DNA of 45,850 nt, from IMG/VR virus record IMGVR_UViG_3300046542_000330, positions 1-45,850 of that record, one strand, 5' to 3'. Source of the stretch: a virus. The translations under genes and the position numbers were made by a program. How positions within the stretch are numbered: position 1 is the stretch's first letter; each line of letters opens with the position of its first letter. Positions 1 through 45,850 of the stretch are shown here, one piece after another. The notes below the pieces were generated by a model, which saw only the letters and a program-made list of their open reading frames with translations, was not told the origin of the DNA and did not search any database.

Positions 1-107
1 GCCCAGGCCCACCCCAGCCCACATCAGCCAGCGCCGCCTGCTTCGCGCTTCGCCCCATAGGGGAAACCGGCGATTTGGAGACGGCTTGATGTTTCCTGAG
101 ATATCGG
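1..107. other. host chromosomal flank left of attL
   Basis: These bases precede the left attachment repeat and should be the host DNA that lay downstream of the tRNA-Arg gene before integration. I see no gene, RNA or clear repeat in them. Confidence 0.7.
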
Positions 108-127
108 TGGTCCCTCCGACTGGAATC
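108..127. repeat. attL core, 20-bp direct repeat
   Basis: Twenty bases here are identical to 45724-45743, which form the 3' end (T-arm, acceptor strand and CCA) of the tRNA-Arg gene. The flanking bases differ on both sides, so the identity is exactly 20 bp. Integration into a tRNA 3' end that leaves a short tRNA fragment at the far end is standard for tyrosine integrases. Confidence 0.95.
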
Positions 128-163
128 CTATATCGAATATAATCAATGGCTTAGATGATGGTT

Positions 164-183
164 GCGTAATTTTGGCGTAACCA
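164..183. promoter_or_regulatory. putative left integrase arm-type sites
   Basis: GCGTAA occurs at 164-169 and 175-180, exactly 11 bp apart, the second inside TGGCGTAACCA (173-183). The same 11-mer recurs at 45592-45602 next to the integrase. One-turn spacing and presence on both arms of attP fit arm-type integrase (or Xis) binding sites. This is inferred from position and repetition only. Confidence 0.55.
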
Positions 184-259
184 TTTTCGATTCTTTTGAG
201 CGCCGTAGTTTCGCGGTCCTTGCCGGTTTTTCGATTCTATCCTATCCGGCAACGCGCGT

Positions 260-284
260 AAAAAAAGCCACCGCAAGGGTGGCT
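260..284 (-). terminator. Rho-independent terminator of the left operon
   Basis: On the minus strand an AGCCACC stem, a four-base loop and its complement are followed by a run of seven T. It lies directly after the last gene of the long leftward operon, between that gene and attL. Confidence 0.85.
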
Positions 285-287
285 TGG

Positions 288-638
288 TCAGAAGGGTAGG
301 TCCACCCCAGGTTCTTCCCGTGGGTCATGTGGAACATGGGGGCGCGCTGCGATCACGCGAGTTTCCGTGCCGGTGGCATTGTTCCAACGCTCGATGGCTT
401 TCTCCTCAGTCATGGCCCATGGCCCTGCAGCGCCGCAGTCGCCGCACTGGACCTGGCTCGGCCAGTCTTCGGACCTCTTGTGCTCCAGCTCCACTTCGCC
501 GATGCCCAGCGCGCTGCTCTTGCGGCAGAACGGGCAGCGCCCGATAGTTATGCGCTTCCATGTGCCGTGCTCGCCGTCGCTGGACCACACCATATCGAGT
601 TCGCTAACCTGGGATTCTTGGTCATCTGTGTAGATCAT
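288..638 (-). CDS. Lar-like restriction-alleviation zinc-finger protein
   Basis: 116 residues. The centre shows the Lar-type double CxxC pattern (CPFCRKSS near residue 35 and CGDCGAAGPWA near 67), followed by the helix EEKAIERWNNAT typical of this family. Lar proteins of lambdoid phages ease type I restriction, and the same small zinc-ribbon fold is widespread in phages with unproven roles. A GAGG box lies six bases before the ATG. It is the last gene of the left operon, about 17 bases after the HTH gene and just before a terminator. Confidence 0.75.
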   Translation of the reverse strand: MIYTDDQESQVSELDMVWSSDGEHGTWKRITIGRCPFCRKSSALGIGEVELEHKRSEDWPSQVQCGDCGAAGPWAMTEEKAIERWNNATGTETRVIAARPHVPHDPREEPGVDLPF

Positions 639-654
639 TGGTCGCCTCGCCGAG

Positions 655-933
655 TCAGTGCCGGTCCTGGTACTTGGCGACCCACTCCAGCACCTCCTTG
701 GCCCGGTACAGCGCCTGGCCCCGCGCCCCAGTGGAGGAGGGCAGTCGGATGGCTTTCGGGAAGTCCGGCAGGCATGCCATGCGCTCGCGCACCTGAGCCT
801 CGCTGCGCTTCAGGACTGCGGCGATCGTGGCGATGTCCCACAGGTCGATCTCGAGCGGGATTGGTGGCCGGATCTGCTTGGCGACTGCTGCGGCCAGGCG
901 GTTAATCAGATCGGTATCGGAATTGGCTTGCAT
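655..933 (-). CDS. AlpA/MerR-like HTH protein, candidate excisionase
   Basis: 92 residues from the ATG at 933. Residues 30-90 look like a short winged HTH of the AlpA/excisionase class: a DLWDIATIAAVL recognition region, then PKAIRLP and a C-terminal ALYRAKEVLEWV helix. The start is chosen because the upstream small gene stops at 935, leaving one base between stop and start, which suggests translational coupling; a GTG start at 993 would lengthen it by 20 residues over that gene. Closeness to attL makes an excisionase role plausible, but a transcription factor is equally possible. Confidence 0.65.
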   Translation of the reverse strand: MQANSDTDLINRLAAAVAKQIRPPIPLEIDLWDIATIAAVLKRSEAQVRERMACLPDFPKAIRLPSSTGARGQALYRAKEVLEWVAKYQDRH

Positions 934-934
934 T

Positions 935-1036
935 TCAGGTAAACCTCTTGAGGAGGCAACCGCGCGCATGCGGCTGCCCAAGTTGTTGGCCACAGGCGAT
1001 GCACCTCGCCGGGCTTCGTGTAACGTAGATAATCAT
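935..1036 (-). CDS. 33-residue CxxC mini-protein
   Basis: A short frame (MIIYVTRSPARCIACGQQLG, then a tail with one more Cys) whose ATG overlaps the previous stop as ATGA and whose stop lies one base before the next start. The CxxC plus a later His/Cys hints at a metal-binding knuckle. Its reality rests on the tight coupling on both sides; function unknown. Confidence 0.45.
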   Translation of the reverse strand: MIIYVTRSPARCIACGQQLGQPHARGCLLKRFT

Positions 1037-1158
1037 GATCGTTCGGCGCTCCGCAGCGCCTGCGTGGACCGCGCTGGCGGAAGCGGCTGCCACCACCATT
1101 GCAGCCACATGTGCAGGATCAGGTTTCCGATGGTGTAAAGGTCTGGGCCCATGGTCAT
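1033..1158 (-). CDS. 41-residue Trp-rich small protein
   Basis: The frame begins at an ATGA overlap with the upstream gene (stop 1155-1157) and ends at another ATGA overlap with the next one. The middle is hydrophobic (LYTIGNLILHMWLQWWWQPL) and could touch a membrane. No family recognised. The two precise overlaps are the main support. Confidence 0.45.
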   Translation of the reverse strand: MTMGPDLYTIGNLILHMWLQWWWQPLPPARSTQALRSAERS

Positions 1159-1472
1159 GCTTTCTGGTGCTTAAGGACTTCCTGCAAATAGTCCAGGCAC
1201 TCAAGAGCTTTAGGCTCGCTCTCGAACACATCCTTGGCATTATTGATGGCCTTTTCCACCTGCACGCCCCTCAATCGATGCACTTCGCCGACGACTTCGG
1301 GAATCTCGTACTGGTGACGTGGCCCGAAGAGGATCGCGGAAATATCGCGCATGCCCTGTTCAAAGCGGTCCTTGCGAACGATTTTGCCGTCATCACGAAA
1401 CTCGTACTCACTGGGCTCGCCTTGCCGGTATTCTGGTGCGCGCAAATCCTTTTCGGTAACTTCGCGGCTCAT
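1155..1472 (-). CDS. hypothetical phage protein (105 aa)
   Basis: The start ATG at 1472 overlaps the stop of the preceding ASCH-like gene by ATGA. The sequence is soluble and charged (REVTEKDLRAPEYRQGEPSE at the N-terminus; helical, Lys/Glu-rich C-terminus). I do not recognise the family. An upstream in-frame ATG at 1595 would add a 41-residue extension that only shadows the neighbour, so it was rejected. Confidence 0.7.
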   Translation of the reverse strand: MSREVTEKDLRAPEYRQGEPSEYEFRDDGKIVRKDRFEQGMRDISAILFGPRHQYEIPEVVGEVHRLRGVQVEKAINNAKDVFESEPKALECLDYLQEVLKHQKA

Positions 1473-2154
1473 GCTTGACCACCCTTCGCATTCAGTTGCT
1501 TGAACTCGACCACCCATACCCACGGGTTGGCGTCCCAGCTGCCGGCGCCGTTGATTTGTTCCCACAGGAATTGATAGGCATCGTCCGCATGGCACCAGTT
1601 GCCCGGGTCGGCGTAGGTGTGCTCGTGGTGATAGTAGGTCCCGTCACCCTCGTGATGGATTGCATGAATACCTTCCGCCAGACAGTCCTCGTCGCTAATG
1701 TCCTGCAGCCGTTCGACGCGCACGCTGACGACCTCCAGCAGGATGCGGCTGGCCCAGCGCGGCATGTGGATGCTGGGGCGCCAGCGCAAACCCTCCGTGT
1801 CCTCCATGTTCTTTATCCACTGCTCGTCGGTCGCCCGGTACATGAGTTCGCAGTCGGCTCGTTCGGCTTCCGGCACGTCCGGTCCGCGAAAGTCGTTGAT
1901 GAAGTGAGTCTCGCGCACCCACAGGCGGTCCCCGGGCTGGCCGTAGGGGCAATGTCTCCAATGCCCAGCCGCCATTCCCCTGCCACTTGGAGAGGGGCCA
2001 TTCGGCATCCACTTCCCTGTGCCGCCAGCATCGTGGCAGATTTCGGTTATCTCCCATGGCGGAAGGTCTTTCACACGCGCCGCGTCTGCGTCTTGCTGCC
2101 GTCGAGCAGCGCGCGCACCATCGGGGCGCTGAAGAGGATTGGACGTTCTTTCAC
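1469..2154 (-). pseudogene. ASCH-like phage protein, frameshifted
   Basis: The N-terminus (VKERPILFSAPMVRALLDGS, then KTQTRRV) reads in one frame from a GTG at 2154 that overlaps the upstream stop, and stops at 2071. The rest (VKDLPPWEITEICH, then YGQPGDRLWVRETH, MPRWASRILLEV and a C-terminal SWDANPWVWVVEF) reads in the -1 frame to 1469. Together they form the usual ASCH-type phage protein with the family's KTQTRRVVK motif. Sequence CGCGTGTGAAA lacks one G compared with CGCGTGGTGAAA, so a single-base deletion, a sequencing error or -1 slippage explains it. No canonical slippery heptamer is present. Confidence 0.75.
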
Positions 2155-2702
2155 GATGCACCGCCTTTCTCGCCATCGGTGCTGGTGGCGCGCACGGCGG
2201 CTCGGTCGACGCGCTCGATCTCGGCGAGAATCAGTGCACCAGCTTTGACCAAGTTGCAGCGGTCGGTCGTCGGCTTCCACCAATTCGCAGGCCAAGGCCA
2301 CGCACCCGGCAGGACACCGGGCGTGGTGATATCTTCGGCGCGCATGTAGCACAATGCCGCCGTCCGCAGTTCTTTCTTCTGGTACTTGTCATCATGCTCC
2401 GGCGTCCAGCCTTCCCTCTCGAGCTGGCGGCGGCGCTCGGCCAGAACATCGCGAGCGGCGGCGCTCTGCTCGCCTTCTTGTGCGACCTTGGCTGGGGATG
2501 GTGCGTCTGCCGGCTCCCTGCTGATGTACGTGAAGTAGAACCGCGCCAGCTCTTCCGACGGCGTGAACTTGTATCCTTCCGGACCGTAACTCATGCAGGA
2601 CAGGGCGATCTTCTCCATCTCGGCCGCGAATTGGTCTGCGCTTAGGTAGGGTGCGCCCTCGCGCGGCTGGGCGGTATTCGGCTTGCTCTCGTTGTCAATC
2701 AT
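2151..2702 (-). CDS. conserved phage early protein (183 aa)
   Basis: The C-terminal half (AARDVLAERRRQLEREGWTP near residue 83, then PGAWPWPANWWKP and LVKAGALILAEIERVDR) matches a motif I know from many early-region phage proteins of unknown function. The N-terminal half is variable. Start ATG 2702 has GAGG six bases upstream; an ATG at 2708 would overlap that ribosome site. It lies two bases after the preceding stop. Confidence 0.75.
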   Translation of the reverse strand: MIDNESKPNTAQPREGAPYLSADQFAAEMEKIALSCMSYGPEGYKFTPSEELARFYFTYISREPADAPSPAKVAQEGEQSAAARDVLAERRRQLEREGWTPEHDDKYQKKELRTAALCYMRAEDITTPGVLPGAWPWPANWWKPTTDRCNLVKAGALILAEIERVDRAAVRATSTDGEKGGAS

Positions 2703-2704
2703 GT

Positions 2705-2872
2705 TCATCCTCGATTAATTACCTGCTGCCCGCTCGCGCGCTCCGCCTCGATCAGCTCCCACCCCAGCTGGCGCCGGATCTCCTCCGGCGCCGGTGGCGG
2801 CGTGCGTTCCTGGAGTCGCCTGGCCAGGTACTCGCGCACCTGCTGCTGGGTCGGGTGGGTCACCTGCGTCAT
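2705..2872 (-). CDS. small conserved phage protein (55 aa)
   Basis: Starts at ATG 2872 behind a strong GGAGG box at five bases. The body (REYLARRLQERTPPPAPEEI, then RRQLGWELIEAER) is amphipathic and resembles small early proteins of other proteobacterial phages. Function unknown. It overlaps the 3' part of the preceding frame. Confidence 0.7.
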   Translation of the reverse strand: MTQVTHPTQQQVREYLARRLQERTPPPAPEEIRRQLGWELIEAERASGQQVINRG

Positions 2873-3026
2873 TGCTGCCTCCTGCGGTCGGGGCTTCAAC
2901 TGCCAGCTGGTCTATGCGCGCCAGCAACGCACTGCGGTATTGGCCCAGCGTCTGGAACGCGGCCGCGTGGCCGTCGTCGGCCACCAGGAGGCGCACCGAC
3001 GCCAGGGCTTGCTGCCGGTCGGCCAT
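2715..3026 (-). CDS. hypothetical early protein, overlapping frame
   Basis: ATG 3026 overlaps the stop of the helicase-like gene as TGATG. The first 45 residues (MADRQQALASVRLLVADDGH, then FQTLGQYRSALLARIDQL) look like a genuine helical protein. The last 50 residues are Gly/Ala/Pro-rich and overlap the well-supported 55-aa gene in another frame, so the natural C-terminus may have been lost through a shift near 2880. Confidence 0.5.
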   Translation of the reverse strand: MADRQQALASVRLLVADDGHAAAFQTLGQYRSALLARIDQLAVEAPTAGGSNDAGDPPDPAAGARVPGQATPGTHAATGAGGDPAPAGVGADRGGARERAAGN

Positions 3027-3745
3027 CACGCCGCCAGCGCGCGCTGGGCCCCATCGGCCGGCGGGCGGGTGTGCTGGTCGAAGTCGCCCATGTCCAGGCC
3101 GCGCATCAGGTACTCGCGGAACGCCTCAATGCCGCCGTTGTCGATCTCGGCGCGCACCGCCAGGTAGAAGCGCGGCAGGTGCCGCGGCGGCACCTCCAGC
3201 ACGGCCAGCCGGCGGTCCGATTCCAGCACCGGCAGGAACTCGCTGGAGGTCGACAGGAACACGAAATTCATCCTGTTCTTGCGGGTCTGGGCGGGCTGGA
3301 ATTTCTGGGAGATAGTCAGCGCCACGGCGGACACCAGGTCCTTCAGGCGCGCCGCGTTCTTCTTCGAGAACGGGCCCTCGAACACCGCCAGCCGCGCGCC
3401 ATCGGCCCAGCGGTAGTTGAAGGTGGCGTGCAGCTGATCCGCGTCGTGCACGCGCACGCTGTTGTCGCCATACACCTGGCGCATGATGGTGTTGAAGAAC
3501 AGGCTCTTGCCGGTGCCGTTCTCACCGTTGACCACCAGCGCCAGGTCCATCTTGACGCCGGGGTTGCGCAGCGGGTAGGCCAGCCAGCACAGCACCCAGT
3601 GGCACTTGGCCTCGTCGTAGTCGCACAGGTGCAACAGCAATGCCTTGATGTTGGCGAAGTTGGCCGGCTGGTGGCCGCTGCGGTCGGTGAAGACGCTCAG
3701 GATCGCGGCGGCAAGCAGGCGGAGGTTCTGGAACATGGCTTTCAT
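3026..3745 (-). CDS. free-standing SF3-like helicase (P-loop) domain
   Basis: 239 residues with a Walker A GENGTGKS at about 72-79 inside WLAYPLRNPGVKM...ALVVNGENGTGKSLFF, a sensor-like Asn/Ser segment (NRMNFVFLSTSSEF) and SDRRLAVLE. It aligns along its length with the C-terminal helicase part of the primase-helicase at 14267-16999 but lacks the primase half and the C-terminal region. The expected acidic Walker B pair (LFEE in the large protein) is VFEG here, so ATP hydrolysis may be impaired. AAGGGAG lies seven bases before the ATG. It could be an accessory helicase, a replication regulator or a decayed copy. Confidence 0.75.
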   Translation of the reverse strand: MKAMFQNLRLLAAAILSVFTDRSGHQPANFANIKALLLHLCDYDEAKCHWVLCWLAYPLRNPGVKMDLALVVNGENGTGKSLFFNTIMRQVYGDNSVRVHDADQLHATFNYRWADGARLAVFEGPFSKKNAARLKDLVSAVALTISQKFQPAQTRKNRMNFVFLSTSSEFLPVLESDRRLAVLEVPPRHLPRFYLAVRAEIDNGGIEAFREYLMRGLDMGDFDQHTRPPADGAQRALAA

Positions 3746-3784
3746 GGCGGTTCTCCCTTGGTATTTGTGGTTGGGTTTGCTGGC

Positions 3785-5545
3785 TCAGGCCGCCAGCCGG
3801 GCAAGTTCGTGCTCGTGGGCGATGTTGGCGCGGATGACGGCCACCGCCGGCGGCGGCGAGACGCTGTTTCCGATCATCCGCACCTGGGCGGAGCCGGATA
3901 GTGGCCGCGTCACCGTACGGCCGCGCTTGTCGGTCTTGGTGTACACCGGGTCGAGGATGTAGTTGCGCGGGAACCCCTGCGCGTTGGCCAGCTCGCGGGG
4001 CACCAGCATGCGCAGGCCGATGTCGACCACTTCCATCAGCTCGCCGTTGACCGTCACCAGCTCGGGGAACTCGGCGTCCTTCAGGCTCGGGCAGTACTCG
4101 CGCAGGAACGCGCGGATCTGCTCGCGCCGGGCCTCGTACTGCCCCGGGCGCGCGAGCGTGGTTCGTACCTCGGCGTGGTGCAGGCCGGCCGCGCTGACGG
4201 TGCCCAGCGGCTCGTTGGTGGCAGCGACAGTGCTGGTGCCGCGCAGCTTGACCAGGTTGCTCGTCACGACCGCGTGGCGGTTCTCGGTCACGATCGTGCT
4301 CAGTGGCGTCTGCACGTCCCACGTGCCGTTGCCGTTGCTCTGGTTGTCGATGCCCACCAGGTGCGCCGTGATCACCGAGCTGTGGTCGGACGTCGTCACC
4401 GTCGGCATCGGTTGCTCGACGCTGGCGCCGACCACGCCCTTGTAGTGCTTGGCCAGGTACGCGCAGGTCACGCCTACCCGGTCCTTGGTGACGATGGTCG
4501 GCATCGGCCGGTCGATCGCCACGTTCTGGCTGCCGCTCTTGTAGTACTGGACCAGCGATGGCACTACCAGGGCGCGATGGTTCTCGGTCGTCAGCGTGCC
4601 CATCGGCTGGTCGACCGATACCGGCTTGCCAGCATAGATCGGGCCTCCCTGACCGACGATGTACGGGCGCACCGCGTCCTTCACATAGCGCTCGAACCCG
4701 CGCCCCACGCGGCGCAGCGTCGCCGGCGCGAGCGGCTTCTTGCGCTCGAAGATCGACGGGCACGGGATCGACCAGTCAATGCAGTCGGCGGCGGTGGCGA
4801 ACGGCAGCAGCTTCCCGGCCCTAACGGCAGGCGAATCGGGCGCACCGTGGGTCGGCTCGGGCCAGCGGATCGCGACGCCGTCGCGGCGCATCACCATGAA
4901 CAGGCGGCGCCGGATGGTCGGCGCGCCGTAGTCGCAGGCGCGCAGGATGCGCCACTGGACGTCGTAGCCCAGTCCCGCGATAACGCGCTCGATCGGGAAG
5001 TCCTCGCCCAGGGTGGCCATGATCTCGCCCATGTCCGGATGGTCTTTCGGCAGGCCGGTGGTCAACGCCATCAAGAACGCCTTGAACGTCCGTCCTTTGT
5101 GCTCCTTGATCGGGCGGCCGTGCGCGTCGAGCGGGCCCCAGGTCAGGAACTCCTCGACGTTCTCGAGGAACATCAGGCGCGGCGCAAGCTGCGCGCCCCA
5201 CCGCAGCACCACCCACGCCAGCCCGCGCGTCTTCTGGTCGAGGATGTTGAAGCCCTTGGCCTTGGAAAAGTGAGTGCAGGTCGGCGAGAACCAGGCGGCG
5301 CCCAGCGGCCCGTCGCCGATCACGCGGCGCGGGTCGATCAGGAACACGTCCTCCCGGTAGTGGCGCGTGGTCGGGTGGTTGGCCTCGTGCATGCACAGCG
5401 CCTCGCCGTCGTGGTTGATGGCGATGTCCGGATCGCGCCCGAACGCCTGGCGGATGGCCTCGCTGGCCCCGCCGCCCCCGGCGAAGTTGTCGGCGATGCG
5501 CTCGTGGCCGAAGCCGAGGGGGAGCGTGAAGGCGTCACGTTTCAT
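3785..5545 (-). CDS. C5 cytosine DNA methyltransferase
   Basis: 586 residues. Motif I IADNFAGGGGASEAI (17-31) binds AdoMet, the catalytic Cys90 lies in SPTCTHFS (a PTC variant of the usual PPC), and ENVEEF (128-133) is motif VI. Between roughly residues 300 and 460 five units of the type QPMGTLTTENHRALV recur (PMPTIVT, PMPTVTT, PLSTIVT, PLGTVS), as in large phage C5 methylases. The C-terminus carries the target-domain ending (AQVRMIGNSVSPPPA). Likely protects phage DNA from host restriction. ATG overlaps the reverse transcriptase stop by ATGA. Confidence 0.9.
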   Translation of the reverse strand: MKRDAFTLPLGFGHERIADNFAGGGGASEAIRQAFGRDPDIAINHDGEALCMHEANHPTTRHYREDVFLIDPRRVIGDGPLGAAWFSPTCTHFSKAKGFNILDQKTRGLAWVVLRWGAQLAPRLMFLENVEEFLTWGPLDAHGRPIKEHKGRTFKAFLMALTTGLPKDHPDMGEIMATLGEDFPIERVIAGLGYDVQWRILRACDYGAPTIRRRLFMVMRRDGVAIRWPEPTHGAPDSPAVRAGKLLPFATAADCIDWSIPCPSIFERKKPLAPATLRRVGRGFERYVKDAVRPYIVGQGGPIYAGKPVSVDQPMGTLTTENHRALVVPSLVQYYKSGSQNVAIDRPMPTIVTKDRVGVTCAYLAKHYKGVVGASVEQPMPTVTTSDHSSVITAHLVGIDNQSNGNGTWDVQTPLSTIVTENRHAVVTSNLVKLRGTSTVAATNEPLGTVSAAGLHHAEVRTTLARPGQYEARREQIRAFLREYCPSLKDAEFPELVTVNGELMEVVDIGLRMLVPRELANAQGFPRNYILDPVYTKTDKRGRTVTRPLSGSAQVRMIGNSVSPPPAVAVIRANIAHEHELARLAA

Positions 5546-6738
5546 GCGGGCTTCCGGTGGGTTTTGGTAAACGACCGATTCACGGCATGGCCGCGCCTCA
5601 GGACCGCGCGCGCGACTTGGGCGCGGTCAGCATGGCTGCTGTCCGACTGGCGCAGCAGGCCGAGATAGCTGTTTGCCGCGGCGTACACCATGCTGTCGTC
5701 CATGGTGCGCAGGCGCTCGACGGCCTGCCCGACAGTGCGCCGGCGGGTGCGCGTGTGCCAGGGCTTGATCACATGGCCGACGAAGTCGACGCCGCGCGCC
5801 ACCGGCTGCAGGATCGTCTTGCTCGGGTTCAGCCTGGCGCCCAGCGTCGTGGGCAGGAACGCCTCAATGCTGGCCAGGGCCGCGTTCAGCCACTGCGGCG
5901 ACTCGTGCAGCAGAACGAAGTCGTCGACGTAGCGCACGTAATGGCGGGCGCGCACCTGGTGCTTCGCGTACTGGTCGAGCGCGTCGAGGTAGATGTTGGC
6001 GAAGAACTGCGACGACAGGTTTCCGATCGGCAGGCCGAGGTGGCCGGGCTGGCTGGCCAGGCGCTTGTGCGGCGGCACCAGTTCGACCAGCCGGCGTTCG
6101 CCGCGCAGCTCGTAGTCCGCGCGCGGGTCGTGGAACAGGATCACGCCGGCCAGCCACAGCCACCAAGGCTCCGTTACGCGGGCGGCGATCTGGCGCCACA
6201 GCACGCGCTTGTCGATCGAGACGAAGAAGTTGGCCAGGTCGCACTTCAGGTACCACAGCGGCCGGCTCCAGTTCTGGGAGGCGGTGCGGATCTTGCCTTC
6301 CAGGCGACGGGCCGCGTACAGCGTGCCGCGGCCCGGGATGCAGGCGCAGGTGTCGCTGATGAACGAGGCGTAGAAGCGCGGCGCGATGCGGTTGTACAGC
6401 AGGTGGTGCACGATCCGGTCGCGGAAGTCGGCCGCCCATACCTCGCGCGGCCTGGGGCGCGTGATGATGAAGCAGATCGAGCGGCCGGGCCAGTAGCTGC
6501 CGTCGGCCAGTTCGTCGCGCAGGCGCGCCAGGTTGCGCTCCTGGTCCTGCTCGAAGGCGGCGGCGCTGGCCGAGTTGCGTTTGGTCTTGCGGCAGTCGAG
6601 GTAGGCCTGCACCAGCTCCTCGAAAGAAAAATCAGCATGGGGGCTGCCGGGATAATCTGCGGACCGCGCGAGCGCGGAGGCTGGCCGACTTGTTGTTGTT
6701 GTTCTGGTTGCCGTTGTTGAAGTTCTGATTCCAGGCAT
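5542..6738 (-). CDS. DGR reverse transcriptase
   Basis: RVT_1 polymerase. Using the ATG at 6738 the catalytic Asp is 167 (YLKCDLANFFVSID), the motif IGNLSSQ (238-244) replaces the usual QGxxxSP and is diagnostic of DGR enzymes, and YVDD is at 270-273. It copies the template RNA with errors at adenines. The start is uncertain: the frame is open to 6975, the ATG at 6738 lies inside the template repeat, and the conserved part begins only at about SFEELVQAYLDC (near 6630). A GTG at 6612 behind GAGGAG is another option, though it would trim conserved residues. The end overlaps the methyltransferase start. Confidence 0.9.
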   Translation of the reverse strand: MPGIRTSTTATRTTTTSRPASALARSADYPGSPHADFSFEELVQAYLDCRKTKRNSASAAAFEQDQERNLARLRDELADGSYWPGRSICFIITRPRPREVWAADFRDRIVHHLLYNRIAPRFYASFISDTCACIPGRGTLYAARRLEGKIRTASQNWSRPLWYLKCDLANFFVSIDKRVLWRQIAARVTEPWWLWLAGVILFHDPRADYELRGERRLVELVPPHKRLASQPGHLGLPIGNLSSQFFANIYLDALDQYAKHQVRARHYVRYVDDFVLLHESPQWLNAALASIEAFLPTTLGARLNPSKTILQPVARGVDFVGHVIKPWHTRTRRRTVGQAVERLRTMDDSMVYAAANSYLGLLRQSDSSHADRAQVARAVLRRGHAVNRSFTKTHRKPA

Positions 6739-6763
6739 AGTCGTCGTTGGCAGCGTGCTGCGT
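6654..6763 (-). repeat. DGR template repeat (TR)
   Basis: 107 bp (6654-6760) align without gaps to VR1 (7326-7432) and VR2 (7777-7883). Read on the minus strand in the target frame it encodes QHAANDDYAWNQNFNNGNQ followed by four Asn codons, with nine AAC codons in all. Differences to the VRs fall at TR adenines. It lies between avd and the RT core, the usual DGR place. The last 35 bases of the transcript side, including CCGCGCTCGCGCGG, are identical in all three copies. Confidence 0.95.
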
Positions 6764-6784
6764 GTATTCGTGCTATCTACATCG

Positions 6785-6818
6785 CCCCGCCGAAGGCCGC
6801 AGCGGCCGATCAGCGGGG
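6785..6818 (-). other. hairpin upstream of TR, probable DGR RNA structure
   Basis: Outer arms CCCCGC/GCGGGG (6 bp) enclose an inner perfect palindrome GGCCGC-N-GCGGCC (6 bp, one-base loop), separated by small internal loops. It sits about 22 bases 5' of the TR in the transcript. DGR template RNAs are known to need structured flanks for cDNA priming; the role here is inferred. Confidence 0.5.
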
Positions 6819-6938
6819 AAACTGCGCCAGACCTTCCCGAACTAGGTCGGGTGGTATCTGCGGTGCGCATGGCGGTGGCCTTGTGGGCCAGCGGCACGAC
6901 CAGATTAAAAGTTCGCACAGTCATGGTGGCCGTGACCA

Positions 6939-7295
6939 TCAGGAAGCGGGCGACATTGCGGAGCGGCGGCGCCATCCAGTGGCCTGCTTGCCGATGCTGG
7001 TGGTCAGATCGACCGCCCGGGCGTATTGCTTGACCGAGATCAGGCGCTTGTCCTGCGACAGGCGCAGCAGCAGCTCCGCCACCTGCAGCCGCTCGATGAG
7101 CCCCTGCAGGTGCGGCGCCTTGTCTTGCGCGGTGTTGGCGCGGAAGACCAGGATCGTGATCTTGACCACCTCGTCGCGCATCGCCCCGCCAATCGATGCC
7201 TTGAAGTCGCGGGGCATGTTCTTGGCGAGGTCGGTGACGACGTCGAGGAGGTCGTAAGCAGCCTTGTAGATCGGCAGCTGGGTATGGAGTGCCAT
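6939..7295 (-). CDS. avd: accessory variability determinant Avd
   Basis: 118 residues, helical and basic, of the four-helix-bundle Avd / 23S-rRNA-intervening-sequence fold: IYKAAYDLLDVVTDLAKNMP at 9-28, then GGAMRDEVVKITILVFRANT and LQGLIERLQVAELLLRL. Avd forms a pentameric barrel that binds the reverse transcriptase and template RNA and is needed for mutagenic homing. It lies between the second variable gene and the TR, as in the Bordetella phage cassette. No clear ribosome site precedes the ATG, so translation may be coupled to the gene 17 bases upstream. Confidence 0.9.
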   Translation of the reverse strand: MALHTQLPIYKAAYDLLDVVTDLAKNMPRDFKASIGGAMRDEVVKITILVFRANTAQDKAPHLQGLIERLQVAELLLRLSQDKRLISVKQYARAVDLTTSIGKQATGWRRRSAMSPAS

Positions 7296-7312
7296 GCTGA
7301 GAAAGGGCTAAA

Positions 7313-7738
7313 TTACTGAATGATTAATCTGCGGACCGCGCGAGCGCGGAGGCTGGCCGACTTGAAGTAGTCGTCCTGGCTGCCGTAGTCGAAGAACTGA
7401 ATCCAGGCACAGACGCCGATGGCAGCGTGCTGCTCGCCCGACCAGTACGCCGCGGACTTGAACTCGTGCTTCAGGTTCGCGTACAGCAACGCCTGCTCGC
7501 GGCGGGTCGGCAGCTCGCCGCCGGCTTTTGCCGCAAAGTCCTTCGCGGCCGCCCAGGTCACGCCCTCCGCCGTACCAGGCAGCAGTACCAGGTGGTGGTC
7601 GGGCTGGCCGTCCTGCCCAAGGATCAGGCCGGCGTACAGTTCGCCCGGCTTGAGGTTTTCCGCGATCCATTGCGCCTTGCTGGCCGCCAGTCCGGCGACG
7701 GGTCCGCCCGGCTGCTGAAGTTCTTGTGCTTTTTTCAT
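7313..7738 (-). CDS. DGR variable protein 1 (DUF1566 / C-type-lectin-like)
   Basis: 141 residues. Residues 30-100 show DUF1566 features (LYAGLILGQDGQPDHHLVLL, GVTWAAAKDFAAKAGGELPT, AAYWSGEQHA). The C-terminal 36 residues are encoded by VR1 and end SASLRARAVRRLIIQ. In DGR targets this end forms the ligand-binding face of a C-type lectin fold. No signal peptide is seen, so it acts inside the cell, on the virion, or is released by lysis. Adjacent to avd, and downstream of the second variable gene. Confidence 0.88.
   Translation of the reverse strand: MKKAQELQQPGGPVAGLAASKAQWIAENLKPGELYAGLILGQDGQPDHHLVLLPGTAEGVTWAAAKDFAAKAGGELPTRREQALLYANLKHEFKSAAYWSGEQHAAIGVCAWIQFFDYGSQDDYFKSASLRARAVRRLIIQ
7326..7432 (-). 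repeat. DGR variable repeat VR1
   Basis: Differs from the TR at 15 positions, all of them adenines on the coding strand of the TR (for example AAC to ATC, TTC, GAC, TAC or AGC). The 35 bases at the 3' end are identical to TR and contain the GC-rich CCGCGCTCGCGCGG hairpin, the likely initiation-of-mutagenic-homing site. Confidence 0.95.
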
Positions 7739-7766
7739 GATCAGTTACCCTGAAATGGATGAAGGG

Positions 7767-8600
7767 TTAAATGGGCAATCTGCGGACCGCGCGAGCGCGG
7801 AGGCTGGCCGAAATGAGGCTGGTGCCCTGGTAGCCGTAGCCGAAGTACTGACTCCAGGCACAGACGTCGTCGGCAGCGTGCTGCGTGCTCGACCAGTACC
7901 ACGTGTCGGCGAAGGCCTGCTCGCCGTTATCGGCAAAGCCCGGCGCCGTGGTCTGCGCCGGCAGCTCGCGGCTGTATGCGAAGGTCGGTGGCACGGCCGC
8001 CGCGTTCAGGCCCGAGCGCCCGTACAGGGTGTTGGTCTCGGCGGTCGGCTTCAGGCTGCGGTACAGGATCTCGAGCTCGTCCTGGCTGGGGAGGTACCAG
8101 TCGGTGTGACCGCCGATGTCCAGGCCGCGGGCCCACTGCGCCAGCTCGCTGCCGGCGTCCAGCATCGCAACCGTGTTGTGCATGCCGTCGCAGTAGCTGT
8201 CGGCGCCGGCGACGCGGCGCTCGGAGGCGAGCCAGGCGCCCTCGCGCTCCCCTTCGGCCTTGGGCGCGACGATCAGCGCGTGCAGCGCGCCGGCGATCAG
8301 GATGCGGCCGGCGTAGAAGCCGCCAGCGAAGGGCGTGCCGGGCACGGCAGGGATGTCATCTTGGGTTTTCACGTCTTCTCCTTCTTGGGTGGGTGATGGT
8401 TGTTGTTCTGGCGGCTCGGGCATCGGCATCCAGTGGGTCACGAGTTCCTCGGCGATGATGTCGGCGCTGACGTAGCGCCACACGTCGCCGTCGCGGTAGC
8501 CGGTCCACACTTCCTGGTAGGTCAGCGCGACCAGCACCAGGGTCTCGTCGTCTGGCAGGCGTTCGGTGACGGGAATCCAGGCGTTCATCAGCGGCGACAT
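7767..8600 (-). CDS. DGR variable protein 2 (DUF551 + DUF1566 fusion)
   Basis: 277 residues from ATG 8600. Residues 5-65 are DUF551-like (NAWIPVTERLPDDETLVLVA, then VTHWMPMPEPP). After a Pro/Gln linker comes a DUF1566 domain (GGFYAGRILIAGALHALIVA, GHTDWYLPSQDELEILYRSL, DTWYWSSTQHA) whose end is VR2. A GTG at 8372 in the same frame has AAGGAG five bases before it, so a 201-residue variable protein without DUF551 may also be made. DUF551 is usually a separate small phage protein, so the fusion is unusual. No signal peptide. Follows the DUF2303 gene by seven bases. Confidence 0.85.
   Translation of the reverse strand: MSPLMNAWIPVTERLPDDETLVLVALTYQEVWTGYRDGDVWRYVSADIIAEELVTHWMPMPEPPEQQPSPTQEGEDVKTQDDIPAVPGTPFAGGFYAGRILIAGALHALIVAPKAEGEREGAWLASERRVAGADSYCDGMHNTVAMLDAGSELAQWARGLDIGGHTDWYLPSQDELEILYRSLKPTAETNTLYGRSGLNAAAVPPTFAYSRELPAQTTAPGFADNGEQAFADTWYWSSTQHAADDVCAWSQYFGYGYQGTSLISASLRARAVRRLPI
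7777..7883 (-). repeat. DGR variable repeat VR2
   Basis: Differs from the TR at 17 positions: 16 are TR adenines and one is a G to T change in the final variable codon (AAG to ATT). It encodes QHAADDVCAWSQYFGYGYQG and then the invariant SASLRARAVRRL. It also differs from VR1, so both targets have been diversified independently. Confidence 0.95.
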
Positions 8601-8607
8601 CGTGCGC

Positions 8608-9486
8608 TTACGGCTTGCCGATGAGGACGGTGAAGCCGGCCTCGCGCGCGTGGTTGATGTAGGCCTGGAACGCATCCTCGATCGCGTTCTCCGGGCGGTC
8701 CAACTCGTACCAGAACTTGAGCTTGCCGCCGCCCAGGCGGTACTTCAGGCGCGCATAGACCTTGTAGCCTTCGCCGTTCTTGAAAAGGCGGGCGCCGATC
8801 GCGAAGCGGTTCGGGATCTCGATCAGGCCGGTGCCGGCGCGGGCATCAATGGTCTCGCTGTAGGTCAGCTGCACCTGGCCGTTGTCCAGGCGCTTGCTGC
8901 TGCTGAAGTTCACCTCGGTCTTGGCCTGCAGCGTCAGCGCCACCTGCAGCAGCATCTCGCCGGACGGCTCGACCACGTCGGCGATGTTGTCCTCGATGAA
9001 CACCGCGAACTCTTCCTGCTCCATCACCTTCTTGTTCTTGCCGTACCAGGCGGCGAACTCGCGGCTCAGCTCGGCGGTGTAGACGGCGCGGAAGTCGCGC
9101 CAGCCGGCCACCGCCGTGTCCTTGGCCTGGTCGTTCAGCACGGCGGTCAGGGTGCGCGTCTCGGGGTCGGCGTAGACGTAGGTGTTGACCGGGTCGCCCT
9201 GGTCGACCACGAACACATTGAAGCTGGCCAGGTCGCCCAGCTGGACGGTGCCATGCTTGCGGTACGGCGCCGGCTCGGCCTTCTCGATCAGGTCCGTCAG
9301 GTCGACGTGGCGGTGGTCCTTCGGGATCACCAGGTGGGTGGTGCGGCCGACTTCCTGCGCGGCGTTGGCGGCCAGCGACAGCGCGCCGATCTGCTCGATC
9401 GCGGTCGCGTCCAGGTGGAGGTGCTCTTGGGCTGCGGCTACGGTCCCGATCGCCAGGCCTGCCGCTTCGTTGTTGTTGTCGTTCAC
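8608..9486 (-). CDS. DUF2303 (YfdQ-like) phage protein
   Basis: 292 residues, matching the DUF2303 family found in early regions of temperate phages (THLVIPKDHRHVDLTDL at 50-66, DFRAVYTAEL..., a central EEFAVFIEDNIADVVEPSGE and a C-terminal FWYELDRPENAIEDAF). Role unknown. A GTG start at 9486 overlaps the upstream stop as GTGA, implying coupling. Confidence 0.85.
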   Translation of the reverse strand: MNDNNNEAAGLAIGTVAAAQEHLHLDATAIEQIGALSLAANAAQEVGRTTHLVIPKDHRHVDLTDLIEKAEPAPYRKHGTVQLGDLASFNVFVVDQGDPVNTYVYADPETRTLTAVLNDQAKDTAVAGWRDFRAVYTAELSREFAAWYGKNKKVMEQEEFAVFIEDNIADVVEPSGEMLLQVALTLQAKTEVNFSSSKRLDNGQVQLTYSETIDARAGTGLIEIPNRFAIGARLFKNGEGYKVYARLKYRLGGGKLKFWYELDRPENAIEDAFQAYINHAREAGFTVLIGKP

Positions 9487-9833
9487 GACTGTGCTTCCTT
9501 AAAGGTGGTGGGGGTGGTGGTGCTGGCGTCGCGCAGCTCGAGCGAATGCTGGCGCGGATGGTTGCGCGACAGGTCGTTGCTCTCGGTGAGCCAGAAGAAG
9601 TCCTCGCCGCGATCCGGCTGCGGCAGGTCGACCGTGGTGGTGTCGGAGATCACCACCTTGTCGACGTCGGCGCCGCGCCCGGCGGGCTTGATCTTGAGCT
9701 TGAGCGTGATGGAGCCGCCCTTGCCGGTCTCCTTCACTTTCGTGAGCAGCTCGTCCAGCTGGCTGCTCAGCTCCGCATGTACGCGGCCGTCGCGTACCTC
9801 CTGCAAAAACACGGCAAAGGCTTTGGTACCCAT
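9483..9833 (-). CDS. conserved early phage protein (116 aa)
   Basis: Starts FAVFLQEVRDGRVHAELSSQ and has a beta-rich centre (GGSITLKLKIKPAGRGADVD). It is often the partner gene of DUF2303 in phages, as here, where the two overlap by four bases. Function unknown. AAAGGA lies 11 bases before the ATG. Confidence 0.75.
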   Translation of the reverse strand: MGTKAFAVFLQEVRDGRVHAELSSQLDELLTKVKETGKGGSITLKLKIKPAGRGADVDKVVISDTTTVDLPQPDRGEDFFWLTESNDLSRNHPRQHSLELRDASTTTPTTFKEAQS

Positions 9834-9866
9834 GGGAGTCGGGGTCCTTTCGTTGCAGGGGTGGGT

Positions 9867-10115
9867 TTAGCCGCGGTACGAGGCCGGCGGCGCGTCACGC
9901 ATCGCGCCGCCAGTGTCGGACGAGGGAAGGGCAGGGCCGTCGCCGACCGCAACCAGGCGCTGGTGGTCGAGATAGACCGACTCCGGCATCTTGCCGTCCG
10001 TCGCTTGCGGCTGGATGCCAAACTGCACGCAGCCGTTGATGTACTCCACCTTGGCGGTGGCGATGCCCTCGAAGCCGGTGATGGCGTCGCGGACCTTCTG
10101 ACCGAGTTTGATCAT
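9867..10115 (-). CDS. small phage protein, KOW/SH3-like barrel guess
   Basis: 82 residues: IKLGQKVRDAITGFEGIATA then a short beta pattern with ESVYLDHQRLVAVG. Similar small proteins with a GxxVxDxxTGFxGIA start occur in many phages; function unknown. The last 20 residues look disordered. Confidence 0.7.
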   Translation of the reverse strand: MIKLGQKVRDAITGFEGIATAKVEYINGCVQFGIQPQATDGKMPESVYLDHQRLVAVGDGPALPSSDTGGAMRDAPPASYRG

Positions 10116-10132
10116 GGGTAGCTTTCTAAAAA

Positions 10133-10327
10133 TTAATCGTTGTCGTTGGCCTGCAGCTTCTTCACATCCACCCGGTCGCGGCGCTGCATGTGCCGGCGGG
10201 CGACCGTCCCCAGCACGATCTGCAGGGTCGGGTTCTTGAGCATCTCGTCCAGCGGCATCGACGTGCGCAGCTGGAGACGAGCGATTTCCAGCGCGGCGCG
10301 GTCGGGGAGCGGGCGCGGCGCTGGCAT
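10133..10327 (-). CDS. small hypothetical phage protein (64 aa)
   Basis: Short, basic and helical (ALEIARLQLRTSMPLDEMLK, ARRHMQRRDRVDVKKLQAND). The ATG lies four bases after the preceding stop, consistent with operon membership. No family recognised. Confidence 0.6.
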   Translation of the reverse strand: MPAPRPLPDRAALEIARLQLRTSMPLDEMLKNPTLQIVLGTVARRHMQRRDRVDVKKLQANDND

Positions 10328-10331
10328 GGGA

Positions 10332-10562
10332 TCAGTGCACGGCGTGGACGGCGGCCTGAGTGTCCGGCCGCTCGTCGGGGTGCTGCGACCCGAACAGCGC
10401 CCACAGGGCCTTGTCGAGTTCCGGCTCGCCCATGGACGCCATGCTTCCCGACAGCTTGGCGACGAACGAATGCAGGCGGTACTCGACGTTCGCCGGCTCA
10501 GCCTTGGTGGCGTCGGCCGCGCAGGACAGGAGCGCCTGGCGCAGTTGTCTAGCCGTTGTCAT
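10332..10562 (-). CDS. small hypothetical phage protein (76 aa)
   Basis: A mostly helical protein (LRQALLSCAADATKAEPANV, FVAKLSGSMASMG, DKALWALFGS). It overlaps the 3' end of the preceding gene by 14 bases and lies four bases before the next. Function unknown. Confidence 0.6.
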   Translation of the reverse strand: MTTARQLRQALLSCAADATKAEPANVEYRLHSFVAKLSGSMASMGEPELDKALWALFGSQHPDERPDTQAAVHAVH

Positions 10563-11010
10563 GGTTAGCCTCGATGACGGGGAAATTCAGGGAAAACCGC
10601 TGTTCCACGTCCGAGCCGTCCTTTTTCAGGAACCCGAACAGGTCAGGCGTGAATCTGTAATCAACACCACGGAGCTCGAGCAGCAGGGCATGGATCCGGT
10701 CCCGTTCGTCGCTGCGGATATTTCCGACCTCCTGATGTTTGAAGCTGAGGCGGACGCCGGTATGAGACATGACCAGGTACACGTATTCACCGCCGAAGTC
10801 TTCACCGCTCGTCAGGAACATGGACGCCCGCATCGTGGGCGCGCGATTGTCATCTGCTACCGGCTTGAGCGTGGCGTAGAGGGAGCACGTCAAGACAGGT
10901 CCGCTTGACCCTTGATAGCTGTCCCGGTGCAGATGCAACTCGAGCTTGTAGCGCGGGTCGTTCATCCGGAATTCTTCCCGGATTTCTTTTTTGTAGTCGT
11001 CAAGCTGCAC
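10549..11010 (-). CDS. hypothetical early protein (153 aa)
   Basis: From a GTG at 11010 that overlaps the end of the upstream small gene, the protein begins VQLDDYKKEIREEFRMNDPR and continues as an alternating beta protein (YKLELHLHRD, SMFLTSGEDFGGEYVYLVMS). An ATG at 10965 behind GGGAAG would give 138 residues. The GTG is preferred because the added residues are charged and helical and keep the genes contiguous. Family not recognised. Confidence 0.65.
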   Translation of the reverse strand: MQLDDYKKEIREEFRMNDPRYKLELHLHRDSYQGSSGPVLTCSLYATLKPVADDNRAPTMRASMFLTSGEDFGGEYVYLVMSHTGVRLSFKHQEVGNIRSDERDRIHALLLELRGVDYRFTPDLFGFLKKDGSDVEQRFSLNFPVIEANHDNG

Positions 11011-11161
11011 GGCCCACCCCGTGGCAAGTGACGGTGATCCCGCACGGCGTATCGCCGAACAGCTCGGCGGCGTCGAGCGCGGCCTGGCTGCTGGACGGGG
11101 CCAGCGCGCTGTAGCGGATGCAGTGGGTGGGGGTGCGCGCGGTGATTCGGAAGGGAAACAT
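11000..11161 (-). CDS. first gene of the left operon, 53-aa protein
   Basis: Frame from ATG 11161 to TGA 11000: MFPFRITARTPTHCIRYSAL then APSSSQAALDAAELFG and a Cys-containing end. GGAG lies six bases before the ATG. Similar tiny proteins open early operons in other phages as far as I recall; function unknown. It follows the operator/promoter region directly. Confidence 0.65.
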   Translation of the reverse strand: MFPFRITARTPTHCIRYSALAPSSSQAALDAAELFGDTPCGITVTCHGVGRAA

Positions 11162-11197
11162 GCGAGGCTCCGGTCTTTGATGTGGGGCAATGTCCCT

Positions 11198-11227
11198 ACT
11201 TTACTAAAAAGATAAAGACGAAGTCAA
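11198..11227 (-). promoter_or_regulatory. pL-like sigma70 promoter of the left operon
   Basis: On the minus strand TTGACT (11227-11222) is followed after 18 bases by TAAAGT (11203-11198). The first gene begins about 37 bases downstream. The -10 box lies within operator 11200-11216, and operator 11234-11250 lies just upstream of the -35 box, so the promoter should be repressed in the lysogen. Confidence 0.65.
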
Positions 11228-11250
11228 CTCAAATTTATCAAAAAGATTAA
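11200..11250. promoter_or_regulatory. two left operators (TTTATC-N5-GATAAA type)
   Basis: TTTACT-AAAAA-GATAAA at 11200-11216 and TTTATC-AAAAA-GATTAA at 11234-11250 are imperfect copies of the 17-bp palindrome found as TTTATC-AGAAA-GATAAA at 12792-12808 between the repressor and Cro-like genes. Centre spacing is 34 bp, about three helical turns, which suits cooperative binding. Confidence 0.65.
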
Positions 11251-11334
11251 GTTGGCGCGCGTGACCCGCCCCGACCTTGCTCCAGGCCGGATGGTGGCGC
11301 GGGCTGGCCTTGCGTGTGGGCTTGCTACGGGCGT

Positions 11335-11358
11335 AAAAAAGCCCGCGCGCGGCGGGCT
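11335..11358 (-). terminator. Rho-independent terminator after the zinc-ribbon gene
   Basis: Minus-strand stem AGCCCGC with a five-base loop and its complement, followed by six T. It lies between the zinc-ribbon membrane gene and the left promoter. Confidence 0.8.
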
Positions 11359-11382
11359 ATCTCGGAGCGGTGCAGGCGGTCG

Positions 11383-11685
11383 TCAGCCGTTGTTCCACCA
11401 AGCGCCAACGCGGGAGTAAAGATAGACGACCAGGCCGGCGAGAAACATCACGGTACCCAGCCCGACCTGCGCGGTGCCCACGCCACCCGAGCTGACCAGC
11501 AGCAGCGTCGCCGTCACCAGCATGGCCACGCTCAACACCTGGGCCTTCTTGTATTTCTTCGACGTTTGCTCAACCGTGACCGGGCGCGTGGCCGGTGCGG
11601 GATTGAGCGGATGGGCGCAGCGCGGACAGGCAAGCGCGGCGTCGGATACCTCGGTCGAACAGGCGGGGCAGGGCATGAGCGGCAT
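11383..11685 (-). CDS. zinc-ribbon membrane protein (100 aa)
   Basis: An N-terminal zinc ribbon with CPACS (5-9) and CPRCAHPLNP (20-29) is followed by a Thr/Lys linker and two transmembrane helices (about 50-66 and 74-92, AQVGLGTVMFLAGLVVYLYS). GAGGA precedes the ATG by five bases. It has its own terminator and lies outside the main left operon, so it may be expressed in the lysogen, for instance as a superinfection-exclusion protein; that role is a guess. Confidence 0.75.
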   Translation of the reverse strand: MPLMPCPACSTEVSDAALACPRCAHPLNPAPATRPVTVEQTSKKYKKAQVLSVAMLVTATLLLVSSGGVGTAQVGLGTVMFLAGLVVYLYSRVGAWWNNG

Positions 11686-11749
11686 CGTTTTCCTCGTTAT
11701 CGTTGTTGTGAAGCCAAGGGACTACAGCATTGGGTGGGGCGGGTGGCCC

Positions 11750-11977
11750 CTAGCATAGCGCGTCAATCAACTTCTGCAGCATCAACTGCATCCGGGCGTT
11801 TTGCCGGGCGATGTCGCTCAGGGTGATGTCGCGCGGCTGGGCGGCCAGGCGCGCCACGATTTCGGCATTCATCGAATGCCCGGCCCGGGCTGCCGCGTCC
11901 TTGATCTCGCTGTGTAGGTCGGGCGGCAAGCGCACGGTCGTCGTTCCTGCTTTTCTTGGGGCTGCTGTTTTTTTCAT
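11750..11977 (-). CDS. Arc-like ribbon-helix-helix protein
   Basis: 75 residues: TTTVRLPPDLHSEIKDAAAR at 12-31 gives the beta strand and first helix, then GHSMNAEIVARLAAQ the second helix of an Arc/MetJ fold. Such proteins are small phage transcriptional regulators. The C-terminal helix (QNARMQLMLQKLIDAL) may oligomerise. Confidence 0.8.
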   Translation of the reverse strand: MKKTAAPRKAGTTTVRLPPDLHSEIKDAAARAGHSMNAEIVARLAAQPRDITLSDIARQNARMQLMLQKLIDALC

Positions 11978-12212
11978 CGCGCGATTCTTACGCGCCCGAA
12001 AACGCCAGCGATCAAGGTGGCTTCACTTTGAAGCCACTCATCTTTTTCTTGGGGAGCATGCGCGCGTCGGCAGCATCCATTTTCATAGTGCGCAGTGAGT
12101 TTCTGTTACTTTTCGTTCAGTAATTGGCGGTGGAAACGCGGGCTGTTCTTCGCTTGTAGGTATTGTCCTACCCCATATAGTGCTTTAACGAATGAATCGT
12201 TAATCACAGGAA
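11978..12212. other. intergenic region with one inverted repeat
   Basis: No gene is supported here. GTAGG-N6-CCTAC at 12156-12171 is a short dyad that could be an operator for the RHH regulator. The stretch is noticeably less GC-rich than its surroundings. Confidence 0.4.
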
Positions 12213-12446
12213 ATGAACAACTTTGACCGGTATGCTGCGGCGTACTTTGCAATGAACGAGGAGGCGCGCCTCCTGATCCTTGGCTTCGCCGAGGATTACG
12301 CCAGACTGTACCCGGCGCCCCGTCCCTCAACCAGACTGCGCCTGGTCACGCAGAACCTCCTCGATACTCCGCTTGCGGGTACGGCCGGCCATGGTCCGGA
12401 TGGCATCGCGGCCGGGTCCGTCCGAAAGCCGGTACTGCTCAAGTAA
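12213..12446 (+). CDS. small hypothetical protein, convergent with the repressor
   Basis: The first 40 residues (MNNFDRYAAAYFAMNEEARL, LILGFAEDYARLYPAPRPS) look like a genuine helical protein of a kind seen near phage repressors. The last 39 residues are antisense to the 3' end of the repressor and may be a runaway extension. AGGA is very close to the ATG, so the start is not certain. Confidence 0.45.
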   Translation: MNNFDRYAAAYFAMNEEARLLILGFAEDYARLYPAPRPSTRLRLVTQNLLDTPLAGTAGHGPDGIAAGSVRKPVLLK

Positions 12447-12788
12447 GTCCAGTTCCTCCGTGGTCACCAGCGTCAACCGTGGCCGCTCTGGCGTCAGTGC
12501 TGCCGGTCGCTCCACTGCCGGTCGCTCCACCGCCTCGTCCGGCTCTGCTTCGCCCGGCTGGCCGTGCGGCACGTCGAGCCAGCCGCGGCCGACGCCGTAA
12601 GCCTCCTCAATCCTCCTGGCAATGCTATTGCCGATGTTTTTCGTCGGGTTCTTGCCGATGATCTGGCTCACCTGCGAATTGCTCATCTCCAGCCGGCGCG
12701 CAAACTCCGCGAGGCCGTCGTGTTGCCTCGCAAGGTGGCGTGCGTTCTCGCGGCGGGTATGTTCTCGATCCATCTCGGGATGATCCAT
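12327..12788 (-). CDS. CI-like XRE-family repressor
   Basis: 153 residues from ATG 12788. Residues 12-70 form an XRE HTH (ARQHDGLAEFARRLEMSNSQ, VSQIIGKNPTKNIGNSIARR, EEAYGVGRGWLD). The C-terminal half is Pro/Glu-rich and short, with no S24 peptidase domain, so induction would not be by RecA-driven self-cleavage of this protein. It diverges from the Cro-like gene over three palindromic operators, the first only four bases before its start. The start could also be ATG 12773. Confidence 0.85.
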   Translation of the reverse strand: MDHPEMDREHTRRENARHLARQHDGLAEFARRLEMSNSQVSQIIGKNPTKNIGNSIARRIEEAYGVGRGWLDVPHGQPGEAEPDEAVERPAVERPAALTPERPRLTLVTTEELDLLEQYRLSDGPGRDAIRTMAGRTRKRSIEEVLRDQAQSG

Positions 12789-12791
12789 TTT

Positions 12792-12857
12792 TTTATCAGA
12801 AAGATAAATAATCAAATGGATAAACAGCGCTTGCTCGTTGTTTATCCTTTTGGTAAA
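12792..12857. promoter_or_regulatory. three right operators between repressor and Cro-like gene
   Basis: TTTATC-AGAAA-GATAAA (12792-12808) is a perfect palindrome. ATAATC-AAATG-GATAAA (12808-12824) and TTTATC-CTTTT-GGTAAA (12841-12857) are imperfect copies. All are 17 bp. Centre spacings are 16 and 33 bp. The arrangement mirrors oR1-oR3 of lambdoid phages. Confidence 0.7.
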
Positions 12858-12859
12858 GT
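12831..12859 (+). promoter_or_regulatory. pR-like promoter for the Cro-like gene
   Basis: TTGCTC (12831-12836), 17 bases, TAAAGT (12854-12859). The same -10 hexamer is used at the left promoter. The ATG at 12866 is only seven bases after the -10 box, so the message may be nearly leaderless. Operator 12841-12857 covers the spacer and -10. Confidence 0.5.
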
Positions 12860-12865
12860 GCTGGC

Positions 12866-13168
12866 ATGGACATGAAAAGTTATCTCAGGCAAGCAAGCAG
12901 CGCAGAGCGCGAGCGCCTGGCCGCCAGCGTCAAGTCGTCGGTCGGGTACTTCTACCTGATCGCGGGTGGCCACCGGCGCCCCGGCACCGCGTTGTGCCGG
13001 GCGCTGGTGACGGCCGAGCCCAAGCTGACGCTGCACTCGCTGCGCCCGGACGTGTGGCTTGCGCCCGGCGGCGAGGGCGATCCAGTCGGCGCTTGCGACC
13101 AGGACGATGCGCCAGCGTTGCCCCGTCCGCACCGCCGCAAGGACGACCTTGCGGCCGGCCCGCCTTAG
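12866..13168 (+). CDS. Cro-like HTH protein
   Basis: 100 residues. Residues 4-60 (KSYLRQASSAERERLAASVK, VGYFYLIAGGHRRPGTALCR, LTLHSLRPDVW) match the Cro/YdaS type of small DNA-binding protein. The last 40 residues are Gly/Pro/Asp-rich and look unstructured; related proteins end soon after the RPDVW motif. First gene of the rightward operon. Confidence 0.75.
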   Translation: MDMKSYLRQASSAERERLAASVKSSVGYFYLIAGGHRRPGTALCRALVTAEPKLTLHSLRPDVWLAPGGEGDPVGACDQDDAPALPRPHRRKDDLAAGPP

Positions 13169-13367
13169 CGTCACCAGCAACACCACCGCGCCGTTCTGAC
13201 GCAGGACTGCGGCCCGCACCACGGTCGCCCTGAAGTTCGGCTTCATTATTGCTGGCAGGAAATTTTTTTGTAGCGAACGAGATTGAACTGTCATGAGCAT
13301 CTCCAAAGTTGCTCAAAGTTTATTTCCAAACGTTATCAAAAGCTTCATTCAAAAAGGGCCAGAACGC

Positions 13368-13808
13368 ATGAACCTGCTCGACGCTTTCTACAACACCGTG
13401 CACAACGCCGTCGGCGGCTGCGAAGCGCTGGCGGTGCGCCTGGGCATGTCAGCCGCAGTGCTGCGCAACAAGGCCAACCCGAACATGGAGGCCAACAAGC
13501 CGCTCCTGGTCGAGGCCGACCGCATCATGGGTTTGACCCGCGACTACAGCATCCTGCACGCGCTGGCCAAGAACCACGGCTTCGTCTGCGTCGAGATCGA
13601 GGAGGCGGGCGCCTCCGACACCGCCTTGCTGGAACTGGTCGCCAAGGTATGGTCGACCAACGGCGAGGTCGGGACCGAGATCATGAAGGCGCTCGAGGAC
13701 GGGCGCATCACCAAGGCCGAGCTGGGGCGCATCCACGACGCCGTCAAGCGCACCGAGCGCGCGCTCGAAGGCGTATTCGCGCGCGTGGCGGGGATGGCCG
13801 AGCGATGA
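13368..13808 (+). CDS. CII-like phage regulatory protein (CP76 family)
   Basis: 146 residues from ATG 13368. The start MNLLDAFYNTVHNAVGGCEA, then LAVRLGMSAAVLRNKANPNM and LLVEADRIMGLTRDYSIL, is the pattern of the CP76-type phage CII regulators. An in-frame ATG at 13293 would add 25 residues without a better ribosome site. Expected to control lysogeny or replication genes. Ends with an ATGA overlap into the next HTH gene. Confidence 0.75.
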   Translation: MNLLDAFYNTVHNAVGGCEALAVRLGMSAAVLRNKANPNMEANKPLLVEADRIMGLTRDYSILHALAKNHGFVCVEIEEAGASDTALLELVAKVWSTNGEVGTEIMKALEDGRITKAELGRIHDAVKRTERALEGVFARVAGMAER

Positions 13809-14068
13809 GCATGCTGCCGGTCGACACGCTGGTGGTGTGCACGCGCGGCAGCGCGGCGCGCCTGTTCGACGAGCTCAAGATTCGCCACGGGCTGCGCTCC
13901 GACAGCGCCTTGGCCGCCGTGCTGGAGCTGGAACCGACCAACATCAGCCGCCTGCGCCATGGGCGTGTCCCGCTCGGCCCCAGCCTGATCCTCAACGTGC
14001 ACGAGACATTCGGCCTGCCGGTCGCCGAGATCCGCGCGCTGTCCGGCGCCGTGCGCCGCATCGATTAA
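13805..14068 (+). CDS. small HTH protein (87 aa)
   Basis: ATG overlaps the previous stop (ATGA). Residues 20-75 (DELKIRHGLRSDSALAAVLE, PTNISRLRHGRVPLGPSLIL, HETFGLPVAEIRAL) form an XRE-like HTH. Probably a second regulator of the early right operon. Confidence 0.75.
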   Translation: MSMLPVDTLVVCTRGSAARLFDELKIRHGLRSDSALAAVLELEPTNISRLRHGRVPLGPSLILNVHETFGLPVAEIRALSGAVRRID

Positions 14069-14091
14069 TTTTTGACCTGCAAAAAGAAGAG

Positions 14092-14280
14092 ATGAACTCC
14101 CCCAGCGTCGAGCAAACTCTAGCACCGCGTCCAGCGTCTACCGCTGAGCAAGATCATGGACTGTGCGCCGACCCGGTCGAGCGCATCCGCCCGGCCACGG
14201 AAAAGCGCCACATCCGCAAGCACTACGAAAGCGTGCTGGCCCAGCTGGAAGCGGAAGGGGCGGGCGATGGCCACGCTTAG
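14092..14280 (+). CDS. small hypothetical protein upstream of primase (62 aa)
   Basis: ATG 14092 follows AAGAAGAG. The C-terminal half is charged and helical (EKRHIRKHYESVLAQLEAEG). Its last 14 bases overlap the primase start, so translation is coupled. Function unknown. Confidence 0.6.
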   Translation: MNSPSVEQTLAPRPASTAEQDHGLCADPVERIRPATEKRHIRKHYESVLAQLEAEGAGDGHA

Positions 14281-16999
14281 CCAGGTCATCGACCAGATGC
14301 AGGCCGCCGGCCTGCCGCTGCTGCCGACCGGTCACCCGCTGCTCGACGGCAAGGTGTACCGCTTCGGCCCGAAAAAAAAGGCGTGGTACGTGCTGCGCGA
14401 GCTCACGCTCAACAACGGCAAGTGCGTGGTGACCGGCAGCTTCGGCACCTGGCAGGGCACCGACAACAATGCGATCCCAGTCTCGATCGACTGGGAGGGC
14501 GTGAGCGCGGAAGAGCGCGCCGAGGCCGAGCGCAAGCAGGCCGAACACCAGCGCGCCGAGGCCGAGCAGAAGCGGCGCGACGCCGAACTGGCGGCCAACC
14601 GCGCGCGCGAGCAGTGGAAAGCCGCGCTCGAAGCGTCCACGCACGGCTACCTGGAGCGCAAGCGCATCGGGTCGGAATGCACCCGCGTCGACGACAAGGG
14701 CATGCTGCTGGTCCCGGCCCGCAAGTACAGCCGCGACGGCGCCGTGCTGGCCGGCCTGCAGAAGATCCGCCCCGACGGCGCCAAGCGCTTCAGCAAAGGC
14801 ATGGACATGATCGGCGCCTGCTGCCTGCTCGGCCAGGTCAACGAGAGCACGCCCCTGATCGGCATCGCCGAAGGCTACGCCACCGGCCAGACCGTGCGCA
14901 TGGCCACTGGCCACCAGCTGCCGGTGATGGTCGCCTTCAACGCCGGCAACCTGCTGGCCGTGGCGCGCCAGCTGCGCCGCGATTTCCCCGCCGCGCACCT
15001 GCTGTTCCTGGCCGACGACGACATGCGCGTGCTGGCGCGCCTGCGCGAGGCCCTGCTCGAAGACTACGAGGTCACCTGGGAGCCGCAGGTCGACGGCGCC
15101 GACCACCGGCTGGAAGCGGCCAGCGGCGACATCGTCACCGTATGTGCGCGCTGGCGCAGCGACAGCACCGGCACCGACTACATCGAGGCCGACATCCGTG
15201 CCGGCCGCTCGGTCAAGACCCGCACCTTCAAGAACGCCGGCATTTCATGCGCGCGCGCCGCTGCGGCCGACATTGGAAACGCCTCGGTCGTCTGGCCGTG
15301 CTTCGCGGACCGCCTGGACGACAAATGGTCCGACTTCAACGACCTGTTCCTGGCCGAATCGCTCGACGTGGTGCGCTTCCAGGTGCTGGCCGCGCGCTCC
15401 CGCGCCCTCGCTGCCGGCGGCTCGCCGGCCGTCGAGCACGCGCCCGTGGCGGTGCCCGACTACGTCGACGCGGCGCCGCTCCCTCCGGCACCTCCCGCGG
15501 GGGAAGAGCCGGCCAGTGCAATGCGGGTGCCGACGCTCGAAGGCCTGCTGTCGCACTTCTGCCTGATCTATCCCACCACCGACGTCTGGGACGGCCTGCG
15601 CAAGCAGCGCCTGAAGCGCTCGGCGTTCACGGCGTGGGTCGGCAAGGAACTGGCCACCCAGTGGGAGAAGGACCCGAAGCGCCGCACCATCCTGCGCGAG
15701 ACCCTGCCCACCCTGGTCGGCGGGCGAGCCGTCGAAGGGGGTGCGGGGGGCGGCAAGCTGGGCGAGATGCTCGACAACCTGACCCTGCTGCGCGGCACCG
15801 AAACGGTGTGGGACGCGATCGGCCAGCAGGTCATGTCGCTGGGCGCGGTGCGCGCCGACTACACCGCCGAACTGACCTCGAAGTGGCAGGAGCACGCCCA
15901 GCGCAAGACCATCGAGGCCAAGAACCTGGTGTTCGACCCCACCCAGCAGGCCGATCCGGTCATCCACGTCAACATCTTCGGAGGATGGCCCCTCACCCCC
16001 AAGGATCGGCCCGAGCTGGTCGCCCCGATCCTCGCGCTCCTCGCTTCGCTGTGCGAGGCCGAAGACAAAGTCGAGGAATGCGTCGAGTGGATCCTGCGCT
16101 GGCTGGCCTACCCGCTCCAGCACCCCGGCGCCAAGATGCAGACCGCGCTCTTGGTCTTCGGCGAGAAGCAGGGTACCGGCAAGTCGCTGTTCTTCCAGGA
16201 CGTGATGCTGCCGATCTACGGCGAGTACGGCGGCGTGGCCAGTCAGCACCAGCTGGACTCGTCGTTCACCGCCTGGCGCAGCCGCAAGCTGTTCATGCTG
16301 TTCGAGGAGGTGCTCTCGCGCGACGACCGCTACAGCCACAACGGCACGCTCAAGTACATGATCACCGGCAAGTCGATGAGCATCAATCAAAAGAACTTGC
16401 CGGAACGCGACGAGCGCAACCATATGAACAGCGCGTTCCTGTCCAACGAGCCGCAGCCGATCCCGATCGAACTGGAGGATAGGCGCTTCATGGTGATTGA
16501 GGCGCGCCGCAAGCAGGACAAGGAATTCTACGACGCGGTGCAGGCCGCGATCGCGGCCGGCGGCTGCGAGGCGTTCTACCACTTCCTGCTGACGCTGCCG
16601 CTGGACGGCTTCAACGAACACACCAAGCCGCCGATGACGCTGGCCAAGGAACGCGTCATTGAGTTCGGCCTGAACAGCTGGATGAGCTTCCACCGCGCCT
16701 GGAAGGACGGCTACCTCGACGCCCCGTACTGCTCCTGCCTCTCGGAGGACTTGTACATCATGTACAAGCGCTGGTGCGACAGGAGCGGCGAGAAGCCGCT
16801 CACGCTGTGCAAGTTCGCCGGCCTGATCGCCAGTCGCGAGACCAAGAGCAAGAAGCCGGTCGTGGTCGGCAACAAGCCCAAGGCCACCCGCATGGTGTTC
16901 GTCATCGATAACCACGACTACCCCGGCACCCTGGACGAGCAGATCAAGAAGTTCCGCGACTTGGCCGACATCCGTGCGGACGGCGCGTTGCAGGGTTGA
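14267..16999 (+). CDS. TOPRIM primase / SF3-like helicase (DUF5906)
   Basis: 910 residues. Residues 1-70 resemble a small substrate-binding domain, 80-125 form a charged coiled coil (EERAEAERKQAEHQRAEAEQ), 195-255 a TOPRIM core (GIAEGYATGQT, then LLFLADDD), and 600-790 a DUF5906/SF3-like helicase with Walker A GEKQGTGKS near 632, acidic LFEE, an Asn/Ser sensor (NHMNSAFLS) and an EDRRFMVIE arginine motif. It should prime and unwind phage DNA. ATG 14267 lies inside the previous gene's 3' end. The free-standing helicase domain at 3026-3745 is its paralogue. Confidence 0.9.
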   Translation: MATLSQVIDQMQAAGLPLLPTGHPLLDGKVYRFGPKKKAWYVLRELTLNNGKCVVTGSFGTWQGTDNNAIPVSIDWEGVSAEERAEAERKQAEHQRAEAEQKRRDAELAANRAREQWKAALEASTHGYLERKRIGSECTRVDDKGMLLVPARKYSRDGAVLAGLQKIRPDGAKRFSKGMDMIGACCLLGQVNESTPLIGIAEGYATGQTVRMATGHQLPVMVAFNAGNLLAVARQLRRDFPAAHLLFLADDDMRVLARLREALLEDYEVTWEPQVDGADHRLEAASGDIVTVCARWRSDSTGTDYIEADIRAGRSVKTRTFKNAGISCARAAAADIGNASVVWPCFADRLDDKWSDFNDLFLAESLDVVRFQVLAARSRALAAGGSPAVEHAPVAVPDYVDAAPLPPAPPAGEEPASAMRVPTLEGLLSHFCLIYPTTDVWDGLRKQRLKRSAFTAWVGKELATQWEKDPKRRTILRETLPTLVGGRAVEGGAGGGKLGEMLDNLTLLRGTETVWDAIGQQVMSLGAVRADYTAELTSKWQEHAQRKTIEAKNLVFDPTQQADPVIHVNIFGGWPLTPKDRPELVAPILALLASLCEAEDKVEECVEWILRWLAYPLQHPGAKMQTALLVFGEKQGTGKSLFFQDVMLPIYGEYGGVASQHQLDSSFTAWRSRKLFMLFEEVLSRDDRYSHNGTLKYMITGKSMSINQKNLPERDERNHMNSAFLSNEPQPIPIELEDRRFMVIEARRKQDKEFYDAVQAAIAAGGCEAFYHFLLTLPLDGFNEHTKPPMTLAKERVIEFGLNSWMSFHRAWKDGYLDAPYCSCLSEDLYIMYKRWCDRSGEKPLTLCKFAGLIASRETKSKKPVVVGNKPKATRMVFVIDNHDYPGTLDEQIKKFRDLADIRADGALQG

Positions 17000-17216
17000 G
17001 CAGGGTTGCGGCCCAACCCTGCAACGCCGAAAGCCGCATGGATGCTGCGTTCCAGCAGGGTAGGCAGGGTTTGCGCGGTGTGGCGCACATAGGCGCGAAT
17101 TGTTGTGTTTGGTTGGCGTGCATGTTTTTTGCCGGGACTACATAAAGCAACCCTGCAACCGTGCATACCCTGCTGGAAACGAGTGTTCATGCGGGTTCCA
17201 GCGTTGCAGGGTTGGA
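16983..17216. repeat. GCAGGGTTG iteron cluster, candidate replication origin
   Basis: Perfect copies: 16990-16998 and 17000-17008 (plus), 17014-17022 and 17149-17157 (minus), 17207-17215 (plus). Near copies lie at 17055, 17064 and 17166. TTCCAGCAGGGTA (17050-17062) is repeated inverted at 17167-17179. There is no believable gene in the 256 bases between the primase and the next ATG. Iterons directly after a replicative primase-helicase suggest an origin or a replication-control locus. Confidence 0.6.
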
Positions 17217-17255
17217 AAACAAGCCGGAAACGGCTGCATAAAGGATGAGACAGGC

Positions 17256-18014
17256 ATGTTCAAGCTGAACGTGAAGGACAACTTCCCCGATATCGCCGCG
17301 CGCCTGCAGGAGCTGGGCCGCCAGGCGCCGTTCGTCGCCGCCCTCTCGCTGACCCGCACCGTCCAGGACGTCAAGAAAGCCGAAGTGGCCGAGATGGGGC
17401 GCGTGTTCGACCGCCCGACCCCGTACGCGCTGGGCGGCCTGTTCGTCAAGCCGGCCACCAGGACCAACCTCGAGGCGCGGGTCTGGGTCAAGGACAACCC
17501 GTTCGGCAAGGGCACGCCGGCCGACCGCTTCCTGCTGCCGCACATCTACGGCGGCAGCCGCAGCCAGAAGGGGATGGAGCGCCTCCTGCAGCGCAACGGG
17601 CTGATGCCGGCCGGCTGGTACGCGGTGCCCGCCGCCGGCGCCCAGCTCGACGGCAACGGCAACGTCAAGCGCAGCCAGATCACCCAGATCCTGTCGCAGC
17701 TGAAGGTGCAGCGCGGCGCCGGCCACGAATCACGCGCCACCGGCAGCGCCAGGTCCAACCGCACCATCGCGCGCCAGGGCGTCACCTACTTCGCGCTGGC
17801 CCAGAAGCACCGCGGCCTGGGGCCGGGCATCTACCTCAAGCGCCGCTTCGCCCACGGCAGCGCGGTGCGCCCGGTCTTCATCTTCGTCTCGTCGGTCCAG
17901 TACCGCCAGCGCTGGAAGTTTTTCGAGATCGGCCAGGCCACCGCCACAGCGCGCTTCCCGGTCCACTTCAACGACGCCGTCGCCAAGGCCATCGCCACCG
18001 CCCGGCTGCGCTAA
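17256..18014 (+). CDS. conserved phage protein of the pre-terminase region (252 aa)
   Basis: MFKLNVKDNFPDIAARLQEL, then ALSLTRTVQDVKKAEV, RVFDRPTPYALGGLFVKPAT, GGSRSQKGMERLL and a C-terminal KRRFAHGSAVRPVFIFV region are typical of a phage family that resembles minor structural or assembly proteins and often lies near the terminase. Function not established. ATG 17256 has AAGGA upstream. Confidence 0.75.
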   Translation: MFKLNVKDNFPDIAARLQELGRQAPFVAALSLTRTVQDVKKAEVAEMGRVFDRPTPYALGGLFVKPATRTNLEARVWVKDNPFGKGTPADRFLLPHIYGGSRSQKGMERLLQRNGLMPAGWYAVPAAGAQLDGNGNVKRSQITQILSQLKVQRGAGHESRATGSARSNRTIARQGVTYFALAQKHRGLGPGIYLKRRFAHGSAVRPVFIFVSSVQYRQRWKFFEIGQATATARFPVHFNDAVAKAIATARLR

Positions 18015-18033
18015 CACCAGGGGACCAGACGAT

Positions 18034-18234
18034 ATGCCGCAGAAACAACCGAACCCAAAGCCGATTTCCAAGAGGCCACCGCCCCCACCGCCGCCACCGC
18101 CATGCCGCTACTGGTGCGACTGGTGCGGGATGCTGAAAGAAGGCGAGCCCCATACCAGCTGGTTTTGCAAGCTGTTGCGTAGGAAGCCGCTGCGCCGAGC
18201 AGGAGTGGAGCCAACCAGACCTTGGCCCCGGTGA
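18034..18234 (+). CDS. small proline-rich CxxC...H...C protein
   Basis: 66 residues: a nine-proline run near 19-27 followed by CDWCG and HTSWFC, which could bind zinc. GGGGA lies about ten bases before the ATG. No family recognised; it is less certain than its neighbours. Confidence 0.5.
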   Translation: MPQKQPNPKPISKRPPPPPPPPPCRYWCDWCGMLKEGEPHTSWFCKLLRRKPLRRAGVEPTRPWPR

Positions 18235-18312
18235 ACGCCGGAAAGATCCCGTCCGTAAGACAAACAACGCCACGCCGCCCGGCCCTGAGGGTGGCACATC
18301 GAAAGGCATCAC

Positions 18313-19101
18313 ATGAACGACCAAGCCATCCTCGAAAGAGTTGCCCAGAACCCGAAATGCCGCGCCGTCCAGCTGGCCGACTGGCTCGACGTCGACCTGG
18401 TGGACGTGCAGGCCTCGCTGGCCGGCATGATCGCTGTCGGCGACGTGGTCGCCGAACCCGGCACCTCGCCGGCCGGCAACGCCTGCCAGCTCTACAGCCT
18501 GTCGGCCAGGTTCATGGCGTCCGACGCCTACAAGCCGATCGCCGTCAAGGCCGCTGCTGCCCAGTTCGCCGCAGCCCACGCGGACCTGAACAAGACCGAC
18601 CGCGCGATCGCCTTCGTCCGCGAGCGTGGTACCGCATCGTCCTACGAGCTGCACGTGGTCATGGGCCTGAAGCCGAACGAGAACGCGTCGACCTCTCTGC
18701 GCGTGGCGCTGTCCGATGGCCGCCTGGTCAGGGACGGCAGGGACTGGAAGCTGGGCGCGAAGGCTGCCGCCGGCGGGCCTCCGGCGCCTGCTGCTGCTCC
18801 CCAGCCGCAGCCTGCTGTAGACCAGCCGGCACAACCCCATCTCCAGGTGCCGGTATTCGCTGACGCCAACGAGCCATCGGAACCGGTGCCGACGCCACCT
18901 GCCATGCCCGAGCAGCGGCCCGTCGAGATCGTTCCCGTTCAAGCGGGAGCGGTGCGGCCCGTCTACCGCTGCGCCCTGTGGTCCGACGGCATCCTCGAGG
19001 TGCGCAGGGACGGACAGACCGTGGCCGAGATGGAGCAGGGCGCCGGCGAGTCGCTGGCCGCCTTCCTCTGCCGCCTGGCGGCAGAGCGGGCCCCGGCCTG
19101 A
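18313..19101 (+). CDS. winged-helix phage protein (262 aa)
   Basis: Two HTH-like stretches can be seen: residues 1-60 (ILERVAQNPKCRAVQLADWL) and 95-150 (RAIAFVRERGTASSYELHVV, LRVALSDGRLVRDGRDWKLG). A Pro/Ala/Gln linker follows (150-205), then a small C-terminal domain (CALWSDGILEVRRDGQTVAE). It could bind DNA near the packaging region. No precise family named. Confidence 0.65.
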   Translation: MNDQAILERVAQNPKCRAVQLADWLDVDLVDVQASLAGMIAVGDVVAEPGTSPAGNACQLYSLSARFMASDAYKPIAVKAAAAQFAAAHADLNKTDRAIAFVRERGTASSYELHVVMGLKPNENASTSLRVALSDGRLVRDGRDWKLGAKAAAGGPPAPAAAPQPQPAVDQPAQPHLQVPVFADANEPSEPVPTPPAMPEQRPVEIVPVQAGAVRPVYRCALWSDGILEVRRDGQTVAEMEQGAGESLAAFLCRLAAERAPA

Positions 19102-19118
19102 CCCGGGGTGGGTAGCCG

Positions 19119-19136
19119 CCCGGCCGGTCGGCCGGG
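19119..19136. other. perfect GC hairpin upstream of terminase
   Basis: CCCGGCCG-GT-CGGCCGGG, an 8-bp perfect stem. No T-run follows, so it is not a classic terminator. It may end transcription of the preceding gene in a factor-dependent way or be part of the packaging site. Confidence 0.45.
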
Positions 19137-19224
19137 AGCCCCCCGGGGTTAGGTTCTTCCCAGCCCCTGCCCAGCAAGGGTAATTCAGGCCCCGGAAAAA
19201 CACTAGCCGGTGCCCAAAACATTT

Positions 19225-19275
19225 CCTGACAAATAACCTGACAAGTACCAAAACGGATGCCAAACCTGACAAGTA
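19225..19275 (+). repeat. CCTGACAAGTA repeats, candidate terminase-binding (cos/pac) site
   Basis: CCTGACAAATA at 19225-19235, CCTGACAAGTA at 19237-19247 and again at 19265-19275, the third inside the first codons of the small terminase gene. Lambda-type phages carry small-terminase binding repeats directly upstream of that gene. Inferred from place and repetition. Confidence 0.5.
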
Positions 19276-19817
19276 TCGCTGAGTGGGCCAAGCTGGTGGG
19301 TATCTCGCGCCAGTCCGCGTACGACGCGATCGAGCGTTGCGGAATTCCGGTGACGGATAAGAAGGTCGACCCGGACTACGCGACGCACCTGTACGAGAAA
19401 AACACCAGGAAGCGCACTAAGGGGGAGGGCACCGCCCCCTTGGCTGAATCTGCGGTTCCCGCTGCCGCGGCGGGTGCGGGAGGTGCGGAGGTGAAAGCGA
19501 AGGTACCAGGGTACGAAACCAGCCGCGCGCGTCGGGAGGCGGCGGAGGCAGCGAAGGCGGAGATGCAGCTGGCCGAGATGGCGGGGAAGTTCCTGGTCAA
19601 GAGTGATGTCGAGGGCTCGGTGTTCGAGATCGCGCGCGGGCTTCGGGACGGTCTGATCAACTGCTCGCGGCGCATTGCTGCCGAGGTCGCAGCGTGCACG
19701 ACCACCGAGGCCTGCGAGGCTGTCATCGACCGCGAGCACATCGCGTTGCTCGAAAGCATGGCGCAGTTGTTCGAGGCGCAGTTGGGCCTGTCGGTAGAGG
19801 GAGCGATCGAGGGATGA
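19257..19817 (+). CDS. terminase small subunit (Nu1-like)
   Basis: 186 residues. An N-terminal HTH (SIAEWAKLVGISRQSAYDAI), a disordered Ala/Gly linker (60-85) and a helical C-terminal part (ARREAAEAAKAEMQLAEMAG, IARGLRDGLINCSRRIAAEV) give the Nu1 architecture. It should recognise the packaging site and recruit the large subunit. The stop overlaps the terL start. Confidence 0.8.
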   Translation: MPNLTSIAEWAKLVGISRQSAYDAIERCGIPVTDKKVDPDYATHLYEKNTRKRTKGEGTAPLAESAVPAAAAGAGGAEVKAKVPGYETSRARREAAEAAKAEMQLAEMAGKFLVKSDVEGSVFEIARGLRDGLINCSRRIAAEVAACTTTEACEAVIDREHIALLESMAQLFEAQLGLSVEGAIEG

Positions 19818-21787
19818 TGATTGCCCCCGCCATCGGTACCGTCCGCTCCGCCTTCGGGCGCGGGCTGCGTCCTGATCCAAACCTGCCGGTCGACGAGTGG
19901 GCCGACAAGTACATGATCATCCCAAAGACCGCCGGCGCCAGCGAGTACGGCAAGTACCGCTCGAGCCGCACGCCGCACGCGAGGGAGGTGATGCGCGCGT
20001 TGTCGGGCATCCATCCCTGCAAGCGGGTCGTGGTGATGGGCGCGTCGCAGATGCTCAAGACCCAAGTGGGCCTGAACTGGTTCGGCTCGACCGTGCACCA
20101 AGCGCCGTCGAATTTCCTGTGGATCCTGCCGACCGGCAAGCTGGCCAAGCGCGCCAGCAAGCGCATCGACAAGACCATCGCCGCGGTGCCCCAGCTGCGC
20201 GAGCGGGTCGCGGTGCCGCGGGCGCGCGACGCGGTCAACACGATGGATACCAAGGAGTACGAGGGCGGGGCGCTAACCATCGTGACCTCGGGCGCGGCCG
20301 CCAACCTGTCGGAGCTGTCCTGCCGCTACGTGCTGTACGACGAGATCGACCGCGCCGACTCGAACGTCGACGGCGAGGGTGACACCGCCGCGCTGGCCGA
20401 GGCGCGCCAGACCTCGTTCGAGCGCAACAAGAAGACCTACTACCCCAGCTCGCCGACGACCAAGGATGCATCCGCGGTCGAGACCCTGTTCCTCAAGGGC
20501 ACCCAGCGCGAGGCGCTGGCCGACTGCGTGCACTGCGGCCACCCGCAAACCCTGGTGTTCGAACGCCTCGAGAAGGGCGAGGACGGGCGCGCGAGGTACC
20601 CGTGCATCGACTGCGGCGTGTTCATGTACGAGACCGACAAGACCAGGATGTTCGAGCGCGGCGCCTGGACCGAAGGCGTGGCGGGCGACGGCGAGACCGA
20701 GAGCTTCACCATCAACGCCCTGTTCCTGCCGTACGGTTGGTTCCCCTGGCTGGGCCTGCTCAAGGAATACCGGGCCGCTGCGAAGAAGCTGGAGGAGGGC
20801 AGCGACGAGCTGATGATCACGTTCTACAACACGCGCCTGGCGCGCAGCTGGGAGCGCAAGAAGGAACAGACCAAGGCCAAGGAACTGCAGGACCGCGCCG
20901 AGCCCTACAAGCTGGGCACGGTGCCGAAGGGTGGCCTGATCCTGACCGCGGCGGTCGACACCCAGCCGGACCGCTTCGAGATGAAGGTGGTGGCGTGGGG
21001 CGAGGGCATGGAAGGATGGATCGTCGACTACCAGATCGTGCAGGGCTCGCCATCGGACCAGTCCACCCAGGACAAGCTCGACGCGCTGCTGCTGGGCCGG
21101 TACAAGCACGCCGGCGGCCGCACGCTGCCGATTTCGGCGGCTTTCATCGACTCGGGCGGCGCCAACACCCACGACGTCTACAATTTCTGCCGCACTCGCC
21201 AGCACCGGCACATCTTCGCGATCAAGGGCGAGTCGCGCTACAACAAGCCGATCATCGGCAGCAAGCCCTCGATGATGGACGTGAACTGGATGGGCCAGAC
21301 CATTCCTGCGGGCGTCAAGCTGTGGTGGATCGGTACCGACACCGCCAAGGACTATCTGGCGACCCGCTACAAGCTGGCCAGCGGGCCCGGCGCGATCCAC
21401 TTCTCGTCCGATCTGCCGAAAGAGTACTACGAGCAGCTGACCGCCGAATACAGCGTCGCCGTGTTCAAGCGCGGTCGCAAGATCCATATCTGGGACAAGA
21501 AAAAAAGTGATCGCAACGAGGCCGGCGACGTGATGGTGTATTCGGTCGCCTGCGCCTACTACCTCGGCCTGCACAAGAAGACCGCGCACCAGTGGCAGCA
21601 GCTGCGCGAATTCATCGACCCGGATACGCCCGACCTGTTCCAGCAACCGCAGCCCGCCGTGCAGGCCGAGGCCGCCCAGAGCGCCGTCGAGGCGCCCACC
21701 CCAGCCCAACCATCCACACCATGGCAGACACCGAACCAGCCGCAGTCGACCCCCGCACCACGCCGCCGCGCCGGGAGGGAATGGTGA
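19814..21787 (+). CDS. terminase large subunit (lambda GpA family)
   Basis: 657 residues. GpA-type ATPase with a deviant Walker A (VMGASQMLKT, about 75-83), a Walker B-like YVLYDEIDRAD near 175, zinc-like Cys pairs (CVHCGH and CIDCG), and the nuclease AAVDTQPDRFEMKVVAWG near 380 plus AFIDSGGANTHDV. It cuts and translocates phage DNA into the prohead. The C-terminus is Pro/Gln-rich. ATG 19814 or 19817 both follow GAGGG. Confidence 0.93.
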   Translation: MMIAPAIGTVRSAFGRGLRPDPNLPVDEWADKYMIIPKTAGASEYGKYRSSRTPHAREVMRALSGIHPCKRVVVMGASQMLKTQVGLNWFGSTVHQAPSNFLWILPTGKLAKRASKRIDKTIAAVPQLRERVAVPRARDAVNTMDTKEYEGGALTIVTSGAAANLSELSCRYVLYDEIDRADSNVDGEGDTAALAEARQTSFERNKKTYYPSSPTTKDASAVETLFLKGTQREALADCVHCGHPQTLVFERLEKGEDGRARYPCIDCGVFMYETDKTRMFERGAWTEGVAGDGETESFTINALFLPYGWFPWLGLLKEYRAAAKKLEEGSDELMITFYNTRLARSWERKKEQTKAKELQDRAEPYKLGTVPKGGLILTAAVDTQPDRFEMKVVAWGEGMEGWIVDYQIVQGSPSDQSTQDKLDALLLGRYKHAGGRTLPISAAFIDSGGANTHDVYNFCRTRQHRHIFAIKGESRYNKPIIGSKPSMMDVNWMGQTIPAGVKLWWIGTDTAKDYLATRYKLASGPGAIHFSSDLPKEYYEQLTAEYSVAVFKRGRKIHIWDKKKSDRNEAGDVMVYSVACAYYLGLHKKTAHQWQQLREFIDPDTPDLFQQPQPAVQAEAAQSAVEAPTPAQPSTPWQTPNQPQSTPAPRRRAGREW

Positions 21788-22080
21788 TCGGTCAGGAGAT
21801 CGTCGAGAACGAGGATTTGTTCGACGCCATCTTCGACTACCTGGTGACCGAGTTCCCCGAGTTCGCCCCGCGCGCGGCCAAGGTCAAGGACGAGCTGCGG
21901 CGCGAGTTCAGCGGCAACCAGGTGTACATCTCGCGGCGCTCGGAGGCCGACCGGCAGCGCCTGGTCCGCGAGGTGCTCAAGCTGTTCGACGGGCGCAACG
22001 CCACCGAGATCGCGCGGCGCCTGAACATCGGCCGCGCCACCGTCTACCGCATCCTCAAGCAGGCCGGCGCCGCCAAATAA
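21781..22080 (+). CDS. Mor-like transcription regulator
   Basis: 99 residues. The C-terminal HTH (LVREVLKLFDGRNATEIARR then LNIGRATVYRILKQAG) with the preceding helical part (DLFDAIFDYLVTEFPEFAPR) resembles Mor/C late activators of Mu-like phages. It lies between terL and gpW and overlaps the terL stop. A GGGAGGG box is close to the ATG. In this position it may tune late transcription; see the dyad directly after it. Confidence 0.7.
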   Translation: MVIGQEIVENEDLFDAIFDYLVTEFPEFAPRAAKVKDELRREFSGNQVYISRRSEADRQRLVREVLKLFDGRNATEIARRLNIGRATVYRILKQAGAAK

Positions 22081-22107
22081 CGTCTCAGTTTTCTTGGAAT
22101 TGAGACA
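22081..22107. promoter_or_regulatory. dyad element copy 1 (GTCTCA-N13-TGAGAC)
   Basis: Starts at the first base after the Mor-like gene stop. 27 bases that recur with a single change at 26946-26972, both loop and arms. Arms GTCTCA/TGAGAC are perfect complements. It may be an operator for the neighbouring Mor-like protein, an RNA processing hairpin, or a recombination scar. Confidence 0.6.
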
Positions 22108-22130
22108 GCCGCCCCGGTACCCTCGGCGGC

Positions 22131-22346
22131 ATGGCCCTCACCCAAGCAGACCTTGACACCCTCGACAAAGCGATCGCCTCCGGCACCCTGGAGGTCGAGT
22201 TCGACGGCCGCCGCCAGCGCTTCCAGACCACCGACGCCCTGATCCGCGCGCGCGACCACGTCGCCCGCGTCGTCAACCAGGGCGCGTCCCTGAACCGCGG
22301 CCCGCGCGTGTTCGGCTTCCGCTTCACCACCACGAGGGGTGACTGA
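22131..22346 (+). CDS. gpW-like head-tail joining protein
   Basis: 71 residues with the short alpha-beta gpW pattern: LTQADLDTLDKAIASGTLEV, then FDGRRQRFQTTDALIRARDH. gpW closes the filled head and provides the tail attachment point. Its stop overlaps the portal start (TGATG). Confidence 0.85.
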   Translation: MALTQADLDTLDKAIASGTLEVEFDGRRQRFQTTDALIRARDHVARVVNQGASLNRGPRVFGFRFTTTRGD

Positions 22347-23818
22347 TGGCGAACGTGCTGGACCGCCTGGTCGGCTGGATCAACCCCCACGCCGGCCTGG
22401 CGCGCCACTTCGCGCGGCGCCGCCTCGAGCGCGCCTACGAGGCCGCCAGCCCGCGCGACCCGTGGCGCCCGCGCCGCGCCGGCGCCAGCGCCAACGCCGA
22501 CCACCAGGCCGACGCCAGGATCCTGCGCACCAAGGCGCGCGCCCTGGTGCAAAACGTGCCCTACATCTGGGCCGGCATGGACGGCCTGGCCACCGCCACC
22601 GTGGGCACCGGGATCATCCCGCGCGCCGACGGCCGTGACAAGGACACGATCAACAAGCTGTTCGCCGACTGGGCCAAGGTGTGCGATTCCGACGGCCGCT
22701 TCGACTACTACGGCCTGCAGCGCGCCGCCTACTTCGCCATGGAGCAGGACGGCGAGGTGCTGGTGCGGCTGCGCTGGCGCCGTCCGTCCGACGGGCTGCC
22801 GGTGCCACTACAGCTCCAGCTGCTCGAGATCGACTGGCTCGACAGCTCCCGCACCGACACGAGCAACGGCAACCGCATCGTCAACGGCATCGAGTACGAT
22901 GCGCTCGGCGCGGTCGCCGCCTACTACCTGTGGGACGAGCACCCCGGCGACGTGGCGGTCGCGCGCGGGCGCTCGCAAAGCCAGCGCGTGCCGGCCAAGA
23001 ATATCATCCACCTGTTCAACCCCGAGCGCCCGGGCCAGGGTCGCGGATTCACGCGCCTATCCCGCGTGATCGCCAAGACCCGCGACCTGTCGCTGTACGA
23101 GGACGCCGAACTGGCGCGCAAGAACCAGGAGGCTCGCCTGTCCGTGCTGGCCAGCGGCGACGCGAGCGGCCTGGACAACCCGGCCTCGTTCGGCGAGGGC
23201 GCGGCCAGCCGTGGTCCGACCGACTTGGGCGAACTGGGCGGCGGCAACATCGTCCACCTGCCGGCCGGGCTGAACATGACCGTGGTCGAGCCGAAGGCGG
23301 CGCCCGGCTACGTCGACTACGTCAAGCTCAACCTGCACATCATCGCGGCCGGCATGGGCGTGCCGTACGAGATGCTGCTCGGCGACATGAAGGACGTGAA
23401 CTTCAGCAGCGCGCGCGTGCGCCTGCTCGACTTCCGCCGCACGGTCACGGCGACGCAGTGGCTGGTGCTGATCCCCAAGCTGCTCGAGCCGATCCACCTG
23501 GCCTTCGTCGAGGCCGCATTCCTCGCCGGCAAGATCAAGAGCCGCGACGCCACGGTCAAGTTCAGCACGCCAAAATTTGACTATATCAACCCCCAGCAGG
23601 ACATCGCGGCCGACCGGGACGAGATTGGCGCCGGCCTGGCCAGCCCCAGCGAGAAGCTGCGCCAGCGCGGCTACGAGCCGGAGGAGGTGTACGCCGAGAT
23701 CGCCGCCGACATCAAGAAGTGGCGCGAGCTGGGCATCCTCGATGTGCTGCTGTTCATGCAGCGCGGGAACATGCCGACGCCGCCCGCCGCCGACTCCGCA
23801 GCGCCCGCCACTTCCTAA
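22346..23818 (+). CDS. portal protein (lambda GpB family)
   Basis: 490 residues typical of lambda-type portals: VQNVPYIWAGMDGLATATVG near 70, YFAMEQDGEVLVRLRW near 128, NIIHLFNPERPGQGRGFTRL near 217, and GMGVPYEMLLGDMKDVNFSS near 340. Forms the dodecameric ring for DNA entry and exit. Confidence 0.93.
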   Translation: MANVLDRLVGWINPHAGLARHFARRRLERAYEAASPRDPWRPRRAGASANADHQADARILRTKARALVQNVPYIWAGMDGLATATVGTGIIPRADGRDKDTINKLFADWAKVCDSDGRFDYYGLQRAAYFAMEQDGEVLVRLRWRRPSDGLPVPLQLQLLEIDWLDSSRTDTSNGNRIVNGIEYDALGAVAAYYLWDEHPGDVAVARGRSQSQRVPAKNIIHLFNPERPGQGRGFTRLSRVIAKTRDLSLYEDAELARKNQEARLSVLASGDASGLDNPASFGEGAASRGPTDLGELGGGNIVHLPAGLNMTVVEPKAAPGYVDYVKLNLHIIAAGMGVPYEMLLGDMKDVNFSSARVRLLDFRRTVTATQWLVLIPKLLEPIHLAFVEAAFLAGKIKSRDATVKFSTPKFDYINPQQDIAADRDEIGAGLASPSEKLRQRGYEPEEVYAEIAADIKKWRELGILDVLLFMQRGNMPTPPAADSAAPATS

Positions 23819-23862
23819 CCAACCACCGGCGTGCGCCCGCACGCCCCAACCACGAGGTCACC

Positions 23863-24501
23863 ATGTCCGGACTCACCGACTACGCACAAAACAAGGTCAA
23901 GGACGCGCTGTGGCGCGGCCAGGCGCTGGGCGCTCCGTCCACCGCCTACTTCGCGCTGTTCACCTGCAGCCGCGGCGAGCGCGCCAATTCCACCACCTAC
24001 GCGCTCAACGACACGGCCGTCGTCAAGATCGGCGCCGCCTATTCCTTCTACAAGTGCACCACGGCCGGCAACACCGCCGCCGCGCTGCCGGGCTACACCG
24101 GCGCCCGCGGCGAGGCCATCACCGACGGCACCGCCGTGTTCACCGAGCAGAGCGCCACGCTCGACGCCGGCACGTTCACGGAAGTGACCGGCGGCGCCTA
24201 CGCCCGGGTGGGCGTGGCCGCATCGCTGGCCAACTTCTCCGGCACCCAGGGCGCCGGCACCACCGCCGCCTCGAACGGCACCACCGGCACGACCTCGAAC
24301 AACGGCGCGATCGCGTTCCCGGCGCCGACCGCCCAGTGGCACCCGGCCGGCGGCGCGGTGGTCGGCGTCGCCGTGTTCGATGCGGCCACCGGCGGCAACC
24401 CGTGGCACTGGTCGATCATGAGCGCCCCGAAGAACATCAACAACGGCGACGCCGCTCCGACCATCGCCGCCAACACGTGGTCCGACACCGTGGGCGCGTA
24501 A
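23863..24501 (+). CDS. tail-fibre/Gp80-like beta protein
   Basis: 212 residues beginning SGLTDYAQNKVKDALWRGQA, with STAYFALFTCSRG, a central TGGAYARVGVAASLANFSGT and a C-terminal NNGAIAFPAPTA and GNPWHWSIMSAPKNINNGDA. This family is common in phage structural regions and is often called tail fibre protein. Here it sits between portal and protease, so a head or neck decoration is possible. Confidence 0.75.
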   Translation: MSGLTDYAQNKVKDALWRGQALGAPSTAYFALFTCSRGERANSTTYALNDTAVVKIGAAYSFYKCTTAGNTAAALPGYTGARGEAITDGTAVFTEQSATLDAGTFTEVTGGAYARVGVAASLANFSGTQGAGTTAASNGTTGTTSNNGAIAFPAPTAQWHPAGGAVVGVAVFDAATGGNPWHWSIMSAPKNINNGDAAPTIAANTWSDTVGA

Positions 24502-24505
24502 TCGC

Positions 24506-25453
24506 ATGAGCTTGACCCACGCCTTCGTCTCACCTGCGTCGTCCAGCAGCGACCCCAATGTGGTCGATGGCCCGAAGTGGAATGGCGATCACCTGATCGA
24601 CGGCAACGGCGCCAACATGGTGTTGTCGTCGGCCTTGCCGGCTACTCCCGCCGCCGGCAAGGGCGCGCTGCTGGGGCGCGACGTGGCCGGCGGCGCGCTG
24701 CCGGGATTCATTGGGCCCGATGGCCGCGCCTTCGCGCTGCAGCCGTTTCTCGGCCAGCGGCGCACGCTGTGGTGGCAGCCGATCCCCTCGGTCGCCAGCG
24801 CCTCGCTGTCGCTGATGGGCGGCGCGCTGTCCACCGTCGGCACGTTCAATGCCCGCACCAGCAACGCCTCGAACATGTTCACGCTGGCGGCGCGTTACGG
24901 CCTGACCACCAACGCCACCCCGAATCTGCGCGCCGCCGCCTACTTCAACCAGAATTTGTACGTGCGCGGCAACGCGGCCAACTTCGGCGGCTTCCGCGCG
25001 GTCTTCCGGTTCGGCATCAGTGACCCGGCAGTCGTGGCAACAGCCAACATGTTCGTCGGCATGGTGGCGGCATCGTCGATGCTGAACACGGCCGAGCCAT
25101 CGGCGGCGGTGAACATGATCGGGATCGGCCACGACAGTACCGATACCGTGATGCAGCTCATCACCAACGACGGCACCGGCATCGCGACCAAGGTCCCCCT
25201 CGGGGCGGGCTTCCCGATCAACACCCAGGGTACCGACGTGTACGAACTGGCACTGTACTGCGCTCCCAACAGCGGCAGCATCGGGGTGCAGGTCACGCGC
25301 CTGAACACAGGCGACGTGTTTCGCGCGAGCGTGATTAGCGACCTGCCGGTGGCGACGCAAGCCATCTACCCCGGATTCTTCCGTGGGAACATGAGCACCG
25401 CGCTGGGCGTGGGCATTGATGTCTTCGGCCTGTACGTGGAAACGGAGGTTTGA
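24506..25453 (+). CDS. putative receptor-binding / fibre head protein
   Basis: 315 residues. An N-terminal attachment-like piece (to about 95) is followed by a beta-sandwich resembling phage fibre heads: TLWWQPIPSVASASLSLMGG, ARYGLTTNATPNLRAAAYFN, DSTDTVMQLITNDGTGIATK and a C-terminal GIDVFGLYVETEV. Likely displayed on the virion. It is in an unusual place for a receptor-binding gene. Confidence 0.65.
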   Translation: MSLTHAFVSPASSSSDPNVVDGPKWNGDHLIDGNGANMVLSSALPATPAAGKGALLGRDVAGGALPGFIGPDGRAFALQPFLGQRRTLWWQPIPSVASASLSLMGGALSTVGTFNARTSNASNMFTLAARYGLTTNATPNLRAAAYFNQNLYVRGNAANFGGFRAVFRFGISDPAVVATANMFVGMVAASSMLNTAEPSAAVNMIGIGHDSTDTVMQLITNDGTGIATKVPLGAGFPINTQGTDVYELALYCAPNSGSIGVQVTRLNTGDVFRASVISDLPVATQAIYPGFFRGNMSTALGVGIDVFGLYVETEV

Positions 25454-25455
25454 CG

Positions 25456-25821
25456 ATGACGCAATGGTCGATCTCCTACCCGAGCGGCACGATTTATAAG
25501 GATGGAGTCGTGCAAGCCGATCTGTCCGAGTATGTGCAATTCCTGCAGGGCGGCGGCACGCCCGCGCCATTGCAGGATGCGCCGCCGCGCCGTCGCATCG
25601 TCGTCACCGCATGGCAGCTGGTGCAGGAACTGATTGCCCAGGACTTGTACGACCGGGTCGATATGGCGGTCGCGGCCAGCGGGAACAAGACGGTTCAGGC
25701 CGGCTGGTCGCGCGCACCGTTCTTCTTTTCGGATGAAGCGATGACGCTGCAGATCGGCGCCACGCTGGGCAAGACCGAGGATCAGATGTACGCCCTGTTT
25801 GAATCTGCGGAACGTCGGTAG
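25456..25821 (+). CDS. hypothetical structural-region protein (121 aa)
   Basis: ATG 25456 lies seven bases after GGAGG. Sequence starts TQWSISYPSGTIYKDGVVQA, with a Pro-rich loop and a helical end (SDEAMTLQIGATLGKTEDQM). No family recognised. It ends directly before the Ala-rich repeat gene and may be its chaperone or partner. Confidence 0.65.
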   Translation: MTQWSISYPSGTIYKDGVVQADLSEYVQFLQGGGTPAPLQDAPPRRRIVVTAWQLVQELIAQDLYDRVDMAVAASGNKTVQAGWSRAPFFFSDEAMTLQIGATLGKTEDQMYALFESAERR

Positions 25822-26604
25822 ATGCCGGCGTTTGACAGCAGCTCGTTCGATAGCGCCGCATTCGACTGTGCAGCAGCGGCGGCAGGGGCGGCGCTCGGGG
25901 CTTCCGGCGCCACAAGCGCCACCGGCTCGGTGTCGCTCGCGACGAGCATCGGTCTGGCTGCTACGGCAGCCTCGCCCGTGACGGCAGCGGTTGCGTTGGC
26001 CGCCGTCATCGCCATCACCGCATCCGCCACGACAGCCTCATCGGGATCTGCCGCCCTGGCAACATCCCCCGCCCTGGCATGCTCGGCAAGCACCCCGACG
26101 GCTGCGTCGGCCACCGTGGCCACCGGCGTCAACCTGGCCGCCACGGCTACCACCCGCAGCAGCGCCAGCGCCGCCCTCGATGTCAGCGGCGGCGGCGCGT
26201 TCGGCGCCGTGGCCACCACCAGCTGCGGCGCGTCCGCATCGCTCGCCACCGGCGTCGACCTGGCCGCCGCCGCGGCAACCAGGCTTACCGCCTCCGTCGA
26301 CCTGGTTGCCGGCGCCGCACTGGCCGCCAGCGCCGCCGCCAGCTGGCGTGCCGAGTGCGCCCTGGACACCGGCGTCGCGCTGGCCTGCGCGACCCAAACC
26401 GGCGCGCAGGCGGCCGTCTCGGTCGCGACCGGCATCACGCTGGCCGCCGCCGGCTACACCACGACGACGGCGCGCGCCGCGCTGCTGGTGCTCCGTCCCG
26501 GCGACACCAGCACCGTGTCCGCCCCCATCGCCTTCGACGCGCCGGCCGAAGACCGGATCCACCTCGAGCACGCCGAAGAGCGTATCTACCTCGCGCCAGC
26601 CTAG
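25822..26604 (+). CDS. Ala-rich repeat protein of the head block
   Basis: 260 residues with an FDSSSFDSAAFD start known from phage structural proteins, then degenerate tandem units of about 20-45 residues with the core ATGVxLAAxA (TSIGLAATA, TGVNLAATA, TGVDLAAAA, TGVALACAT, TGITLAAAG). The last 30 residues are acidic. Could be a fibrous or solenoid decoration. Repeats make copy-number change likely. Confidence 0.65.
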   Translation: MPAFDSSSFDSAAFDCAAAAAGAALGASGATSATGSVSLATSIGLAATAASPVTAAVALAAVIAITASATTASSGSAALATSPALACSASTPTAASATVATGVNLAATATTRSSASAALDVSGGGAFGAVATTSCGASASLATGVDLAAAAATRLTASVDLVAGAALAASAAASWRAECALDTGVALACATQTGAQAAVSVATGITLAAAGYTTTTARAALLVLRPGDTSTVSAPIAFDAPAEDRIHLEHAEERIYLAPA

Positions 26605-26615
26605 AAGGAACCCAC

Positions 26616-26930
26616 ATGCGCACCGAAACCTACTTCGTCACCAGCGGCCGCCTCAGCATCTACAAGACGCCGTCCGCCGAGCTCTACTACGGCATCAACC
26701 TCAAGAACTGGCTGGCCAAGGCCGGGACCTCGCTCGCGAGCGTGACCGCGACCGTCGCCGGCGTCACGCTCGCCGAGGACGCCGCCGTCGACGGCACCAT
26801 CGTCAAGGCGCTGGTGGCCGGCCTCGACGAAGCCGACGGCGCCGAGAACTGGATCCGCTTCGACTTCACCTGCACCGACGACAAGAGCCGCGATTCGCGC
26901 ACGATCCACTTCCTCAAACGGCCCGCCTGA
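26616..26930 (+). CDS. small beta-rich structural-region protein (104 aa)
   Basis: ATG 26616 is five bases after AAGGAA. Residues 20-60 (ELYYGINLKNWLAKAGTSLA, VTATVAGVTLAED) and the C-terminal TDDKSRDSRTIHFLKR resemble the small Ig-like decoration proteins in phages that carry a linear plus W-motif plus resolved beta pattern. Exact role unknown. Confidence 0.65.
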   Translation: MRTETYFVTSGRLSIYKTPSAELYYGINLKNWLAKAGTSLASVTATVAGVTLAEDAAVDGTIVKALVAGLDEADGAENWIRFDFTCTDDKSRDSRTIHFLKRPA

Positions 26931-26945
26931 AGGCGCCCTGCAAAT

Positions 26946-26972
26946 CGTCTCACTTTTCTTGGAATTGAGACA
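26946..26972. promoter_or_regulatory. dyad element copy 2 (GTCTCA-N13-TGAGAC)
   Basis: Identical to 22081-22107 apart from one base (C for G after the first arm). It lies between the decoration gene and the protease-capsid gene. The two copies bracket gpW, portal and the five-gene insert. Confidence 0.6.
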
Positions 26973-26994
26973 AAGCAATCCGCAGAATGCCTGC

Positions 26995-29076
26995 ATGCCT
27001 ACACCGACCGCCGCGCCAGCCGCCACCCGCCACGACACCGATCCGCGCAACATGCCGACGCTGAACCGTGCGGCGGCGCTGGAGCCGGCTACCTTCAACG
27101 AAGCCGACAACACCGTCGAGCTGGTCTGGACCACCACCGGCGCCCTGGTGCGCCGCTACGACTGGTACCGCGACACCTATTACGACGAAGAGCTGGTCGT
27201 GACGCCCGAAGCGGTCGACATGGCGCGTTTCGAAGCCGGCGTCGTGCAGGTCATCGATTGCCACCGTACTTGGGGCGGCGTCGCCGCGATCATCGGCATC
27301 GCCACCCGCGGTTCGATCGCCGAAGGCGAGGGGCGGGCCACCATCCGCCTGTCTGTCCGGCCGGAGATGGCTGGCATCGTGGCTGACATTAGGGCCGGCA
27401 TCATCCGCTCGGTCAGCTTCGGCTACAACATCACCAAAGTCGAGATCACCCGCGCCATCGATCGCACCGACGGCGTCAACGACGTGCCGCTGTACCGCGC
27501 CATCGAATGGGAGCCATACGAAATCAGTTTCGTCACCGTCAACGCCGACATGAATGCGAGCACGCGCGAGCAGCCGGCCAACGGTCACCCATGCCAGTTT
27601 TTCACCCGGGCGCCCGCCCTTTCAACAACCCAAGAGGACCCATCCATGCCGACTCCAGGTACCCCGCCGGGCGCACCGAATCCCGCGCTTGCCGACCCGA
27701 CCCGTTCCGCCGCCCCGACTCCGGCCCCCGCAGCACCGCCCGCACCGGCAGCCCCGGCCCCGGCCGCCGACGACGCCAACGTGCGCGCCGCCCAGCAGGA
27801 AGCGGCCACCCGCGCCGCCGACATCACCGAGCTGTGCCAGCGCCACGGCGTCAGCCAGCTGGCCGCCGGCTTGATCCGCTCGGGCAACTCGCTCGAGCAG
27901 GCCCGCGCCGCCGTCCTGGACGAACTGTCGCGCAACGACGGCTCCGGCCGCCACAACGTGCGCGTGCAGATCGTCACCGACGAACACGAAGTGCGCATGG
28001 CCGGCATCGAAGAGGCGATGACGCACCGGATCGTCGCCGGCACCAAGCTGACCGACAACGGCCGCCAGTACCGAGGCATGAGCCTGCTCGAGATCGGCCG
28101 CGACTTCCTCGAAGCGTGCAATGTCAACACGCGCGGGATGGACAAGCTGCGCCTGGCCACCGAGATCCTGCAGTATCGCTCGGGCATGCACAGCACCTCC
28201 GACTTCGCGGCCATCTTTTCCAACGTCGCCAACAAGCGCATGCGCGGCGCCTACGAGGAAAACGCCGGCAGCTACACCCGCTGGGCGCGGCGCGCGCCGA
28301 ACGCGCCGGACTTCAAGTCGATCAACATCGTGCAGCTGTCGGGCGCGCCCGACCTGCTGCAGACCAACGAGCATGGCGAGTTCAAGTACGGCTCGTTCAA
28401 GGACGCCGGCATCAGCTACAACCTGATCACCTACGGCCGCATCGTCTCGCTGACCCGCCAGGCCATCATCAACGACGACCTGCGCGCCTTCGAGCGCCTG
28501 GTCACCATGTTCGGCTCCAGCTCCAGCCGCCTGGAGAACCGCCTGGTCTACAGCCAGCTGACCGCCAACCCGGCCATGGGCGACGGCGACGCGCTGTTCC
28601 ACGCCAACCACGGCAACCTGGCCACCGGCGCCGGCTCCGTCCTGGCGCTGACCGCGCTCAAGGCCGGCCGCACCGCGATGCGCAAACAGAAGGGCCTGGC
28701 GAACGAAGAGCTGAACCTGACGCCGACCTACCTGCTCGTGCCGACCGATCTCGAGCAGGATTCCTACCAGCTGACCAGCGCGAACTACGTGCCGGCCAAG
28801 CAGGCCGACGTCAACGAATTCCGCGCCGGCGGCCGCACCGCGGTCGAGCCGATCGTCGAGCCGGTCCTGGACGCCAACAGCACCACTGCCTGGTACCTGG
28901 CCAGCAACAACAGCCAGGTCGACACCGTCGAGTACTGCTACCTCGACGGCGCCGAGGGCCCGGTCATCGAGCAGGAAGTCGGCTTCGACGTGGACGGCGT
29001 CAGCCTGAAGTGCCGCCTCGACTTCGCCGCCAAGGTGGTCGATCACCGCGGCCTGTACAAGGGGGCGGGCGCGTAA
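26995..29076 (+). CDS. prohead protease - major capsid protein fusion
   Basis: 693 residues from ATG 26995. Residues 1-200 are an HK97/S78-type prohead protease (His90 in IDCHR, Ser141 in SVSFGY). After an Ala/Pro-rich linker (220-265) comes a helical scaffold-like part and, from about 330, the capsid fold (TDNGRQYRGMSLLEIGRDFL, KRMRGAYEENAGSYTRWARR, FGSSSSRLENRLVYSQL). An in-frame ATG at 27646 has AGAGGA seven bases before it and could yield the 476-residue scaffold-capsid part alone. TTG frames upstream exist, but ATG is preferred. Confidence 0.88.
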   Translation: MPTPTAAPAATRHDTDPRNMPTLNRAAALEPATFNEADNTVELVWTTTGALVRRYDWYRDTYYDEELVVTPEAVDMARFEAGVVQVIDCHRTWGGVAAIIGIATRGSIAEGEGRATIRLSVRPEMAGIVADIRAGIIRSVSFGYNITKVEITRAIDRTDGVNDVPLYRAIEWEPYEISFVTVNADMNASTREQPANGHPCQFFTRAPALSTTQEDPSMPTPGTPPGAPNPALADPTRSAAPTPAPAAPPAPAAPAPAADDANVRAAQQEAATRAADITELCQRHGVSQLAAGLIRSGNSLEQARAAVLDELSRNDGSGRHNVRVQIVTDEHEVRMAGIEEAMTHRIVAGTKLTDNGRQYRGMSLLEIGRDFLEACNVNTRGMDKLRLATEILQYRSGMHSTSDFAAIFSNVANKRMRGAYEENAGSYTRWARRAPNAPDFKSINIVQLSGAPDLLQTNEHGEFKYGSFKDAGISYNLITYGRIVSLTRQAIINDDLRAFERLVTMFGSSSSRLENRLVYSQLTANPAMGDGDALFHANHGNLATGAGSVLALTALKAGRTAMRKQKGLANEELNLTPTYLLVPTDLEQDSYQLTSANYVPAKQADVNEFRAGGRTAVEPIVEPVLDANSTTAWYLASNNSQVDTVEYCYLDGAEGPVIEQEVGFDVDGVSLKCRLDFAAKVVDHRGLYKGAGA

Positions 29077-29121
29077 GCGCGACCCCTGCCAGCCAGCTCA
29101 ACGAACCGATAGGAAACCAAC

Positions 29122-29454
29122 ATGAAGAATTTCATCCAGAACGGCGACGTGGTCACCGTCCCCGCGCCGTACGCCGTCACCAGCGGGCAGGGCGTGCTGG
29201 TGGGCGCGCTGTTCGGCGTTGCCGCCTTCACGGCAGCCCAGGGCGCCCCGGTCGAGATCAAGCGCGAAGGCGTGTTCGAGATCACCGCCGTCACCGCCGA
29301 CACCGGCACCGCCGGCGCCAAGATCTACTGGGACAACACCGCGCGCAAGCTGACCACCACCGCCACCAACAACACCCTGGTCGGTGCGCTGGCGGCGGAC
29401 AAGGCCGGCACCGCCACCACCGCCACCGTCCTGCTCGACGGCGTCATCCGCTAA
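29122..29454 (+). CDS. DUF2190 capsid decoration protein
   Basis: 110 residues: NFIQNGDVVTVPAPYAVTSG, GVLVGALFGVAAFTAAQGAP and KIYWDNTARKLTTTATNNTL are the hallmark strands of DUF2190, small trimeric capsid cement proteins. Directly downstream of the capsid gene. Confidence 0.88.
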   Translation: MKNFIQNGDVVTVPAPYAVTSGQGVLVGALFGVAAFTAAQGAPVEIKREGVFEITAVTADTGTAGAKIYWDNTARKLTTTATNNTLVGALAADKAGTATTATVLLDGVIR

Positions 29455-29466
29455 GGCCCGCCGCGC

Positions 29467-29766
29467 ATGTCGTCCTTCGCCGCCCTTGAAGCCCTCGCCA
29501 ACGCCAGCGTGCTCACGCATCTGGCCAACGCCAGCGTGTTGATCGGCGGCGTCACCGTGCCCGGCATCTTCCGCAACCCGGCCAGCGTCGCCAGCCTCGG
29601 CAACGGCGCGGCCGACACCAGCCCCACCGTCGCCGTCGCCTCCAGCGCCGTGCCCGACAACGCCGTCGACCAGCTCATCGAGATCAACGGCGTGCCGTTC
29701 GCGATCGTCAACCCGGCGCCGGACGGCACCGGCATGACGGTGCTCACCGTGGAGTGCGTCCAGTGA
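29467..29766 (+). CDS. head-tail connector (gpFII-like)
   Basis: 99 residues: a helical start (LEALANASVLTHLANASVLI) then beta strands ending IEINGVPFAIVNPAPDGTG and TVLTVECVQ. Place between the decoration protein and tail genes and length fit gpFII-type head-tail joining proteins. Stop overlaps the next GTG start. Confidence 0.65.
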   Translation: MSSFAALEALANASVLTHLANASVLIGGVTVPGIFRNPASVASLGNGAADTSPTVAVASSAVPDNAVDQLIEINGVPFAIVNPAPDGTGMTVLTVECVQ

Positions 29767-30218
29767 GCACCGCGTTCTCCCAGATCGTCGGCACCGCGTT
29801 CTCAAAGATCATCAGCGCGGTGCTGGCCGCACTCGAAGCGGAGCCGCCGGTGTGCGAGACGTTCTACCGCGCGCGCCCGAATATCGTGCCGGAGCAGTTC
29901 GAGCGGGCCGTCAACGTCCAGTGGGACCAGGCGCTGGCCAGCCCGGGCACGATCTTCGGCGCGCCGATCGACTGGAAAACCAGGGTCACCGTCGAATGCT
30001 ACGCACGCGCCCTGCGCGACAGCGGCGACTTGGCGGTCGACCCGCTGCTCGAAGCGGTCTACGCGCGCCTGGCGCAGGATCCCACCCTCGGCGGCCTGGT
30101 GCGCGACCTGAACATCGTGGGCATCGAGGCTGAGAACACGGCCGAGGGCAAAAAGACCGGCTGGGTCCGCCTCACCTACGTCGCAGAACACACAACCAGC
30201 AACGACACCCTGGAGTAA
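29763..30218 (+). CDS. tail terminator/completion protein (gpU-like)
   Basis: 151 residues from a GTG overlapping the previous stop (GTGA). NVQWDQALASPGTIFGAPID, TRVTVECYARALRDSGDLAV and a C-terminal GIEAENTAEGKKTGWVRLTY fit minor tail proteins that cap the tail tube. Confidence 0.7.
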   Translation: MSTAFSQIVGTAFSKIISAVLAALEAEPPVCETFYRARPNIVPEQFERAVNVQWDQALASPGTIFGAPIDWKTRVTVECYARALRDSGDLAVDPLLEAVYARLAQDPTLGGLVRDLNIVGIEAENTAEGKKTGWVRLTYVAEHTTSNDTLE

Positions 30219-30221
30219 CGC

Positions 30222-30416
30222 ATGAACCAAGCAAGCACCGCGGCCGCGCCGCAACGCGAGATCCCGCCGCTGCCCGGCGGCGGCTCGTACACCTTCGATG
30301 AAACGAGCTGGGCATGGGTCTCGAACGATCCGGCCCCGGCCGAGCAGCCCGCAGCCGCAGAACCTGCCGCCGCGCCGATCGCCGCACCGGCCGACCAGCC
30401 GACCAGCCAGGAGTAA
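30222..30416 (+). CDS. small acidic Ala/Pro-rich protein (64 aa)
   Basis: GGGSYTFDETSWAWVSNDPA then an Ala/Pro/Glu tail. A short ordered motif followed by a disordered end is common for small genes before the tail-tube gene in phages. Function unknown. Confidence 0.65.
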   Translation: MNQASTAAAPQREIPPLPGGGSYTFDETSWAWVSNDPAPAEQPAAAEPAAAPIAAPADQPTSQE

Positions 30417-30419
30417 CCC

Positions 30420-31379
30420 ATGTCCCGCTATCTCAAAAACACCCTGCTCGTCTCCGCCCTGCAAAGCGCAATCGGTACGCCCGCCACGCCAGTCGGCGCC
30501 ACCGACGCGGTGCTGACCACCGACGTCAGCATCACCCCGCTCGACGCCCAGAACATCGACCGCAACCTGATGCGCGGCTTCTTCGGCGGCAGCGAGCAGC
30601 TGGTCGGGCCGGGTTCGGTCAAGGTCAGCAACTCGGTCGAGTTGGCCGGCGCCGGCACCGCCGGCACCGCGCCGCCCTGGGGCAAGCACCTGCAGGCCTG
30701 CGCCGTGGGCGAGGGCATCCTCGCCACGCCGGCGCGGGTCGAGTACACGCCGGTCTCGACCGGCCTCAAGGCCATGAGCCATTCCTACTACGACGACGGC
30801 GTGCTGCATAAGCTGGTCGACGCGATGGGCGACTTCACGCTGTCGGCCAAGGTCGGCGAGCGGCCGCTGCTCAAGTTCGACTGGGTGGGCCTGGACGGCG
30901 GCGTGTCCGCTGCCAGCGACACCGGCACCTTCACCTCCTGGAAGAAGCCGGTGGCGATGACCAAGGCCAACGTGGTCGACATCACGCTCGGCGCCAGCTA
31001 CGCGGCCGGCGCGCTCACCGGCGGCACGGCCTACTCGAGTACCGGCCTGGAGATGAAGGCCGGCAACCAGGTCAACTTCACCGCGCTGCTCAGCAGCGAG
31101 ACGGTCGACATCACCGACCGTGAATCGACCGGCTCGGTCGAACTCGACCTGACGGCGGCCCAGGAAGTCGCGCTGATGGCCGTCGTCAAGGCCAACACGA
31201 CGCAGAGCCTGGCGATGACGATTGGCACCACCGCCGGCAACAAGATCATCTTCTTCGCGCCCGCCGTGCAGCTGATCAACCCGAAAAAGGTCGAGAAGAA
31301 CGGCAAGCGCCTGATCGGCTTCGACCTGCGCTTCGTGCCCGTCAACGGCAATGACGAATGGCGGATCGTCGTCCTGTAA
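30420..31379 (+). CDS. major tail tube protein (gpV-like)
   Basis: 319 residues. Starts SRYLKNTLLVSALQSAIGTP, contains RGFFGGSEQLVGPGSVKVSN, ARVEYTPVSTGLKAMSHSYY and ends GFDLRFVPVNGNDEWRIVVL, the usual pattern of long-tailed-phage tube proteins. Confidence 0.85.
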   Translation: MSRYLKNTLLVSALQSAIGTPATPVGATDAVLTTDVSITPLDAQNIDRNLMRGFFGGSEQLVGPGSVKVSNSVELAGAGTAGTAPPWGKHLQACAVGEGILATPARVEYTPVSTGLKAMSHSYYDDGVLHKLVDAMGDFTLSAKVGERPLLKFDWVGLDGGVSAASDTGTFTSWKKPVAMTKANVVDITLGASYAAGALTGGTAYSSTGLEMKAGNQVNFTALLSSETVDITDRESTGSVELDLTAAQEVALMAVVKANTTQSLAMTIGTTAGNKIIFFAPAVQLINPKKVEKNGKRLIGFDLRFVPVNGNDEWRIVVL

Positions 31380-31421
31380 CGGGCGGCGGTTCACATACTC
31401 AACAATAAACTGAAAGACACC

Positions 31422-31778
31422 ATGGCCTACAAACTCGCCATCGCAGCAGTACTCGTCGCCACCGTCGCGTTCAGCACGAACGACAACGGCGCCACCAAGA
31501 ACTTCAAATTCAAGCTCCACTTCGACCGCCTGTCGGAAGACGAGTGGAACAATCGCATCAAGAACGATCGCGGCCTGGCCGACCAGGCCAACGTCAAGAA
31601 GACGCTGATCGAGATCACCCGCGGCTGGGAAGGCCAGCAACTGGTGGTGGACGAGGAGACCGGCGAGCCGGCGCCGTTCTGCCCGGAAGCGCTCGAGGAA
31701 ATGTACAGCATCCCCGCCTTCACCGACGTCGCGCTGGCGGCCTACATCAAGGAAGTGAGCGCCCGGGTAAAAACCTGA
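31422..31778 (+). CDS. tail assembly chaperone (gpG-like)
   Basis: 118 residues: NFKFKLHFDRLSEDEWNNRI near 28, then TLIEITRGWEGQQLVVDEET. Two codons before its stop is an A5 run (31769-31773) where ribosomes may slip -1 into the next frame to make the longer G-T product. Located between the tube gene and the tape measure, as in lambda. Confidence 0.8.
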   Translation: MAYKLAIAAVLVATVAFSTNDNGATKNFKFKLHFDRLSEDEWNNRIKNDRGLADQANVKKTLIEITRGWEGQQLVVDEETGEPAPFCPEALEEMYSIPAFTDVALAAYIKEVSARVKT

Positions 31779-32134
31779 CGGCCGCAGCGCGCCAGTGGGC
31801 GCGCGGCGACCTGCGCATCCCGGGCCCGGAGCAGCCGGCGCCCGAGGAACACCTGGACGAAGCCTTCAAGGCCTTCGGCCTGGTCCCGGAAGCGCAGCTC
31901 GAGCTGGAAGATGAATTCTTCCTGTGGCCGGAAAACGTTACCGCCTTCAACCTGTGGCTGGACGTGCAGACCCAGTGGCACACCGACAACGGGTACCGCA
32001 CCGGGCTGGATTACCCGGGCGTAGACATATGCATCCGGTACCTGCCGGTACCAAAGAAAGAAAAGCCGTGGTACTTCGCGGCGATCAAGGCGATGGAACG
32101 CGCGGCACTCGCCGAGTGGTCCAGCAAACGGTAG
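31772..32134 (+). CDS. frameshifted extension of the tail chaperone (gpT-like)
   Basis: About 120 residues (NLTAAARQWARGDLRIPGPE, ..., FFLWPENVTAFNLWLDVQTQ, CIRYLPVPKKEKPW). It has no credible start of its own. A -1 shift at GTA AAA ACC, with tRNA-Lys re-pairing on AAA, joins gpG to it, giving about 237 residues. The sequence resembles the DUF1799-type second chaperone. Confidence 0.75.
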   Translation, partial: NLTAAARQWARGDLRIPGPEQPAPEEHLDEAFKAFGLVPEAQLELEDEFFLWPENVTAFNLWLDVQTQWHTDNGYRTGLDYPGVDICIRYLPVPKKEKPWYFAAIKAMERAALAEWSSKR

Positions 32135-32150
32135 AGAAGGCGACACAATA

Positions 32151-35100
32151 ATGGGGTACACAACCAGCCCTGGGGCGGTAATTTCATTCAGCGTCGTCGG
32201 CGCCGACGGTGCGCGCCGGCAGATCGACGGCATCGGCATCTCGATGACGGATCTGTCGCGTGCCGTCACCACCTCCGCCACCAAGCTGGCCGCGTTCGCC
32301 GGGGTCGGCCTCAGCATGGCCGAGCTGACCCACCACGTACTGGGCACCCAGCGCGAGTTCGACAAGCTCAACGCGTCGCTGATCACCGCCACCGGCTCCA
32401 CGGCCGGCGCGGCCCAGGCGTTCAAGTCGCTCCAGGCGTTCGCCGCCACCACGCCCTACAGTCTGGCCGAGTCGACCGAAGCCTTCATCAAGATGCGCAA
32501 CCTGGGGCTGGATCCGTCCGAACGGGCGCTCCGCTCCTACGGCAACACCTCGGCCGCGATGGGCAAGAGCCTGAGCCAGATGATCGAGGCCGTGGCCGAC
32601 GCCGCCACCGGCGAATTTGAGCGGCTCAAGGAATTCGGCATCAAGGCCAAGCAGAACGGCGACCAGGTCGCGTTCACGTTCCAGGGCGTGACCCGCGTCA
32701 TCGGCAACAACGCCAAGGACATCGAGGCCTACCTGCAGGGGCTGGGCAACACCAACTTTGCCGGCAGCATGGAAGCGCGCGCCGCCACCCTCGACGGCGC
32801 GATCAGCAACCTGGCCGACACCTGGGACAGCACCGCGCGCACCGTCGCGCAAAACGGCATTGGCGAGGCCATGCAGGCCAGCGTGGCCGGCATGACGGGC
32901 GCGCTCACGGACCTCAACGCCATCCTCGACGCGGTGGCCGGCGCCGCCAACCGTGAAGGCAAGGCGGTCAAGGAAGCCAGCGGCCTGCACCTGGCGCTGA
33001 CCACCGTGTTCGAATCGGTCGCGGTGCTCGGGGTGAACGTCGCCTACGTCTTCCAGCAGGTCGGCAAGGAGCTCGGCGGGCTGGCGGCCCAGGCCGCCGC
33101 GGTCGCCCATGGCGACTTCGCCGGCGCCGCGCGGATCGGCGCCATGATGCGCGCCGAGGCCGAGCAGGCGCGTAAGGAAGTCGATGCCAAGACCGAAGCG
33201 ATCCTGGGCGCAGCGGCCAAGGCGCAAAAGGCCACCGAGGAAGCGGCCGCCGCCAAGCGCGCCGCTGGCCGCGACGACCTGGCGCAGTACAAGACGGTCC
33301 AGACCGAGGCCGAAAAGGCGGCGGAGTCGCAGCGCAAGCATGCCGAGTTCCTCAAGAAATACGCGACCAACCAGGAAGAACTGAACGCCGAGCTGGCCAA
33401 GCAACGGCAGGAGCTCGGCGCCACGTTTACGGCGGCCGACGAGGCGCGGATCCGCAAGCACTATGCCGACAAGGATGAGGACGCGAAAAAGGCCGCCGCT
33501 GCGACCAAGCAAGAGAACGATGCCTATCTGAACCTGATTTCCTCGATCCGTAGCAAGACCGAGGAAAACCGGCTCGAGCTCGCGATCGGCCAGCACGCCA
33601 CCGAGAGCCAGAAGGCCGAGATCAAGCTCGACCTGGAACTGGCATCGGGAAAGAGAAAGCTGTCGGCGGAACGCGAAGCCGAGATGCGCGCCGCGCTGGC
33701 CGAGCAGTCCGTCACCGAGGATCTGCTCAGGGAGCGCGAAGCCCTGCGCGACATCGGCAAGTACATCGACGCCAGCACTCAGGCGCGCGAGCACGCCGTG
33801 GCCGTACTGCACGTCGAATATGCACAGTACGGCAAGAGCGCCGATGCGCATGAAATGGCGATGGTCGCCGTCAGCGCCGAAGCTGACGTCGAAAGGAAAC
33901 TGGCCGACATGCGTACTGCCAATCTGCCGGTCAGCGAGGAGCTCATTGCCAAGCTCTATGCCGAGCGTGACGCCCGCATCCGCGTCGAGCAGGCCACGCT
34001 GGGGCAGGGCAAGGCGCTGCAGTACGCCGCCCAGCTCGCCGAGGAAAACCAGCGCTTCGGCCTCGACTACATTGCCGACGACCAGGCACGCGCGCGCGCC
34101 CAGCTGGCGATCGACGACAAGCTGTGGCAGGACCGCATCGCGCTGGCCGGCGCCGGCACCGAGGCGCAAAAGACGCTGCAGCGCGAATACGACACCTGGT
34201 ACCGCAACCAGCTGCTCAAGCCGCAGCTGGACGCCGACAAGAAGATGTGGGAATCGGTCGAGCAGACTGCGCACGACACCTTCATCAGCATCTTCGACAG
34301 CGGCAAGTCGGCCTTCGACCGCCTGCGCGACACTCTCAAGAACGGCCTGCTCGACCTGCTGTACCAGATGACGCTCAAGAAGTGGATCGTCAACATCGGC
34401 GCGGCCGTCAGCGGTACCGGCGGCATGGCGGGCATGGCGCAGGCGGCCGGCACCAGCGCCGCCGGCTCGGCCGGCACGTCCATGCTCGGCAGCGCCGCCG
34501 GCAGCCTGTTCGGCGCCGGCGGCCTGTCCGGCTCCATGATGGCCGGCGCAGGCTGGCTGACCGGCGCCACCACGCTGGGCGGCTCGCTGGGCGCGGCCGG
34601 CTCGCTGATGGCCACCGGCACCGCCGCCGGCTTCATGTCCGGCATGGGCATGGCCGCCGGCGCGCTCGGCCCGATCGCGCTGGGCGCGGCCGCCATCTAC
34701 GCGCTGGCCAAGTCGATCGACCACTCCAGCACCCCGCACACCGGCGGCGCCGCCAGCGCCACGGCCAACGGCACCTCGGTCATCCGCGCCGAGTCGCTGC
34801 ACTTCGAAAAGACCGCCACCAGCGCGAGCACCGAGGAATGGGTCTCGGGCATCGCGGGCAGCGTGGTCAGCATCCTCAACAGCACCGCCACCGCCTTCGG
34901 CAAGAGCGCCGGCTACCAGGCCGCCACCGCCTTCGCCGACGATTCGTCCAAGGACGGCGCCTGGGGCGGCCTGGTCATCAACAAGCTGGGCGCCAAGCTG
35001 CTCGACTGGCAGGACAGCCGCGGCAACGGCCCCTGGGCCCCCAAGGTGTTCGCCGACGGCGCCGCCGGCCAGCAGCAGTACCTGGCCGAGATCAGCAAGT

Positions 35101-37295
35101 CGGTGCGCAGCGTCATGGACGACATCGGCCTGCCCGACTGGGCGCGCAAGATGCTCGACGGCCTGGGCGACGCGCCGGCGCTGGACGAGCTGGCCAAGGT
35201 GGTCGACACCATCAACGCCACCCAGGGCGCGCTCACCGTCATGGGGCAGCGCCTGACCGGCTTTGCCGGCATGAGCGACAGCGCCGTCACCGCGCTGCTC
35301 GCCGCGTCGGGCGGCGTCGAGGCGCTGGCCAGCAACGCCGGCGCCTTCTTCGACGCCTTCTATACGCAGAGCGAAAAGAATGCGGCCCTGAGCGGCCAGA
35401 TCGCGCAGACCCTGCAAAAGGTCGGGCTGGCCATGCCGGCCACCCAGAAAGCCTTCCGCGAGGAGCTCGAGGCCCAGTTGGCACTGGGCGAGGCCGGCGC
35501 GCCGGCGGTGGCGGCGCTGCTCCAGGTAGCGGGCGCGTTCGCCCAGGTGGTGCCGAAAGCCGAAGCCGCCGCCGGCGACACCAGCAAAATTCTAGAAGCG
35601 CAGGCGCAGATGTACGAGGCGCTGGGCGACAAGGTGGGGGCGGCGACCGTGCTGGAGAAGCAGCGCGCGCTGGCACTTGAAGGTCTGTCGCCGATACTCG
35701 CCCAAGCTACCAAAGACATGTGGGCGGCGCAGGACGCCGAAAAAGCCCGGTCGGCAGCGCTGGCCATCTCGAGCGGCTTGCTGGACATCCAAGGCCAGAT
35801 CTACGAGATCAGCGGCGACAAGGCCGGCGCCGCCCTGGTGCAGGAGCAAAAGCGTGCTGCCGCACTGGCCGCCATGGACCCGACGCTGCGCCAGGCCACC
35901 AAGCAGCTGTGGGCGACGCAGGACGCCGACAAGGCGCGCGCCGAAGCGCTGCGGATCTCGAACGGCCTGCTCGAAATCCAGGCGCAAACGTTTGCGCTCA
36001 CCGGCGACAAGGCGGGCGCGGCTGCTGTACTGGAACAGCAGCACGCGGCGGCGCTGGAGGCAATGGACCCGGCGCTGCGCAGTGCGACCAAGCAGTTGTG
36101 GGCAGCGCAGGCGGCGGCAGATGCGATCAGCAAGGTCAAGAACGACGCTTCCGGTTTGCTCGGCAACGTCGACAGCGCCATGTCGGTCGTGCAGGCGGTG
36201 GTCAACCGCGAAAAGAACGCGCTGCAGGCGCGCATCGACGCCGAGAACACGCTGATCGGCAAGATCCGCTCGCTGTCCGACACGCTGCACGGCACCCTCG
36301 ACGGCATGCGCGCCGCCGGCCAGGAAGCGGCCGAGCGCGCCAGCGCCCAGGCCCAGATCACGGCCGCGCTCGCGATCGCGCGCGCCGGCGGGCCGCTGCC
36401 CGATGCCGACAGCCTCAAGCGGGCACTGGGCATCGCCAGCCAGCCCGATCCGGCGCAGTTCGGCAGCTACCAGGACTACATGCGGGATTTCTACCGCACC
36501 CGCAACGACATCGCCGCGCTGGCCGAGCTCACCGACGACAAGCTGTCGGTCGAGGAAAAGACGCTGGCCGTGCTGCAGGCCGAAGGCCAGCGGCTGGACG
36601 ACATCCTGGCCGGCGCGCAGTCGCAGATCGACGAACTCAAGGGCCAGAGCACCACGCTGCTGTCGATCGACGGCGCGCTCAAGACGCTGGCCAACGCCAT
36701 GGCCGACGCCCGCGCCAACCCGGTGGTGGGCGCCACCGCCGCCATCAACGGCGCCTACCAGCAGGCGCTCGGGCGCGCGCCCGACGCCGCCGGGCTGGCC
36801 TACTGGCAGGACCGCGCCGCCAGCGGCATGTCGACCGCCGAGATCACCGGCTGGATCAGCAACTCGCCGGAAGCGAAGATCGAGCGGCTGTACGAATCGC
36901 TGCTGGGGCGCACCGCGGACACGGCCGGCATGCGCTACTGGCTGGGCCAGAACCTTGCGCCGGAAGACGTGGCGTCGTCGATAAAGGGCAGCGCCGAGTA
37001 CAAGAAGCTGCACCCGTTCGCGGTGGGCATCGACTACGTGCCCGAAGACATGCCGGCGCTGCTGCACCGAGGCGAGCGAGTCTTCCCGGCCGCCGACAAC
37101 CGCGAGCTGATGCAGCGCCTGGCCAGCCCGCCGGACAACAGCGCCGCGCTGGCCGGCGAGAACCGCCGCCTGCGCACCATCATCGACCTCCAGCAGAAGG
37201 CGCTGGACAAGATTGCACAGAACACGGGGGAGCTCCTGGAACTGTTTGACCGAGTATCGGCGGGCGGCAACGCCCTGGCCGTGGAGATGCCATGA
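32151..37295 (+). CDS. tape measure protein
   Basis: 1714 residues. An N-terminal tape-measure domain (REFDKLNASLITATGSTAGA, LAESTEAFIKMRNLGLDPSE), long coiled coils rich in Ala/Glu/Lys, and an Ala/Gly hydrophobic stretch (730-850) with likely membrane-active segments. Residues 1153-1322 hold nearly three 63-residue repeats (QIYEISGDKAGAALVQEQKR type). A DUF4214 domain follows (LGRAPDAAGLAYWQDRAASG, YESLLGRTADTAGMRYW), then the usual end (FAVGIDYVPEDMPALLHRGE). It sets tail length and helps DNA entry. Confidence 0.92.
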   Translation: MGYTTSPGAVISFSVVGADGARRQIDGIGISMTDLSRAVTTSATKLAAFAGVGLSMAELTHHVLGTQREFDKLNASLITATGSTAGAAQAFKSLQAFAATTPYSLAESTEAFIKMRNLGLDPSERALRSYGNTSAAMGKSLSQMIEAVADAATGEFERLKEFGIKAKQNGDQVAFTFQGVTRVIGNNAKDIEAYLQGLGNTNFAGSMEARAATLDGAISNLADTWDSTARTVAQNGIGEAMQASVAGMTGALTDLNAILDAVAGAANREGKAVKEASGLHLALTTVFESVAVLGVNVAYVFQQVGKELGGLAAQAAAVAHGDFAGAARIGAMMRAEAEQARKEVDAKTEAILGAAAKAQKATEEAAAAKRAAGRDDLAQYKTVQTEAEKAAESQRKHAEFLKKYATNQEELNAELAKQRQELGATFTAADEARIRKHYADKDEDAKKAAAATKQENDAYLNLISSIRSKTEENRLELAIGQHATESQKAEIKLDLELASGKRKLSAEREAEMRAALAEQSVTEDLLREREALRDIGKYIDASTQAREHAVAVLHVEYAQYGKSADAHEMAMVAVSAEADVERKLADMRTANLPVSEELIAKLYAERDARIRVEQATLGQGKALQYAAQLAEENQRFGLDYIADDQARARAQLAIDDKLWQDRIALAGAGTEAQKTLQREYDTWYRNQLLKPQLDADKKMWESVEQTAHDTFISIFDSGKSAFDRLRDTLKNGLLDLLYQMTLKKWIVNIGAAVSGTGGMAGMAQAAGTSAAGSAGTSMLGSAAGSLFGAGGLSGSMMAGAGWLTGATTLGGSLGAAGSLMATGTAAGFMSGMGMAAGALGPIALGAAAIYALAKSIDHSSTPHTGGAASATANGTSVIRAESLHFEKTATSASTEEWVSGIAGSVVSILNSTATAFGKSAGYQAATAFADDSSKDGAWGGLVINKLGAKLLDWQDSRGNGPWAPKVFADGAAGQQQYLAEISKSVRSVMDDIGLPDWARKMLDGLGDAPALDELAKVVDTINATQGALTVMGQRLTGFAGMSDSAVTALLAASGGVEALASNAGAFFDAFYTQSEKNAALSGQIAQTLQKVGLAMPATQKAFREELEAQLALGEAGAPAVAALLQVAGAFAQVVPKAEAAAGDTSKILEAQAQMYEALGDKVGAATVLEKQRALALEGLSPILAQATKDMWAAQDAEKARSAALAISSGLLDIQGQIYEISGDKAGAALVQEQKRAAALAAMDPTLRQATKQLWATQDADKARAEALRISNGLLEIQAQTFALTGDKAGAAAVLEQQHAAALEAMDPALRSATKQLWAAQAAADAISKVKNDASGLLGNVDSAMSVVQAVVNREKNALQARIDAENTLIGKIRSLSDTLHGTLDGMRAAGQEAAERASAQAQITAALAIARAGGPLPDADSLKRALGIASQPDPAQFGSYQDYMRDFYRTRNDIAALAELTDDKLSVEEKTLAVLQAEGQRLDDILAGAQSQIDELKGQSTTLLSIDGALKTLANAMADARANPVVGATAAINGAYQQALGRAPDAAGLAYWQDRAASGMSTAEITGWISNSPEAKIERLYESLLGRTADTAGMRYWLGQNLAPEDVASSIKGSAEYKKLHPFAVGIDYVPEDMPALLHRGERVFPAADNRELMQRLASPPDNSAALAGENRRLRTIIDLQQKALDKIAQNTGELLELFDRVSAGGNALAVEMP

Positions 37296-38878
37296 ACTAT
37301 GACCTGGGCCTCATTGAGCCGGTGACGATCGGCGACGGCAGCGCGGTCACGCGCGCGGCCGGCGTGGCCTGCACCTACTACGACAAGAACGGCGCGCTGC
37401 AGAGCGTGACGGACGCCTCGCTGCGCATCACGTATGACCCGGCGGACCTGTCGGCGGCGCCGTACCCGCTGATCGAGCCGGCGGCGACGAACTTGCTGCG
37501 CAACAGCGAAGGGGCGGTCAGTACGCTTGATGTATCGGGCCAAGTGTCCAACGCTGCCGCGAGCATCACGGGCTTTACCAATTCGATTCAATTCGGGGAC
37601 AACAGCGCAACGCGCTGGGCATACCACACGTTTTCAACCGTCCCCGGCACCACCTACACCCTGAGTGTGTTTGTGCAAATGGACGACGGTAGAGCCCCGG
37701 TTTTCGGCCTGAACTCTGACCCCCTCGCCGATATGAGCATGGTTGCGCAATCGGATGTGTGGGGCGCCGTCGCCGAAGTGCGATACATGGGGGGTGGCGT
37801 CTATCGGGCATTCTTCGTGTTCACCGCCAACACCGTTAATGAGAACTACGGCGTGGCGAAATACTCGGCGCAAAGCAGTCGCGGGTTTCGCGTCACCGGC
37901 TACCAGCTTGTTACCGGCAACGACCGCTCGAGCTACATCAAGACCGGCGCGGCCCCCGTGACCCGCCCCGCCGACGTGATCGGCCCGAACTTCGGCCTGA
38001 TCTATTCAAGCCTCACCGAGAACGACGCCGACGACGCGCCGCTGTACAACCCGGCCACCACCTACGCCGCCGGCGCCCGCGTGCGCCGCGCCGAGACCCA
38101 CCGCATCTACGAGAGCACGCTGGCCGGCAACGTCGGCAACACCCCCGAGCTCAACGCCACCGGCACCGACGCCAAGTGGCTGGACGTCGGCCCCACCAAC
38201 AAGTGGGCGATGTTCGACGGCGACGTCAGCACCCCGTCGAGCGCCGCGTCCTCGCTCACGGTCGTGTTCCGGCCGGGCGCCTTCAACGCGCTGTACGGCG
38301 CCGGCATCGACGCCGACATGGTGCAGGTGTGCGTCCAGGACGCCCCGGGCGGCAACATCGTCCTGCGCTACACCGGCACGCTCGAAGCGTCCGAGCCGGC
38401 CGACTACGACGAATACTTCTGGAGCCGCTTCAAGCCGCAGACCGACTTCCTGCTCACCGACGTCGACCCGTACCACCAGTGCATCGTCACGGTCACCCTC
38501 AGCAAGGAGGCCGGCACCGTCAAGTGCGGCGTGCTGCTGGCCGGCGACCAGATCCTGCTCGGCGCCACCGAGCGCGGCGTCAAGGCCAAGCCCAAGACCT
38601 ACAGCTACATCAAGACCGACGACTACGGCAACACCACCATCAAGCGCCGCCGCAAGGGCAAGGACCTGAGCCTGTCGGCCTGGGTCAGCCGCACCGACGC
38701 CAACTGGGCCGAGGGCGTGGTCGAGCGCCTGCTCGACGTGCCGGTCGTCGTCGTCGCCGGCGAGGTGCGCTGCTACGGCTTGGTGAGCGGCGAAATGTCG
38801 TGGGACTACCCGCAAGACTGCAAACTTTCACTCTCCGTCCTGGGAATCATCAATGCCACTATTGACACCACCGCCTAG
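37292..38878 (+). CDS. tail-tip protein with carbohydrate-binding domains
   Basis: 528 residues, ATG overlapping the tape-measure stop. Residues 60-225 look like a phage carbohydrate-binding beta sandwich (NLLRNSEGAVSTLDVSGQVS, YTLSVFVQMDDGRAP). A short chitin-binding-like module follows (YNPATTYAAGARVRRAETHR, YESTLAGNVGNTPELN). The C-terminal 260 residues are a conserved tail domain with a Lys/Arg stretch (KRRRKGKDL). Bases 37500-37950 are less GC-rich than both sides, which suggests acquisition of the binding domain. Confidence 0.7.
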   Translation: MNYDLGLIEPVTIGDGSAVTRAAGVACTYYDKNGALQSVTDASLRITYDPADLSAAPYPLIEPAATNLLRNSEGAVSTLDVSGQVSNAAASITGFTNSIQFGDNSATRWAYHTFSTVPGTTYTLSVFVQMDDGRAPVFGLNSDPLADMSMVAQSDVWGAVAEVRYMGGGVYRAFFVFTANTVNENYGVAKYSAQSSRGFRVTGYQLVTGNDRSSYIKTGAAPVTRPADVIGPNFGLIYSSLTENDADDAPLYNPATTYAAGARVRRAETHRIYESTLAGNVGNTPELNATGTDAKWLDVGPTNKWAMFDGDVSTPSSAASSLTVVFRPGAFNALYGAGIDADMVQVCVQDAPGGNIVLRYTGTLEASEPADYDEYFWSRFKPQTDFLLTDVDPYHQCIVTVTLSKEAGTVKCGVLLAGDQILLGATERGVKAKPKTYSYIKTDDYGNTTIKRRRKGKDLSLSAWVSRTDANWAEGVVERLLDVPVVVVAGEVRCYGLVSGEMSWDYPQDCKLSLSVLGIINATIDTTA

Positions 38879-39884
38879 CAAGCCGCAGCGCCGGGTTCGG
38901 GCCACTTTCACCAGCCTGCTCGACGGCTTCATCGCCTGGCTGGTCGACACGTTTTACAACGAGCTGCTCGCACTAGTCGCTAGCTTAAATTCGCTCGCAG
39001 CTGGCGGGGCATATGCGATCCCGTACGCGTTCAACACAGGTGTCGCTGGAGCTGACCCGACGAACGGAAAACTTAGCGTTAACAATGCGCTCGTGGGAAG
39101 CGCGACCGCGATATATGTGAGTTGGTATAACTCGGCAGGGGGGCTCGTTAATGCCTACCTGAACAGCATTAACACGTCAACAAGCGCCGTTAAGGGAGAC
39201 ATACGCTTAGTGTCGATGACCGATCCGTCTCGCTACGTGATTTTTGGCTTTAACGGCATTACGGCCGACAGCGGCACGTACAAAACGTTAAGCGTGTTTT
39301 TCAGAAGTAGCACCATGTCTGGCACGTTTAACGCGAGCGAACCCGTAATGCTCCAATTTTCGCGCACCGGCGACAAGGGCGACACCGGGCCGGTCTACAC
39401 GCCGGGCGTGCTGCACCTGCGCGAGGAAAAGGCCAGCGGGACCGCTGGCACCGCCCCGACCAACCTCGGCACCGGCTTGTGGCGCCGCCCCATCAACACG
39501 GTCAAAACCAACACGATGAGCGGCGCATCGCTGGCAAGCGACCAATTCGTGCTGCCGGCCGGTACCCACGAGATCGACGGCGGCGGGTTCAGCATGGTGA
39601 GCACCGGCTCGGCGGGCGCCACCTACTACCACAAGATGGCCCTGTACAACGTCACCGATGGCGTCTACGCGCTCATCGGCGGCAACGCGATGAGCAGCGC
39701 GCCGACCGGTTCCACCGCATACCAGAGCACCGACGCGCCGCTACGCGGGTCGATCACGATTGCTGCGGCCAAGACGTTCGAGTTGCGGCACCTGACGCCG
39801 AGCGCCACCCTGCAGGCGCCGTCGGCCGCGTCCACCGGACAGGTCGAGGTCTACACCGACATTTTCATCAAGAAGGTAGCGTAA
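38853..39884 (+). CDS. tail fibre with collagen-like knob
   Basis: 343 residues. An N-terminal attachment helix (FTSLLDGFIAWLVDTFYNEL), a beta domain at about 45-170, a short collagen-like turn GDKGDTGP near 174, and a C-terminal beta domain (LPAGTHEIDGGGFSMVSTGS). The first third (about 38980-39360) is clearly lower in GC and uses rarer codons, so it is likely a recently swapped receptor-binding part. No DGR variable repeat is present here. Confidence 0.7.
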   Translation: MPLLTPPPSKPQRRVRATFTSLLDGFIAWLVDTFYNELLALVASLNSLAAGGAYAIPYAFNTGVAGADPTNGKLSVNNALVGSATAIYVSWYNSAGGLVNAYLNSINTSTSAVKGDIRLVSMTDPSRYVIFGFNGITADSGTYKTLSVFFRSSTMSGTFNASEPVMLQFSRTGDKGDTGPVYTPGVLHLREEKASGTAGTAPTNLGTGLWRRPINTVKTNTMSGASLASDQFVLPAGTHEIDGGGFSMVSTGSAGATYYHKMALYNVTDGVYALIGGNAMSSAPTGSTAYQSTDAPLRGSITIAAAKTFELRHLTPSATLQAPSAASTGQVEVYTDIFIKKVA

Positions 39885-40525
39885 TGGACGAGCCAACCCA
39901 AACCACAGTCCCAGCGCAAGACGAGCAGCCGGCGCCGCAGCCGTTCGGCTACGTGACCTATCAACCCGACGGCACGCTCGACGGCAGCTACTTCCAGGTG
40001 CCGCCCGAGGAACACGCGGCGCGCCTGATCGCCGTGAGCGAGGACGAGCGCGCCCACTGGTGCGCCTACCGCGCCAACGACGCGCGCGACGGCGTTATGC
40101 CCGTCCCGCCCGCCGAGCCGGCGCCGGTCGACCTCGCGGCGCTCAAGGCCGTGGCCGTGGGCCGGACCTATGCCGACGTCGACGCCGTCTACGACGCCGC
40201 GGTCGGCCGCCGCGCCACCGAATACCAGGCCGCCGAAGACGCGGCGCGTGCCTTTGCCGCTGCCGGCCACCAGGGCGACGCGTCCGAGTACGTGGCCGAC
40301 TTCGCGGCCCACAACCCGACCGGCCAGGCGCAGACCAGCCAGTGGGCGGCCGACCAGATCATTGCCAGGGCCGACGCCTTCCGCGCCGCGCAAAAGGCGA
40401 TGCGCGGCCAGCGCTTCGCCAGCCAGGACGCGATGCGGGCCGCCGCCACGCCGGCCGAGTTGGAGGCGGCGCAGGACGCCTGGACGGACTTCATCGCCGG
40501 CGTGCGCGCCGGCCTGGGGCTGTAG
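39884..40525 (+). CDS. tail fibre assembly/chaperone-like protein
   Basis: 213 residues, TAATG overlap with the fibre gene. Acidic N-terminus (PFGYVTYQPDGTLDGSYFQV), then a helical C-terminal part (YADVDAVYDAAVGRRATEYQ, LEAAQDAWTDFIAGVR) with the ARAA-type repeats of fibre-chaperone domains. Role inferred mainly from position. Confidence 0.6.
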   Translation: MDEPTQTTVPAQDEQPAPQPFGYVTYQPDGTLDGSYFQVPPEEHAARLIAVSEDERAHWCAYRANDARDGVMPVPPAEPAPVDLAALKAVAVGRTYADVDAVYDAAVGRRATEYQAAEDAARAFAAAGHQGDASEYVADFAAHNPTGQAQTSQWAADQIIARADAFRAAQKAMRGQRFASQDAMRAAATPAELEAAQDAWTDFIAGVRAGLGL

Positions 40526-40526
40526 C

Positions 40527-41057
40527 ATGGACACCGTCGCCATCCTGTTCACGCGCCGGCCGCGCAACCCGGTTTCCTGGCTGATCCGCTGGGCCATGCC
40601 GCGCTCGCGCTTCGCCTTCGCGCTGTCGTCGCACGCGATCGTCTACGCCGGCGGCCGCTGCTTCGAGGCCACCATGCTGTACGGCGTGCGCGAGGTCGAC
40701 CCGGAGGTTGCGCTGGCCGGGCAGGACCTGGTGCGCCAGCGCCTCTACGACGTGCCCACTGCGGCCGGCGGCATCGCGTGGGCGCGCACCCAGCTGTGCA
40801 CCTACCAGCCCAACCCGCCGCGCCGGCTGCCGCAGTGGGCGCAGTCGGCCTGGGCATTCGTCCAGCGCCTGCGCCACAGCAACTACGACTGGCGCGGCGC
40901 GCTCGGCCTCGGCCTGGCGCCGGACCGCGACTGGTCCGACGAGGCCTACTGGTTCTGCTACGAGTTCGGCGCCGGCTTCCTGCGCGCCTGCGGCCGCCCC
41001 GTCTTCCACGACCTGCCGCACGTCGGCGAGACCGCCTTGCTCGCGATCGGCCGATGA
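40527..41057 (+). CDS. permuted papain-like (YiiX/NlpC-P60-like) phage enzyme
   Basis: 176 residues. His36 in SSHAIVYAGG comes first and Cys144 in YWFCYEFGAGFL second, the order of permuted NlpC/P60 hydrolases. RHSNYDWRGALGLGL lies between. Such phage proteins cut peptide or lipid bonds during assembly or entry. Lies between fibre and lysis genes. Confidence 0.65.
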   Translation: MDTVAILFTRRPRNPVSWLIRWAMPRSRFAFALSSHAIVYAGGRCFEATMLYGVREVDPEVALAGQDLVRQRLYDVPTAAGGIAWARTQLCTYQPNPPRRLPQWAQSAWAFVQRLRHSNYDWRGALGLGLAPDRDWSDEAYWFCYEFGAGFLRACGRPVFHDLPHVGETALLAIGR

Positions 41058-41095
41058 ACGCCACCCGCTTTCCACCCACAACCGCAACCCACCAC

Positions 41096-41536
41096 ATGAA
41101 AGACAACATGAGCCTCGAGACCACAGCAGCTGGCGGTGCCCTGATCAAAATCTTCGGCGTGCCGGTGCTGGCCGGCGCCGCCGCCACCGCGCTGGCGTTC
41201 CTGTTCATGTGGCCGCGCACCCTCAAGGAAGCCTTCGTGCGCCTGGCCGCCACTATCCTCGCGTCGGCCATCGCCGGCCCGCTCCTGGTGATCGCGGTGC
41301 ACTCCTGGTGGCCCACCCTGTTCCAGTCGGCCGGCCAAGTGGCCGTCCTGTACGGCAGCAGCGCCGAACTGGGTTTCCTGTTCATCGCCGCGCCCTTCAT
41401 GGTGATGGCCGGCCTGCCGGCCTGGTGGCTGATGGGCGCGGTCGTCCTCTGGCTCGACAAGCGCCGCGGCAAGGACATCGGCGAGATCGCGCGTGAGGCG
41501 GCCGAGGTGGTGCACGACGTGCGGGGTGCGCTGTGA
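41096..41536 (+). CDS. holin-like membrane protein
   Basis: 146 residues with three probable transmembrane segments (PVLAGAAATALAFLFMWP; AATILASAIAGPLLVIAV; LGFLFIAAPFMVMAGLPAWW) and a charged end (LDKRRGKDIGEIAREAAEVV). Upstream of the endolysin, which is the usual holin position. Starts at 41054 or 41108 are also possible. Confidence 0.65.
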   Translation: MKDNMSLETTAAGGALIKIFGVPVLAGAAATALAFLFMWPRTLKEAFVRLAATILASAIAGPLLVIAVHSWWPTLFQSAGQVAVLYGSSAELGFLFIAAPFMVMAGLPAWWLMGAVVLWLDKRRGKDIGEIAREAAEVVHDVRGAL

Positions 41537-42183
41537 ACCGCGCCCAGTTGCTCGCGATCGCGCCGGCGGCCGCGCGCCAGGCCGACCAGTTCCTCGCGCC
41601 GCTGAACGCGGCGATGGCACGCTTCGGCATCGACAGCCCGGCGCGCCAGGCGGCGTTCATCGCCCAACTGCTGCACGAGTCGCGCAACCTGACGGCGATG
41701 AGCGAGAGCTTTAACTACAGCCCGGCCAACCTGATGGCGACCTTCAACACGGCGAAGGTGCAGCGCTTCACGCCGGAGATGGCCGCGCTGTACGGCCGCA
41801 CCGCGACCCACGCCGCGAACGAACAGATGATCGCGAACACCGCCTACGCCAACCGGATGGGCAACGGCGCGATCGAGTCGGGCGACGGCTGGCGGTACCG
41901 CGGGCGCGGCCCGGGCCAGCTGACCGGCAAGGACAACTATGCCAGGTGCGGCGCCGCGCTCGGGCTCGACCTGGTGCGCTATCCGGACCTGGTCGCGCAG
42001 CCGGAAGCCGGCTGCCTCGCGTTCGCCTGGTTCTGGGCCAAGGGGAATCCGACCGGGCGCGACCTCAACCTGCTGGCCGACGCCGGCAAGATCGAGGGCG
42101 TCAGCCGGGCTGTCAACGGCGGCACCAATGGCCTGCAGGAACGGTTGGCGCTCACCGAACGCGCGCTCGAGGTGCTGGCATGA
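41533..42183 (+). CDS. GH19 endolysin
   Basis: 216 residues. Glycoside hydrolase 19 features: QAAFIAQLLHESRNLTAMSE with catalytic Glu49, WRYRGRGPGQLTGKDNYARC, and a C-terminal VSRAVNGGTNGLQERLALTE. Cleaves the glycan backbone of the host wall. No signal peptide, so it needs a holin. GTG start overlaps the previous stop. Confidence 0.9.
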   Translation: MNRAQLLAIAPAAARQADQFLAPLNAAMARFGIDSPARQAAFIAQLLHESRNLTAMSESFNYSPANLMATFNTAKVQRFTPEMAALYGRTATHAANEQMIANTAYANRMGNGAIESGDGWRYRGRGPGQLTGKDNYARCGAALGLDLVRYPDLVAQPEAGCLAFAWFWAKGNPTGRDLNLLADAGKIEGVSRAVNGGTNGLQERLALTERALEVLA

Positions 42184-42902
42184 TCCGCGCGCTGTTCGAG
42201 CGTGCCGGCGCGGTCGTGCTGCCCTGGTGGGCGAAGTGGGCCGCGCTGGCCGTGCTGATGATTGCCGCATGGGGCGTGGGCCGGCTGCAGGAGGCCCGGC
42301 GCGGCGCCGACGCGATGGCCGAGTACGTGGGCAAGCAGGCGGAGCGCACCGTCACCATCATCAAGCGCGAAGTGCAGGTCGTGACGCAGACCGAAATCAA
42401 GTACCGCGACCGCGTCCGGACCATCTACCAACAAGGAGAACAGCTTGAAAGCCGCATTCCCGACCTCGTTACGCCTGACGTTGACCGTCGCCTTCCTCTG
42501 CCTGCTGGCTTCGTGCGCGTTCTCGACGCCGCATGGACAGGTGATCCTGTTGGACCCGCCAGCGATTCTGACGGAGAACCCGCCGGCGTTCCGCCCTCCG
42601 TCGTCGCCGCGAACGAAGCCGACAACGCCACCAGCTGCCGCGCCTGGCGCGAGCAGGCCCTCGGCTGGCGCGAGTTCTACGCCGGCCAGCAGGGCGCCGT
42701 GAACGGCAGGGCGGGTGCATGGCACCAGCCGGGCCCGGGCCTACTTGAGCGGCCAGAACCAGACCTCGCGCGAGGTCCAGTAGCAGCCCGTGGCGGTCCC
42801 GTCGATCTCGTTACCGCAGCGCAGGTACCGGCCCCACCGGTCCATGGCGACGATCGCGATGTGCCCTTGCGGGTTGGCGTCCCCATAAATGCTGAAGAAT
42901 GA
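42180..42902 (+). CDS. Rz: Rz-like i-spanin with anomalous C-terminus
   Basis: ATG overlaps the endolysin stop. One N-terminal transmembrane helix (WAKWAALAVLMIAAWGVGRL), then an alpha-helical periplasmic part (VTIIKREVQVVTQTEIKYRD) and a conserved CRAWREQALGWREFYA. The remaining 60 or so residues are antisense to tae4 and look random, so the natural stop was probably lost when the T6SS cassette joined here. The natural protein would end near 42710. Confidence 0.75.
   Translation: MIRALFERAGAVVLPWWAKWAALAVLMIAAWGVGRLQEARRGADAMAEYVGKQAERTVTIIKREVQVVTQTEIKYRDRVRTIYQQGEQLESRIPDLVTPDVDRRLPLPAGFVRVLDAAWTGDPVGPASDSDGEPAGVPPSVVAANEADNATSCRAWREQALGWREFYAGQQGAVNGRAGAWHQPGPGLLERPEPDLARGPVAARGGPVDLVTAAQVPAPPVHGDDRDVPLRVGVPINAEE
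42445..42702 (+). CDS. Rz1: Rz1-like o-spanin lipoprotein, embedded in Rz
   Basis: 85 residues in the +1 frame within Rz. TTG start with AAGGAG six bases upstream. Signal peptide LRLTLTVAFLCLLASC with the lipobox LLASC, then a Pro-rich mature part. This is the usual overlapped Rz/Rz1 layout that links inner and outer membranes in lysis. Confidence 0.8.
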   Translation: MKAAFPTSLRLTLTVAFLCLLASCAFSTPHGQVILLDPPAILTENPPAFRPPSSPRTKPTTPPAAAPGASRPSAGASSTPASRAP

Positions 42903-43235
42903 AACGATGCCGTGCCGGGCGCCGATCTTGCTCTCGGCATCCTGGCCACTCGTGAACTTCTCCGGCTGGCCGAGCTGGCGCACCAGCCAATGGCTCAGCT
43001 TGCGCTGGCGCGTCTCGATCGCGCGGCCCTTGTACTTTCCGGCCAGCACCGGCCAGTCGCCCGGATTCGGGAACCCGGCGCCGAGTAGCGCCAGGCTCAG
43101 TCGTATCGCGCAGGTGTTATAGAAGTTGGGATCGGCGATCAGGTTCGGGCGCCCCATGAAGTGGAACAGCTCGTCACGCGACACGCTGTCCGTGTCGAGA
43201 AAATGCGTCCGCAGCGCGGCGAAAGGCACGCTCAT
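42741..43235 (-). CDS. tae4: T6SS amidase effector Tae4
   Basis: 164 residues from ATG 43235, overlapping the upstream stop (ATGA). Catalytic Cys42 in NTCAIRLSLALLG and His125 in PQGHIAIVAMDRW agree in place with Tae4 family NlpC/P60-like enzymes; two further Cys near the C-terminus (RCGNEI and GCYW) could form the family disulphide. Tae4 cleaves the D-Glu-mDAP bond of peptidoglycan in the periplasm of a target cell. Last gene of an hcp-tai4-tae4 operon. It has no signal peptide, as expected for a secreted T6SS cargo. Confidence 0.88.
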   Translation of the reverse strand: MSVPFAALRTHFLDTDSVSRDELFHFMGRPNLIADPNFYNTCAIRLSLALLGAGFPNPGDWPVLAGKYKGRAIETRQRKLSHWLVRQLGQPEKFTSGQDAESKIGARHGIVSFFSIYGDANPQGHIAIVAMDRWGRYLRCGNEIDGTATGCYWTSREVWFWPLK

Positions 43236-43654
43236 GGCTTGCTCCTGACGGCCTGGCACGGCCAGCGGGTCCGCCAGGCCTCGACGATGAGGTCGGCCGC
43301 GTTGCGCTTGAGCTGCTCGTCCGGCATGCGCTGCAGCGCCTCGCGCGCGTCAGCCTCCAGTTCGTGCGGTTTCGGACGGTACTTGTCGCTCCAGCACCAG
43401 GACCGGCCCTCGGTCGCATCGTGCACCGCCTGAACGTACGCGTGAAATGCTTCCCTGTTCAGCATGTCGATGTAGTCGGCCGCCAGCGCGCGGCTCCTGA
43501 CCGGATGCTCGGGCGTCCAGTTGACGCTGGCTGGGGCGACGTTCCCGAGCAGCTTGACCAGGCGCGCGCCGGTCATCCATGGGGTCACGCTGGCATGCTG
43601 CGCGCTGGCCGGCAGCGCGAGCATGGCGCCCAGCAGCAGGAAGGCGGCGCGCAT
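43232..43654 (-). CDS. tai4: Tai4/Rap1a-type immunity protein
   Basis: 140 residues. Sec signal peptide MRAAFLLLGAMLALPASA with a cleavage site before Gln19, so it is periplasmic where the amidase would act. The mature part (YIDMLNREAFHAYVQAVHDA, RSWCWSDKYRP, DLIVEAWRTRWPC) has the helical Rap1a/Tai layout with two Cys able to pair. It should protect the lysogen against the cognate effector. Its ATG overlaps the Hcp stop (TGATG). Confidence 0.85.
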   Translation of the reverse strand: MRAAFLLLGAMLALPASAQHASVTPWMTGARLVKLLGNVAPASVNWTPEHPVRSRALAADYIDMLNREAFHAYVQAVHDATEGRSWCWSDKYRPKPHELEADAREALQRMPDEQLKRNAADLIVEAWRTRWPCQAVRSKP

Positions 43655-44145
43655 CAGACCACCCGGTTCGCCGTCAGGTCCCAGCCGCCGACGGTGCTGC
43701 CGCCGGCGCCGCCGCTAATGCGCTGTTGGGTATATTTCCACTTCACCTTCGCGAACTTCAGGCCGATGCTTTCCGCCATCCCGGTGCCGCCGGCGACGCC
43801 CTGGGCCACGTGAGCGACCAGCACGTGCTCGAGCTCGACCTCGTAATACTTGACCGGCTTGCCGTCGCCGTCGGCGCGGAAGAACTCGAACTTCGCCTTC
43901 GGGATCGTCTTGCCCATTGCGCAGTGCTGGGCGAGGACGGGCGACGCCAGGTCGCAGACCTTGTGGAAGCTGACCTCGGACAACTCGGCCCGCTCGGCCG
44001 TGTGGCCACCGGCGCTGGACGAGGTCGCGCTTTTCGGCTGGTGCAGCGACCAGTTGACCGACTCGCACTCGATCCAGCCCTTGTGCGCGTTGTCGGCTGA
44101 TTCGCCCTTGATCTCGCCCAGCTGCAGGTATACGTCGATTGCCAT
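43654..44145 (-). CDS. hcp: Hcp, type VI secretion tube/effector carrier
   Basis: 163 residues from ATG 44145, five bases after GGAGG. AIDVYLQLGEIKGESADNAH, WIECESVNWSLHQPKSATSS, ELSEVSFHKVCDLASPVLAQ and the C-terminal GWDLTANRVV are typical of Hcp hexamer proteins. Hcp rings stack into the T6SS tube and carry small effectors such as Tae4 in the lumen. No other T6SS genes are present, so it must use the host apparatus. Confidence 0.92.
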   Translation of the reverse strand: MAIDVYLQLGEIKGESADNAHKGWIECESVNWSLHQPKSATSSSAGGHTAERAELSEVSFHKVCDLASPVLAQHCAMGKTIPKAKFEFFRADGDGKPVKYYEVELEHVLVAHVAQGVAGGTGMAESIGLKFAKVKWKYTQQRISGGAGGSTVGGWDLTANRVV

Positions 44146-44254
44146 GGTGCCTCCGTAGTGGTGATGAGGCATCGTCCCATGCTTGCGTTTACGGCAACTT
44201 GGTTACGGTCAACGAATCGCACTGGCGCGGATCATGCCGGCCGTGCGCGCGGCA

Positions 44255-44479
44255 TCAATGCATCGAACACATCCAGGAATGGACGACCGACCGGCGCCGC
44301 CGCGCCGGCTCGGCCAGCACCCGCACGGTGGTGGCGAAGCTGGCGCCGGCGGCCAGCAGGGCGGCGGCCACGGCGCGCCGCTCGCGAGCGGCCAGCAGCA
44401 CCAGGGCGATGTCGACGAAGGCGGCCAGCTGCGCGTTGGCGCGGTCGCCGGGCGGGGAGGGTGGTGGTAGCGTAGTCAT
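44255..44479 (-). CDS. small Ala-rich protein next to integrase (74 aa)
   Basis: MTTLPPPSPPGDRANAQLAA then FVDIALVLLAARERRAVAAA, amphipathic or weakly membrane-like. The ATG has a weak AGGA upstream. Bases 44146-44254 upstream of hcp hold no other gene; a poor TTGACC promoter-like box can be seen around 44200 but is not convincing. Confidence 0.45.
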   Translation of the reverse strand: MTTLPPPSPPGDRANAQLAAFVDIALVLLAARERRAVAAALLAAGASFATTVRVLAEPARRRRSVVHSWMCSMH

Positions 44480-44539
44480 CCTGGCAGGGTAGCGGGGCCA
44501 CGGCGCCCGGCGCTGAGCTGGCTCAACAGTGCGCCCGCC

Positions 44540-45541
44540 TCAATCGAGCCGGGTGGCGATGTCCGCGGCGCTCTCGTTGTAATAAATTTGCAACATGCGC
44601 AGGTCGCGGTGACCCACCATCCGCGCCAGGTCGAGCACGCCCAGCTTCTTGGCCAGCCGCGTGATGGCCAGGTGGCGGGTATCGTGGAAGGTCAGGCCCT
44701 CCACCCCCGCGCGCGTCCTGGCTTTCCGGAACAGGGCGTCCAGCGACGCCTCGCTGATGCCGAAGCGCGGCCCGTCCCCCGGGTCCGGGAGCAGGTCGAG
44801 CAGCTCGCGGGCGCGGCGCGACAAGGGCACGTCGCGCTTGAAGCCGTTCTTGTTGACCGACGCCGGCAGGTGCGCGACATTCTCGCTGATCCATTCCGGG
44901 CGCAACTTGCAGATCTCCCCGGCCCGCATGCCGGTCTCGATCGCGAACAGGAACGCCACTGCCACCGCCTGGCTCTTGGTCGTCACCGGACCCTCGTCGA
45001 ACCCGCACGCCAGGCAGATGCGGTCAATCTCGTCGGGCGTCGGCAAGCGCTCGCGCGACGGCGGATCCTTGGGCCGCCGCACGTCGGTCGTCGGGCTGCC
45101 CGCGATCCACTTCCACTCGCGCCGCGCCACCGTGAACACGTTCGAAATCAGGCCCAGGTCGCGGTTGATGGTCGAGCCCGCCACGTTGGCGGCCAGGCGC
45201 TGGTCGCGCCACGCGCCCAGCATCGCCGGCGTCAGGTCGACCAGCCTGATCTCGTCCAGCGGCCTGCCGTCGAACAGCTGCCGGCCGAGAAAGTGCAGGC
45301 GCGTCGACTCCCACTGCCGCCCGGCCTTCTGGCTCGACACCTCCTTGACATAGCGCCGGAACGCGTCGCCGCACGTCTTGTCGAGCGCGACGCCGGCCGC
45401 CTTGCCCTGCCGGATCTCCGTCTCGCGCTGGCCTGCCCACGCCACCGCCTTGGCCTTGGTGCTGAAGGTTCTCGACTCGCGCACGCCCAGAATCGCCACC
45501 TGGGCGCGCCAGCCCTTGTCCCGTTTTGCTATCGATGCCAT
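44540..45541 (-). CDS. int: tyrosine integrase
   Basis: 333 residues. N-terminal arm-binding part (KGWRAQVAILGVRESRTFST), a SAM-like core (GSTINRDLGLISNVFTVARR) and the catalytic domain with Arg206 (ETGMRAGEICKL), His286/Arg289 (FHDTRH), His311 (GHRD) and Tyr320 or Tyr321 (LQIYY). Catalyses integration at the tRNA-Arg 3' end. It lies 182 bases from attR and reads away from it. Confidence 0.93.
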   Translation of the reverse strand: MASIAKRDKGWRAQVAILGVRESRTFSTKAKAVAWAGQRETEIRQGKAAGVALDKTCGDAFRRYVKEVSSQKAGRQWESTRLHFLGRQLFDGRPLDEIRLVDLTPAMLGAWRDQRLAANVAGSTINRDLGLISNVFTVARREWKWIAGSPTTDVRRPKDPPSRERLPTPDEIDRICLACGFDEGPVTTKSQAVAVAFLFAIETGMRAGEICKLRPEWISENVAHLPASVNKNGFKRDVPLSRRARELLDLLPDPGDGPRFGISEASLDALFRKARTRAGVEGLTFHDTRHLAITRLAKKLGVLDLARMVGHRDLRMLQIYYNESAADIATRLD

Positions 45542-45571
45542 CCCCGTCCCCGCCGTCCCTGTTGAGTGCTG

Positions 45572-45602
45572 GCGTAATTATGGGGTAAAAATGGCGTAAC
45601 CA
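45572..45602. promoter_or_regulatory. putative right integrase arm-type sites
   Basis: GCGTAA at 45572-45577, GGGTAA at 45583-45588 and GCGTAA at 45594-45599 are exactly 11 bp apart. The last is in TGGCGTAACCA, identical to 173-183. They lie between integrase and attR. Probably bound by integrase, possibly also repressing int. Confidence 0.55.
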
Positions 45603-45723
45603 ATGCTGAGATTAAGCGGTATTTTGCGGGATTCCGCAGCCGCTCGCCCCGTCCCGAAGGTGGGCTAACCGATTGATTTTATGAGAAAAGCGGGGAAATG
45701 CTGCGGTATGTAAAGAAGGGGTT

Positions 45724-45743
45724 TGGTCCCTCCGACTGGAATC
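45724..45743. repeat. attR core, 20-bp direct repeat
   Basis: Identical to 108-127. It overlaps the 3' end of the tRNA-Arg gene, which stays intact because the phage restores this segment. Confidence 0.95.
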
Positions 45744-45798
45744 GAACCAGTATCCCACGCTTAGGAGGCATGTGCACTATCCATTGTGCTACGGAGAG
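45724..45798 (-). tRNA. tRNA-Arg(CCU), integration target
   Basis: 75 nt including encoded CCA. Acceptor CTCTCCG/CGGAGGG (one G-U pair), D stem GCAC/GTGC, anticodon stem CATGC/GCGTG with loop CTCCTAA (anticodon CCT), four-base variable loop, T stem ACTGG/CCAGT with TTCGATT. All stems close. Confidence 0.95.
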
Positions 45799-45850
45799 GA
45801 CGCTAGCGACGCTGCCGAGGGCAGCGTGCGAAGAGCAGGGCAAGGCCTGC

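Follow-up and report, generated by a model that had tools for sequence, protein, structure and literature searches.

In the window (the whole 45,850-nt stretch of viral DNA that was analysed), a gene for a small Mor/C-like protein overlaps the large terminase gene at its end and is followed by gpW-like adaptor, portal and protease-capsid genes, with an almost identical dyad in front of the first and the last of these three (Table 1). Pattern searching of the whole window located GTCTCA-N13-TGAGAC twice with zero mismatches, both times on the + strand and 4,865 bp apart, and this exact-pattern search found no third copy elsewhere in the window. Extended to 27 bases (22081-22107 and 26946-26972), the copies differ at a single position (G/C), exactly as the original prediction had claimed; since the flanking C and A are not complementary, the dyad proper is 25 bp long and not 27. 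The first 27-mer begins at the base directly after the Mor-like open reading frame and the second lies 4.87 kb further on, ahead of the protease-capsid gene, again in agreement with that prediction, and the ATG of the gpW-like gene stands 24 nt past dyad 1 and that of the protease-capsid gene 23 nt past dyad 2. The description of the two copies as bracketing the portal block was correct as to their positions, although copy 1 in fact stands at the start of the gpW-like gene, the one ahead of the portal gene. The further claim, that identity in the loop makes the repeat more than a stem, also held: with the middle included, GTCTCANTTTTCTTGGAATTGAGAC matched twice in the window at up to three mismatches and not once in 100 shuffles, whereas the arms alone, for which 1.25 matches at up to two mismatches are expected by chance, are not unusual, so that the significance of the pair rests on its identical middle. 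When scored with a profile trained on the sites of other phages, the window excluded, the two dyads reached 56 and 54 bits against -14.6 for the best non-overlapping position, and no third copy was found by this profile search of the whole window.

Table 1. Genes and predicted regulatory features of the head-gene block (positions in the window)
Feature	Position	Strand	Basis
Mor/C-like activator gene, 99 aa	21781..22080	+	ORF; Pfam Mor PF08765, phrog_532; residues 84/86 covary with dyad arms
Activator dyad 1 (predicted), about -48 to -24 of gpW-portal late promoter	22082..22106	+	Pattern, profile, relatives
-10-like hexamer TACCCT, 11 bp past dyad 1	22118..22123	+	Fixed A/T positions in relatives
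gpW-like head-tail adaptor gene, predicted leaderless start of late transcript 1	22131..22346	+	phrog_2545 Ad1 2.5e-14; no Shine-Dalgarno
Portal gene, second in predicted late transcript 1	22346..23818	+	PF05136 4e-91
Activator dyad 2 (predicted), about -48 to -24 of capsid late promoter	26947..26971	+	Pattern, profile, relatives
-10-like hexamer CAGAAT, 11 bp past dyad 2	26983..26988	+	Fixed A/T positions in relatives
Protease-major capsid fusion gene, predicted leaderless start of late transcript 2	26995..29076	+	phrog_4523 7e-226; no Shine-Dalgarno

The Mor-like protein matches the Pfam Mor family over residues 32-95 with 32.7 bits, above the curated cut-off of 24.9, together with two PHROG families, phrog_532 (7e-10) and phrog_836, both named 'late transcriptional activator'. 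A profile of its own family aligns to Mu C over positions 7-90, and the F-GRN and VYI motifs of the family align to Mu Mor; in a sequence-profile comparison, the Tn3 resolvase domain (6e-5) scored better than Mor (6e-4). The AlphaFold model (pLDDT 78.9, pTM 0.47) gave Mor (1rr7) as the first-ranked Foldseek match, weakly at E 0.09, and in a second fold comparison Mor tied with TrpR, DeoR and resolvase domains, this comparison covering the helix-turn-helix (HTH) part only (residues 52-99), so that a missing full-length match there is no evidence on the N-terminal domain. No related Mor-like protein was detected in the cultured-phage collection searched, either by Megablast of 12.4 kb or by tblastn of the protein, and cultured phages were therefore usable as controls only.

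An exact search of viral contigs with the 25-mer returned one relative only (L001), and a locus added by a shorter 18-mer search (L004) proved to be a chance match and was dropped. The 241 loci of relatives were reduced to 143 non-redundant loci by removing near-duplicates through shared 120-base probes; rows L002-L004 and the weak L058-L060 were dropped before counting, as was L001, because the same contig is present as L096. Massilia prophages were among the relatives, for instance at L043 and L044. Conservation in relatives had been proposed as a check on the original prediction, and across these 143 loci the dyad precedes the gpW-like gene in 139 of the 140 that were testable and the protease-capsid gene in all 99. 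These totals comprise 137 and 96 sites that passed the script threshold and a remaining two and three judged by eye. Sites scored by eye included those of L031, L032 and L191, the automated finder having missed L032 and picked a spurious site in L031; L191 was re-registered by hand to a loop of 16, and L223, probably the same case, was kept at 14. A distant relative, L238, had no recognisable site. In a control set selected by capsid, 44 loci were found and 39 scored (five with a match lacking a gene start or lying at a contig end were omitted), and the site was present in 36, the other three encoding capsids 26-31% identical and having no Mor-like match. Three cultured controls that carry the capsid module, PBb001, LPPA33 and RcMeacham, had no such site, nor any gene annotated between the terminase and gpW-like genes. 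A third site was found in 11 of the 48 whole records searched, and it lay upstream of holin/endolysin genes in all three records whose downstream genes were examined.

The sites share a strict promoter-like geometry. A -10-like hexamer, xAnnnT, stands exactly 11 bp past the right arm in 234 of 238 sites, compared with at most nine of 238 showing this A and T at any one of the other offsets from 6 to 17, the small bonus that the finder gave for A/T at offset 11 implying a mild bias towards that value. No -35 element was recognisable at the dyad promoters, and no consensus sigma-70 promoter was found on the + strand of 19000-30500. Half-sites are separated by 13 to 16 bp, with one fixed value per phage: both sites have the same loop length in 97/97 genomes with two sites and the same arm base 3 in 96/97, and loop identity averages 0.887 within genomes as against 0.737 between them, a value equalled in none of 2000 permutations. 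Of 139 gpW-like genes, 99 start 23-27 nt beyond the dyad, and of 99 capsid genes, 98 start 23-26 nt beyond it. A Shine-Dalgarno duplex of -4.5 or better was present at only 5% of these close-start gpW-like genes and 7% of the close-start capsid genes, against 95% of 84 portal starts, but the 40 gpW-like genes that start farther from the site have a good Shine-Dalgarno in only 28% of cases, so weak Shine-Dalgarno sequences also occur outside the leaderless class. The usual distance from dyad to start codon, combined with the lack of a Shine-Dalgarno, leads us to predict leaderless mRNAs.

Arm sequence also varies in step with the recognition helix of the Mor-like protein. Alanine at residue 86 accompanies TGAGAC arms, whilst T86 occurs with TGGNAC-type arms (10/10), R86 with TGGCAC or TGTCAC arms (5/5) and H84 with TGCGAC arms (6/6); T86, R86 and H84 were absent from all TGAGAC genomes. 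Controlling for descent with a portal tree (134 rows) left ten independent pairs, eight of which changed the same way, none the opposite way and two without difference (sign test p 0.0078), the residue set of this test (T/R/V86, H84) having been picked after inspection of the covariation table. A tree-corrected test over all Mor-like columns, which applied one rule to every column, ranked column 86 first and column 84 second. In two of the ten independent pairs the arm change came with no T/R/V86 or H84 change; candidate rows for these are L029 (S86, TGGGAC) and L040 (A84, TGCAAC), and S86 is also found with TGAGAC in four loci. Loop length likewise associates with residues 46-54, an observation made with no tree correction and not relied on here.

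Position, the 11-bp spacing to the -10, concordance within genomes and covariation of the arms with residues 84 and 86 jointly support, at the level of sequence, the earlier proposal that the dyad is the binding site of the Mor-like protein and provides two entry points for late transcription. We assign a probability of about 90% to the reading that the dyads are operator/-35-replacement elements of two late promoters, bound by a dimer of the Mor/C-family protein encoded upstream, which would act as an activator. That the operator is instead bound by another protein, such as a host factor or a different phage regulator, or serves for repression, is improbable. Occupancy of -48 to -24 could obstruct RNA polymerase, but promoters without a -35 or a consensus sigma-70 match offer little basal activity to repress, and the PHROG family name denotes activation; the specificity changes recur in separate lineages, and the top rank of column 86, in a test confined to Mor-like columns, points to the Mor-like protein itself.

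We consider it still less probable that the dyads act as RNA hairpins where transcription units end, with a role in termination, attenuation or processing. The compensating arm changes in their 6-bp inverted repeats, and the location of copy 1 after a stop codon, are what a hairpin would show, but there is no T-run and no terminator-like match on the + strand at either site, and in 21/238 sites the first pair is A/C, which would be unpaired in sense RNA. Nor would RNA pairing predict covariation with a protein recognition helix, and the conserved loop, matching between copies within a phage, and the fixed distance by which the dyad precedes the -10 and, in most cases, the gene start likewise argue against it. 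An intrinsic terminator, sought as a G+C-rich stem with a T-run, was rejected for both dyads on the + strand. The other suggestion of the original prediction, that the dyads mark scars or recombination points left by module insertion (Mor-gpW or portal-capsid cargo), is the least likely of all and found no support: cargo of variable size does lie upstream of both sites in many phages (0.3-2.2 kb from Mor-like stop to site in 16/139 loci, and at least 150 bp from portal gene to second site in 50/97), but the site still stands before the downstream gene, near its start in the loci examined, both copies are present in the cargo-free L001, where only the portal and gpW-like genes lie between them, and scars would neither hold 11 bp to the -10 in 234/238 sites nor track protein residues.

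If the dyads are activator sites, the Mor-like gene would presumably be expressed earlier and then switch on the head genes. Its 99-aa product, as a dimer, would bind both dyads over roughly -48 to -24, centred near -36, take over the -35 contact and recruit or activate host sigma-70 RNA polymerase. Promoter 1 would then serve the gpW-like and portal genes plus any cargo behind them, and promoter 2 the protease-capsid gene, whilst relatives with a third copy before their lysis genes would possess three late promoters. With the usual -10 spacing, transcripts would begin at the ATG or within about 1-3 nt of it, yielding leaderless gpW-like and capsid messages. For an entire clade of Burkholderiales phages, we regard as fairly probable a scheme in which head-gene messages are leaderless and a short Mor/C-type activator occupies the -35 region, transcription starting at the ATG of the gpW-like gene and at that of the capsid gene. 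In this scheme, single changes at residue 84 or 86 would have switched specificity on several occasions, all promoter copies following in step, and half-site spacing (13-16 bp) would have been retuned in each phage.

Several phage activators offer partial parallels. The late activators of the P2-type Ogr/Delta group are phage-encoded and serve several late promoters that have a dyad upstream, as predicted here, but they are zinc-finger proteins bound near -55 and unrelated to this HTH family. Mu Mor controls the operon of another regulator, whereas head genes are the predicted targets here. At Pm, Mor is a dimeric activator and its dyad takes the place of the -35 element (PMC4390567), the dyad being 16 bp long, at -51 to -36 and centred at -43.5 (PMC4287176, PMC4390567). 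Alongside the Pfam Mor match, the present system resembles Mor at Pm in having a dyad in place of the -35, with dimer binding predicted; its site is larger (25-28 versus 16 bp) and closer to the -10 (predicted at about -48 to -24, centre near -36), and its protein is shorter (99 versus 129 aa in the PDB chain). Mu C is one small phage-encoded HTH activator serving several late promoters whose -10 and -35 elements are weak (PMC4461284), at which it binds a dyad (PMC4287176). The likeness to C at Plys, PI, PP and Pmom lies in a single small HTH activator (predicted here) with dyads at several late promoters; as in the C regulon there are several promoter-like sites, one of them before lysis genes in some relatives, the window itself being without a third site. 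Unlike in Mu C, a head module of the lambda-portal type contains the regulator gene, flanked by terminase and gpW, the dyad measures 25-28 bp with 11 bp between its right arm and the -10, the starts are predicted to be leaderless, and there are usually two sites only.

No description of a Mor-like/dyad late-promoter system was found in the literature searched, the scope of which did not extend to subscription papers or preprints. About 140 natural activator-promoter pairs, with repeated specificity switches matching two amino acids, make the recognition code directly testable in a family of activators whose choice of DNA is, to our knowledge, understood mainly from work on a single phage, Mu. 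The capsid gene ordinarily ranks among the phage genes with the highest expression; if the leaderless starts are true, it is translated here without a ribosome-binding site, and these phages would offer a natural system well suited to work on leaderless translation. The motif of dyad, 11 bp, xAnnnT and ATG should also allow late promoters to be found by sequence in this phage group.

Stenotrophomonas phage S1 encodes a portal protein 54% identical to that of the window, but gave no tblastn match for the Mor-like protein, and no GTCTCA/TGAGAC site was present before its gpW-like or capsid gene. It likewise carries an HTH gene, gp5, between the terminase and gpW-like genes, with a weak match to phrog_836 (1.3e-4), and the perfect 12-bp dyad that comes after gp5 has a loop of 8 nt and occurs once in the 13.4 kb of S1 examined.

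Two 25-bp dyads of the form GTCTCA-N13-TGAGAC were found in the window, dyad 1 directly 3' of a 99-aa ORF, and neither pattern nor profile scans detected further copies elsewhere in it. The ORF matches Pfam Mor with a score above the cut-off, as well as two PHROG late-transcriptional-activator families. All of the sequence evidence points to a real and strongly conserved late-promoter pair, predicted to be read by this adjacent Mor-like activator. The original prediction had offered the dyads either as Mor-like binding sites giving two entries for late transcription or as scars of module insertion, and position, geometry and residue covariation support the former.

Features around the two dyads and the endolysin gene of the window
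Feature	Position	Context
Terminase large subunit gene	19694-21787	
Mor-like gene	21781-22080	between terminase large subunit and dyad 1
Dyad 1	22082-22106	middle at 22088-22100
gpW-like adaptor gene	start 22131	after dyad 1
Portal gene	start 22346	after gpW-like gene
Cargo	23577-26930	between portal and capsid; includes two genes with matches to the fibre proteins gp80 and gp77 of podophage GP4
Dyad 2	26947-26971	middle at 26953-26965
Protease-capsid fusion gene	start 26995	after dyad 2
GH19 endolysin gene	41533-42183	

Searches with the Mor-like protein and its relatives yielded 143 non-redundant loci. Of 18 loci on genome contigs, three were weak matches and were dropped; the remaining 15 (L043-L057) were all named as Burkholderiales (Massilia, Rhodoferax, Undibacterium, Rubrivivax, Acidovorax, Curvibacter, Variovorax and one 'Burkholderiales bacterium'). 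The dyad proved to be conserved across the relatives: 139 of 140 testable loci have it ahead of the gpW-like gene, and 99/99 ahead of the protease-capsid gene. No recognisable dyad was detected before the gpW-like gene of locus L238 (around 2780-3100), whose Mor-like protein is distantly related, being 38% identical to the L030 query. When loci were selected by capsid similarity instead of Mor, 36 of 39 contained the dyad, and the three without it had capsids 26-31% identical and no Mor-like match. The site is no tag on the end of the Mor gene: in 16 of 139 loci a gap of 287-2,199 bp follows the Mor-like stop and the site still lies before the gpW-like gene. In 54 loci it is overlapped by the Mor-like ORF.

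Across 139 activator-site pairs, arm bases covaried with residues 84 and 86 of the Mor-like protein, which lie where the recognition helix begins in the structure model (predicted at residues 85-97). T86 accompanied TGG(N)AC-type arms (10/10), R86 TGGCAC or TGTCAC (5/5), H84 TGCGAC (6/6) and V86 TGAAAC (one case), with A86 and TGAGAC in nearly all remaining cases. The association persisted after control with a portal-protein tree, where site and residue changed together in eight of ten independent pairs and oppositely in none (p = 0.0078); the other two pairs show no difference at the residues named above, the fitting rows being L029 (S86) and L040 (A84). An all-column scan under a single rule ranked residue 86 first and 84 second. 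This covariation identifies the Mor-like protein as the putative reader of the dyads. Among 97 genomes with both sites, the copies agreed in loop length (97/97) and arm base 3 (96/97), and loop identity was 0.887 within and 0.737 between genomes (0/2000 permutations as high), which argues that one protein is the putative reader of both copies of a phage. Both sites read GTCCCA..TGGGAC in L029, have a loop of 16 in L191 and an AT-rich loop in L021. Half-site spacing looks to have been retuned per lineage in L026, L036, L191, L225 and L231, whose loops of 15 or 16 bases are the same in both copies.

The right arm is followed, after 11 bp, by a hexamer xAnnnT, mostly TAnnnT before gpW-like genes (first base T in 129/139) and mostly CAnnnT before capsid genes (first base C in 72/99). 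Its A and T, the -10 bases most needed by sigma-70, occurred at offset 11 in 234 of 238 sites, and none of the other offsets between 6 and 17 had them in more than 9. With the hexamer taken as -12 to -7, a 25-bp dyad would cover -48 to -24; no -35 element was recognisable at the sites, and a sigma-70 consensus scan of the + strand gave no match in this region. Dyads with a loop of 14-16 keep the 11 bp between right arm and hexamer and have the left arm further off, as if RNA polymerase held the downstream subunit. The dyad middle in relatives tends to an inner repeat, TTTCCnGGAAA, centred one base off the centre of the outer arms.

In 50 of 97 relatives the portal-capsid slot contains between 150 bp and 4.8 kb, and the first promoter would drive transcription of this cargo. 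The Mor-like gene begins with its ATG inside the terminase large-subunit gene, sharing the final 7 bases of the latter (21781-21787); translation of the two may therefore be coupled.

Of 139 gpW-like genes, 99 start 23-27 nt past the dyad; of 99 capsid genes, 98 start 23-26 nt past it. Shine-Dalgarno pairing at -4.5 or better was found at 5% and 7% of these starts, respectively, and at 95% of 84 portal starts in the same phages. If transcription begins at the customary spacing from the -10, the mRNA 5' end would fall at or beside the ATG, giving predicted leaders of 0 or 1 nt in the window. Good pairing in only 28% of the 40 gpW-like genes starting farther from the dyad counts against the leaderless reading.

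A third dyad copy was detected in 11 of 48 whole records scanned; in G003, G004 and G008 the first copy starts ATCTCA, outside the scan pattern, and was identified in the locus sequences instead. Despite its GH19 endolysin, a profile scan of the window detected no third dyad. Lysis genes lay downstream of the third copy in all three records examined, namely a 3TM holin (L248), a LydA-type holin with GH19 endolysin (L251), and a membrane protein with an endolysin-like ORF behind it, read by eye (L249). The -10 was again 11 bp off in L248-L251, four records related to Massilia phages.

Mu Mor binds a 16-bp dyad that covers -51 to -36 and takes the place of the -35 (PMC4287176, PMC4390567), and Mu C is active at four late promoters (PMC4461284). 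Set against these, the present system would work alike and is of the same family by profile. The differences lie in how large the site is and where it sits, in genetic placement and in the predicted leaderless starts; Mor/C membership is claimed from sequence only, fold evidence being weak. Stenotrophomonas phage S1 (NC_011589) encodes at the matching place an HTH protein, gp5 (L252 5357-5712), which bears a putative-peptidase annotation and gives a weak late-activator match (phrog_836, 1.3e-4). A different, perfect 12-bp dyad lies between gp5 and the gpW-like gene, so that S1 may have a cousin system that uses a site of its own.
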